Shown here: piece by piece, positions 1-64,000 of the stretch
Numbering within the stretch: the stretch's first letter is position 1
Layout: the number at the start of each line of letters is the position of its first letter
NCBI RefSeq assembly: GCF_963576615.1
Contig: NC_088717.1
Location: 40,192,302 to 40,256,301 of the forward strand
Length of the DNA: 64,000 nucleotides
Source of the DNA: Watersipora subatra
Taxonomy: Eukaryota > Bryozoa > Gymnolaemata > Cheilostomatida > Watersiporidae
Direction of reading: 5' to 3'
The notes under the pieces: generated by a model
What the model saw: the letters and a program-made list of their open reading frames with translations, nothing else
The model's database searches: none
What the model was told of the DNA's origin: nothing
Made by a program: the position numbers and the translations under genes

Positions 1-1365
1 AATATCAATTAAATAGAGACATTAAAATATTTATTTTTAATTGGCTAAACAGTTTATTATTATAACTGTTCTCTCTAGAGAGCAACCATAGTTTCTGATC
101 ATACAGGAATCAGATCATAGCTTTCAAACACTATGTTTTCATGCTTCAACTGGGTTTGGAGTTGCCCACTGCTGACACACTTGCATTCTACCGTTTCAAT
201 GATTTAAAGTTGCACTATAAGTGTAGGTTTTGCCAAAATTTGCAATGGATTCTTCAAAACAGACCTTGTTAAAATAATCTCAATTATCCACATTTTTCAC
301 ATTTAGCAAAGTGAAATTGTGTCAAATGCGTTTGTATTTTATTGTTTCTATGATTTGGAGTGGAAGCGATTCCGAATTCATTTGAACCATGAAAACATGG
401 TCAATGTCAGCATGTTTCAACGAAAAGTGTAAGTAGATAAAAGAGAATTCTACATTAACCTGCTTCCAATTATTTCTTGGTAATGGCCATGCAATGCAGT
501 TCATCCGCTGTCTTCTGAGTCAGTATTAAATCGAATTTTGGTAAAAAATTAATTGGTTTGGTGCTCATTAATAATATAGCTTGTCTAATCAATGTGTCTA
601 ACTTGTTTAACCTGCATCTAACTGAACCAGAAACATACAAGCGTGCAACCTTTCCGTTGCACGCTTGTACATGTATGTTTCAGCTTTTTTGGCTGCTTTT
701 CCCAGTGGAAGATCGTGACACGTAAAACTTTAGTTTCCAGAACTAATAGCGGTAAGTTAGCCTTGTAATCTGATAAGCAGAATGAATACTCATACGGATG
801 GAATGCTTGTGTGATAGATGAGTTGTCTGTTATGATAAATGAGTAGGCTGTTATGGTGATATAATGGTAGGAAACCTCTTTAAGTATCAAGATGAAATCA
901 ATGTTAGAGGGTATGTACAAATGTGATTTGGTGATAACACTGCTGAGCCAGAAAGTGTGACAAGTCGTTATTAGATATTGACCTTTCGCCTCAAGCTCAT
1001 TAGAAAACAGAACTTCCCTGTTATAGAAAGATGGTTAAAAGGGCAATGATACCTAATCCCTATATGAATATATGACAGCTAGGTACTTGAGCTACCATTT
1101 CCTTCTAAATAGTTCAAGTTTTTCTGAGCAACCAGTGGAATGTTTGATTACACGTAAAGAGAACCTTTGCAAGGTTATTATACATGCGTAAATATGAGTG
1201 AAGGAGCTTTGAAAGGATTATTTCTCTGGTGTGTACTCAACCACCAACCAAAGGCTTTCGTAATGCTCCATTTCACAGACGAGAAATAGCGCTAGTTCTC
1301 GTTAAACTCACTTCTACCAGCTTAACAAGTGAATCAGATCTGGTGACCGTTAGTTGGCTACTAGG
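1..1365. other. Upstream region of transporter copy 1 (duplicated; no gene called)
   Basis: This stretch aligns through its length with 27,629-28,991, so it belongs to the duplicated unit and probably holds the promoter of transporter copy 1. It contains a hairpin at 637-668 (13-bp perfect stem, 6-nt loop). A minus-strand open frame at 618-920 is not preserved at full length in the second copy and matches nothing I recognise, so I do not call it a gene. I cannot place the transcription start. Confidence 0.6.
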
Positions 1366-4300
1366 ATGAGGCTCGTCAAAGGAATTCTTTCTGTTATAGG
1401 AGGGTGCATTTTGATTTCTTCACTGGGCATCTTTTTTTCATGGGGTAAGTAGGAAAACACACTAACCCCTCCCCCCTTCCCATAGTTACGTAGTAGGTAA
1501 AGCTTGATGCTTAACATGTGAAATATAATGCACCATTAGCATTCCTCAACGGGTATGTTTGATTTGTTATGATATGCTAATATCATTCTTCCTTGAGAAA
1601 AATAATGTACAACTGTCATCACTCAAAAGGTAAGCTTTTTGCACCGTTGTCTTTTTTCTAAAATAAACACATTTGTCCAATAAGACAAACAAATAGGTAA
1701 TAGGTATACAAAGGTCTGTGTGATTATGCAGTGTTTTAGTTCAAGTCAGGCATATTATTGGAACTGACATCAAACTTAAACACAATATGTGATCATTTTT
1801 ATGAATGAAGTGTACACAAAAGACATGACTGAGCTGTTCAGAATAGAGTTTCAACTCAAAATATGCTGCATTTGTTGATGACATAAATATGACCTGCATC
1901 TAATCCAGTCTTGGCTATGATAAGATTTGTCTCCGTCACTCTGTCTGTTCAAAGCCACAGAGTTCACAGTCTACGGTTCACAGCCAACGTTTCACTGTTC
2001 ACAGTCTACGGTTCACTGTTCGCAGTCTACAGTTCACAGCCCACGTTTCACTGTTCACAGTCTACGGTTCACTGTTCACATAGCTTACTGTTTAAAACCA
2101 TAGAGGGTTTGAACCCATGACAATAGGTTCTTGGGCTTCATCATCCAGCGTGTTACTACCTGCACCAATCTCTCGCAGTACATGTTTTTGAATTTTTGTG
2201 CACATACTTATATCAGGTGCTTTATCAGCACACCTGACAATCTGTAATAGTGCACTAGATTGCTAGGATATTAGTGTTTTATAATATATTCTTATGCTGG
2301 TAATCCAGCTTACCTCACTATTACCCGTCCCATCATATTATCTTTGAACGTATCGCCTAGTAACAAACTTACTCATTCCGCATTTGTGTCACAGGTTTTT
2401 AAATTCTGCATAAACTACATGCAGAACATTTATATTTATCCTTCCAAACATATGACCATGGATCCTTTTCTAATTTGTTGACACCAACATATTACATCTA
2501 CCGTTACTAGTATGATGCAGTTTATGAACTTCTTGTTACTAAAACTTTCAATTCACTAACTAGACTCCTCCTCAATACTATTAGATTACTAACTTTTAAA
2601 ACACGCCTGTTCAACTCACTCAATAATTCCTGATTTCTGTCTTATCATTTGATTTGTTCTTCCTTCTGATATGAAATGAAAAACATCATTTTGTTAATGG
2701 TTACCAATGCCAATAAAAATGTATACATAATTTTGCCAATTTTTTTTAACGAGAATTTCTAGACAAGTGTACATCATAAGATAATTCTCTTGCGCATATT
2801 TGTAGCAAATTTCAGTCCATACGCGATCTCCTACATAAGACTATACTCAAGCCCAAATGATGTAGACTACAGCAGTGTCTTATGGATTCCCAGCTTGATT
2901 GCAGTCGGTTTTAGTCTTACCATGTACATAGCTGGAGTTCTTGAGAATAAAATTGGCACAAGGGCTGTGACAGCGATCGGCTCAACTATTTGCAGGTACT
3001 TTTCTTTTAACCTCATCAACCAGTATCTTACACAGTTACTTGCCTTACTGTTATTTTAGCTGTACACAAAAAAATTGTTGCTATATATGCTACTGTAGAA
3101 TTGTTTGCTGGAATTATGTCTTTGTTGGTAATCTGCTGCAAGATAAATATTGCCATCATTTTTTATATTAATAAATCTAACAACATTGTTATTGTTCGCG
3201 TGTGTGCATGCATTTGCTTGTGTGCATGTATGTGTGTTATTCAGCGTAAAAACTATTCACTTTCACATGTTTGGCCACTTTCATCCACATTTCACAAGCT
3301 GTTATCTAATAACTATAGACCTATTTCTATTCTGCCTGTTTTCTCAAAAACTTTGAGCATCTTATTAACCAACAAATTCATAACTAAACTATTAAAGAAA
3401 AAATTATTGCAGAATCTCAATTTGGATTTCAAAAAGGGAAAGGACTTTGTGAAGCATTGAAAAAATTTACAAACAATACACTTGCTGCTTTAAACAATAG
3501 TCTATCTGTTTTAGGTAATTTCATTGACTTCTCAAAGGCTTTTGATACAATACATTACTCTATTTTGATAAACAGGCTTGAGCAAATAAATTTTTTTCAT
3601 TCGAATTTAAAATTAATTCAAAATTATTTATCAAATCATCCTCAAAGTGTTATAATATTTCAGAAAATATCCCAACTTTTAGTTATTAAATGTGGAGTAC
3701 TCCAAGGATCCATCTTTGGACCAACACTATTTTTGTTATATATAAATGATCTTGTAAAGAGTACTGATAAATTTAAAACTATGTTGTTTGCTGATGATAC
3801 TCACTTATTATATACCGCTAAAAACTTGAATAAAGATTAAATTATAATTAACAAAGAACTAAATGCAATAAAAAATTGGTGTGACCAAAACAAACTAACA
3901 TTGAATGTTGACAAGAATAATTTCATAATTATTCAAATTCCACAAAATAAATTTTGATTAACAGAAAACATTTCCATGAAAAGACAAAACATACTAATGA
4001 TGGATAGTATAAAATTTTTAGGCGTCACAATAGATAGTACACTAAACAGGTCAAGACACATAGAACTATTGAGAAAACAACTGCGACAAAGCTTGGGACT
4101 TATTTACCAAGCCTCGTTGATCTTACCAGAAACGCCTCTTTTGCTTTAATATAATATTCTAATTAACAGTAAAATAGTTTATTGCTTGGAAGCATGGGGA
4201 AACGCTCCAATGAGCTTCTTAAACAAAATTTTAGTCATCCAGAAGTGATTGCTTAGAATAATATATCAATAAAACTCTTACTTTCCGTTAAATCCTTTGT

Positions 4301-7300
4301 TTAAAAGATCTCGTGTTTTGCCTATACAGCAACTTTACCAACTAAGAATATGTCTTTTAGCCTTCACACAATTTAAATATCAAATTAACTTGTCAACTCA
4401 TTATAACACTCATCATTCCTTATTTTCATTACCTCTTCCACCCTCCTTCTCTACTGGTGGCCATAGACGGGTTGCTTATCGTGTGTCATCAGCATGGAAT
4501 TCCTTGCCAAATTGGCTAAGAAAAATTGGTAGTCATGATAGTTTCAGGGCTGCTTTAAAGCAGTACTCGCTGGCCTCTCTGAAATAGATTTGTTCCAATT
4601 TCTATTGCCTTAGACAATCTTGTTTTTTTTTTCATTGACAACCAATCTCATCTGTTAACTCGGGCACTGCCTCTTGAATAGCCATGCTACTGCACATATG
4701 GGCCCACATTGCACCTTACTTTTTCTATAATCTTTTTATGTCATAATTTAATGTGAAATAAAACAAACAAACAAATATACTTCATACCTTTGAGAGGTTT
4801 CTGTGAACCAACCTCTTAAACACCCACCTGCAGGTTTTCTGATTGAAAATGAGAGAAATGTCTGCTATAAAGTAATAAGTTTTTATACTTGTATTTACAC
4901 TGAAGCCAATTATAGATTTGCTTTTGTACGTTTGCCTTTCACAGGATAAACTGTTGAAGTATTAATGACTGTCTCATTTTATAAGCATTTCATATTCACA
5001 TATATGGTAAAAATATGGTGAAAGAAGTGACTGTTTTCATACTTCCTATAATTCTTGTTCAGGACAAAAGAATTTGCAGACGTGTTTTTCAATCTTTTTA
5101 AGTTTTATACCAACTTTCAATTAATAGTAATCCTCGCTGAGTTGAGAGCTATTATATTAGTGATGTAATCTTACTAGTATTCATAGACAGCAGAGCATAG
5201 GGTTAAATTCCTTGTCAATAAGTATCAAAAGAGTTAAATAGAGTGGTAGCAGAGCTATCATAATTGTATTTATGAGAAAAATCTTTTTATAGCTAATATT
5301 AGGCTGCCTTAAACGAATTCCATCAAAAGTGTGGCATAATGCTTTCAATAATGCATTAAATAATGCATTACCTGGATGGTAGGCTTCGTAACCTTAGTGA
5401 AAAAGATTTAAGATTTATCCTTGACCTGTCTCACTGCAAGTGCACAAGTGTGCAGTATGATTATAAGTAGTTTTAGGAAAAACTCTAGTTTAAAGTTGCC
5501 AGCTTTATGATTTTAAAGTACATATACGTAGACTGCCGCTGCCTTGTCTATTTTAAAAATGATTACTCTAACAGGCTGGGTAGCTTTTTGTTTATTGTAC
5601 TTTCTGTATTGTACTGTTTCCAAGTCAACTCTGTGCAACCTCAATTTTTATGTCTTTTTACGATTTCTTTCAGCTTGAGCTTGCTTCTCTCAGCCTTCTC
5701 CATCAAGGTTAACTACTTCCTGTTCTGTACTACATTTGGTTTCTTGTTTGGGATAGGATACGGGTTCATCTACACTCCTCCACTCACACTTGTTATGAAG
5801 GTAATACAAATAGTATGTCAGAAACATGTGTAAGACATCAATTGCCAAATGGAGTATTCTACAGCTTAAAATATATTCAATATTTCAGGTTATATTGATA
5901 ATATTTACACCAAGAATAATCTACACTGTTGGTAGGAGACACTGTAGATGGTAGAAATTGTAGAAACAAAAAGGAATTAGTGACAATAAAATCAATGAAA
6001 GACATTGGTAACAAATTAAATATCTTCTATTTGGCTTGTATTGTCATTTGTAGCATCATTTTAGAATAACGGAACTTTTACAAAATTATGTTGTTCTTGC
6101 ACAACATCAAGGAAGCTAAAAATAAGAATTCTCTAAGATTTATCTGCTCTTAACTAAAGCAATAAATCCATGATAAAGTATGAGCTTTATCAAAACCAAG
6201 ATCATGAGCTAAGTGTCACGTGTTTAGAAAAGACTGGCAAGTAGCCAATTTACTTACATTTCAGTCCTACTTTTAGAATGGAAAACAGGAAGTTTCAAAT
6301 ACAACTATACATTATCACGGAAAACTGTGGTTTGGGGTTCAATACAACTTTTTAATTTTAAGTCTTCATTAATGCAAAGTTTCTATAGCCTGTAAAAGAG
6401 CATATTTACACCACAACTGCAAGAAATCTAATTGTGCGTAAAAAACCTCAAAATTGTCATCAAATTTTTTTTTAACTTTTAATTTTTTTGAAACAAACTA
6501 ATAACAATGTCAAATATATATAATATCTGCTAGCCTCTTTTACATTTTTTACCAAACACTAGATTCTACGAGCCAAAATCACAGCAATTGTTAAAATTTC
6601 TAGCAATATCACATCTCCCTTTTTACAAAGCAAATCTTTCAAATGAAGAGAGTTAGAGGTACTAGAAAAGATCGCTGATTTAACAATTTCATCTGATCAT
6701 TCAACTCAGTATTTTTGTCTCAGAAAATATTTTTGCTTTGAGCTGTGTTTTGCAGTGGTTTCCAAATTACCAGACAACTATGGCAGCCATTGTCCTTTTG
6801 GGACCTACCACTGGTGGACTACTGTTTAATCAAATAGAAGATGCCTATGCAAACCCTACAAATATAAAAGCAGACCAAGTTACCAGCTTGAACGTTACAG
6901 ACTCAGACAGGTTAGTACACAATATATTAAGTTTATGAAACAGTAAAAAAAGAAATATTTTGTTTAAAAGGTTTGCAAAAAATGATGGCGAGTTTTGGAA
7001 AAATAAAAAATAAACAACAAATTTTTATTTCTTGTTTACAGCTTTTTTTCATAGCAATATAATATATGTATAGTAATGACACAAATTGACAAAAAAATGT
7101 TTTCGATAAAAACAATGTGACTGACTACAACATTTTAAAATTATTCTGTTTTGCTATTACAATATGTTTTAACTGTTCGATTACTTATTCAGCTTAAACT
7201 TGTTAGCAATCAATTGAAAATTTATTCGGTTGAACTTGCTAAATATATGAGATTAATTTCTTGTTAAAGTCACAGTTTACATTTTTTGTTAGTTAATTTT

Positions 7301-10300
7301 GTTTTAAGTTTTTTTAATTTTGGCAGTCATAGATTGAGACTTTTATTTTGCAACCTACTTTCTAGCTGCTGCCTGTCATGAAACGTTTGTTCTTTTTTGT
7401 AGTGACGCTTAAACAATATTGAACAGGAAACACCTGATAGTAGTGAAACACCTGTAGTCTGATTGACAGCAAACAACTAAAGTAGTCTGATTGACAGCAA
7501 ACAACTAAAGTAGTCTGATTGACAGCAAACAACTGAAGTAGTCTGATTGACAGCAAACAACTAAAGTAGTTTGAATGACAGCAAACAACTAAAGTAGTCT
7601 GATTGACAGCAAACAACTAAAGTAGTCTGATTGACAGCAAACAACTAAAGTACATGTAGTCTGATTGAAAGCAAACAACTAAAGTAGTCTGATTGACAGC
7701 AAACAACTAATGTTGTCTGATTGACAGCAAACAACTACAGTAGACTAAATGACAGCAAACAACTAAAGTAGTCTGATTGACAGCCAACAACTAAAGTAGT
7801 CTGATTGACAGCAAACAACTAAACTATTTGGATTGACAGCAAACAACTAATGTGGCCTGATTGGCAGGTACTTTGAAGATGAGAAAATTTTGGAAAAGAT
7901 TCCATCTTTATTGATGGTCATGGCTGGTGTGTGTACTGCTATGCAGCTAACTGGCATTACTTTGTTATTTCCTCCTCCGCAAAACGAAGGAGAAAAACCA
8001 GATATAAAGAAAAGTCATGAAAAAGAGAGCCTCCTCAGCTCGGAACAAAAAAGGTACGTATGTTGCTAGAATAGGGAGGTTTGTGATTTACTACTTACTG
8101 GTTATGATACAAACAACTACAGTCATCTAACCTTCAGCGCTTTTCTGGCAATCTAATAGTATTGTGACATTTTGTAATTAGTATAGTTTGTTCTAGCTAA
8201 TTAGATTATGCATGAAAGTAAGAAATTCACAAGCAGATGGACATGAGGTTACATGTCGGATATATCTAGCAGCTGCTAAATCATAAAGCTGTTAATCATT
8301 CTAAGAATTACTTGCATAGTGCATTTTAAACAATTCTCCACCATTCTCTAGGTAAATAATTTTATGCACAACAATGCCCTTTGTCATTAGAACTCATGCA
8401 CAACAATGCCCTTTGTCATTAGAACTCATGCACAACAATGCCCTTTGTCATTAGAACTCATGCACAACAATGCCCTTTGTCATTAGAACTCATGCACAAC
8501 AATGCCCTTTGTCATTAGAACTCATGCACAACAATGCCCTTTGTCATTAGAACTCATGGACAACAATGCCCTGTGTCATTAGAACTCATGCACAACAATG
8601 CCCTTTGTCATTAGAACTCATGCACAACAATGCCCTTTGTCCTTAGAACTCATGCACAACAATGCCCTTTGTCATTAGAACTCATGCACAACAATGCCCT
8701 TTGTCATTAGAACTTATGCACAACAATGCCCTTTGTCATTAGAACTCATGCACAACAATGCCCTTTGTCATTAGAACTCATGCACAACAATGCCCTTTGT
8801 CCTTAGAACTCATGCACAACAATGCCCTTTGTCATTAGAACTCATGCACAACAATGCCCTTTGTCATTAGAACTTATGCACAACAATGCCCTTTGTCATT
8901 AGAACTCATGCACAACAATGCCCTTTGTCCTTAGAACTCATGCACAACAATGCCCTTTGTCATTAGAACTCATGCACAACAATGCCCTTTGTCATTAGAA
9001 CTCATGCACAACAATGCCCTTTGTCATTAGAACTCATGCACAACAATGCCCTTTGTCATTAGAACTCATGCACAACAATGCCCTTTGTCATTAGAACTCA
9101 TGCACAACAATGCCCTTTGTCATTAGAACTTATGCACAACAATGCCCTTTGTCATTAGAACTCATGCACAACAATGCCCTTTGTCATTAGAACTTATGCA
9201 CAACAATGCCCTTTGTCATTAGAACTCATGCACAACAATGCCCTTTGTCATTAGAACTCATGCACAACAATGCCCTTTGTCATTAGAACTTATGCACAAC
9301 AATGCCCTTTGTCATTAGAACTCATGCACAACAATGCCCTTTGTCATTAGAACTTATGCACAACAATGCCCTTTGTCATTAGAACTCACGCACAACAATG
9401 CCCTTTGTCATTAGAACTCATGCACAACAATGCCCTTTGTCATTAGAACTCATGCACAACAATGCCCTTTGTCATTAGAACTCATGCACAACAATGCCCT
9501 CTGTCATTAGAACTTATGCACAACAATGCCCTTTGTCATTAGAACTTATGCACAACAATGCCCTTTGTCATTAGAACTCATGCACAACAATGCCCTTTGT
9601 CATTAGAACTTATGCACAACAATGCCCTTTGTCATTAGAACTCATGCACAACAATGCCCTTTGTCATTAGAACCCATGCACAACAATGCCCTTTGTCCTT
9701 AGAACTCATGCACAACAATGCCCTTTGTCATTAGAACTCATGCACAACAATGCCCTTTGTCCTTAGAACTCATGCACAACAATGCCCTTTGTCATTAGAA
9801 CTCATGCACAACAATGCCCTTTGTCATTAGAACTCATGCACAACAATGCCCTTTGTCATTAGAACTCATGCACAACAATGCCCTTTGTCATTAGAACTCA
9901 TGCACAACAATGCCCTTTGTCATTAGAACTCATGCACAACAATGCCCTTTGTCATTAGAACTCATGCACAACAATGCCCTTTGTCATTAGAACTCATGCA
10001 CAACAATGCCCTTTGTCATTAGAACTCATGCACAACAATGCCCTTTGTCATTAGAACTCATGCACAACAATGCCCTTTGTCATTAGAACTCATGCACAAC
10101 AATGCCCTTTGTCATTAGAACTCATGCACAACAATGCCCTTTGTCATTAGAACTTATGCACAACAATGCCCTTTGTCATTAGAACTCATGCACAACAATG
10201 CCCTTTGTCATTAGAACTTATGCACAACAATGCCCTTTGTCATTAGAACTCATGCACAACAATGCCCTTTGTCATTAGAACTTATGCACAACAATGCCCT

Positions 10301-13300
10301 TTGTCATTAGAACTCATGCACAACAATGCCCTTTGTCATTAGAACTCATGCACAACAATGCCCTTTGTCATTAGAACTTATGCACAACAATGCCCTTTGT
10401 CATTAGAACTCATGCACAACAATGCCCTTTGTCATTAGAACTCATGCACAACAATGCCCTTTGTCATTAGAACTTATGCACAACAATGCCCTTTGTCATT
10501 AGAACTCATGCACAACAATGCCCTTTGTCATTAGAACTTATGCACAACAATGCCCTTTGTCATTAGAACTCATGCACTTCTTTATATCTTTAGTTTTCTT
10601 ATTTCTCAGGTAGTGTTTTGCAAAATATACTGAAAAAGATTTGCGTCTGCAATAGACAACACAAAGTGTTTGTGCTGTCAGTTTTTGATACCAAGCTGTC
10701 TTAATACTAAAAGCTTTAACAAAAATGTTTGCTTTTTGGCTTTGTAAAAGTTTCAAGTGCCATCGTCAATAGGCATATTTTATGTACATTAATATTGTTT
10801 GCAGCTTTTTATTCGTAAATGTATTAGTCCAATAAAAAGGTTCAATATTGAATGTGTTTGTGAGGAATATACTGTAGCTGTAAGAGATGTTTCAAGCTAG
10901 TTTCTAGAGCAGGCAAAATTCATTGACTATTATTCCAGGTTTTTATAACTTCCATATTAGGAGCTGTTACTTTTTATAGAGTTGCTATGCCCTCATAGAA
11001 GCTTATTTTTTCATACGAGTTTTTATTCTTGCATGGGGGTTGTTATTCCTTTATAGAAGTTGTTATTCTTTCTTAAGAGTTGTTATCCCCTCCAAACTAA
11101 AAGTTGCCCCCCTCTTATTAGAGTTTTTTTTTCTTGTGTGGGAGTTGTTGTTCCTTTTTAGGGGGGTTATTCCCAGGGCTGATACTCCTCCCTAAAAGGC
11201 CCATTAGGTTCGGCCCAAAATCACGTTTTAGGGGGGGTTTTCAGACCATGAGGCACTGTCAGTGAATTTGCTACTTTAGGGGTGGTTTCCACAGCCAAGC
11301 CAGTAAAAGGGCCCATGCTCATCAAGGTTTTATTCAGCCAAAGTAATACCAAAAAATTGCACCGAAATTCCAGTCTTCATTTTAATACAAATCGCATTAG
11401 AATCTGCATGCTTGCTGACGGGAAACAAATGGAAAAGAGACAGTCAACACTGAATCATCTTAGCAACTCTTTAGCCATATACTCAGAACGAATGATATGC
11501 TATTTCTTTCATTGATATTTACTATGTTTTCCTTTGTAAATTAAAATGATGATCTGATGGTTGATGTTTGGAATCAGTTTTATTAACCCTTTTTGCAGGC
11601 TTAGTGACATTTTGTCGTTTTGCGATACTGACGCTAGTCGGCAGAGCAACTATTATGTCGCCACACGAACGGTTTTTATAAATTGATTTATGGTTAGCTA
11701 ATTGCCTGTTTTTGTTTAATTTTTTACTAATAATAAACTACAATATATCAGTCTCTGTTAGCAACAAAAAATAAGCCATTTGCAGAAAAAACGATCATTT
11801 TTGCAATACTAAACAAACAAAAAATTCGAAATAAAAACGTATGTAAATAAAATTAGGAATTTTGTTTGTAGGTTTTTTCTGCTTTATTAATGCATGAATC
11901 ATATTGGATGTTTAGCAGGGCTTAGAACCTGGGCGCCCTTTAGAAAACTCCCAGTGTTTAGGGGGTGTATTTCAAATTGACCAACCAGGTGATTGGGTGT
12001 ACAATATCCAAATTCAAATTGACCAACCAGGTGATTGGGGGTACAATATCCAAGTGTGGGCCTATCCAGGTGGGTGTTTCTTTCAGAGTATCAGCCCTGG
12101 GAGGTTATTTCACTGTAAAAGTTGGTATTCCTGCATAGGATTGTACAAAAAGTGTTTTGTGTAGTCAAAGAAAGTTAGATGGAATTTTGATCATTTGACT
12201 GATTTAAGATAAAAGCCTAAATAGCCAATCATAGAGTAATTTAGTTTTCATTCATTAAACGAACTATATCAAACTCACAAAAAAATTAACATTTTTATAT
12301 TTGTCTGAAAAAGATTAGTGGTCTCTGGGATAGAAACTTTTTTATAACTAAATAAAAACAACAAAAATTGTCTAATCGAACCACTTCTTTATATCTGTCT
12401 AAAAAAAGGTTTCACAAGGCATATTCACTGACTACTACCATTTATTATGCAACTTACTGCACAAGATATTTTTGATGAACCATGCTCTTCAATCTGTTCT
12501 TGTCACCCGATTGGCTGTCATGGTATCAAAAACATCACACTCCATATGTGAATATGTACTTGGCCTAACCTCAATTATTTTCAATTTTTGATATTCTCGA
12601 TGATTGCCTAGCACTACCATGAAAAAACGCGGCACCATTGACAAGTAGTGACTAGCTTTAGTGATGCAATGGCTTGAGTTACTTGAGACATTGGTGAATA
12701 ATTATAAGTAGAAACTGCAAATCTCAGCAATGGTTGTAAATTCAATAGTCATTATTTAACTTATTTTCAATAAGCTCCTCGCTATCAGTGCGCAAAAGAT
12801 TGTAGTTCAGCTCTACAAGATAATCACTTTAGATAATCATTTGGTGGTATGGGTGTGAGTGCTGGAATTTGAAAACTCTCTTGTCCATATTTTCGTGTCA
12901 AAATTTTATCCTATGAACTTTCACGAACTAGTCCTAGCATTGTAATTAGATAAATTAAAACCCCTTTTAACCATCTGCTGATAGCTTTGACCTATTTATC
13001 TTCTTCCTCGCATCATGCTAACTTGATAGTGTTCTATCCACAGTCATTAAATGTAACGATACTTTCCATTGTTTTATGGTGCCTTTTGAAGTTTGATTTG
13101 CTTATGCAGATATTGTTAGTCTCAGGTCACCTGTTTCCACATTTCGACATTCTGGGTATGTTCCTTTTACTGAAAGAGAAATAAGTGCTTCTGGGTGCCT
13201 GTTTTAGATACCCAGTCTTCATCTCGTCTCTTAAGCTTGTTAGGACCAGTATATTTTGAATACTTTGTTAGTTTGTCAAATCACTGTTACAGTATCATTT

Positions 13301-16300
13301 TGATATTTCATAGCATTATATTATAGTCAGATTTACCAAAGCTTTACCATAATAATGCTTGATAAGAAAGAAAATATGAACTTAAATTTTATATTTTCAG
13401 TATAGAGAGTGATTCAAATGATGATGAGGAACCAAAACAACATTTGTCATCAGCAAGACATACAATTAATCAAGCCTTTGGACTTGAAGATTCAACCAAA
13501 AAAGCTTCTAAAGAAATCGATACAGCTCCTACTCATCGTACAAAGTTTTGGGATTTGACGATACGGCAGTCCGTTGTACAGAGACCTTTTATCATACTTT
13601 GGCTCCTGATGTTAATCAACAGCACGACTATGAACCTCGTCACAGGCCTCTACAAAGGATATGGATTAAACAAAGTAGTGAACGATGACAGATTTCTCAC
13701 TCTTGTGGGTTCAACAGCCTTACTTTTCACCGCTCCTGCAAAAGTCGCAATGGGACTTTTGTCAGACAAACTGTCTAATAGGGTGAGTGATAGCAATTGC
13801 AAAACCATGATGTTATCATCTTTAACTTTTTTTGCTGCCAGAATTAGTGATTGGACCAATATTGTGACTGTTATTCAGGCCTGTTGGCTAGTTTTTCAAA
13901 GCGAGGTAGTAGCTGCGTCGATTGCTTCTTAATACAACGAAATTTCTATTCGAGCGCCACTATAGAAGAACACTAGAAAAATACAGCACCCCCTTTAATT
14001 GAATGCCGTTTGAAGGAAGGAATACTTGTGCACATACTTGTGCAGCACTTGCAAGAAAGCTATCGGTTAGTATTTTCGTACCAGCATCCTTATTAGCGTG
14101 CTTACTAGTGTGCCTAAGGCTTACTAGCATAACGTATTGATTATAAGCATAATTATATGCAGCAAGCTGGCTTTGGACATGGTTCTTATTATAGTAAAGA
14201 TTTAGACTAGCTTAAGTTACTCAAATTAATAAAGTAAATAAAGTGAATAAACTTGGTAAATGGCAACTACATCGCCTGCCATAGTTTATAAGCTGTTTTA
14301 AATCTTGAGCGATTGTGTAGCATATACCCGTGTATTTAGCTAGTCGTAAGTAGAACGGGATCGGTAGAAAATTGTCCACAAAATGGTACTAATAATGACT
14401 TGGTTACATCAATAACAATTAATTCTTTCATTGTTGCTGTAGTGGTTGCCATGGCTTTAGTGAGGGTGTGCCTGAGAAGATCGATCGTCACAATCATCAA
14501 AACTAAACTCTAATTTGAAGTCACTAAGGTCTCAATCTGATGCATTGTCTTTAGATTTGTTTATAAGGTGGTTTATAACCTGATCTGAAAACTTTAAGAT
14601 GCTTGGAAGAATGATGAAATGACTCTTCAGAAACACCGTATGATGTAATAGCAGTCCGTTTTTTAACTCTGCAGGTTTCAGAGGTTTTGTGTTTGTCACA
14701 ATTCCATATCCATAACATTTCCATGATTCATTTCCATATTATTTCCATTTCCATACCATTTCGATAATTAATTTCCATTTCCATATACCATTTCCATAAT
14801 TAGTTTCCACATTATTTCCATTTCCATAACATACCCTTATTTTATTTCCATTTCCATAACATTTCCATAATTCATTTCCATTTCCATTTACCATTTCCAT
14901 AATTAATTTCCACACTATTTCCATTTCCATAACATATCCCTATTTCATTTCCATATTATTTCCATTTCCATAACATTTCCATAGTTCATTTTCATATTAT
15001 CTCTATTTACATACCATTTACATACCATTTACATACCATTTGCATAATTCTGTGACGGTTGCAACAAGATTGCTTGCTGCATGAAACCATTGGTAGCAGC
15101 AAAGTTGAATAAATTTTAACTAAATGCTTTATATATTTAATATAGACCTACATACATGTATGGTAATAATGAAATATTACAAAGACAGAAAATGAAACTA
15201 TATCTAGGACATACATGTCACATGTACATCACAAGTATTTGTTCATATCACATTCTATTTATTCATTCTGACAACAGCGTATGGACATAAGAGCCTCAAA
15301 TGTTTTATCTTTTAACCTACACCTGTGCGGTCTAAAAATTTTGCTTGCAACACTGAACAAACGTTCTACAGGTCCACTAGATGCAGGGCAGGCCAAAAAT
15401 CTTTGAGCTAGTTTTGCCATGTTTGGTAGCCTGAGAGAATTTTGAGCCCAGTAGATAAGAGGGCAACTGTCTTTTAAAAGGAACTCCTCTGTTTTGTATT
15501 TTTTAAATTCAACCTCAAGCCTAGACTTGAAACCACATGATGAGTTCACTGAACCAGTTTTTTCCTTCATTACTGTAAACAGAACTTTCTTTCGTTTTGG
15601 ACTTGGTTTACCACTATCATTGCTTACCTCAATCTCTGATGGATCACAAGTTAGTTTGGCTATGTCCAAGAGACTATTTACTACAGAAGGCTCAGCAAAC
15701 GTTGCCTTAAAATTAGGATCCAAAAAAGTTGCAAACTCATTTTCATCTAGGCCGAGGTATTTTGTTAAACGTTTGTTAATTGAATCTCTCAAGCTACCCA
15801 CCAACTGGCTGTTAACAGAATCTGCTAAATCAGAGAACGAGGGCTTTAGCTGTTCAACACAAATAATGATCAGGCTAGCTGTGACAGAGTTTTCTGCCTG
15901 TAGTAAATTAGTGAAGACTTAAAAAGGTGTTAGTATCGTTATTAGCTCTTGAATGAGATCACGGTCAGTTCCAGTTAGCAAGGTTCCAGTACTGGCTTTA
16001 GCGAGTTTATTTTCTGATACTTTCACAATTGACCTTAGCATGATGAGCTGGGAATTCCATCTTGTTGCGTTAGATGCTTGTCTAAATTATCCAATGTCAT
16101 TCTCTAACAGTTCAGATGCATGTATCGACATTCTCCCTGATCTAACAATACGAGCAGTCTTTGCCAAAACCTTTGCATAAGGCGAAGTTGCAGCTTCACC
16201 CAGTCTATCTTTGATGCAAAGCTGAAGGGTATGTGCGAAGCATGACTGATGTTGTCTGTCCATTGAATTGGCTGTCGGTTCTATAGTTGACGAAAATTCA

Positions 16301-19300
16301 TCTTCACTGTCACTTGTTTGTTCAATAGCCTCACACATGTCATCACCATCTTCTTCCTCTGATGTTGGCTCCTCTGGCCTGTCAATATTCAAATCAACAG
16401 TGACTTCACTCATGGAGGGTAAACTGAACCTTTTAACCATATTGCTGGCATTATCTGTTACCACGGATTGCACTTTGTCCTGCAGACCATGCTCTCGAAT
16501 TATTTCATTAAACACACGGCAAATGTTTTCTCCAGTATGCCTGCCTCTGAAGCGTCTGCAAGCCAACATAGCAGAGCTCAGTTTCCAATCTGCAGTGATC
16601 CAGTGCACTGTGACACCCAGATATGCACGCATCCGGTTATTGCTCCACAAGTCTGCAGTCGCACAGACAGACTTCACACTCTCAAACGAGACTTTCAGAG
16701 AAACCTTTAGTGTTTGTGCTCTTTGAGATATTTGATTTCTAAACCTATCTCTTGAGTCAATCTTATATTGAGGTTGACAAGTGTGAATAAGTTTTTTGAA
16801 CTTGGTTGTTTGAATTGTCTCAAAAGGACGCAAATCCCACATGACTCAGTTAATAATGCATTCATCAATCTCTTTCTGCTTTCTGTGAGATTTACCAAAC
16901 TTTTTAAGATTGGCATGAGCTTCACTCTTTACTAGGTAGCTTGTGATTGTATAGTTAGAAGCTTTGCTAGTTGAAGCATATGATTCTGCAATCGCTTTTG
17001 TATATATCTCCTCATGCTTAGCCTGAAAGTATATTTGTAGTTCATAGTTTAGAGGAATTTTTATATACAATGCATATAATATTTTGGATCAACACAGGCA
17101 CTGGCTACAAAACTGGCAAAGTTTCACTGAGTAACAAGTCGAAAACCAAATTTTAAAATGAGAATCACAAACAAGCAAGACAGACAGAGTGTTTTGCAAA
17201 AAAAAACATATCTCTTATTGATAGTGGCCATTCTGACAATAGTACTTCTGAATTTTTACATGAGCTGAGTTAAAAAATCCTATAATTTGAAATAAAACTA
17301 GTACAATAATTATAGACTTAGTATATACAATAATATATATTAAATATAGTTTAATATAAATATTTATATGTAAATAATATATGTATGTGTGTGTCCAATA
17401 ACATCGGACACAATTTCCTGAAACTGCTAGATCACACACTTCCCAGAGGCCACAAACTACATTAGAAGTGTGTGCTAGATCACACACTTCCCAGAGGCCA
17501 CAAACTACATTAGACTTTCAACAGGGACAACATCAAAGTCAGCTACAGTTGCATGGGAAGATTGCAGAAGCAAATAGATAGAGACAACGAAAACATTATG
17601 TCTAGTAATGGAACAATTGGCATATATGCATGTACATATACATGTATATGTATCCTTTCTGCACATAATATATAATGAGTAAAATTAAAACATTCAATTT
17701 AATCCAAATTAAACCTAATATGACATACTTTCAGGTGTGTAGATAAATTGTTCTTCGTTTTATTGGTAACTTTCAAGTTCTTTGTACAGTGTATACACAT
17801 TACTGTGTATGTTCCAGAAGTGTCAACAGGAAATGTATAATGGTCGCTGTAATTTACCAGTGTTCGACGTCCCATGTTTAAAACATATGCTGAAAACAGA
17901 AGTGTGTGTATGTGGGCGCGCTTGTGTGTCAAATGAGTGTGTGTGCAATCGTCAACTCTTCCCGAACATGTGATTTATTTATACATAATATGAGTATGAT
18001 ATTTGTTTGCTAATATACTTTATTCAGTGTCCAGGCAGCATCAAAACTGTATGTTACCATTGCCTATAACTAAGCCAGAGACAATTGGAGATAGTTTCTT
18101 TCAGACTCCCTTAATAGTTTCTGTAATACTACTGATGTTAGCTGTGTTTGTGTGTTACCATTGTTTATTCATGTAGTCTAGTCTATACAATATAACTCGC
18201 CTCTGTTTATATCTTGGATTACGTTTATGTTACAATTTCCCTTTCCATAGTTCATTTCTATATTATTTCTCTTTCCATAATTCATTTCCATAATTCATTT
18301 CCATATTATTTCTATTTCCATAATTCATTTCCATATTATTTCCACTTCCATAATTAATTTCTATATTATTTCCATTTTCATAATTGATTCTCATATAATT
18401 TCCATTTCCAAAACATTTCCATAATTCATTTCCATTTCCATACCATTTTCATAATTCATTTCCATATTGTTTCCATTTCCATAACATTTCCATATTATTT
18501 CCATTTCCATAACATTTCCATAATTCATTTCCATATTATTTCCATTTCCATAACATTTCCATAATTTATTTCCATATCATTTCCATTTTCATAACATTTC
18601 CATAATTCATTTCCATATTATTTCCATTTTTATAACATTTCCATATTATTTCCATTTCCATAACATTTCCATATTTCTAAAATAAATATTCCATATCTAT
18701 TTCCTTAAAATTATGGAAATATTTATGTTTATGGAAATGGAAAAGTAAACATTTCCATAATATGTTTAGCGATCCCTGGCAGGTTTATAGTTTGTTCCTT
18801 AAAACATTAAAAGCAGCAATAGCTAAATCATTAATAGCTGTATCCGTCTAATATGTTTTACTCAGAGTGTTCCTTTTTTGGCAACATCTGATACTTCAAC
18901 ACATACAGGAAACGGTTTAGCCAAATTTTCAAGGCTGACGAAATTAATGTCTCTCTTGGGACAGGGCATAATGTAGGCAGCATTAGTTTCACTTCGCCAT
19001 ATCAACTGATAGCCAGAGTGTTCAATATCATTTGAGTAAGGTGCTCCATGGTGACAATAGCCACAATTAGGACTAATGCTCAAGTACTGGCCAGTACTGA
19101 TGGTCTTTTTTATCTATTTTCAGTTGGTCACGCTACTCTGTTTTGGGTTTCAATCACTTCTTTATACAACACTATTTCTTCCGCAAACTTTTGCTAATGA
19201 GGCTGGGAGAGAGCTGCTGATGCTTTGGACATGCTTGTCCTTCATGGTTTCTGCTTCCGCTTTTCCACTAGTGTTGTCAGGAGTTGCAAAGATTTTTGGC

Positions 19301-20979
19301 CTTGAAAACTCAACGACCCTTGTGGGAATTATGTTTTCTGCAGAGGTAAGGTAGAAAATATATTTACAATGAATGTGTTAGGAAACTTGTCAGCTCAATT
19401 CTTTTGTAATTATTTATATGTGCAATTCTACCAAATATTAAATGGCTAGAAAAAGGATTTTTTAAATTAGTTTGCACAATTCCATTACTCAAATATGAAA
19501 CTGTAAAAATATACATGTATACATTTATAAGCTCACACTTTGTACAAGTAACACTCTGTGCAAATAATAAACACTTAAAACTTTCAGAGCCAAAATCTAA
19601 AAAGAGAATTCAATTTAAATAGATATATGTAGATGTGTCTGTGTTTGTCCAGCTATAGCTATTAAAATCTTGGAATTTAAAATTCTGCATAATGATGGAT
19701 TTGAACTCACGGAGACCACAAGTCTTATATCCACACGCTCTACCAATGAGCTATACAAGGCGTATTGATCCGTGACGTTATCATATACCATATAAAATAT
19801 GCACACGCTAAATGTATTATTTGAAACTATGAATTCTATTAACTCTATGAAATACGATGTTTTTTTAGTGTTTTCTTGAACTTCGGTCTTTGGTTTTTTG
19901 TAAGGTTCAATTGCTATATCTGCGACCAAAGCCGATTCTTTTCACGCGGAAAATTGTATTATCTCCGTAGGAAGAGCCTCCACATTCTCTCTTCGTTTGG
20001 TCTGACAAAGACACTACGATATCTCATTTTTACATTTGTACCGGTGTCATATATTTGTACCAGTATCGAGAGTTACCAGTATCGTTGTATGATGGATAGT
20101 TTTGATGGATAGCTTCTGGTGGAACAGTAACCTTTTATTATACACACACTTCTATGCAAGAATTGTTAATTTTAATTCTACATATTCAGGATTTTTATTT
20201 TGTTTTTTCAGTTCGTACTAATTGTATCATTACCGAATCATCTTTCATTGTAATCATAACAAAACAAACTTGGTTTAGCTACTACTTGCTAACTATTTCG
20301 CATTTACATTTAAACCCGTTTAGAGTTGTTTTATTTTTTCAATTTATTTGACCTATATGAAACGTTTTCTTTGAAAAATTGATTTGTATTTAACAACATT
20401 TGCCATTTTAACTTTCAAACTGCATATTATGAAAAAGTTTTGATAGATAGCTTCTGATGGGACAGTAACCTTTTTATACACGCACACTTCTTTGCAAGGA
20501 TTGTTATTATAAATTCAAAATATTTAGGATTTGTATTGTTTTTTTTTAATTCGTATTAATTGTATCATTGCAGAATCATCTTCTATTGGAATCGTAGCAA
20601 AACGGACTTAATTCAGCTATTATTTGCGAATTATTTCAGATTTACATATAAACCCTTTTATAGTTGTTTTATTTTTTTTAATTTATTTGACCTATACAAA
20701 ACATTTTCCTCATAATATGAAGTTTGAAAGTTAAGTTGTTTGACAAAGTTTGAAAACCTTTACAGTTAATTTTATTTTCTCTCTTAATTTATTTCAAATA
20801 CACTACAAACTTTTATCTTATGATATGCAGTTTGAAAGTTAGAATGGCAAATGCTGTTATATGTTTAATACAAATCAGCTTTCTGTCCAAAGACTTTTTT
20901 AGTACAGGTAGCTGTACAGGTAGTGCAACTAGAATGTATATATGTATATATATATATATATAAATATATATATATAAAT

Positions 20980-21028
<49 letters not shown>

Positions 21029-21665
21029 AATCTCAATGTTTGTCCGCACGTTCATTCGTACTTCTGTCTGGCCAGTTATGGCGATAAAGTTTTAAGAATG
21101 AGAAATCCGCTACAAACTGGATTAGAACTCACGACCCCCAGTTTTGCAGCCATCTATTTATCCAATACATTACACTATCCAACTTGCTACACAATGGAAT
21201 AAGTTTGGCACATACTTGGAATACATACCAATCTTTCGTGGTTTCACGTTAACCACTGCAGCTAGTGTTATGTGTAAAGGTATACCAGAAGAAAAATCCG
21301 TGAAGCCGCACTAAATGAAAAATTCACGCCCATAAGTTAAAAGATGCTTAAACTCATATAGCCAACAAAACTATTGCAATCAGTATGGATCTGTAGCAGG
21401 CACTGCAGCTGGTACAGTATGCATTACACAGAAATAAACACAGAAAACATAAATAGCAATTCACAGAAATAAACAAACGCCTTGATTTCAAAGTTAGAAA
21501 GGTAAATGTTGATGCTGAAAATGTTGTCTAAAAGTAAATTTTCTATACAAAAACTGTTTTTTTATTACCCGCACGACGCCGGGCATTATATATATATATA
21601 TATAATATATATATATATATAATGGCAAGGGCATATATATATATATATATATATATAATGGCAAG

Positions 21666-21732
<67 letters not shown>

Positions 21733-22030
21733 GATAAGTTGTCAGGCCTACTGCTAACAGCACTCTACGCTCTAAAAAGTGCGGAGTGTTATAACTAACT
21801 AGAGTGTGGAATAGGTTAATGTTACTTATCTTTGTTCCAGATTGATGTTTTATTCTGGGGTCACGACAGGTCTGTTTCGTGCTGGTGCACTCTTCAGGTG
21901 ACTTGTGTTGAATTCAACACAAGTCACCTGAAGAGTGCACCAGCACGAAACAGACCTGTCGTGACCCCAGAATAAAACATCAATCTGGAACAAAGATAAG
22001 TAACATTAACCTATTCCACACTCTAGTTAG

Positions 22031-22084
<54 letters not shown>

Positions 22085-24235
22085 TGTATATACTCATGCT
22101 ACAGACAGTACTGTTTCGGCTATTGAAGCCTCATCAGTGCAGCTCAGAGCTTAGGCAAGGGACACAAATCCCATTACCAATGAGAGTTGACTTCCTGCCA
22201 CAAAACAACTAAGTTGCCTCGCAGACTTTAAGAAAGTCAATGTGCTGGCACCAGAGTGCTCAAATCACAAAAGTGATGAGCTTTGCACAAAGGCTAATAG
22301 TGCCGCACCTCTCACAGAGTGCTCAACCAAACCGAAGTAAGGGAGCATATACTCATGCTACAGACAGTACTGTTTCGGCTATTGAAGCCTCATCAGTGCA
22401 GCTCAGAGCTTAGGCAAGGGACACAAATCCCATTACCAATGAGAGTTGACTTCCTGCCACAAAACAACTAAGTTGCCTCGCAGACTTTAAGAAAGTCAAT
22501 GTGCTGGCACCAGAGTGCTCAAATCACAAAAGTGATGAGCTATATATATATATATACAGTATATATACTGTATATATATATATATATATATATATACAGT
22601 ATATAAATTAGTAGACAATTAGATAGAATTAGATGAAACTAGAGGCATTGTTACATTTATGTTGTTCGTCGATAAACATGTCGATCGAGTAATTCAGTAA
22701 ATTAACGATGTCAATTAATTTAGTAAATATCGATGTCGATGCCTGATCTAGTAATTGAGTAAAATCCATAACTTCGAGACCACGGACAATGTGTTTTACG
22801 AGTGATATGGTAACATTTAATATGACCTATATAAAAATTTTGTCCTGATGATGGCTAATGAAGAGATCTTATATTTATCGCTCGTGGACTCTTTTTACAT
22901 GTATCACTCCTTACATCACGAATAAAGCACCCGCTCGAATCTGAGCGTTTATAAAAATTATCTCATTCAAATGCTTTATCTCTGGACAGGGTTAGCCTAC
23001 AAAGACAAAAATGACATCAAATTGTAGCTTATGTTTTCGCCTTTTATTGGTACTAATATCATTCGATCGACTTTCTTGACGCAATCAAATCTTTAAGCGT
23101 GAGTATTTTAACTAATGGAATGACTATTTGCCAAATAGATTCAAAAAATTCTATGCAGCTTAAAGGTTGACTTGCAACCAAATTCACATTACAGTTATTT
23201 TGTATCAAAAGGCTCACCATGTCTTACTCTGCTCTGTTGTAGATGCAAAATATGTGGAAATGTGATTACAAGCTCTTAAAAGCTAAAAAGACGAACTGTT
23301 AATTGCAGCCAACAAGAAACGCTGTAGTTTGGAAGTATTTGGAATATTTTGGAAAGTTTTATATACATGTATATATAGAAGTGCACATGTTTCAACAGCT
23401 TAAATTAATAAATATACTGTGATTTTAAAAAATTTGTGTTATGCAACAAGAGTGTTGTTTGTGAGAAACTTGGATTCATCTGTGAATATGTCAATTACGT
23501 AACTTATAAACTTAATAAGTATAATTTGTTGATTGACATGAACCATCGGTAAAATATAAAAGACAGTTTATATTCTGTTGTTTCTATGCTTTTTCAACTA
23601 ATTTCTTGTATCTTTTGCAGGCATTCGCTGGGCTACCTACTATACTGGTATCAGTTTTTCTTTTGCCGCGGATTGGCTATATTGGTATATTTGTTCTTTG
23701 CGGCATCTTTTCAGCAGCTGGTAAGTTATATATACTTTATAAAGTGTAGACTGTAGATACAGTCATAGTGCACTTAATTTTTATTAACCTGTAAATAATC
23801 TCTAATGTAGTTAGTTTATAAATGCTTCTAAGAGATAAAGTACCACCATAGACTAGTGTGCAAAGATTAGGGAGTATTTATGTAGAAGCAAAAAATAGAA
23901 TGTATCACCTTCCAATTGTAGCTCAACTTTGCAAAAGAAATTATTTACTTTTGTTGATCTCATTATGACTGCTGAATATTCCTTATAGATCATTGTTATA
24001 ATTCCGTCAAATGCTAATTATTATGGTACAATCATTATTGTTGTTTGCTACAGTTCTGACGTGTGACGTTATAGAACAAGCCTTAGAGAAAAACAAATTA
24101 CTAATTGCATTAACATCTTAGAAAATGTTTATTTTTAGTACACAGTAAAAGTACATATGTTGTAAATATATATTTGTAGCAGTTGCACTGACCTTGTTAC
24201 TTGATGTGAAGACATCTGATGGAAAATATGTATGA
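1366..24235 (+). CDS. MFS transporter, oxalate:formate antiporter / MCT-like, copy 1 (9 exons)
   Basis: Exons: 1366-1444, 2806-2995, 5674-5800, 6756-6910, 7868-8053, 13401-13782, 19124-19345, 23621-23720, 24180-24235. All introns are GT/AG, junction phases agree, and the sum is 1497 nt (498 aa plus stop). The product is a 12-TM plasma- or organelle-membrane permease, by family a transporter of small carboxylates; the substrate cannot be read from sequence. Family signs are an N-terminal helix [13 protein letters not shown], a loop 2-3 motif A relative ([10 protein letters not shown]), the helix 4-5 signature [12 protein letters not shown] followed by VMKWFPNYQ across the exon 3/4 junction, and a second motif A relative ([10 protein letters not shown]) at the end of exon 6. 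Exons 5-6 encode an acidic, charged central cytoplasmic loop. The C-terminus is short (exon 9, ending TSDGKYV). The start is the ATG opening the hydrophobic first helix, conserved in copy 2. Introns hold many transposons. Confidence 0.88.
1951..2090. repeat. Short minisatellite in intron 1 of copy 1
   Basis: A degenerate tandem repeat alternates GTTCACAGTCTACG with a GTTTCACT/CCCACG-type segment. The equivalent stretch in copy 2 (29,565-29,632) has fewer units, so the array length changed after duplication. Confidence 0.75.
3230..4776 (+). mobile_element. 5'-truncated LINE (CR1/Jockey-like) in intron 2, copy 1
   Basis: Degraded non-LTR retrotransposon. Reverse transcriptase blocks appear in order: NNYRPIS (about 3320), [12 protein letters not shown] (about 3520), a [10 protein letters not shown] block (about 3700) and the catalytic FADD (about 3790). 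After them come the usual post-RT segment and a C-terminus ending [12 protein letters not shown]...[14 protein letters not shown] near 4587. The 3' UTR ends in an AAACAAACAAA-type tail near 4776. Frameshifts and stops (for example TAA after the FADD block) show it is dead. The same insertion sits in the same intron of copy 2, so it predates the gene duplication. The clade assignment rests on motif resemblance only. Confidence 0.85.
7454..7867. repeat. 28-bp minisatellite abutting exon 5, copy 1 (about 15 units)
   Basis: The tandem unit of about 28 bp contains CTGATTGACAGCAAACAACT. The array runs directly into the exon 5 acceptor, whose sequence CTGATTGGCAG is itself a variant of the unit. Each unit therefore carries a branch-point-like ACTAA and a downstream GACAG. 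Copy 2 has about 60 units at the same place. Confidence 0.92.
8363..10577. repeat. 32-bp minisatellite in intron 5, copy 1 only (about 69 units)
   Basis: The unit, read from TGCACAACAATGCCCTTTGT through CATTAGAACTCA, repeats every 32 bp for 2.2 kb with very low divergence. Recurrent variants are CTTATG for CTCATG and GTCCTT for GTCATT. Copy 2 holds a single diverged unit (about 37,188-37,220), so the array expanded from one unit after duplication. Confidence 0.95.
11171..12102. mobile_element. 932-bp non-autonomous TIR element in intron 5, copy 1 only
   Basis: The element has 17-bp terminal inverted repeats TCCCAGGGCTGATACTC at both ends and is flanked by GGTTAT (11,165-11,170 and 12,103-12,108), a likely target duplication. 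The aligned copy 2 site (near 37,795) lacks the insert. No transposase-like frame is visible inside. A segment containing GACCAACCAGGTGATTGGG occurs twice in tandem near the right end. I cannot assign a superfamily: the ends look hAT-like (CAGGG) but no 8-bp duplication fits. Confidence 0.7.
13925..14010. repeat. Dispersed repeat with a TTGAACGCCACC-type motif (intron 6, copy 1)
   Basis: A short interspersed repeat containing ATTCGAGCGCCACTATAGAA and TTTAATTGAATGCCG. Related copies are at 26,650-26,770, 39,655-39,740 and 57,480-57,610. It lies just downstream of exon 6 in both transporter copies, so this insertion predates the duplication. Confidence 0.6.
14700..15045. repeat. Left subterminal TTTCCAT array of the hAT element
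   Basis: Dozens of TTTCCAT/ATTTCCATA motifs spaced by short AT-rich segments fill the first few hundred bases inside the left end of the hAT element. hAT transposases are known to bind short subterminal repeats; that these serve that role is inference. Confidence 0.8.
15259..17070 (-). pseudogene. hAT transposase, ZBED-like, with three nonsense codons
   Basis: Reading the minus strand from 17,070 to 15,259, one frame stays open except for three stops: TGA at 16,846-16,848, TAA at 16,087-16,089 and TAA at 15,919-15,921. The translation keeps family order. A helical N-terminal part leads into WDLRPFETI, then a catalytic-core segment with ATADLWSN and HTGENI, a cysteine/histidine-rich insertion, TRWNS across the second stop, and a C-terminal hATC dimerisation domain with [18 protein letters not shown] near the end. 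Lost function is seen directly; point nonsense mutations rather than frameshifts suggest fairly recent decay. A BED finger exon lies upstream. Confidence 0.9.
17429..17513. repeat. Tandem duplication of about 43 bp inside the hAT element
   Basis: A segment containing GATCACACACTTCCCAGAGG and CCACAAACTACATTAGA occurs twice in direct succession between the BED exon and the transposase body. Confidence 0.8.
17699..17932 (-). pseudogene. BED-type zinc-finger exon of the hAT transposase
   Basis: A 77-residue minus-strand frame contains CIHC about 30 residues before the end, followed by THLKVCH, giving C-x2-C ... H-x4-H. This is the BED-finger spacing used by hAT transposases for DNA binding. It lies upstream of the transposase body in a different frame and is separated from it by about 630 bp, probably an intron. 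It is counted with the broken transposase. Confidence 0.7.
18240..18720. repeat. Right subterminal TTTCCAT array of the hAT element
   Basis: The right-hand counterpart of the array at 14,700-15,045, with many copies of ATTTCCATAAC and ATTCATTTCCATATT. At the extreme right the motif also occurs inverted (ATGGAAAT), next to the terminal CAGGGATCG end. Confidence 0.8.
19610..19775 (-). repeat. tRNA-derived SINE-like module (intron 7, copy 1)
   Basis: On the minus strand an A-box-like TAGCTCATTGGTAGAGCG is followed about 35 nt later by a B-box-like GAGTTCAAATCC, then a body with TTTTAATAGCTATAGCTGG and an AT-rich tail. This order is typical of tRNA-derived SINEs. The orthologous insertion in copy 2 is at about 41,210-41,375. 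Related modules recur at 21,110-21,190, 27,030-27,210, 52,490-52,650 and 57,270-57,460. Confidence 0.65.
19885..20870 (-). repeat. Dispersed ~600-bp repeat, partly duplicated in tandem (intron 7, copy 1)
   Basis: This sequence (motifs GGATAGCTTCTGGTGG, TATACACACACTTCTATGCA) occurs again at 20,440-20,870, at 41,480-42,130 in copy 2, and on the other strand at 54,490-55,060 and 56,490-57,090. At the other loci it lies beside a tRNA-like module in the same order, so the two may form one composite element. It has no coding content I recognise. Confidence 0.6.
20935..21030. repeat. (AT)n-rich microsatellite
   Basis: Alternating TA with TAAATATA interruptions, ending at the TCTCAATG start of the repeat at 21,031. 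Confidence 0.9.
21031..21586 (+). mobile_element. Helitron-like non-autonomous repeat with antisense tRNA-like module (intron 7, copy 1)
   Basis: It begins TCTCAATGTTTGTCC after an A, and ends with a GC-rich hairpin-like ACCCGCACGACGCCGGGCAT before (AT)n. The copy 2 ortholog (42,338-42,901) ends in CTAG followed by T. TC start, 3' hairpin, CTAG end and A/T target fit Helitron-like elements. A tRNA-like block lies inverted inside (21,110-21,190). The alternative is a SINE joined to an unrelated repeat. Confidence 0.5.
21587..21732. repeat. (AT)n microsatellite with two ATGGCAAGGGCAT interruptions
   Basis: Long alternating AT broken by two copies of a TAATGGCAAGGGCATATA segment. It borders the hammerhead palindrome on its left side. 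Confidence 0.9.
21860..21902 (-). ncRNA. Hammerhead ribozyme, type I (palindrome left arm)
   Basis: Mirror image of the plus-strand ribozyme at 21,923-21,965 and identical to it in sequence, because the palindrome is perfect. On the minus strand it reads stem I GTCAC, core CTGAAGA, stem II GTGC/GCAC, GAAA, a short stem III, the GTC cleavage triplet and the closing GTGAC. Confidence 0.8.
21923..21965 (+). ncRNA. Hammerhead ribozyme, type I (palindrome right arm)
   Basis: All invariant hammerhead parts are present. Stem I GTCAC (21,923-21,927) pairs with GTGAC (21,961-21,965). Core CTGAAGA (21,928-21,934) fits CUGANGA. Stem II is GTGC-ACCA-GCAC (21,935-21,946), followed by GAAA (21,947-21,950). 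Stem III is CAG/CTG with a 2-nt loop, with the last A of GAAA pairing to the U of the GTC cleavage triplet (21,958-21,960). Predicted cleavage is after C21,960. A stem III this short is the form found in retrozymes and Penelope-like elements, where ribozymes act best as dimers. Activity is inferred, not shown. Confidence 0.82.
22036..22087. repeat. (AT)n microsatellite between the two hammerhead loci
   Basis: Uninterrupted alternating AT joining the palindrome to the tandem hammerhead dimer. Confidence 0.9.
22098..22143 (-). ncRNA. Hammerhead ribozyme, type I, unit 1 of the dimer
   Basis: Minus strand: stem I GCTGCA pairs with TGTAGC (one G-U pair). Beyond an internal loop (TGA/AT), a further CTC/GAG pairing extends stem I, a layout that can provide the loop-loop contact of active ribozymes. 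The core is CTGATGA, stem II GGCT-TCAAT-AGCC, then GAAA, stem III CAG/CTG with a TA loop, and a GTC cleavage triplet. Cleavage is predicted between 22,104 and 22,103 on the minus strand. Confidence 0.85.
22357..22402 (-). ncRNA. Hammerhead ribozyme, type I, unit 2 of the dimer
   Basis: Identical to the ribozyme at 22,098-22,143, displaced by exactly 259 bp. It keeps CTGATGA, the GGCT/AGCC stem II, GAAA, minimal stem III and GTC. Two intact copies in direct order fit the dimeric action expected with such short stem III. Confidence 0.85.
22542..22605. repeat. (AT)n microsatellite with ATACAGTATATATACTGTAT palindrome
   Basis: Right-hand AT tract bordering the hammerhead dimer. Homology with copy 2 intron 7 resumes after it (AATTAGTAGA...AATTAGATAGA). 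Confidence 0.85.
23163..23340 (+). repeat. Single arm of a foldback repeat family (intron 7, copy 1)
   Basis: It contains GGTTGACTTGCAACCAAATT, TCACCATGTCTTACTCTG and ATGTGATTACAAGCTC. It matches both arms of the element at 25,063-25,956 and is absent from the aligned copy 2 intron. Confidence 0.7.
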
Positions 24236-25062
24236 GGATAAAGTTTCCTAGATTTACCCACTTTTTGACCTCTCGCTTGCTGATTGGAGAAATCTTATTG
24301 TCTCGTTTTAGCCAACTAATTTTGCTCAGTAGAAAATTGCTTTAAGTATTTTTTTAAATGCATGTATGTAAATAAATCTTTAAATTCTTGATCGTTATTG
24401 TTACTATTTTGCTTATGTGTAATAACAACTAATTCATACTATTAGATGTGTGATATATACTCTTGTACTATATATACTAGTTACTAAACTCTAATAATTT
24501 TTCAACTTTTCTTTTCTGACAAAGCATTTGGTTGATTAATTGTTAGTTCAAAATAATTTGATATTAATAAATAAAATTTATTTTATGATTGTACAACCTG
24601 TCAGGCATGAGCCAGCATAAAGAGAGGAGATACATGTATACTCTGAATCTGAAACACCTTTTTATGAGGTTTTATAAGTTTAGCGTGTGATCTATACTTC
24701 TAATATGCTACTGACACTTAGGGTTTCAGAAGAGAGCCCCAACCCCAAATTATAAAATGCTTTATTTTTCATCTCTATATTTATTGACCAGATGATATAT
24801 GAGCTTTTTGTAAAACTTTTGTTTCCAAAGTTATTTTCCAAATTTAATGCTCTTTAAACAGCAGCAAACTAGTCGGCAGCAGAAAACTGTTTCCTTAATC
24901 AGGAATGATCATTTAAAAAATCACTGAAACTAAATTTTTTGGTGGTTTTATGACCAAATGAACAAAACTTTGAAGGAGTTGCATACCCAAGAAGCTAACA
25001 ACAACAAAAAGCAGATAATTACTAAACGTTTAGTTTGGTAGATATTTGTATGTTAGCTTTAA

Positions 25063-25956
25063 AGGTTGACTAGCAACAAAATTCACATTTCAGTTACATG
25101 TATTTGATATCAACAGATTCACCATGTTTTACTCTGTCGTGTAGGTGTGTAGGTGCCAAATATGTGGGAATGTGATTACAAGCTCTTAAAAGCTAAAAAA
25201 CGAACAGTTAATTGCAGCCACACAGGACCGCTGTAGTTTGGATTCTCTTTCCAAAACGGCTCAAATGTGACGTAGTTGTGGTAGATGGTTTCTGTTTACA
25301 CTTGCATGCAACCTTATTCGTCAAAATATTTTCACAAATATACTTCACGAATTCAATAAAACGATGTCTATTGTTCTTACACGTCTGTTTTATCGTCATT
25401 GTAATGCTGTCACTTTTAGCAGTGATATCTTATAACTTACCGTAAAAATTCATTTAATTTTTAACCCTACCTCGACGGATTACATATCATTGTCTGATAA
25501 TCATGACGAGCCTGTTAGTTACCTGTGATAATCGAAAAGTGCTGCAAAAATTATTTGTAAAGTATTGGGTCACGTGATCAGATTACGACTTGCAGATTAG
25601 ACCAAGATGAAACAAAACTGTAAAGTAGCGAGCATCTATATTTCATACGGGATCTTCGGTAAAACCCAAAGTGTTTGTCATAAACTAGTGCTACGATAAG
25701 TTTTCTATTGAGCTTTTTATTGGCCTTTCAATTCACGTGAGAACATCACATGACAAGACAACCAAACTGTCATGACTACGTCAGAGAAATAACTAGATTC
25801 CAATCTACGGAGGCTTTTTGTTTTTGAGCTTTTAACAGCTTGTAATCACTTCTCCACACAATTGGCACCTACAACACAACAGAGTAAGACATGGTGAATC
25901 TTTTCATATCAAATAACTGTAATGTGAATATTGTTGCATGTCAATTTTTAAAAATA
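25063..25956. mobile_element. 894-bp foldback-type TIR element
   Basis: Inverted arms of roughly 190 bp (left from about 25,066 to 25,255; right from about 25,765 to 25,950) share AAATTCACATT, TCACCATG and ATTACAAGCT segments. CTTTAA flanks the element on both sides (25,057-25,062; 25,957-25,962). A related sequence at 47,025-47,165 carries an uninterrupted GCTTTGAATAA at the equivalent site and serves as an empty-site control. No transposase is seen. Confidence 0.65.
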
Positions 25957-26649
25957 CTTTAACTCTACAGAGGCTAGCTGCTTTATCAGGTCAGATAGAT
26001 AGTCTTTATAAAGCAAACTTGTTTTCAAACCTATTGCCTGCCAATTTGGTTTGTTCTATCGATAGCAGCAATCAAATTGCAGCTATCCGAGCCAACAATG
26101 CAAATATTTTTGTTTTAAAAACGTTAACTTTTGTTTCTGCATGTATTATAAGTATAATTCCTTTATGTCATTTGCTCGTAAATATATATTTGCATATAAA
26201 TATGCAGATTTACAGCATGTTATTTAATAACATCTCTGCGGTTATCTTAACACGGCTTTCAATCAGTCGACGCTTGTAACTTCTCTTCTATTGCACATAA
26301 AAAGCTAGTTTTGGCTGCAAACTGTAGCAAACATACTGTGCCATGGGCTTTTATTCAAATTGGTAAATATCGATATAGAATCGAATATGCCTTCAAATTC
26401 AGAAAGAAATAAAAAAATGAAAGCTCTAAAAAATTGCAAAGCACAAGCTATAATATCAACAGAGATTAATTGCAAGCAACAGATAACAATTAGTAAAAAT
26501 ATTTTTCGTTTTCCCAGTGCATATTTTATTAAAAGATCTCTGACAAGTTAGAGGTAAATTAGCAGATTTATTGCATTCAAAATGTTTAATATCAGTCCAC
26601 CGAAAGAAGAGGGCAAAATATAGGCAACATTCGATTCACCAAAGTTCTG

Positions 26650-26770
26650 ACGAGCCATTTGAAAAATACAACACCAGCCTCTATTTGAACGCCACCTCTA
26701 ACTGACCGCCACTAAAGAAGAATGGTTGAAAAATAGAGTGCCATGCGTTCAATTAGAGGTTTTACAGTAG
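26650..26770. repeat. Dispersed TTTGAACGCCACC repeat
   Basis: Contains CTCTATTTGAACGCCACCTC, GACCGCCACTAAAGAAGAAT and GTTCAATTAGAGG. It is related to the sequences at 13,925, 39,655 and 57,480. Confidence 0.65.
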
Positions 26771-27029
26771 TTGGTAAACCAAATGATTTTAATATAATTA
26801 TATAGCGTCACAGCTTTCTTCAGTCAATATTTTGCACAGAACACAACTGTTTCGGTTCCTTTTCACAACTTTAAAAGGTTCATGAAACCTGATAATTGGT
26901 CGAAGTTACACCAATTCAAATATCAATTTCTAGTGTTATCTGCTACTAGCAATACAATTATGTTTGTATTGTCAGATAATCTTTTATCCTCTCTTATTGC
27001 AAGACTTATTCAAATTTAGTTTAGAGCAC

Positions 27030-27210
27030 ATCTATATATGCAAATCTCTGTGTTTATCTGTTTGTTGGTCTGTCATTCTAGTGCAGTTATTGCGATAAAG
27101 TTACAAAAATAAAACATTCACTTCATCCTGGATTTGAACTCAGGACATCCAGGTCTGCAGACAAGCAGTTCTATCTACTAAGCCAAGTGGCTGTATTGCT
27201 GCATGATAGA
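27030..27210 (-). repeat. tRNA-derived SINE-like module
   Basis: Minus strand: A-box-like TGGCTTAGTAGATAG, B-box-like TGAGTTCAAATCC, a body with AACTTTATCGCAATAACTG and a tail running into AGATTTGCATATATAGATG. It is a stand-alone copy without the longer composite repeat. Confidence 0.6.
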
Positions 27211-28240
27211 ATAATATTGTGCAAATATTTATGCAGCGATTGTAAATCTACTATTGCTTACTATTAGCATGCTTGAAGATCATGGTTGCATGAGAGATCA
27301 TTACGTGTAAAACCACATAACAAGCTGACTTCAGACAGAGAACATGGCTCTTATTATAGTAAGTTACTAGCTTAAGTTACTAGCTTAAGTTACTAGCATA
27401 GGCTCCTCAAATTCCTTGGGTCATTATTTTGCTACTCGTGCCATGCTGGGCATTTAGCAATTTCTAAATATATGAACCTGACCCCATAAGCATTCTGTGA
27501 TGTGGAAGATATTGTCACAACCTTCAAAGTTTGCCAATCAGAGATGTAGCTGTCAAATCAAAGAATTATCTTTCAAAGAAAGTGACTATGAATCATTTTG
27601 TGTTTATGTCTAGAAACTCATCAATGATAATATCAACTAAAAAGAGACATTAAAATATTTATTTCTAATTGGCTAAACAGTTTATTACTATAATTGTTCT
27701 CTCTAGAGAGCAGCCATAGTTTCTGATCATACAGGAATCAGATCATAGCTTTCAAACACTATGTTTTCATGCTTCAATTGAGTTCAGAGTTGCCCACTGC
27801 TGATAAACTCGCATCCTACCGTTTCAATGATTTGAAGTTGCACCATACATGTAGGTTTTGCCAAGATTTGCAATGGATCCCTCAATACAGAGCTTGTAAA
27901 AGTAAACTCACTTTTCACATTTTCACATTTAGCAAAGTGAAATTGTGTCAAATGCGTTTGGATTTTATTGTTTCTACAACTTGGAGTGGAAGCGACTCCA
28001 AATTTATTTGAAACATAAAAACATGGTCAATGTCAGCATGTTTCAATGAAAATTGTATGTAGATTTTACATTAACATTCTTCCAATTGTTTCTTGGTAAT
28101 GGTCATGCAGATCATCCGCTGCCTTCTGAGTCAGTATTAAATCGAATGTTGTCAAAAAAGGAATTGGTTTGGTGCTCATTAATAATATAGCTTGTCTAAT
28201 CAATGTGTCTAACTTGTTTAACCTGCATCTAACTGAACCA

Positions 28241-28286
28241 GAAACATACAAGTGTGCAACCTTTCCGTTGCACGCTTGTATGTTTC
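28241..28286. repeat. 20-bp-stem hairpin upstream of transporter copy 2
   Basis: Arms of 20 bp (from GAAACATACAAG to CTTGTATGTTTC) enclose CTTTCC, with one G-U-type mismatch. Copy 1 (637-668) keeps the inner 13 bp perfectly but has ACATGT inserted in the right arm. Confidence 0.75.
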
Positions 28287-28991
28287 AGCTTTTTTGGCTG
28301 CTTTTCCCAGTGGAAGATCGTGACATGTAAAACTTTAGTTGGCCAGAACTAATAGCGGTAAGTTAGCCTTGTAATCTAATAAGTGATTATTAACAGCGCA
28401 GAATGAATACTCATACGGATGGAATGCTTGTGTGATAGATGAGTTGTCTGTTATGATAGATGAGTAGGCTGTTATGGTGATATAATGGTAAGAAACCTCT
28501 ATAAGTATCAAGATGAAATCAATGTTAGAGGGTATGCACAAATGTGATTTTGTGATAACACTGCTGAGCCAGAAAGTGTGACAAGTCGTTGTTAGATATT
28601 GACCTTTTTACCTCAAGCTCATTAGGAAACAGAACTTCTCTGCTATAAAAAGATGGTTAAAAGGGCAATGATACCATATAATCCATGTATGAATATACGA
28701 CAGCTACATGTAGATACTTAAACCATCATGTCCTTCTAAATAGTTCCGGTTTTTATGAGCAACCAGTGAAATGCTTGATTACACATACTATAACCTTTGC
28801 ATGGTCATTATACATGCGTAAATATGAGTGAAGGAGCTTTGAAAGGATTATTTCTCTGGTACGATACTCAACCACCGGAGGCTTTCGTAATGCTCCATTT
28901 CACAGATGAGAATTAGTGCAAGCCTCATTACAATCACTTCTACCAGCCTAACAAGTGAATCAGATCTGGTGACTGTTAGTAGGCTACTAGC

Positions 28992-31900
28992 ATGAGGCTC
29001 GTCAAAGGAATCCTTTCTGTTTTAGGAGGGGGCATTTTGCTTTCCTCACTGGGCATGTTCTTTTCATGGGGTAAGCGGTAAAATATACTAACCCCCCTTC
29101 CCATAATTACGTAGTAGGTAAAGCATGATGTCTAACGTGTGAAATATAATGCACCGTTAGAAATTCTCAACGGGTAAGTTTGATTTGTTATGATATCCTA
29201 ATGTCAATTTTCCTTAAGAAAAATAATGTACAACTGTCATCACTCAAAAAGTAAGCTTTTTGTACCATGGGCTTTTTTCTAAAATAAACACATTTGTCTA
29301 ATATGACAAACAAAAAAAAGGTTTTTGTGACTATGCAGTGCTTTAATTTAAGTCAGGTATATGACTGGAACTGACATCAAACCTTAACACAATATCTGAT
29401 CATTTTTATGAATGAAGTGTACACAAAAGACATGATTGAAATGTTCAAAGTAGATTTTCAACTCAAACTATGCTGTATTTGTCGATGACATAAATATTAT
29501 CTACACCTAAACCAGTCTTGGCTATAATAAGATTCGTCTCGTCACTTTGTTGGTTCAGAGCCACAGAGTTCACAGTCTATGGTTCACAGCCCACATTTCA
29601 CTGTTCACAGTCTACGGTTCACTGTTCACATAGCTCACTGTTTAAAACCATAGAGAATTTGAACCCATGACAATAGGTTCTTGGGCTTCACCATCCAGCA
29701 TGTTACTACCTGCACCAATCTTTCGCAGTACATGTTTTTGAATTTTTGGACACATACTTACATCAGGTGCTTTGTCAGGACACCTACAATCTGTAATGGT
29801 GCACTAGACCTCTAGGATATTAGTGTTTTATAATATATTCTTTTACCATCAATCCAGCTTACCTCACTACTACTTGTCCCATCATAATAGCTTTGAACAT
29901 ATAGCTAGTACAAAAATTGCTCGTTTTGCGCATTTGCGTCACAGGTTTTAAAATTCTGAATAAACTGCGCGCAGAACATTTATATTTATCCTTCCAAGCA
30001 TATGACCATGGATCATTTTCTATTTTGTGACACCAACATACTACATCTACCGTAGTATGATGCAGTTTATGAACTTTTGTTACTAAAACCTACAATTCAC
30101 AAACTCGACTACTCTACAATACTATTAGATTACCAACTTTTGAAACACGCCTGTTCAGTTCACTCAATAATTCCTGATTTCTGTCTTTCCTTTTTCTGTT
30201 CTTCCTTCTGATATGAAATGAGAAACATCATTTTGTTGATGATTACCAATGCCAATAAAAAGTTACCGTATACGTAATTTTGCAAATTGTTTTTCAATGA
30301 CAATTTTTAGACAAGTGTGCATCATAAGATAATTCTCTTGCGCTTATTTGTAGCAAATTTCAGTCCATACGCGATCTCCTACATAAGACTATACTCAAGC
30401 CCTAGCGATTTAGACTACAGCAGTGTCTTATGGATTCCCGGCTTGATTGCAGTCGGTTTTAGTCTTACCATGTACATAGCTGGAGTTGTTGAGAATAAAA
30501 TTGGCACAAGGGCTGTGACAGCGATCGGCTCAGCTATTTGCAGGTACTTTTCTTTTAACCTCATCAACCAGAAACTTACAGTAACTTACACAGTTACTTG
30601 CCTTACTGTTAATTTAGCTGTACACAAAAAAATTGTTGCTATGTTACTGTAGAATTGTTTGCTGGAATTATGTCTTTCCTGGTAATATGCTGCAAGATCA
30701 ATATTGCCATCAATTTTATATTAATAAATCTAACAACATTGTTATTGTTCATGTGTGTACATGCATTTGCTTGTATGTGTGTGTATGTGTGTTAGTCAGC
30801 GTAAAAACTATTCAATTTCACATGTTTGGCCAATTTCCTCCACATTTCACAAGCTGTTATCTAATAACTATAGACCTATTTCTATTCTGCCGGTTTTCTC
30901 AAAAACTTTGAGCAAGAATATTGCAATACTGCAACATTATTGTAGAATCTCAATTTGGATTTCAGAAAGGAAAAGGAACTCGTGAAGCATTGATAAAATT
31001 TACAAACAATACACTTGCTGCTTTAAACAATAGTCTATTTGTTTTAGGTATTTTCATTGACTTCTCAAAGGCTTTTGATACAATACATCACTCTATTTTG
31101 ATAAACAGGCTTGAGCAAATAAATTTTTTTCATTCGAATTTAAAATTAATTCAAAATTATTTATCAAATCGTTTTCAATGTGTTATAATATCTCAGAAAA
31201 TATCCCAACCTTTAGTAATTAAATGTAGAGTACCCTAAGGATCCATCTTTAGACCAACACTATTTTTGTTATATATAAATGATCTTGTAAAGAGTACTGA
31301 TAAATTTAAAACTATTTTGTTTGCTGATGATACTAACTTATTTTATACTGCTAAAAATTTGAATAAAGATATTTAACTATAATTAATAAAGAATTAAATG
31401 CGATAAAAAATTGATGTGACCAAAACAAACTAACATTGAATGTTGACAAGACTAATTTTATAATTATTCAAATTCCACAAAATAAATTTTGATTAACAGA
31501 AAACATTTCCATGAATGGACAAAACATACTAATGATGGATAGTATAAAATTTTTAGGCGTCACAATAGATAGTACACTAAACAGGTCAAGACACATAGAA
31601 CTATTGAGAAAACAACTGCGACAAAGCTTGGGACTTATTTACCAAGCCTCGTTGATCTTACTAGAAATGCCTCTTTTGCTTTAATATAATACTCTAATTA
31701 ACAGTAAAATAGTTTATCGCTTGGAAGCATGGGGAAACGCTCCAATGAGCTTCTTAAACAAAATTTTAGTCATCCAGAAGTGATTGCTTAGAATAACATA
31801 TCATAAAAACTCTTACTTTCCGTCAAATCCTTTGTTTAAAAGATCTCGTGTTTTGCCTATACAGCAACTTTACCAACTAAAAATATGTCTTTTAGCTTTC

Positions 31901-34900
31901 ACACAATTTAAATCTCAAATTAACTTGTCAACGCGTTATAACACTCATCATTCCTTATTTTCATTACCTCTTCCACCCTTCTTCTCTACTGGTGGCCATA
32001 GACGGGTTGCTTATCGTGTGTCATCAGAATGGAATTCCTTGCCAATTTGGCTGAGGAAAATTGGTAGTCATGATAGCTTCAGAGCTGCTTTAAAGCAGTA
32101 CTCGTTGGCCTCTCTGGAATAGATTTGTTCAGATTTCTATTGCTTAGACAATCTTGTTTTTTTCATTGACAATCTCTTCTGTTAACTCGGGCTCTGCGCC
32201 TTGAATAGCCATGCTACTGCACATATGGGCCCACATTGCACCTTACTTTTTATAATTTTCTTATGTCATGATTTAATGTGAAATAAAACCAACAAACAAA
32301 TATATTTCATACCTTTCAGAGGTTTCTGTAAACCAGTCTCTTAAACACCCACCTGCAGGTTATCTCATTGAAAATGAGAGAAATGTCGTGTATACAGTAA
32401 TAAATCTCTATACTCGTATTTACACTGAAGCCAATTATAGATGTGCTTTTGTACATTTGCCTTTTGTATGATGAGCTGTTGAAGTATTGATGACTGTCTT
32501 ATTTTATAATAAGCATTTCATATTCACATATACGGTGAAAATATGGTAAAAGAAGTAGCTGTTTTCATTCTTACTATAATTCCTGTTCAGGACAAAAGAA
32601 TTTGCAGAAGTGTTTTTTTAATCTGTGTAAGTTTTAAACCAATTTTCAGTTAATAGAAATCCACGCTGAGTTGAGAGCTATTATATTAGTAATGTAATCT
32701 TGCTGGTATTCATAGACAGCAGAGCATTAGGATTAAACTCCTTTCTAATGAGTATCCAAAGAGTTATATGGAAGGGTAACAGATCTATAATTATACTTGT
32801 GAGAAAACTCTTTTTATGGCTAATATTAGGCTGCCTTAAACCAATGCCGTCAAAAGTGTATAATAATGCATTAAATAATGCATTAACTGGATGGTAGGCT
32901 CTGTAACCTTAGTGAAAAAGACTTAAGATTTATCTTTGACCTATCTAACTGTAAGTGCGCAAGTGTGCAGTATGATTATATGTAGTTTCAGGAAAAACTC
33001 TAGTTTAAAGTTGCCTGCTTTATACAACCATATTTTAAACTACATATACATAGACTGCCGCTGTCTCGTCTACTTTTAAAACAACTACTCTAACTGGCTG
33101 TGTAGCTTGTTGTTTATTGTACTTTCTGTTATTGTGGTGTTTCCAAGTAAATTCTGGGCAACCTCAAGTTTAATATCTTTTCATGATTTCTTTCAGCTTG
33201 AGCTTGCTTCTCTCAGCCTTCTCCATCAAGGTTAACTACTACTTGTTCTGTACTACACTTGGTTTCATGTTTGGGATAGGATATGGGTTCATGTACACTC
33301 CTCCAATCACACTCGTTATGAAGGTAATACAAATAGTATGTCAGAAACATGTGTAAGACAGCAATAGCAAGACGGAGATATCTACGGTTTGAAGCCTAAC
33401 CAATATTTCAGGTTATACTGATGATAATATTAACATCTGAAATGGTCTACGCTGTTGGCAAGAGACCCTGTAGACAGTTAAATGTAGAAATAAAAATAAT
33501 TAGTGACAATAAAATCAACCAAAGATTTTGGTAACACATTAAATATCTTCTATTTGGTCTGTATTGCCATTTATAGCATCATTTTACAATAACGAAACTT
33601 TTACAAAATTATGTTGTTCTTGCACAACATCAAGGAAAGTAAAAATAAGAATTCTCTAAGATTTATCTGCTCTTAACTAAAACAACAAATCTATGATAAA
33701 GTATGAGCTTTACTAATACCAAGATCATGAGCTTCTAAGTTTCACTTGTTTAGAAAAGACTGGCAAGTAGCCAATTTACTTACATTTCAGTCCTACTTTT
33801 GGAATGGAAAACAGGAAGTTTCAAATACAACTATACATTATCACGAAAAACTGTGGTTTGGGGTTCAATAGAACTTTTTAATTTTAAATCTCCACTAATG
33901 CAAAGTTCCTAGCCTGTAAAAAAGCATATTTACACTACAACTGCAAGAAATCTCATTGTGCGTAAAAAACCTCAAAATTAGCATCAAATTTTTTTTAATT
34001 TGCAATTTTTTTGAAACAAACTAATAACAATGTCAAACATATATAATAACTGCTGGCCTCTTTTACATTTTTTACCAAACACTAGATTCTACCAGCCAAA
34101 CTCACAGCAACTGTTAAAACTTCTAGCAATATCACATCTCCCTTTTTACAGAGCAAATCTTACAAATGAAGAGAGTTAGAGGTACTAAAAAAGATCGCTG
34201 ATTTAATAATTTCATCTAATCATTCAACTCAGTATTTTTGTCTCAGAAATTTGTTTTTTGCTTTGAGCTGTGTTTTGCAGTGGTTTCCAAATTACCAGAC
34301 AACTATGGCAGCCATTGTCCTTTTGGGACCTTCCACTGGTGGACTAGTGTTTAATCAAATAGAAGATGCTTATGCAAACCCTACAAATGTAAAAGCAGAC
34401 CAAGTTACCACCTTGAATGTCACAGACTCAGACAGGTTAGTACACAATACATTAAGTTTATGAAATAGCAAAAAAGAAACATTTTGTTTAAAAAGTTTGC
34501 AAAAAATGATGGTGATTTTTGGAAAAATAAAAAATAAACAACAAATTTTTATTTCTTGTTTACAGCTTGTTTTGTATAGTAATATATTATATATATAGTA
34601 ATGACACAAATTGACAAAAAAAGTTTTTGATGAAAACAATGTGACTGACTACAACATTTAAAAATTATTCTGTTTTGCTATTACAATATGTTTTAACTGT
34701 TCGATTACTTATTCAGCTTAAACTTGTTAGCAATCAATTGAAAATTTATTCGGTTGAACTTGCTAAATATATGAGATTAATTTCTTGTTAAAGTCAGAGT
34801 TTACATTTTTTGTTAGTGAATTTTGTTTTAAGTTTTTTTAACTTTGGCAGTCATAGATTGAGACTCTTATTTTGCAACCTACTTTCTAGCTGCTGCCTGT

Positions 34901-37900
34901 CATGAAAAGTTTTTTTTATATGCTGTTGCTAAAACAATACTGAACAGGAAACACCTGATAGTAGTGAAACACCTGTAGTCTGATTGACTGCAAACAACTA
35001 AAGGGGTCTGATTGACAGCAAACAACTAAAGTAGTCTGACTGACATTAAACAACTAAAGTATTCTGATTGACAGCAAGCAATTAAGTATTTTGATTGACA
35101 GCAAGCAATTAAGTATTTTGATTGACAGCAAACAACTAAAGTACTCTGATTGACAGCAAACTACTAAAGTAGTCTGAATGACAGCAAACAACTAAGGTAG
35201 TCTGATTGACAGTAAGCAGCTAAAGTAGTCTGACTGACAGCAAACAACTAAAGTAGTCTGAATGACAGCAGACAACTAAAGTTGTCTGATTGACAGCAAA
35301 CAACTAAAGTAGTTTGATTGACAGCAAACAACTATAATAGTAGTCTGATTGACAGCAAACAACGAAAGTAGTCTAACTGACATCAAACTACTAAAGTACT
35401 ATGATTGTCAGCAAACAACTAAAGGAGTCTGATTGACAGCTAACAACTAAAGTAGTCTGATTGACAGCAAACAACTAAAGTAGTCTGATTGACAGCAAAC
35501 AATTAAAATAATTTGATTGACAGTATACAACTAAAGTAGTTTGATTGACATCAAACAGCTAAAGTCGTCTTATTGACAGCAAACAACTAAAGTTGTCTGA
35601 TTGACAGCAAACAACTAACTAAAGTTGTCTGATTGTCAGCATACAACTAAAGTTGTCTGATTGTCAGCAAACAACTAAAGTTGTCTGATTGAGCATACAA
35701 CTAAAGTTGTCTGATTGACAGCAAACAACTAACTAAAGTTGTCTGATTGTCAGCATACAACTAAAGTTGTCTGATTGACAGCAAACAACTAAAGTGGTCT
35801 GATTGACATCATACAACTAAAGTTGTCTGAATGACAGCATACAACAAAAGTAGTCTGATTGATATCAAACAACTAAAGTAGTCTGATTGATATCAAACAA
35901 CTAAAGTAGTCTGATTGACAGCAAACAACTAAAGTTGTCTGATTGTCAGCAAACAACTAAAGTTGTCTGATTGACAGCATACAACAAAAGTAGTCTGACA
36001 GCAAACAACTAAAGTAGTCTGATTGATAGCAAACAACTAAAGTAGTCTGATTGATATCAAACAACTAAAGTAGTCTGATTGATATCAATTTGATATCAAT
36101 CAGACTACTTTAGTTGTTTGATATCAATCAGACTACTTTAGTTGTTTGATATCAATCAGACTACTTTAGTTGTTTGATATTATCAAACAACTAAAGTAGT
36201 CTGATTGATATCAAACAACTAAAGTTGTCTGATTGACAGCAAACAACTAAAGTTGTCTGATTGACAGTAAATAACTGAAATAGTCTAATTGACAGCAAAC
36301 AACTAAAGTAGTCTGATTGACAGCAAACAACTAAAGTTGTCTGATTGACAGCAAACAACTAAAGTAGTCTGATTGACAGTAAATAACTGAAATAGTCTAA
36401 TTGACAGCAAACAACTAAAGTAGTCTGATTGACAGCAAACAACTAAAGTTGTCTGATTGACAGCAAACAACTAAAGTAGTCTGATTGACAGCAAACAGCT
36501 AAAGTAGTCTGATTGACAGCATACAACTAAAGTAGTCTGATTGACAGCAAACAACTAAATTTGTCTGATTGACAGCAAACAACTAAAGTTGTCTGAATGA
36601 AAGCAAACAACTAGTGTAATTGACAGCAAACAACTAATGTTGTCTAATTGGCAGGTACTTTGAAGATGAGAAGATTTTGGATAGGATTCCATCATTATTG
36701 ATGGTCATAGCTGGTGTGAGTCTTGCTATGCAGATAATTGGAATTACATTTCTATTTCCTCCTCCGCAAAACGGAGAAGAAGAAAATCAAAATATAAAGG
36801 AGAATCATGAAAAAGAGAGCCTCCTTAGCTCGGAAAAAAAAAGGTACATACATGTATGTTGCTAGAATAGGGAGGTTTGTGATCTACTACTTACTGGTTT
36901 TGATACAAACAACTAACGTCATCTAACCTTCAGCGCTTTTTTTGGAAATCTAATGCTATTGTGACATTTTGTAATTAGTATAGTTTGTTGTAGCTAATTA
37001 GATTGTGCATGAAAGTAAGAAATTCACAAGAAAATTACTTAAAATAAAAATTCACAAGCAGATGAACTGAGATTTAATTGTATATATAATCTAGCAACTG
37101 CTAAATTATAACGCTGCTAACAATTCTAGGAATTATTTACAGTTTACATTTTTAACAATCCACCATCAGTCTCTAGGTAATAATTTTATGCACAACATAG
37201 CGTTTTGCCATTACAACTCATGGCTTTTCTTACATCTTTAGGCTGGTTATTTCTCAGCTAGTGTTTTGCAAAATATACGGAAAAAGGATTTGCATGTGCA
37301 ATAGACAACACAAATTGTTTGGGCTATCAGTTTTTGATACCAAGCTGCCTTAATTCTAAAAGCTTTAACAAAAATGTTAGCTTTTTGGCTTTGTAAAAGT
37401 TTTAAGTGCCATCATCGATAGGCATATTTTATGTACATTAATATTGTTTGCAGCTTTTTATTCATAAATGTATTTGTCCAATAATAAGGTTCAATATTAA
37501 ACCTTTTGAAATGTAAGCAATGTTAAGAAATTTTTCAAGCTAGTTTTTATGGCAGGCCAGGTTCATTGACTATTCCAGGTTTTTATAACTTCTATATTAG
37601 GAGTTGTTACTTTTTATAGAGTTGCTATGCCTTCATAGAAGCTTATTTTTTCATGAGTTTTTATTCTTGCATGGGGGTTGTTATTCCTTTATAGAAGTTG
37701 TTTTTTTTAGGAGCTGTTATTCCTTCCAAACTAAAAGTTGTCCTTTCTTGTTAGAGTTTTTATTCTTGTGTGGGAGTTTTTGATCCTTTTTAGGAGTTAT
37801 TATTTCAGCGTAGAAGTTTGTATTCCTGCATAGGATTGTACAAAAGTGCTTTGTGCAGTCAAGGAAAGTTAGATGGAATTTTGGTCTTTTAGCTGATTTA

Positions 37901-40900
37901 AGATAAAAGCCTAAACAGCCAATTATAAAGTAATTTAGTTTTCACTTACTAAACGAACTATATCAAACTCACAAAAAATTACCAAATTTATAATCACTGA
38001 AAAATATTAGTGGTCTCTGGGATAGAAACTTTTTTATAGCTGAATAAAAACCAAAAGAATTGTCTAATCGAACCACATTTTTATATCTGTCTAAAAAAAA
38101 GGTTTCGTAAAGGCATATTCACTGACTACTACCATTTATTATGCAACTTAAACCACAAGATATTTTTGATGAACCATGCTCTTCAATCTGTTCTAATCTC
38201 CCGATTGGCTGTCAGGGTATCAAAAACATCACACTCCATATGTGAATATGTACTTGACCTAGCCTCAATTTTTTTCAATTTTTGATATTCTCGATGATTG
38301 CCTAGCACTACCATGAAAAAACCCAGCACCATCGACAAGTACTGACTAGCCCTAGTGATGCAATGACTTGAGTTACTTGAGACAATGGTGAATAAAAAGC
38401 AGAAACTGCAAATCTCAGCAGTGGTTGTAAATTCAATAGTCATTATCTCACTTATTTTCAATAAGCTTCCGGCTCTCAGGGCACAAAAGATTGTAGTACA
38501 GCTCAACAAGATAATCACTTTAAATATTTATTTGATTGTATGCGTGTGAGTGCTGGAATTTGAAAACTCTCTTGTCCATATTTTCGTGTCAAAATTTTGT
38601 CCTATGAACTTTGACAAACTAGTCCTAGCATTGTAATTAGATAAATGAACACCCCTTTTAACCACATGCTGATAGCTTTGACCTATTTATCTTCTTCCTT
38701 GCGTCATGCTAACTTGATAGCGTTCTATCTCTAGATTCGCATTCTATTCTTCTATCTACGGTTATTAAATGTAATGATACTGTCTATTGTTTTATGGTGC
38801 CTTTTGAAGTTTGACTTGCTTATGCAGATATTGTTAGTCTCAGGTCACCTGTTTCCACATTTCGACATTCTGAGCATGTTCCTTTTATTGAACGAAAAAC
38901 AAGTGTTTCTGTGTGCCTGTAGGTACCCAGTCCTCATCCCGTCTTTTAAGCTTATTAGGATTAGTATATTTTAAACACTTTATTAGCTTGTCAAATCATC
39001 GTTACAGTATCGTTTTGATATTTCATAGCCCTATATTATAGTCAGATTTAACAAAGCTTTACCATAATACTGCTTGATAAGAAAGACAATATAAACTTAA
39101 ATTTTATATTTTTAGTATAGAGAGCGATTCAAACGATGATGATGAGGAACCCAAAAAACATTTGTCAACAGCAAGACGTACAATTAACCAAGCCTTTGGA
39201 CTTGAAAAGTCAACCAAAAAAGTTGTTAAAGAAATCGATACAGCTCCTATTCATCGTACAAAGTTTTGGGATTTGACGATACGGCAGTCCGTCGTGCAGA
39301 GACCTTTTATCATATTTTGGGTCCTGATGCTAATCAACTGCACGTCTCTGAACCTCATCACAGGCCTCTACAAAGGATATGGATTAAACAAAGTAGTGAA
39401 TGATGACAGATTTCTCACTCTCGTAGGATCAACAGCCTTACTTTTCACCGCCCCTGCAAAAATCGCAATGGGACTTTTGTCAGACAAACTGTCCAATAGG
39501 GTGAGTGATAGCAATTGCAAAACCATGATATTACCATCTTTAACCTTTTTTGCTGCCAGAATTAGTGAGTGGGCCAATATTGTCATTGTTATCCGGACCT
39601 GTAGGTTAGCTTTTCAAAGAGAGGTAGTAGCTGCGTCGATTGCTTCTTATATACAACGAAATCTCTATTTGAGCGCCGCTATAGAAGAACAATAGTAAAA
39701 TACAGCACCCCCTTTAATTGAATGCCGCTTGAAGGAAGGAATACGTGTGCACATACTTGTGCAGCACTTGCAAAAAAGCTATCGGTTAGTATTTTCGTAC
39801 CAGCATCCTTATTAGCACGCTTATTAATACGCTTTATACTTTACGCTTACTAGCATAACGTATCGATTATAAGCATATTTAAATATAATATTATGCGCAA
39901 GCTGGCTTCAGACACGGTTCTTATTATAGTAAAGATTTAGGGTAGCTTAAGCTACTCAAATTCATAAGGTAAAGACACTTAGCCAATGGAAACTACATTA
40001 CCCGTCATGGTTTATAAGCTGTGTTAAATCTTGAACAAATGTGCAGCATATACCCGTGCATTTAGCTAGTCGTAAGTAGAAAGTGATCAGTAGGAAATTG
40101 TCTACAGAATGGTACTGATAATGACTCGGTTACATTAATAACAATTAATTTTGTCATTGTTGCTGTGGTGGTTGCCATGGCTTTAGTGAGGGTGTGCCTG
40201 AGAAGATCGACTGTTACAATCATCACAACTAAACTCTAATTTGAAGTCACTAAGGTCTAAATCTGATGCATTGTTTTCAGATTTGTTCATAATGTAGTTT
40301 ATACCTTGATCTGAAAACTTTAAGATGCTTGGAAGACTGATGAAAACACTCTTCAGAAACATGCATGATGTAATAGCAGTCCGTTTTTTACTCTGCAGGT
40401 TGATAGTTTGTTCCTTGAAACATTGAAAGTAACATCATATAAATGGTTAATAGCTTTGTCCGTCTAATGTGTTTTACTCGGAGCGTTTCTTTTTTTGACA
40501 AAATTCTATACTTCAACGCATACAGGAAACGGCCAAGCAAAAATGCCAAGGCTGACGGAATTAATGTCTTTCTGGGTACAGGACATAATGTAGGCAGCAT
40601 TAGTTTCACTTCGCCAAATCAAATGATAGCCAGAGTGCTCAATATCATTTGAGTGAGGTGCTCCACGGTGATAATAGCCACAATTAGGACGAATGCTCAA
40701 GTACTAATGGTTTTTTCTATTTTCAGTTGGTCACGGGACTCTGTTTTGGGTTTCAAGCACTTCTTTACTTGACACTATTTCTTCCGCAAGCTTTTGCTAA
40801 TGAAGCTGGAAGAGAGCTGCTGATGTTTTGGACATGCTTGTCCTTTATGGGTTCTGCTTCAGCTTTTCCACTAGTGTTGTCAGGAGTTGCAAAGGTTTTT

Positions 40901-43716
40901 GGCCTTGAAAACTCAACGACCCTTGTGGGAATTATGTTTTCTGCAGAGGTAAAGTAAAACGCATATGTACAATAATGAATGTTTTAGGAAACTTGTCAGC
41001 TCAGTTCTTTTGTAATTATTTATATGTGTAACTCCCCCAGCATCGAATGGCCGGAAAAAAGGATTTTTTAAATTTGTTTGCACAATTCCGTTGCTCAAAT
41101 ATGAAACTATAAAATGATCTACTTTTATAGGCTCACACTTTGTACAGTCTGTGCAAATAATAAACACTGAAAGCTTTCAGAGTGAAAATCTAAAAAAGAA
41201 TTCAATTTATATAGACATATATACATGTGTCTGTGTTTGTTCAGCTATAACTATTAAAATCTTGGATTTTAAAATTCTGCATTATGGTGGGTCTGAACTC
41301 ACGGCGACCACTAGATTTAAATTCACACGCTTTACCACTGAGCTATTCAAAGCGTATTGATCATATACTCTATCATATACCATATAGCGTATGCACGTGA
41401 TAAATGATGTATTATTTGAAACTATGAATTCTATCAACTCTATGAAACACAATGCTTTTTGTGTTTTTTGAATTTCTGTTTTTGGTTTTTCATAAGGTTC
41501 AATTGCTATATCTGTGGTCAAGGCCAATTCTTGTTACGCGGACAATTGTATTATCTTTAAAGGAAGAGCCTTGGCATTCTCTCTCTCCGTTTGGTCAGAC
41601 AAAGACTGTACGATATCTCATTTTTACATTTTCACCAGTATCATATATTTGTACCAGTATCGAGAGTTACCAGTATCATCGTATCCAAAGTTTTGATAGA
41701 TAGCTTTTGGTAAAACAGTAACCTTTTTTATACACACACACTTCTATGCAAAAAATTTTATTATTACTTCAATACATTCAGGATTTCTATTTTGCTTTCT
41801 CAGTTTGTATTAATTGTATCATTGCCAAATCATCTTTCATTGTAATCGTAACAAAACAGACTTAATTTAGCTATTACTTGCTAATTATTTCACATTTACA
41901 TTTAAACCCTTTTACAGTTGTTTTATTTTTTTTTAATTTATTTGACCTATACAAAACATTTTACTCGTGATATGAAGTTTAAAAGTTACAATTGTTTGTC
42001 AAAGTTACAAAACCTTTACAGTTGCTTTCATTTTTTCTCTTAATATATTTCAACCACACAAAACACTTTTCTCATGATATGTAGTTTGAAAGTTAGAATG
42101 GCAAATGCTGTTATATGTTTAATACAAATCAAAGACTTTAGTACAGCTAGTACAGGTAGCTGTACAGGTAGTACAGCTACCTGTACAGCTACCTGTAGGT
42201 GTACAGGTAGCTGTACAGGTAGTACAGCTACCTGTACAGCTACCTGTAGCTGTACTACCTGTAGCTGTACTACCTGTAGCTGTACAGGTAGTGTACAGCT
42301 AGTGTGTATATACTGTATATCTACGTGTATATATAAATCTCAATGTTTGTCCGTGCGTTCGTCCGTACTTCTGTCTGTCTAGCTATAGTGATAATAGTTG
42401 AAGAATGAGAAATGCGCTGCGAACTAGATTAGAACTCACGACCCTCAGTTTTGCAGGCATCTATTTCTCTAATACACCACACTGACCAACTTGCTGCACT
42501 ATGAAATAGATTTGGCACATACTTGGAATACATACCAATCTTTCATGGCTTTACGTTAAACACTGCAGCTAGCGTTATGTGTAAAGGTATACCACAAGAA
42601 AAATCCGTGAAGCCGTACTAAAAGAAAAATTCATGCCCATAAGTTAAAAGATGCTTAAACTCATATAGCCAACAAAACTATTGCAATCAGTATGGATCTG
42701 TAGCAGGCACTGCAGCTGGTACAGTATGCATTATACAGAATTAAACACAGTAAACATAAATAGCAGAGTTCACAGAAAAAACAAACACCTTGGTTTAAAG
42801 GTTAGAATGGTGGATGTTGATGTTGAAAATGTTGATTAAAAGTAAGTTTTCTGTGCAAAAACTTTGTTTTATTACCCGTACAACGCCGGACATCCATCTA
42901 GTATATACATACACATATATACATGTATATATACATGTATATACAAATTAGTAGAAAATTAGATAGAATACATATTTTGGTTAGCTGCTGTCAGTTTTGT
43001 GCTTGTGCAGGTATTAGGCTGTAGATCTCCACTGAAACAAAATGGTTGTTTTTCAAACACATGTATATATCTCTGTCACGGGATGCCTCTTTAATTCCGT
43101 GATGCCTCTCTGATTACATGATCTATCACCAATCACGTGATCAGAGAAGGATTCCAGAATCCCAATCTGATATATCATATATATATATACATTGTATATA
43201 TATGTATATATACATTGTATATATATATATATATATGTATATACATTGTATATATATGTATATATACATTGTATATATATATATATGCATATATATATGT
43301 ATATACATTGTATATATATACATTGTATATATATACATTGTATATATATATGTATATACATTGTATATATATACATTGTATATATATATATATGTATATG
43401 TATGTACATGTATATGTATGTACATGTATATGTATGTACATGTATATGTATGTACATGTATATGTATGTACATGTACATGTATATGTATGTACATGTATA
43501 TGTATGTACATGTATATGTATGTACTTGTACATGTATGTACTTGTACATGTATGTACTTGTACATGTATGTACTTGTACATGTATGTACTTGTACATGTA
43601 TGTACTTGTACATGTATGTACATGTATATGTATGTACTTGTACATGTATATGTATGTACTTGTACATGTATGTACATGTATGATCAGAGAAGGATTCCAT
43701 AATCCCAATCTGATAT

Positions 43717-43766
<50 letters not shown>

Positions 43767-45026
43767 AAAGTGCTCAATAACGAGTCAATTAGAGCTGTGT
43801 ATGACGTTTATTAAAAACTACAGGTTAAAATCATTACTACTATTAATTTCATGCAATCACGTTGCAATCACGTTGCAATCTTCAGGTAGAATGACTAAAC
43901 TGTATAATGTACAAGCTGTAAAATTACTTTATAAAGCTGAGGGCTCAATAATATTGTATGATATATATATAGTATACATCTTTTACATCTCAAGGCCTGG
44001 ATGTCCTGAGATCAAATCCAGTGCTATGTGGATTTTTCAATACCACGTTTTAATTGCTATAACTGGACATAAGATTTAACAAAAGACAAAAAAGATGAAA
44101 GGCAAAAAGACAAACACTAAGGTTTAAATATATATGGAAGTGCACATGTCTCAACCGCTTAAATTAATAAATATATCTCTATTTAAAAGACTTTGTGTAA
44201 TGCAACAAGAGCGTTATTTGTAAGAAATTTGGATTCATCTGTGAAGATGTCAATTTCGTAAATTATAAACTTAATAAGTATAGTTTGTTGATTGACATGA
44301 ACCGTCAGTAAAATATAAAAGATAGTTTATATTTTGTTGGCTCTGTGCTTTTTTAACTTTTATCTTTTGCAGACATTCGCCGGGCTGCCTTCTATACTGA
44401 TATCAACTTTTCTTTTGCCGCGGATTGGCTATATTGGTGTATTTGTTCTTTGTGGCATATTTTCAGCAGCTGGTAAGTCATATATACTTTAAAAAGTGTA
44501 GACTGTAGATACATGTAGATCATATGTACTTTGTGAAGTGTAGATACCCTCATAGTTCACTTAATTTTCATTAACCTGTAAACAATCTGTAATGTAGTTA
44601 GTCTATGTTCACTCCTAAGAGATAAAGTACCACCATAGACTAGTGTGCAAAGATGAGGAAATATTTACATGGAATCAAAAATAGAATGTATCACCTTCCA
44701 ATTGTAGCTCAACTTTGCAAAAATAATTTTTTCAACTTTTTTGATCTTATTATGACTGCTGAATATTCATGATAGACAATTGTTCTAATTCTGTTATAGG
44801 CTAATTATTATGATGCAATAATTAGCGTTGTTTGCTGCTGTTTTGACATGGAATGTTATCAAACAAGCTTTAGAGGAAAACAAATTACTAATTGCATTAA
44901 CGTCTTAGAAAATGTTTATTTTTAGTACACAGTAAAAGTACGTACATATGTTGTAAATATATATTTGTAGCAGCTGCACTGACCTTGTTACTTGATGTGA
45001 AGACATCTGATGGGAAATATGTATGA
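28992..45026 (+). CDS. MFS transporter, oxalate:formate antiporter / MCT-like, copy 2 (9 exons)
   Basis: Exons: 28992-29070, 30354-30543, 33197-33323, 34281-34435, 36655-36843, 39116-39500, 40727-40948, 44373-44472, 44971-45026, totalling 1503 nt (500 aa plus stop). Exon sizes equal copy 1 except for one extra codon each in exon 5 and exon 6 (GAT run), both in the central loop, so the frame is kept. Splice sites and phases are all preserved. Signature motifs remain: [38 protein letters not shown]. Changes are scattered (exon 1 has about 7 differences in 79 bp, exon 2 about 7 in 190 bp) and many are conservative swaps in membrane helices, such as I to L. This gene is the downstream tandem paralog. 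No stop or frameshift suggests a pseudogene. Substrate is unknown. Confidence 0.88.
29565..29632. repeat. Short minisatellite in intron 1, copy 2
   Basis: Shorter counterpart of the array at 1,951-2,090, with GTTCACAGTCTA and GTTTCACT-type units. Confidence 0.65.
30800..32303 (+). mobile_element. 5'-truncated LINE (CR1/Jockey-like) in intron 2, copy 2
   Basis: Ortholog of the LINE at 3,230-4,776, inserted before the gene duplication. [37 protein letters not shown] and the C-terminal AYRVSSEWNSLP blocks are readable across several frames. A stop replaces the Q of the PQGS motif, and the FADD block runs into a frameshift. This copy retains part of the RT2 region better than copy 1. Confidence 0.85.
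34976..36654. repeat. 28-bp minisatellite abutting exon 5, copy 2 (about 60 units)
   Basis: Same unit as at 7,454-7,867 (CTGATTGACAGCAAACAACT), expanded roughly fourfold and more diverged (GATATCAAAC, GTCAGCATAC, TTGTCTG variants). The last unit contains the exon 5 acceptor (TAATTGGCAG). About three units near 36,091-36,178 are inverted within the array. Confidence 0.93.
36080..36190. repeat. Inverted block inside the 28-bp array
   Basis: The array reverses orientation at a TTGATATCAATTTGATATCA junction, runs about three units as AGACTACTTTAGTTGTTTGA, and reverts at TTTGATATTATCAAAC. The junctions are short palindromes. Confidence 0.9.
39655..39740. repeat. Dispersed TTGAACGCC-type repeat (intron 6, copy 2)
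   Basis: Ortholog of 13,925-14,010, with TATTTGAGCGCCGCTATAG and TTTAATTGAATGCCGC. Confidence 0.55.
41210..41375 (-). repeat. tRNA-derived SINE-like module (intron 7, copy 2)
   Basis: Ortholog of 19,610-19,775. The minus strand keeps TAGCTCAGTGGTAAAGCG (A box) and GTGAGTTCAGACCC (degenerate B box). Confidence 0.6.
41480..42130 (-). repeat. Dispersed ~600-bp repeat (intron 7, copy 2)
   Basis: Ortholog of the repeat at 19,885-20,870. It precedes the tRNA-like module in the same relative order as the other copies. Confidence 0.55.
42135..42310. repeat. CTGTACAGGTAG palindromic tandem repeats
   Basis: Interleaved GTACAGCTACCTGTACAGCT and CAGGTAGCTGTACAGGTAGT units alternate on both strands and could fold extensively. 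Copy 1 has only about two units (near 20,905), so this is a copy 2 expansion. Confidence 0.85.
42338..42901 (+). mobile_element. Helitron-like non-autonomous repeat (intron 7, copy 2)
   Basis: Begins TCTCAATGTTTGTCCG after A and ends ACCCGTACAACGCCGGACAT, CCATCTAG, followed by T. This gives TC and CTAG termini with a GC-rich segment before the 3' end and an A|T insertion site. It is the better-preserved ortholog of 21,031-21,586. Internal sequence is noncoding and includes an inverted tRNA-like block (about 42,420-42,500). Confidence 0.55.
43175..43680. repeat. TATACATTG / TACATG / TACTTG compound microsatellite
   Basis: About 500 bp of alternating purine-pyrimidine repeats. All long open frames here are low-complexity artefacts on both strands. 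It is flanked by two direct copies of TGATCAGAGAAGGATTCC followed by AATCCCAATCTGATATATC (43,139-43,175 and 43,680-43,715). Confidence 0.93.
43716..43762. repeat. (AT)n microsatellite
   Basis: Pure AT tract directly after the second flank copy and before the possible decayed hammerhead at 43,818. Confidence 0.9.
43985..44130 (+). repeat. tRNA-derived SINE-like fragment (intron 7, copy 2)
   Basis: Keeps a B-box-like GAGATCAAATCC, a body with TTTTAATTGCTATAACTGG and a tail with ACACTAAGGTTTAAATATAT. The A-box half is missing, so it is truncated. Confidence 0.5.
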
Positions 45027-45326
45027 GGATCAAGTTTCCTAGATTTACCAACTTTTTGACCTCTCGCTTGCTGATTGAAGAAATCTTACTGTCTTGTTTT
45101 TAGCAAACTTATTTTGCTCTGTAGAAAACTGCTACAAGTATTTTTAAATGCATGTAGGTACATAAATCTTTAAATTGTAGATAAGTATTGTTACTATTTT
45201 GCTTTTGCTCATGTGTAATAACAACTAGTTTATATTAGTAGATGTGTGATATATAGAAGTAGTGAGAGTTTTGCTATTAGCCAGTTTAATAATGTGAGCG
45301 AACAGCTTCTCGTGACGTTATGCTAT

Positions 45327-46016
45327 GACCTAGCCTGTCTTGACAAGCTGTTGTTTTTGCGTAGTTGTCCCCCCCCCCCCGTCGAGCGGCGAGCAACAAC
45401 AGCTTGTCACAAGACGTACTGTACCTGATGCATCAGCTGCACTTATAGGGAGTTGTTCTCTTCCGTCTACGCGGCTTGGCTGCGATGTTGTCAGTCGCTC
45501 CATTGGTAATCATAACGGATTTCACGCAAAATTTATGTAAAAACAAAACAAGATTACAACGTTTAACCAAAGACCAGTTTCTGTGATAAACTTTAGTAGA
45601 ACTTAAGAATAAAATAAACTCAAAATAAAATCCAAAAGAACAAATAAAACTGACTGATACAAAAATAGAAATAAAACTGACTGAGCGCACAAATAACGAC
45701 ATGTTTAGTCGCTGTTGTTGCCTAAGTTCTCAAATTCTATTAAAGTTTACTGCAGAGAGGGGTCGCCAGTTAAACGTTCTTATCTTAATTTTTCTACATA
45801 AATTTTTGCGTGAAATCCAATGATGACTACGATTACCAATGGATCGACCGGAATAACATCGCAGCAGAGCCGCGTAGACGGAAGAGAACAACTCCTTATA
45901 AGTGCAGCTGATGCATCAGGTGCAGTACGTCTTGTGACAAGCTGTTGTTGCTCGCCGCTCAACGGGGGGACAACTACGCAAAAACAACAGCTTGTCAAGA
46001 CAGGCTAGCTATGACC
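45327..46016. mobile_element. Foldback element with ~275-bp inverted arms
   Basis: The left arm (about 45,327-45,602, beginning TAGCCTGTCTTGACAAGCTG) and the right arm (about 45,735-46,010) are inverted copies around a roughly 130-bp AT-rich loop. Arms share GACGGAAGAGAACAACTCC, GATGCATCAG and CTGTTGTTTTTGCGTAGTTG. A third, single arm lies at 49,465-49,715. No transposase frame is present; small frames in the arms are shared only because the arms are. Confidence 0.8.
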
Positions 46017-46084
46017 CGCCGTCATACGTAAAGCAGTTAGGTATTGCTCTGATGTAATGCCTTATATTGACACGCTAGCAATTT

Positions 46085-46160
46085 GACTTCTATAGTCCAG
46101 TGGACTAGGCATAAGACGTATGAGCAGCTGGTCCGGGCTCGAATCATCTTCGGTACGGAA
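46085..46160 (+). repeat. tRNA-like fragment
   Basis: TAGTCCAGTGGACTAGGC resembles an A-box region, and GGGCTCGAATC about 35 nt downstream resembles a B box. The stems are imperfect, so it is a SINE or tRNA pseudogene rather than a working tRNA. Confidence 0.4.
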
Positions 46161-46235
46161 TATTTAATTCAAGGTCTGTAGCCGGATTTCCGACATACTT
46201 TAGGACTTACGGCGACATACTTTAAGAAATATATA

Positions 46236-47015
46236 CAGTCATACATAGATAACTCGAACTTCACAGAACCGAGCAAAAGTGTTCAAAATATCAGAGCGTT
46301 CAAGTTATCAGAGCACTATCACAAGTCCATGTATTTACTTATTTATTAGTAGATACATGTACATATACAAACTATAATATAAATCAAAAGCACAAATGGC
46401 TTGTTTCAAATTAAATGCTTCTAATGTAAAGTTTAAAACGTTTTTATTAAAAAGTATAGAGATTTTTCTATCACTTGAGATTGGTTTGTTGTTTGAGGTG
46501 ATGTTATTGCCAGGACGTTTTTTAGATTGAAATTGGCAAAACTTGATCGTTGTTGAAATGCTCAAAAGAAAAGACATCTTTTTCTTTTAAGCGTTTTACC
46601 CACGATCAATTTTGCCGATTTTTCTTGAAGTTTATGCAAAGATTACCTCACTTTACCTTGCTCCCGAAGGGCGGTCGCTAATATAATATTGCTAATATAA
46701 GCGGATGTTTGGTATAAATCAAATTTCACCAAACCTTTAGAAAAGTCGTTGACAAAAATATTTTGCAGATGGTGGTAATAACGACGCTTATGAATTACGA
46801 ATAGTTGAGGTTTACCTCTATGGCTTGGAATAAAGTGATTTTCTAAAGCGATAACAACCGTTTCGGTAGCCGTTGGGCAAAAAACAGTTCGAGATAACAG
46901 TGTTGAGTTCGAGTTATCTATAGCAATTTATCATTACGTGGAAACGGACCAAAGAAACTGTTCGAGTTAACCATGTGTTCAAGCTATCCGTGGGCGAGTT
47001 ATCCATGTTTGACTG
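46236..47015. mobile_element. 780-bp Tc1/mariner- or pogo-like MITE
   Basis: Termini CAGTCATACATAGATAACTC and CAGTCAAACATGGATAACTC (reverse complement) form terminal inverted repeats, flanked by TA on both sides (46,234-46,235 and 47,016-47,017). GTTCGAGTTA-type subterminal repeats recur near both ends. No intact transposase is seen. Confidence 0.8.
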
Positions 47016-47184
47016 TATATAGATGAACAAAACTTGCGGGAGTTGTATACCCAAAAATCTCACAACAACAAAAAGCAGATAATTACTAAATGGTCGGTTT
47101 GGTAGATATTTGTATGTTAGCTTTGAATAATATAACTCCACAGAGGCTAACTGCTTTATCAGCTGAGATACAGTTGCTCAAATA

Positions 47185-47455
47185 GCACAAATATACCACA
47201 AATAACAATATACCACAAATAACAATATACCACAAATAACAATATACCACAAATAACAATATGCCACAAATAACAATACACCATAAATAAAAATATACCA
47301 TAAATAACAATATACCATAAATAACAATATACCATAAATAACAATATGCCATAAATAACAATAGATCAATAAATAACAATATATCACAAATAGCATTATA
47401 CTATCAATAGCAATATATCACAAATAACAATAAATCATAAACGACAATATACCAC
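47185..47455. repeat. 17-bp minisatellite (ATACCACAAATAACAAT)
   Basis: About 15 tandem units with substitutions such as CATAAATAACAAT. The hydrophobic frames read on the minus strand are products of the repeat. Confidence 0.92.
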
Positions 47456-47459
47456 AAAT

Positions 47460-47955
47460 GAAAAAAATCTATCACTGAAGAACTATACAAATGAAGAGCT
47501 CAGCAAGGTAAACATTGAAGTTCATACCAGAATATTGATGTTCGCTTTTAGCAGGTGTTCTTCCTGTAAATTTTTTTATTCTAAACAGTAAAGGTGATTA
47601 GAAGACCAACAACTTCAGGTCATGGAGAAATAATCTTACTAACTCATTAATTGCTAGTTATGTCTTTTCTGTCTGACTAATCAGTGTAAATTAGGACTCC
47701 ACCCACTGATCATTGTATAATTCGTGGTAAATGGACAAAGTAGAATTCAGAATTAATGTATGCATGTTTTGAGCATTTTATCCGCTTGCTCTTAAAAGTG
47801 CTTTTCCACCTACACTTGTTGACACATGTCATCACTTTTGGCACATGCTATTATTTTTTGGCATTTTTTGCACTCTACACTAGTCTTGTTGACACATGTT
47901 GCCATTCATTTACATGTGTAATTCTTACTTGTTGACATCTACATGTACTACTATC
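47460..47955. other. Noncoding stretch
   Basis: AT-rich with a few TTGACACATGT repeats near 47,818-47,900. I see no gene. Confidence 0.5.
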
Positions 47956-47957
47956 TA

Positions 47958-48535
47958 CAGTCATGTTCATAAATATTAACACTCCTGTCATTTTAGAGTG
48001 TTTCTAACTTCAGACCAAAATTCTTGAGATTGTTGATGACCATATACAAACCTTATATCAAATTACAGCTTGAAGTCTCCTTCATCTGATAAACCCAAAA
48101 TTAAATTTCCCAACATAGGTTGATCTTGATTTTTGAAGTTTAACGGCAGGAATGGCTAAAGTCATGATACTTTCAAGAATGAAAATACTGGATTCCACAT
48201 TGGATTCCACAGCTCTGAAAAGTGAACAAACTCTTTGATATGAGTTAGAAATTAGAAATAATTGTCTCTGAAGTAATTTTTAATGGAATTGTGGGTAAAA
48301 TATCAGAGCTAAAACATTATTGTTTATTGTTCAAAATTAACCCAGTCTTGAGAATGAGAGGAGTTCTTTCAATGTGTATGGATTTAGTCTCATTGGAAAG
48401 AATGGAGTTTCAGCTTCACTTTGATATATAAATTAGTGAATAAACCATAATTATAAGACTTACTCAGGCTTAATTATAATCCTCTCATCTAAAACTACTC
48501 AATTCCAAGGGTGTTAATATTTATGAACATTACTG
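47958..48535. mobile_element. 578-bp Tc1/mariner-type MITE
   Basis: Inverted termini of about 30 bp start CAGTCATGTTCATAAATATT (left) and CAGTAATGTTCATAAATATT (right, reverse complement) and continue AACAC. The flanking TA (47,956-47,957; 48,536-48,537) fits the Tc1/mariner target. The interior has no transposase. Confidence 0.88.
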
Positions 48536-48537
48536 TA

Positions 48538-51238
48538 CACTTGTCATTTATAGATAGATGTTGTTATCTATGTATTTTAACAAATATTACCATTCAATAA
48601 CACGGCGCTGCTAGTTCCACTTTTAGATGCATAATGCCAGTTTTTGATGCTTTTAGTAGTTTTGCCAGTTCAAAAGCCCAAAATAATTCTGAGTTCAAAA
48701 GAAATTAATGATAACAATCTTGGTGAGAAACAAAATGTCCAATTGTTTGCTATGGTTTCAACTGTAACCAAAAAGCTGAGAAAAAAACAAGGTTGTGGGA
48801 GAACAACAATGGTGGGAGATAATAGTCAAGGAGAGTTGAAAAAGTAGCGCTTTTTTTAATGCTAAAAATGTCAGATGATTTGAATTGATTGATTATTGCT
48901 TATAGTTCATTGATTAGAAGTCCCCATACCTATCTTCCATATCTTTTATTCCTATTCATACAGTTGCAAAGGTTGACTTACAGCGTCAAACTAGTACATC
49001 ACTACGGAGTAACAAACTTCTCTTTTCCTGCCCTCACTCTATTACCATATATGGCAATATATACGTTCTCCACTAACTAAGGTAAAATAGACCCATAAAG
49101 ACTTGCACTGTATATGTTGATTCGTAAAGGTTTACTGATTGTGACATATGCTCTTATAATATCACAGCAGGTGGCGAGGCAAAATAGAGGAAATCTCTTA
49201 CCTGTTCTGATCTACATAGCTAGTTCATTTCAAACTTTGCATAGCAAACAACTGTTTTGTGTGAGAAGATCTTTCAGCTTTATTGGCTGTTTACCTGAGA
49301 CTTCTGACAAATGAAGGTAGTAAGAACTAGATAGCTATCACAAGCAGAAAAAATTGAAGTATGAGGATGCAAATGCTAAAAAAGAGTGATTAATGTAATA
49401 AGAACCAACACAAGTAATTTCTGTTTACTATTTTTATTATCCGAGCTTCTATATTAGATGAAATAAATTTCTAGTAAGGTTTACCGCAGAGACTGGTCTC
49501 TTGTTAAACGTTTATATCTTGTTTTTTCAACATAAATTGTTGGGCTAAATCCATTATGATTACCAATGGAGCGACCGACATAACATCGCAGCAAACCCGC
49601 ATAGACAGAAGAGAACAACTCCCTTTCAGTGCAGCTGATGCATCGGGTGCAGTGCGTATTGTGACAAGCTCTGGGAGACAACTCCACAATAACAACAGTT
49701 TGTCAAGACAACTAGGATATGATAAGCAAATGCTTGTTTAATAGCGAATCCAGCTAGAGTATGCCAAAAATCTTTTTTGTAAAAATTGTTTTCTGGTTAT
49801 CGATAAAGTTAATACTGTGTCTGTCTGTTTGTCAAACTACACTAAAAACAGCATATGAAGGATAACTCCGAGGTTAGCGATGGGCATAAGAAAAAGCGAA
49901 TCCTTTTTATGTACTCCATTCCAAAACAATTACTTTAAATTTTTTTACATATACTTTTTTAGGTTATGCATAAGTAATCAACAGCGTTCTTTCATAAACA
50001 ACCAGCCAGTCTACAATCATTTTGGTAAGTAGAAGTGCAGCAGGTAAAATTGGACGCAAGGATTGTAAATTATCCTGTTCAACAGCCTAGGATTGATGCA
50101 TTGGTCATAAAAATCATTTTTTCTCCTTATTTACAAATTTTACTATTAACTGAATACTGTATGGCGAAAAAAACGGTTTATTGTCCCACGACCAAACAAG
50201 AGCAAAGCGATTGTTTGGGAGATTTATGATAAATGCATATGGGCACACAACTCTCGAAAAATGATCCGTTAATGGCGTGACCAAACCCTTGTACCAAAAT
50301 CTCTTCAACAAATTTAACCATTTTTGTGTAGAGTCGTTTAAGTATAATAATGATACAAAACACATATAAACCTATTTAAATATGTTACTAAGTCTTTGAA
50401 AGGTTACCGCAACATCTTAAAACTAACCCGTCTGATTAGATTATACATAAATAGACAGATTAATTCGGCCTTAAATCGAAATAAAAACTTTACAAGCCTA
50501 ATTTAATCAAAATTAAGACCGGCATATGAAACACCGATAAAGCTGTGCGATAGAGTGTAGAAATAATAGGTTGCTAGCATTTCACGAGGAAAACGTGCAC
50601 ATTTCACCAGTTTATAGCATTGTTTAATTGCCAAAAGTTTCTATAATTAACGTAGACTGTTTGAGGCGTAGACCGATTTGCAGGTACAAAAATGTGATAC
50701 ACAGTTTATCAGCCTACGTTTTTTGTCCAATTACCGAAGTTTTTTTAAATTATCTAGAACATTAGCCAGATTTCTTTACATCTTATCTACAAGCTAGGGC
50801 CAAACTACAATGCCCCTTTGTGACAAGAATATTTCTTTAGTTTACTCCAGTTTGCAGAAAACTTCCAGACGCGTTAATGATAATGCTTGCTTTCTGTTAC
50901 ATATTGCTGTCAAAAACATTCTGCATTCAACACAACCAACTTTCAACTTTCCAACACAACTTTCAAACTGTGTATATTACACGGCAGCTTGCCATTTTAC
51001 TTCTAATATTGCATTTCTCCTATTTCAGAGAGAGATATAAACATATCATCTTTTCCTTTCATTATTGCTGTTTGTTGTACATAATAACACACAGTACATT
51101 ACAGCTACCATTGCAGCTACCATTGCAGTTCTCCTATTGCGCTGCACTGCCATTTGACTGCTAATATTGCATTTCCCAATCAGCAGTACCCTTTCTTTTT
51201 TCATTATCACTTAGGTCGTGGGCTGTATGACAGGGAAG
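48538..51238. other. Intergenic, no gene identified
   Basis: Apart from the foldback arm at 49,465-49,715, nothing here is convincing. Open frames of 60-95 residues (48,644; 48,889; 49,114; 50,877) show no family resemblance or splice context. Confidence 0.5.
49465..49715. repeat. Solo arm of the 45.3-kb foldback family
   Basis: Shares TACCGCAGAGACTGG, ACCAATGGAGCGACCG, AACATCGCAGCA, AGAGAACAACTCC and TTTGTCAAGACAACTAG with the right arm at 45,735-46,010. It shows that an arm can exist alone. Confidence 0.8.
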
Positions 51239-51246
51239 TTTCTAGT

Positions 51247-52250
51247 TAAAGATGGAACGAGACAGGTTTTTTAAGTTCGAGACGAGACTCGAGACACTGT
51301 CTTGTAAAGATTCGAGACTCGAGACACGAGACAGTAAAGTAATGTGCATTTGGTGATGATTTCACTACACAAGGACTAGCGTACTTAATATATATAATTA
51401 ATAAACCTCTTTTTAAATTGAATTTTTACCTGGTGTAAACGACTTAAATACAAGATTTTAATAGCAATATGCATGTATTTTTGTAAACAAAAGTGACACA
51501 AACAGCTCTAAAATAGTGAAGTTATATATTTCTAAGAATTTTGAGCTTGATTGGTACTAATTATTATAAACATATTGCTTTGTACATGTATATTTGTTTT
51601 AAGTTTTGTTTTTGTATTACCTGCAGTATGTGAATTATATTTCAATTGTACTAATGAAATTATATGAATTACTGTATATATTCTTATATTGAACTAACAA
51701 TAATGTCATTGTTACCCCAACACGGACTATGGTCGACACAGCCTTTAGTTCGTTTCTCCGTGTCCGGGCAAGTTTTACCTGCAATTGGTAGTAGGCCTAT
51801 ATAGAAGAGGCCCGAATTTTATGAAGGGCACATGGTGTTTGGACACGATACGATAAAATACAGACATTTACTCGCAACAGTCTGATTTATTAAATCGGAT
51901 TATCCAGAGGGTAATTGGATACGACCCGGTATCTATTTTAAGGACACAGAACCGGACTACAATATATTAACAGGGCCGTTGTACAGACTACATGATTAGA
52001 CTCAGCGGCCAACTTAATCAATAACAACAGGTAGTAACGTACCGGACCGGGTATAAGTTTAAAGGCAGTTGCCCGCAATCCATTACAATATATGGAGTTG
52101 TTGAAGCGAGAAGCCATGTTTTAACAGCCATGCGCAGGCGCTTTAGTTCTATTTCCTGTCTCGAGTTTGGCAATAGTTAGGTCGAGACGAGACCGATACG
52201 AGATGAGACAGGTCGATACTCAAAATGTCTCGTGTCTCGTTCCATCTCTA
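51247..52250. mobile_element. 1004-bp non-autonomous hAT-like element
   Basis: Termini TAAAGATGGAACGAGACA (left) and TAGAGATGGAACGAGACA (right, reverse complement) are flanked by TTTCTAGT (51,239-51,246) and TTTTTAGT (52,251-52,258), a near-perfect 8-bp target duplication. Subterminal GAGACGAGACTCGAGACA repeats lie at both ends. The middle (51,700-52,100) is more GC-rich with no recognisable coding content and may be a captured or nested sequence. Confidence 0.82.
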
Positions 52251-52258
52251 TTTTTAGT

Positions 52259-54485
52259 AAATAAAATGTTGCTATTTAAATAAAATATTATGTTATTTTA
52301 AATAAAATACATGTTATCTGTTGCTTTACTCAGCAACAAATAGCATGTATTTGTTATTTGTTGCTGAGGAGGATGAATATGCTTTGTTATGCTTGTGGGG
52401 AAAGAAGACAGGATCAGTCACTTAGTTTTAGTGGGCTCCTTTTAGTTGCGTCTGTCGTGCAAGTTGAAATTTTTTTAATTAGGAAGGCTAGTTGGGCGCA
52501 TGCTTGCCATGGATAGCACGCCTGTCTGCATAACTGGACGTTGCGAGTTTAAATCTAAAGCAAAGTGAATTTCTCGCTCCTAAAACTATCGTTATAACTG
52601 AACACACGAACGACAGACCCACGAACACTGAGTTTTATATAAACAGATTGGCTAGTTTACTTTTTAGACAGGCTATGCAGATGGCAGGGTAAGCGCAATA
52701 ACACAAAAATTTTACACAGATTTGACAAAAATTTTAAGGATCGTGTTAGTTTGCTTATCAATGCAAGAGTCAGCTTGGATAAAATAACATTATTGGAAAG
52801 ACTGAATTGAATGCCTTAAAAGCTGTTGGTACTACGGCTTAAATTTCAACAAGTCCGGTCTGCATACATGTATGTTATTCTGGTGCAGAAATTTTATTAC
52901 TCAAAATTATTTTATTCATAATTTGCGGGAAATGGTTAGTTAAGCAGTATATTTGCAGCTCTCAGGTAAACTGGCATCCCTTATGTGAAATCCAACATTG
53001 AGTAGAGCCAACAACACAAGCAGCCTTTGTGTGCCTTGCTGTCACTCATTGTAGAGTTTTTATGGAAACTCTTAATTTTATTTAACGCACAGAATCATTT
53101 GTGAGGTGACTTCACTGGTTAGTATGCAGGTTACAACCTTTATTGAGTACCATGAAACCTGGAATAACATGACATTTTTATACCAACTTGTTAAGCACGA
53201 TAAATATGAATGCAATAAAACATGAAAAGTTACAGTATAATAGCAAGTAAAAGTACTAAACATCAACTGAAATGTGACAAGAAACAATATAACACGGTAT
53301 AATAAAAGAACAGCATGTGCAACTAACCTGTAATCTCTAGTAAATAATCCCATGGCAATTGACATCTTAATAATTAAGAGTAATAATTCAAATCTGTCTG
53401 CCTTCTACAGAAGCTAGAGAAACGTCACGCTATGAGTTAAGCAAAACCTTAGCTTATGACTCAACGCCGGCAACTATCATTGGTCAGCACGGATTAGGCC
53501 AATTTGACTCAGCATGAACTCTAGAAATGCTAAACTAATAAACTTTTCCTAGACTCATGCCTACTCATGCCTCTAAAAAAAACAAAAAGGCTTATCTGCC
53601 ACGTAACAGATGTAAAAGTTTGAGATCATGCGTCACACTTGTTTCCTTTTTTAGTTTCTTTGCTAATTTCTCGAGCGATCTTGCAGCTTTTCATATCTGA
53701 TGGTATCTTTACTTCCTAAAAGTTATTTTTAAAAATGAAAGCTGAACAAAAAACATATTTCGAAACATAAAAACTATAAGAAATTGCTCAATAAAATGGC
53801 AATATTATTAAAATGATCTGAAAATAATGCATCACACATGCCAGATTTGAATGGCAGAAATTTATATTTTACCTAAACCAGTAATTATTTGGTAAGCGCA
53901 TCATCAGTTATCAGTTGCAACAGTGGATAAGCGCTGATTGTCCAGTACGTTACAAAAAAAATAGCAAAATAGCTATTTTCGTGGTTAGTGAGGATATGTT
54001 TTGCATATTTGGTTTCCAATTCAAGAAACATAAAGATGCTCATGATCTTGAGATAAATGAGATCATTGCACACTTCAAATGATTGAGAAGAATTTCCTCA
54101 AACCAGCTTAATCTTCAACAAATAATTTTAAAAATAACTTCGTATGCCTGAGGATAACAATAATGGGAAATTCTGAAGCCCTTTAAATTTTGTCACAGTA
54201 AATTTTTATGGTTTTTGCCCTCTAAAATACCTTATATAAAAAATAAAATTTTATAAACAAGCCCAAATGTTCAACCAAGATAAGTGATGAGACTTACAGA
54301 TCTTTACTATTCGGACTGTCTGATCAGTTTAGGTGTGATTGTGTGCTAGAATAAGTACCTCAAAGAACTTTTAGAACGGCTGATTTCAGATCTGTTTGTT
54401 GTTTTCTTGATTTTTGTATTAATAATGATGATATAAGAGGCTCAGGCATGCATAACAAAGTACTGACAATTTTTTTGATTTGTTC
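52259..54485. other. Intergenic, no gene identified
   Basis: Contains the SINE-like module at 52,490-52,650 and otherwise AT-rich unique-looking DNA. No exon with both family resemblance and splice sites was found. Confidence 0.5.
52490..52650 (+). repeat. tRNA-derived SINE-like module
   Basis: CATGGATAGCACGCCTG (A-box region) and GTTGCGAGTTTAAATC (B-box region) are followed by a body with AACTATCGTTATAACTGAAC, ACACGAACGACAGACC and a CTGAGTTTTATATAAACAGA tail. Confidence 0.6.
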
Positions 54486-54489
54486 AAAA

Positions 54490-55470
54490 TGTTACAAGAT
54501 ACAACATATATTAACATATAACAACAGTTACCATTCTAACTTTCAAGCTTCATACCATGAGGAAAATGTTTTGTGCAGGTCAAATAAATTAAGAAACAAA
54601 ATGAAACAACTATGAAAGTGTTTAAATGTAAATGTAAAATAATTAGCAAGTAATAGATAAATTAAGTCTGTTTTGCTGCGATTACAATAAAAGATGATTC
54701 GGTAATGATACAATTAATACGAACTGAAAAAAATAAATAAATAAAAACTCTGAACAGGTTAAATTAATAGTAACAATTCATTGCATAGAAGTATGTGTGT
54801 ATATAAAAAAGGAAACTGTTTCATCAGAAGATATCCATCAAAACTTTGAATACAACGATACTGGTACCTCTCGATACTGGTACCTCTCGATACTGGTACA
54901 AATGTAAAAATAGGATTCCGGACTGTCTTTGCCAGACCGAACGGAGAGAGAATGTAGAGGCTATTCCTACTCGAGATAATACAACTGTCCGCTTGAAAAG
55001 TATTGGCCTTTACCGATTGTTCAATTGAACCTTATGAAAAACCAGTCATAGCTGTTCACGAAAAGCGGAAAAAGCATCGTGTTTCATAGAGTTAATAGAG
55101 TTCATAGACATAGAGTTTAAATTAATAACTCTATGAAATTCTATCGGGCTCCATAGAGTTAAGTTTTGGTTACTACGTCGTTTAGCTTATAAAATTGGAA
55201 AAAGGGTATATAAAGTATATGGTAAAGCTTTGAATCGAAAGAGTTTCCGTGGTCTCGTGGATAGAGACCATGGAGTGATCTCTATCTCGTGGATAGAGAT
55301 CACTCCGTGGTTATATTGGTGACCTGTGGTTGCAATCTTCATGAGTTTGAGTCCAGTAGAATGCGAAATCTTAATATCCAAGATTTTAATAACTAAAACC
55401 GGACAGGCAGACAGACATCCAAACAGATGACGACAAGCTTTGATATATAGATATGTAGTTTTGTATACTA
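54490..55470 (+). repeat. Composite repeat: ~600-bp unit plus tRNA-like module
   Basis: Opposite-strand relative of 19,610-20,870 and close to 56,440-57,460. The unit includes a threefold CTCGATACTGGTAC repeat (54,855-54,900) and GAACGGAGAGAGAATGTAGA. The tRNA-like part (55,240-55,360) carries a 15-bp-stem hairpin at 55,272-55,306. Confidence 0.55.
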
Positions 55471-55509
55471 CATGTATACATATATAGAGTAATTGCATGT
55501 TACTATATT

Positions 55510-56395
55510 GTTTTCTAAAATATTCTCCATGTGATGTTGTACTGGATGAACTGATCTTTAAGCTGCCATATAAAACTACTTAGCTCGGTTGATGTTCGTT
55601 TTGATGGATTGTTGAAGCTGGTGCGATGGTTGTAGTATCTTATCTTGAATGGGCCCTCATCAGAAGATATCAATGTGGGCCCTCTGTCAGGACAACACAA
55701 GTTTTATTGTTGGCATCAGATTTATTAGTCATAACTGTAGCCTGATAGATGAAGAAACTGGACATGCATGCATTTGGCAACGGGCATGTATTCTTGTTTC
55801 GACAGTTGCTGTTGGCTTTTTGTTTGATAGTTGCGCTATGTTGTTATTAGCAATAGTTTGCCCAATATTCTTCATGCAGCTACTTATAGCTAAGTTTTAC
55901 ATTGTTTCTATTGAATATTGAATGAAGCTTGGCATCTTTAGAGAATTTTTCATTCAGGGCTCTGAAGAAGAGCTTTTTTAGATTGGTGGCAATATTTTTA
56001 GAGAAAATGAGGTTATACCAGAGTAGATTTTCCTGCATTTAGCCCAGGTGTTATGTAATGTTGCAATCTCATTGAATGTCAAGTTATGCTGGTAACCACT
56101 TTTATTAAGTGCTTCTTGGTGTTCTTTAGTATGTTGGCTGAATATATCTAGATTGAATGATATTGGGGAGAGGCACTGATTGACTGACACTGGAATATTC
56201 TTAATGATGGACGATGGGTGGTTAGACCTTGTTTGGATGTATCTAGAAGTATTATTGGGCTTGCTGAAAGGCTTATATAATTCATTCTGTAGATCTACAG
56301 ATGTATCCAGAAGATTAATGGTGATTTTATTTGCATCTACAGTTATTTTCAGTCCATATCGACGGAATAATGTGCACAAATCTATATATAAATAA
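55510..56395 (-). pseudogene. Penelope-like retroelement remnant: RT C-terminal region plus GIY-YIG nuclease
   Basis: On the minus strand a 133-residue frame (56,379-55,978) contains GLKITVDANK, a KPNNTSRYIQ segment and SNHPSSIIKNIP, a layout known from the region after the reverse transcriptase core of Penelope-like elements. Translation continues in shifted frames through KLHSIFNRNN and a cysteine-containing linker to a C-terminal block (55,700-55,515) with PFKIRYYNHRTSF and ELSSFIWQLKDQ, resembling GIY-YIG endonuclease sequence. Frameshifts and a ~27-bp internal duplication around GGGCCCA break it. The 5' part with the RT catalytic motif is missing. Family assignment is from motif memory, not a search. 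Confidence 0.65.
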
Positions 56396-56439
56396 GATAT
56401 TTACATATACTGAATATAGATTTATATGTATACGGATAT

Positions 56440-57460
56440 ACTAAATGAGTGATCAGCGCTGCCCGGTAATAAAGATTTTTGCACAGAAAACTTATTTTTA
56501 TTTAACATATAACAGCAGTTACCATTCTAATTTTCCAACTTCATATCTTGAAGAAAAAATTTTATGCAAGTAAAATAAATTAAGAAACAAAATAAAACAA
56601 CTATAAAAATGTTTTAATGTAAATGTGAAATAATTAGCAAGTAATAGCTAAATTAAGTCTGTTTTATTACAATAAAAGAAGAGTAGTAATTTTACAATTA
56701 ATTTGAACTGAGAAAACAAAATAAAAATCCTGAATATGGTGAATAAATAATAACAGTTCGTGCATAGAAGTTTGTGTGTGGGTGTGCATGTGTACTTGTG
56801 GGCACGTATGTTCGTGTACGTGTGTGTGTTCGTGTGTGTGTTTTATATAAAAAAGGTTACTGTTCCAGCAGAAGCTATCCATCAAAACTTTGATTACGAT
56901 GATACTGCTGCCTCTCGATACTGGAACAAATGTAAAAATGAGATATCGGACTGTCTTTCTTTGGCACTTTGTCTGATTGAACGGAGAGAGAATGTAGAGG
57001 ATAATCCTACTCGAGATAATACAATTGTCTGTGTGAAATGTATTAGCCTTTACCGATTTAGCAATCAAGTCTTACGAAAAATTAGAAATAAAAGTGTAAC
57101 GGCGCATTTGAAATTGAAACGGCACATTTAAAATTACAAATTAAAAAAATAGGTAATGGTAGCAAAAGCGGATAAAAATGCAAAAGGTGATATTTGTTAA
57201 TAATTAAAAGTGCACATTTAACGTGTGCATATGGTATACGGTATATGATAAGAGTGATAGCATGCTAAGGACTGTATAGCTTAGTGGTTAAATGCGTGGT
57301 TAAATGCAGAGTTTGAAACTTGCGGTTTTAATCTCCATGAGTTCAAGTCCAACACGCGGTGAGCTTTTAATTCCAAAATTTTAATAGCTATGGTTGGACA
57401 AGCCAAAGTACACTAAGACACACAAACTTTGAGATTTATATATAACGATATATATATGTG
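56440..57460 (+). repeat. Composite repeat: ~600-bp unit plus tRNA-like module, second copy
   Basis: Begins near GCGCTGCCCGGTAATAAAG and ends in an AACTTTGAGATTTATATATA tail. Read on the minus strand, these correspond to the 3' GC-rich end and 5' TCTCAA start of the Helitron-like repeats at 21,031 and 42,338. The tRNA-like segment (57,265-57,355) has TATAGCTTAGTGGTTAAATG and GAGTTCAAGTCC. Confidence 0.6.
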
Positions 57461-57479
57461 CTCTAATATATAGCATCTA

Positions 57480-57610
57480 GACATACCCTCTAATTAAACG
57501 CCACCTTTATTTGAACGGTACCTTTATTTGTCCACCACAATAGGAGTAGGGTTGAAAAATGCAGCCCCACTCTTTAATTGAACACCACCTCCATTTGATC
57601 GCCACTTTGA
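57480..57610. repeat. Dispersed TTTGAACGCC-type repeat
   Basis: CTCTAATTAAACGCCACC, TTTATTTGTCCACCAC and CTTTAATTGAACACCACCTC, related to the copies at 13,925, 26,650 and 39,655. Confidence 0.65.
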
Positions 57611-58889
57611 CATTTTTTATCTTTACGAACAAATAATAGCAAGTGATCAGTGGAAGTGTCTACAAAATCGTATTAATAATGACTCATTTACATCAAAAGC
57701 TGTTAATTCTATTGTTGTCCAACTTCTAACCCAAATATATCATTATTTTTAAAAATAGATAATTAAGGAAGTTCTACAAAAACGGATTTTTTGCGCTGGC
57801 TGCACAAGTCGGAAATGCTGCAATTGTAATTTATGTGCCGAAATGCAAAAAAATTGTAAAAATAGTAAAAATAGATAGAATTGCCAATGTCCTAATGCAT
57901 GCTGTATATGATTAACTTGTCGGGCTTTTAGCTTTTAGAACTAAATTAGTCATTTCTTGCTCTAAGTTTCTTATGAGCTGTCAGTGATACTTACATTTCT
58001 ATATCAGGTGTATGAGCTCTAGTATTACGTACAAGAACCATGTTGACGGTTTCAAATTTCATAATATTTAAAAATCAACTTATACATCATCAAATATGTT
58101 CTTATGTTAATGTGTAATGTTTTTTAAAAAAAGAATTTTATATTGTATCTGTGAATAGTAAAAAACTAAATAAAATGTTCTATAAGTTACTAATTTCACA
58201 GACATATTTAAAAAATGTTCCAAGAGTTAAAATTAGTTCTCAGATGAAGCTTAATTCAAGTCTCAGCAACTGCTATTGTAAAACTGTGCATCATTAAAAA
58301 CTTGTTTAAATAGTTTTTTTAATATAGCTGTTGAAACTTTGACCTTGGCAAGGGCAATGACCTTGATAACAGCGATGTCGTCTTTAACAAAAAATATTAG
58401 TATATCTGTAATTGTTTCATAGCTGCCACGTGAACTATTTGAAATAAATGGGCATATCTGTTGTTTTTTTACCTGCAGGTAAACCATGAGGTATAGGCAT
58501 AGGTACATGTGTAAGTACATGCTCGTGTTGTTTTTCAATGTTCCATAGATTTCCACATATACACGCGAGCTTACACATACACACTCATATACACCCATAT
58601 ATGCATATATACTGTACATACATACCTTTTCGTTATTTCAATACATGTATTCTCAATACAATTTCGTAAAGAAAACTCCTGGTTACTTTTACTCTCCACA
58701 AGACCGTCAAATAAACAGACCATGTGTTAACCACAAATGGTATATATTTTTAATAAATAAATATACATAGGCATATATGTATGACAGACAATAAACCACA
58801 TTCAAACATGCAGAGAGTGTGTGTGTACAGGTCTGCTAAAACGATCGAATCTTGCTTCTTATAATTATATGCTTTCTGGTTTTTTTTAG
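57611..58889. other. Intergenic, no gene identified
   Basis: AT-rich sequence ending in a polypyrimidine run before the candidate exon at 58,890. A minus-strand open frame at 58,263-58,619 has no recognisable content. Confidence 0.45.
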
Positions 58890-59028
58890 GATTTGTCCAC
58901 CTTTATCTTTATTTTACAGTCGGTCTTCTAATCGGTTTCCTCGGTCATCCAGACATTTTCACCAGTGACCAAGCCTTCTCATGCGACTGGAAGACTTGGC
59001 TCGGTGAAGATGGGGGTCAGAACAGAAG
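58890..59028 (+). CDS. Candidate internal exon, unknown membrane protein
   Basis: A strong pyrimidine tract and TTTAG precede an open segment encoding a hydrophobic helix (YLYFTVGLLIGFLG) followed by a polar part with SDQAFSCDWKTWLGEDGG. It ends at AGAAG before GTAAAT. Entry phase is 1 and exit phase 2. One frame is open throughout and the other two contain stops. I do not recognise the family, and no partner exon was found nearby in compatible phase. An alternative acceptor (TTTTACAG, about 30 nt in) would remove part of the helix. Entry phase also matches the exit of transporter exon 8, but that exon already has a good terminal exon 9. Confidence 0.4.
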
Positions 59029-59179
59029 GTAAATCACTACTGCCCTGGTCACAGCGCTCGCCGTAACAGTATGTTGTTCTAATCTCTGCAGAAATGTTAT
59101 TATTGATGAACATAAATTAGGTGGTTATACCTTTATTCTTTTGGGCTGGTTTCTTAGTTTTTGGAAATTTAGTTTTAAT

Positions 59180-59222
59180 TTTATATATATATATGTATAT
59201 ATATACATATATATATATATAC

Positions 59223-59255
<33 letters not shown>

Positions 59256-59275
59256 CATATATATATACATATAGA
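59180..59275. repeat. (AT)n / TATACATA microsatellite
   Basis: Alternating AT with regular ACATAT interruptions. The open frame across it is an artefact. Confidence 0.9.
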
Positions 59276-61609
59276 TTTTTTATGGCACTATAATATATAT
59301 AATATACAATATAATAGATAATATTACTTACTTTGTAGAGGCAACCAAAAGGAATATAAGAAACATTAGTTGATCTTTAGATGATTCGCTAAGAGCAAAG
59401 TTTATTACCAATAATCTATAATTTATTACCAATAATCTATACTTTATTACCTTTAATTAATAATTTATTACCAATAGTGGCTAAGAATTTTAGATGTGGT
59501 AACTGCTAAGACTAGCTGAAAACTTCATTTTATACAATTTTCTTCTGATAAGCTACTATTCTGGTAAAATAAGCTATTAGAATGTTTAAGGTATCATTTT
59601 CCTGCAGCATTGTTTTTGGAATCATTTACTAGTTAAATAGTTTACATAGTTAGTCCAACTCACCTTAATTTCAATGATTTTGTTATCTGAATAGTTTTAA
59701 AAAACTTAACAAACTGGCAATGATGTGAGCACCTGGTAAAATTAAATTTGTTAGACTAAAAACTAGTTTTGTTCGAAATATTGTGCTATAAGGTTTATTT
59801 ATGGTATGACTCGTATTTTGTGGTGTGACTCGTTTTGTGCCCTACCACAAAACGAGTCACTGTAAGATTTGTACATTTCATTTTACAACTTTTTAGAATT
59901 CCTTTTCAGCAAAACACTAAAAACAAAAAGCCAAGACTATAAGAAAAAGAACAATGCCAGTAATCTTGCAACAAAAATTACAATTTTTTTGCAGTATAGA
60001 AATATTCAAGTCTGACATGTAAACTCATTTGCAAAAACAAGACTTATTGCTTCAACTTGGTCTCATGAATAACTTATTGCGGTTTTAAGGGATTGTTATC
60101 GAGTTCAATTCCTAAAGCTTGCACTTACTTCCCTATTGGCTATTTATAATGCAAGCATACATTTCTGACTTAGACAGACGGCATAGAGTGGATGAAGAGG
60201 CAGGTAATAAAATATCTCTTATCTGTTAGATACCTCGCAATCAAGTTGTCGTATTTTAGAAGGTGAGGTATGGTCACTCTCGTGTCGTTGTTGTCTAAGC
60301 TTATCGCAGTGCACAATTATGGCTAAAGGCTAAATTAAGATTAAAATTATAAATAACTTTTTCATATTCACTATCTATCTATTGAAAAAAAACACAGGGG
60401 TAGATCCGAATGATTGACAGTTATATCATTATTAAAGAAATAACAAAAATTATTGGATGAATTTAATTACTTTAGCCAATTATAGCTGACATTTTGTCTG
60501 CAGCATTAAATATGTTTTACTAAGTAACTCAGTTCTGGTAGGCCTGTTATGTAATGTATGTCAGCAACTTTCAGAATGGGGAGTTTTTGACAGCAAATGG
60601 CATTCTTGCTGTAGTGATTCAATTTTAGTGCAGTGATATTTAGTTTAAAAAGCGCATGTACATAGATACATGTATAAACATGTATCTATGTAAATTGTGT
60701 ACACTTATACACATGTATATATGTACATGTGTTTATATGTATGCGCGTATTCATGTGTACACGCGTATACATACAAGGGCATGTAACATGTATGTCATGT
60801 AATATCAACCCAACCTCAAACAATATTATAGCTACAAGTACAGCTTTTTGTTACAAGCTTTAGAAAGCCTTTACATTATGTGTAGCATTATGCGTATGAA
60901 TAATAAATCTTATTATATGTAGTTCAGCAACATCGGACCGAATAACTAGTGAAGTATCAAACCAATACGTTATAAACTATTTTATAAAATAAACTTTTAA
61001 ACAGTATCGGATATAAATTCTAATATTAGACTGATAAGGAGAAGCCAAGTGTGCTCAAAGATTTGCTGATGTTTTGACGAGAGGAGACTACAGCCAAAAT
61101 CTTTTACAATACAAATAAACCTGGATAAGCCAACTAAAGCACAGTAACTTGACTTATCAGCTATGATCAACATCTGAATGCCCTTACAGCTGATGAGCTT
61201 ACTGTGTTATTAGATATTCGCTGTTAAAATAATCAGATTACATCTATCTTCCTGACCTTCCATTACTTTTCTACTTCTCCAGAAAAACCATGACATCTCA
61301 TACCAGACACCAACGCCTTACCAATTCACATTATAGAACAGAGTTATGTAGAAAGAGCTTTCTCTTCCTTTACAAATAGCTTTACTTTGCTATTCTATAT
61401 TATATTTTGTCCCATGGTCTAGCTTGCTCTGGGTAGCATTGATCTCTTATAATAAAATTCATATATACTGTATATCTATTCATATAGGTCTAGTCTCATA
61501 GCAATAAAATTTTACCTTCTGAGAAAATTCTGCTCATCTCATTTTCACTGCGCTAGCTGAACATAGATTTCTAGTGATGTTCAAGTGCCGTGTCACCATT
61601 TTTCTTTGT
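59276..61609. other. Noncoding stretch with small hairpins
   Basis: Contains tandem TTATTACCAATAATCTATA repeats (59,405-59,475), a perfect 15-bp-stem hairpin with 6-nt loop at 59,825-59,860, and another 15-bp stem with 4-nt loop at 60,659-60,692. I see no exon. It probably includes the 5' flank or first intron of the gene starting at 61,620. Confidence 0.5.
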
Positions 61610-61619
61610 AGTTCTTCAT

Positions 61620-61902
61620 ATGCAGGGCAGCAGGATGAGGTTCTATATATCAGTGTTAGCCATCTTTTGCACATGTCATTTAAGTCAACCACTAGAAGTA
61701 TTTCATATACCGATCACAACAGACTTAGGAAATGAGACTATAACATACGAGCGTGACCTCTATCGCTCAACATGTCAGTCGATCAGCTCGGAGCGCAGTG
61801 AGTCATGCAAGTTTTACGGAGAATGCTGCCACGATCCAGTTAGGGTGAGAGAGCAGCTCGCACCAGGAACTTATCAATGCATGAATGTTGGAACCAGACA
61901 AG
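61620..61902 (+). CDS. 5' coding exon of a secreted or membrane protein with cysteine-rich ectodomain
   Basis: Open frame from ATG at 61,620 (a second in-frame ATG is at 61,635) to a GTAACA donor after 61,902, exit phase 1. Residues 1-25 or so form a signal peptide (MRFYISVLAIFCTCHLSQP in the shorter form). The mature part has NETITY (possible N-glycosylation) and a cysteine cluster SCKFYGECCHDP followed by YQCMNVGT. A C...CC...C pattern right after a signal peptide is seen in ectodomains of some invertebrate family-B-like receptors; this is only a suggestion. A TTTGTAG acceptor at 61,610 suggests an upstream 5' UTR exon. The remaining exons are not recognised before the window ends. Confidence 0.6.
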
Positions 61903-64000
61903 GTAACATCCTGTTTTATTATTTCAACAACTTTATTAAACAAGCTATCTTTATTTATATATAATAATGTGGATAACAGTAGCTAATTAGTAAAACTACT
62001 AATGCGCAATGACAATAACAGACACTGAGTGGGAATAAACAAGTTCCTACGAACTAGTGTGTTTAATATTTTCTTATCTTGACAGTGTGTCGCTTAAGAA
62101 CTTAAACATTAGCTGATATTTTTATGGAAAGTTCATTTCCTCACTGTTTTTAAGTTTGGCGTAGCTCGGACTGAAAAAAAAATTTATTTTTTGAGTTTTC
62201 ACAAAGTTATCTTTGTACGAGTAGATAAAAAGTGTTTAATGAATAAGACTGAGCATTACATGAGTAAATAAAAAAAGTTTAGCAACAATAATATCAATTT
62301 ATTAATTCAATACTTTATGCTAACCTTAATAACTCAGTACCATTTAAATATGTTATCATATGCATGAGGTTGTAATGTGTCCAAACGAAAAGTCAACAAA
62401 TAGCAGTGTTTTGGAACAAAAACCATTAACTATACCAGACACTGCGGTGATTTCTAATGACTTGTTTATAAACATTACTACTATTTCATCCAGCAGGTTC
62501 GCTTACACTACTTACACTATAGTATTCACAATCTATCACAGAAATATTGCCAGGAGAAAATCATGTGATCTGCTCTCTGATCTCTTGCAATAATAATCCT
62601 TTCAAACTTTGTAAGATGACCAAATTATCTTTACCAAAGTTGTCAATGAATCTATTCAAAATAAGTGATTATTTATAATTATTGCTTAAAAAGTTTGTGA
62701 AAAGATTTGAAGAAGTTAGACGCTATCATTCATGTAAATGTTTGACTATGCACTCTAAAAGAACTACACAGTAAATTTTGTCAATGTTCCAAATTTAAAT
62801 AGAAGTAGTTTTCCAGAATGTAATATAGGGCATGTCTTTGTGGTAAACAAACATTTTGCTATAAATAGAACTGATGTGAGAAAAAATGTGCATTATATAA
62901 TCTGTACAAAAACTGATATCTCTTTTTTAGCATTTATATACATGTATATACCGGTATATAAGGTTTTTGTATTCAGATATTTACTTCATGTGCAAAATAT
63001 ATTATTAAGAGCTACTCAAGCAAAATCATTTGGCTTACAAGATTTTTTTCTTATTTTGCATTTAAAGCGAGTAAAATGATTAGTTGCTTGGAATAAAACT
63101 TTCCCTGTCTTATGTTGTTGGGAACAGTGCCAGGATTAAGAGACCTGTTACTCACAAGCACCCAAAATAAGCAGCTTTTGAAGTTAAGCTGTCACTGATT
63201 GCAGACATTTTAGCAAAAACTGTACTTTTTTATTGATTTTTTGATGACACCAGACTGGCATTTTTCTTACTTAGAAAATATTAAATATAATAAAAAATGA
63301 CGTCATTTGTTTCACGATCCTGCGGATATAAGCGTGTGAGCTAAACTGAGTCACAGAAAGGAAACAGCAACAGTGACATACACAGGAAACAGTGACATAC
63401 ATTGTTGATACTGAGGCACTTTGTATAGGCAACAGTGACATACATTGCTGATACTGAGGCACTTTGTATAGGCTCTCCTTTGCAGCAATTTAATATCTGT
63501 CTGCAAGTAATATAAAAAATGCTATTACACCATTTCAATGATAATTGTTTGTGGTTTTTAAAAAAACTTTTTTGCTATAATATGACAGACAGGTTTATAA
63601 GCTGTACGGTGTTGTTGTATAACTGAGCTGTTGTTATCTTTGTACCCAGAGCCCAGCACCTTAAGCCCCTAATAGTTAAACCAGTTGTTATGGTTTGAGT
63701 TTAGATCTCGGTATAATGGTGGTAATACTGGCTTTGGTTGCGCATTGCATCTTGTCTTTAGCAAAAACGCTTAGTTTGTTGTGTTATGTAATAGAGAATA
63801 TTAAATGTCTATCGTCTGAGCTTGGAATAGGAGAAATGTCCTATTCTGGAATAGAGTATGTTTTTATTTATGAAGAGACTTTGCTAAGAACATCGAGTTT
63901 CATAAATTTGCTGCAAGTCGCTTAGGTTTTTGTGTAACATAAAACTCTCTAGACTTCATTCTTTTGTAGAATTGACAGACACAAATAATGGATATGCTAG
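61903..64000. other. Probable intron of the 61,620 gene; no further exon identified
   Basis: Open frames at 62,360-62,593, 62,840-63,079 and 63,695-63,925 lack splice context or family resemblance. A tandem duplication of about 42 bp (GTGACATACATTG...GAGGCACTTTGTATAGG) lies at 63,390-63,473. Confidence 0.45.

Follow-up and report, generated by a model that had tools for sequence, protein, structure and literature searches.

The 259-nt-unit element found in a 64,000-nt stretch of Watersipora subatra DNA (the window) is probably a metazoan non-LTR retrozyme that moves by the five-step mechanism set out below. Such retrozymes are an already known class (PMC7229834; this and the other papers cited are drawn on for part of their text). 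Copies sampled from the genome combine a fixed 3′ end and TA-rich flanks with scattered 5′ ends and over-length, as would be expected if TA repeats primed reverse transcription at a single site of a circular or multimeric RNA, and this suggests such a mode of insertion.

The insertion sits inside a (TA)n microsatellite. Positions 22088-22282 and 22347-22541 agree in all 195 nt and start 259 apart, so that the array amounts to 1.75 units, less than a full dimer. The sequence-only reading had described a 259-bp tandem dimer with two identical type I hammerheads 259 bp apart on the minus strand; the direct repeat, its spacing and the identical, canonically laid out ribozymes were all recovered, while the word dimer overstates the length. 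The features of the insertion and of a paralogous site are as follows:

22088..22541, minus strand: probable retrozyme insertion, 454 nt or 1.75 units of 259 nt; the RNA sense is the minus strand
22347..22541, minus strand: 5′ (truncated) unit, 195 nt in common with the 3′ unit, 5′ truncation at monomer position 81
22104..22362, minus strand: RNA between the two predicted cleavage sites, 259 nt, 46.3% GC
22352..22408, minus strand: hammerhead 1, core 22396-22363, predicted cleavage 22363^22362, outer limits by counting
22093..22149, minus strand: hammerhead 2, core 22137-22104, predicted cleavage 22104^22103, outer limits by counting
22088..22092, minus strand: UAUAU, proposed priming site on (TA)n, monomer positions 12-16
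22032..22087, no strand: (TA)n tract adjoining the RNA-sense 3′ end, read from the sequence
22542..22605, no strand: (TA)n tract adjoining the RNA-sense 5′ end, read from the sequence
42901..42944, no strand: paralogous site without insertions, a short TA/CA-rich tract between equivalent flanks

Cleavage at the two predicted sites would excise the RNA of 22104-22362. The UAUAU is the sole 5-nt alternating TA stretch of the unit. The paralogous site, which lacks both the retrozyme and the neighbouring palindrome described below, results from a segmental duplication within the window; its left flank (42307-42931) is 87% identical to 21001-21621 and its right flank matches the filled site in 24/25 bases (counted by eye).

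A strict hammerhead scan of the window gave four matches, at minus 22137..22104, at minus 22396..22363 and in both arms of the palindrome, against a mean of 0.01 in each of 100 first-order Markov sequences of 64 kb. Stem I comprises 6 bp, an internal loop (UGA/AU) and CUC/GAG; stem II has 4 bp and the loop UCAAU; stem III can be drawn with 3 bp and a palindromic GUAC loop or with 4 bp and a 2-nt loop. The internal loop, the outer helix and the 3-4 bp of stem III had all been correctly described from the letters. The type I layout is canonical, with the helix I internal loop facing loop II, and together with viral-contig ribozymes that share loop II and A/A flanks it points to a putative tertiary contact between the two. 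The identical 25-nt core with stem/loop II was found in 27 viral contigs, and in all 27 it is enclosed by stems I (6 bp) and III whose strands are complementary, in 10 and 20 kinds respectively. Among the at least 129 distinct matches listed in a separate viral-contig scan, 98 form stems, 85 of these with a 6-bp stem I and 84 with A/A flanks as in the retrozyme. Two broader patterns gave 2 and 1 viral-contig loci, which were left aside, and prokaryote genome contigs held no exact match.

Searching the locus against Rfam yielded no match at the gathering score. Hammerhead_HH9 stayed under its threshold of 52, with 22.4 and 21.7 bits (E 0.0036 and 0.0063 in a search of 466 bases), in alignments that span the whole model and place the internal loop identically. 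Most E-value matches in the locus, to microRNA families, were set aside as products of the perfect palindrome and of the TA tracts. The circular fold of the 259-nt RNA has a predicted energy of -90.2 kcal/mol (z -4.2), as low a value occurring in 0 of 300 shuffles, and self-pairing is stronger in the ribozyme-bearing polarity than in the opposite strand (z -4.2 versus -2.6). When two ribozymes are cofolded, the double hammerhead is the minimum-energy structure (-45.4 versus 2 x -18.3 kcal/mol); this gain is not special: helix III was shuffled 200 times, and 34 of the shuffles reach it. The hammerhead is absent from the minimum-energy fold of the 534-nt transcript, and a competing fold of the isolated ribozyme is favoured by 5.5 kcal/mol. 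Across 16 pairs in 52 distinct ribozyme copies there were 0 double changes; compensatory changes are not expected in a young family, and the stems are thus without covariation support.

That this form of stem III needs dimers is uncertain. A dimeric hammerhead form with a 10-bp palindromic helix III has been published (Perreault 2011, PMC3088659), but most invertebrate retrozymes are reported to cleave efficiently as a single motif (Cervera and de la Pena, PMC7229834). The type I hammerhead repeats of newt and axolotl likewise have a weak helix III with a palindromic loop, and dimer cleavage is reported for them (PMC7229834); the present helix seems nearer to the axolotl form, the one whose helix III is more stable, on a comparison by description in which the counting of closing pairs may differ. 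More broadly, the 259-bp tandem units, canonical type I hammerheads, GC content below 50% and self-paired RNA make a retrozyme-like element of metazoan architecture, as first proposed from the sequence, the best reading. Described metazoan non-LTR retrozymes (PMC7229834) share with it a unit within 150-450 bp, tandem dimers to multimers in many copies, GC under 50%, a type I hammerhead with a helix I internal loop, a strongly self-paired predicted circle and coexistence with a hammerhead-bearing Penelope-like element. Unlike them, the copies sampled in this genome have a common 3′ end, at UAUAU next to (TA)n, and the word ‘microsatellite’ is absent from the available text of PMC7229834 and of a 2020 review (PMC7761336). 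Plant LTR retrozymes (PMC7761336) resemble the element in their dimeric hammerheads and circular RNA model but their hammerheads are type III and lie 600-1000 bp apart, and their LTRs measure about 350 bp.

In the adjacent palindrome two 3′ ends of a Penelope-like element, which carries a hammerhead of its own, meet head to head; a separate fragment lies further along the window:

21730..21912, minus strand: Penelope-like 3′ end, long arm, 183 nt including a 60-nt tail (21730-21789); hammerhead core 21897-21865
21913..22035, plus strand: Penelope-like 3′ end, short inverted arm, 123 nt, no tail; hammerhead core 21928-21960
55978..56400, minus strand: broken Penelope-like reverse-transcriptase fragment, assigned from two protein relatives and from motifs that we take to be diagnostic

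The last gave no match in Pfam; a LINE-like reverse transcriptase fragment (RVT_1) is also present in the window. The palindrome family was assigned to Penelope from a GIY-YIG-type reading frame beside the hammerhead. In L193 this frame (378-1052) ends in the hammerhead core. The single L193 protein matched nothing in Pfam or NCBIfam and no solved-structure relative was found, while 738 protein relatives were; GIY-YIG (PF01541) was detected in 5 of 21 aligned family members, one of which was picked for bearing that label, and not in the L193 query. Of the 120 Penelope relatives listed, one is named from the sea anemone Actinostola. The Penelope-like arms at nine distinct loci end at 120-123 or 183 and have TA-containing flanks, and the hammerhead lies 75 and 135 nt before the two insertion ends. 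Penelope-like elements with hammerheads (PMC11167929, PMC8969392) similarly show an AT-rich target, a ribozyme near the start of reverse transcription, two adjacent start sites defining a ‘tail’ and inverted partial copies. The 259-nt unit differs from them in being non-coding, in its ribozyme and in having neighbouring copies that are mostly direct tandems.

The 34-nt core has 1,091 exact copies in the 784-Mb host genome, against 0 for a reversed control; these and the sampled arrays dispose of the objection, foreseen in the sequence-only reading, that no other tandem copies might exist. Copy ends were read in 88 pieces from about 80 loci, in samples picked by similarity (48 pieces) and by motif. 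The 3′ end falls at monomer position 16 in 74 of the 88 (41/48 of those picked by similarity) and at positions 9-17, within nine bases, in 82. The other six end at 3, 83 (twice), 233, 251 and 55; both position-83 ends belong to two loci sharing a flank, and the position-55 end is cut by the locus edge. TA-rich sequence adjoins the 3′ end in 39 and the 5′ end in 27 of the 48 similarity-picked pieces, compared with 0.5% of 25-mers of the window; such flanks would hide any target-site duplication. The 5′ ends are scattered, departing from uniformity in the motif-picked sample (KS p 0.026) and not in the other (0.22). Piece lengths range from 0.09 to 11.02 units, the longest array (11 units) being at L216, and 20 of 41 motif-picked pieces are under one unit. 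Mean divergence is 1.3% within arrays and 3.8% between them. Variant sites between units of an array are more often unshared (230) than shared (73), and part of the 73 is one subfamily site, position 161, so that the variants do not establish one circle as the source of each array.

The proposed mechanism would run as follows. A minus-strand transcript of a tandem copy would be cut by its hammerheads into a 259-nt RNA, as its structure implies, and a host ligase, by analogy with published retrozymes, would close this into a circle. A nicked (TA)n microsatellite would anneal to the single UAUAU, 12-16 nt past the cleavage site, and prime reverse transcription; the position of the 3′ end is observed in the sampled copies, and from it we infer the annealing. 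The enzyme would then run back along the RNA, often past its starting point because the template is circular, leaving the mostly non-integral lengths, fixed 3′ end and scattered 5′ ends observed in the sample; the circle itself is postulated. It would most likely be the enzyme of the resident Penelope-like element, since sampled copies of that element end at TA-rich DNA, it has its own hammerhead near its insertion ends and here it occupies the same microsatellite. We tentatively go one step further, at slightly less than even confidence: the two elements may share one machine and one target, with nicked (TA)n priming on UAUAU and the circle copied for up to 11 turns, whereas on the linear Penelope RNA both target strands would prime, giving a head-to-head pair of arms of which just one is tailed. 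In the anole, the site at which the Penelope enzyme starts has no homology to the cut DNA (PMC11167929), which differs from the TA:UAUAU match proposed for the retrozyme and counts against the mechanism. So does the arrangement of neighbouring hammerheads, head-to-head in Penelope and in direct tandem in the retrozyme.

Could the unit be ordinary satellite DNA, spread by unequal crossing-over or slippage with the ribozyme as a passenger? Long arrays such as that of L216 exist and many arrays differ between units, as a satellite would predict, but the sampled copies are dispersed, share a 3′ end, have scattered 5′ ends and are often shorter than one unit, and crossing-over does not explain the fixing of one end at (TA)n; we regard this as very improbable. 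It is distinctly less improbable, though still unlikely, that a tandem array was transcribed into a long multimer and that this, rather than a circle, was the template. Such a transcript would equally produce over-length copies, and variants unshared between units of one array are common. Against it, units are closer within arrays than between them, several variants occur in all units of some arrays (8 shared and 2 not in L182; 5 and 1 in L174) and published retrozymes make abundant circles (PMC7229834).

That the 259-bp dimer is itself a Penelope-like remnant (a pseudo-LTR), with no separate retrozyme, is hardly credible. The two have type I hammerheads in common and occupy one and the same (TA)n tract, but the unit has no BLAST match to the palindrome, the Penelope hammerhead has a different core (CTGAAGA) with a 5-bp stem I and abuts the GIY-YIG-type frame, and among 100 listed places for each, neighbouring Penelope pairs are head-to-head in 26 of 27 cases whereas retrozyme pairs are direct in 31 of 34. 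Two ribozyme lineages thus do sit side by side, as the initial reading supposed. A LINE-type enzyme, rather than a Penelope-like one, as the mobilising activity is the rival with most in its favour, while still rather doubtful. A fixed 3′ end with 5′ truncation is a LINE signature too, the window holds the LINE-like fragment, and microsatellite-targeting non-LTR elements are known (PMC4640811). The similar target of the Penelope-like family and its hammerhead near the insertion ends argue weakly the other way, as (TA)n insertion was compared for that family and the retrozyme only. A tRNA-type SINE was rejected, the best match to the Pol III B box having 3 mismatches.

The element is probably an addition to a known class, in which the ends of its copies suggest a mode of insertion and self-cutting of the RNA and its circles are predicted. 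Priming and the helper element of animal retrozymes are left open in the literature (PMC7761336, PMC7229834), the review noting that retrozyme repeats have no motif identifying a helper (PMC7761336), and in the part of the matching literature searched we found no published description of a fixed priming site or of TA-microsatellite targeting. The roughly 80 sampled loci are a readable record of one usual RNA start, one kind of target, variable 5′ ends and over-length copies, and the (TA)n target and priming site bear on how animal retrozymes move. With a candidate Penelope-like helper at similar sites, here in the same microsatellite, the proposal becomes biochemically testable; if true, a machine shared by Penelope and retrozyme would identify both the helper of animal retrozymes and the rule by which they are primed.

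An exact direct repeat of 195 nt with a spacing of 259 nt bears two identical type I hammerheads on the minus strand of the window. The sequence-only reading had proposed a 259-bp tandem dimer; the identical hammerheads and their spacing stand, but the insertion is 454 nt long, or 1.75 units. A strict scan yielded four hammerhead hits in the window; 100 Markov sequences, each 64 kb long, averaged 0.01 hits.

22088-22541, minus strand: retrozyme insertion
21790-22035 plus 60-nt tail: palindrome, the 3' end of another family

The best Rfam family for the ribozyme was HH9, with a score below its cut-off; the alignment spans the whole model, with the helix I internal loop in the same place. The 25 nt that comprise the core together with stem and loop II (UCAAU) are unchanged in 27 viral contigs; each of the 27 has complementary strands for the flanking stems I and III, which occur in 10 and 20 sequence kinds, respectively. 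Among the matches listed by a separate scan, stems form in 98 of 129 distinct matches; of these 98, 85 carry a stem I of 6 bp, and in 84 an A lies on each side of that stem, as in the retrozyme. We use the viral matches solely to show that the module has a competent hammerhead layout, not as a sign of kinship.

The 259-nt circle had a predicted folding energy of −90.2 kcal/mol (z −4.2, with none of 300 shuffles equally low; opposite strand z −2.6), and its optimum keeps the stem I and stem II pairings and replaces stem III. For the isolated ribozyme a competing fold was favoured (−18.3 versus −12.8). Two cofolded ribozymes were predicted to form a double hammerhead (−45.4) whose helix III has 10 bp, an arrangement also described for a mosquito repeat (PMC3088659). 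Of 200 shuffles, however, 34 reached the same energy gain on dimerization, and the optimum fold of the 534-nt transcript lacks the hammerhead. Taken together, these predictions make self-cleavage of the retrozyme RNA plausible.

Across the host genome (783 720 542 bases, 239 contigs), the 34-nt core has 525 + 566 exact copies, with none for the reversed control. A looser hammerhead pattern gave 2207 versus 190 matches, a total that also counts members of further families and a long, unrelated tandem repeat. This repeat (C1:44229257-44261852) accounts for 23 listed matches: the same 39-nt string recurs at intervals of approximately 776 bp or multiples thereof, fits the loose pattern and swells its count. 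Individual insertions were read in two samples. Motif-listed places on contig C1 (20 loci and 37 regions, the latter including Penelope and third-family places, with three overlapping loci dropped and L198 the same as L150) gave 41 retrozyme pieces. A similarity search with the 259-nt unit had 1334 first-look candidates, 40 of which were scored; the second sample, 39 similarity-picked loci plus the window, gave 48 pieces. The window is common to both, and the combined total of 88 pieces retains other apparent duplicates (L190/L191 and L233/L234).

The 3' end falls at monomer position 16 in 74 of the 88 pieces and at positions 9-17 in 82; motif picking demands the ribozyme but leaves the position of this end free, and copies without a ribozyme end would be under-represented. 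Neighbouring pieces lacking an intact core motif (L187, L194) likewise end at 16. The remaining ends lie at 3, 233, 251, 83 and 55, the last where the edge of the locus truncates the piece; the two loci ending at 83 share one flank and are probably one duplicated insertion. The 5' ends are scattered across the unit (Kolmogorov-Smirnov versus uniform, p = 0.026 and 0.22 for the two samples). In the similarity sample the flank is TA-rich on the 3' side in 39 of 48 pieces and on the 5' side in 27, compared with 0.5% of window 25-mers, and the only UAUAU stretch in the unit occupies positions 12-16. Such a pattern would be expected if target-primed reverse transcription started at a single RNA site.

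Pieces shorter than one unit made up 20 of the 41 in the motif sample, while 43 of 48 exceeded one unit in the similarity sample, which favours long matches. Over-length copies require a circular or multimeric template. Among 129 near-complete units, the mean difference was 1.3% within one array and 3.8% across arrays. Over 63 arrays, 73 variant sites were common to all covering units and 230 were not; position 161, at which the window departs from the majority, adds to the first count. L182, L174 and L176 fit one circle well; L236 and L216 fit poorly. Units identical to those of the window occur at L181, L206 and L207, and the family is therefore recent.

The locus lies in a segmental duplication inside the window (21001-21621 versus 42307-42931, 87% identity), whose larger extent covers 1-24459 versus 27629-45255 in pieces 83-89% identical. 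In the second copy a short TA/CA-rich tract replaces both insertions. The flank after it matches at 24 of 25 bases in a count by eye, beyond which the copies diverge up to 23370/44129. Retrozyme and palindrome are thus present in one copy and missing from the other. Loss by deletion between TA tracts is possible; insertion into one duplication copy is the simpler reading of the tract between matching flanks. Each copy also bears a reading frame with weak, below-cut-off MFS_1 similarity. Elsewhere in the window are a 32-bp tandem repeat (8364-10577, 69 copies, 97%), nearly missing from the paralogous stretch, an approximately 40-bp direct repeat (43140-43180 and 43681-43720) flanking a 500-bp TA/TACATG array (by eye), and a hAT-type transposase remnant (15259-15918, minus strand; Dimer_Tnp_hAT).

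That two ribozyme lineages sit side by side, as first read from the sequence, was borne out. At L193 a 224-residue frame precedes the palindrome sequence and continues into the hammerhead core. The 738 relatives of this frame, GIY-YIG matches in 5 of 21 aligned members (one of the five chosen for already bearing that label) and motifs characteristic of such families identify the neighbour as a Penelope-like element. The genome holds 97 + 97 exact copies of this element's hammerhead core. Among 100 listed places for each, neighbouring Penelope ribozymes within 5 kb are head-to-head in 26 of 27 pairs, and retrozyme pairs are direct in 31 of 34, 26 of these 259-260 apart. The Penelope arms read at nine distinct loci stop at 120-123 or 183 of the query and are bordered there by TA-containing sequence. 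Inverted 3' ends pairing a tailed (183) with an untailed (123) arm recur at 21730-22035, L150, L153, L193, L195 and L197. A search that scored 40 of 765 candidates found 41 long arms; its query stops at 183, so longer arms could not appear. Thirteen of the 41 have an inverted partner close by, which ends at 123 in 12 cases and at 113 in one; the arms meet within seven bases of the same point in 12 of the 13 pairs. None of the 41 has a second long arm in inverted order close by; one inverted long-arm pair lies approximately 1.2 kb apart, and at one locus a second long arm is direct, approximately 0.3 kb away. A third, recurrent hammerhead-like family (CTGATGATTACTGCATGCAGTATGAAACTTTTAGTC; L199-L205) has a minimal stem III and includes two inverted pairs, with spacings of 65 and 109 bp.

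With 60 nt between them, the two end points of the Penelope arms are reminiscent of an anole element that has two start sites and a 'tail' and whose enzyme cuts both strands and extends them (PMC11167929). Penelope-like elements have also been described with 3' extensions and with partial copies in inverted order (PMC8969392). The 259-nt element has the tested structural and copy-number features that define metazoan non-LTR retrozymes, with TA-rich flanks that would mask any target-site duplication, and is therefore filed as a member. A literature search of partial coverage found no description for retrozymes of a usual 3' end, a (TA)n target or a co-located helper, and neither of the two main retrozyme papers examined (PMC7229834, PMC7761336) uses the word microsatellite. 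What this family adds to known retrozymes is a usual 3' end, a (TA)n target and a co-located helper candidate. From the common target and the common closeness of ribozyme and insertion end, we infer that a Penelope-like enzyme may move the retrozyme.
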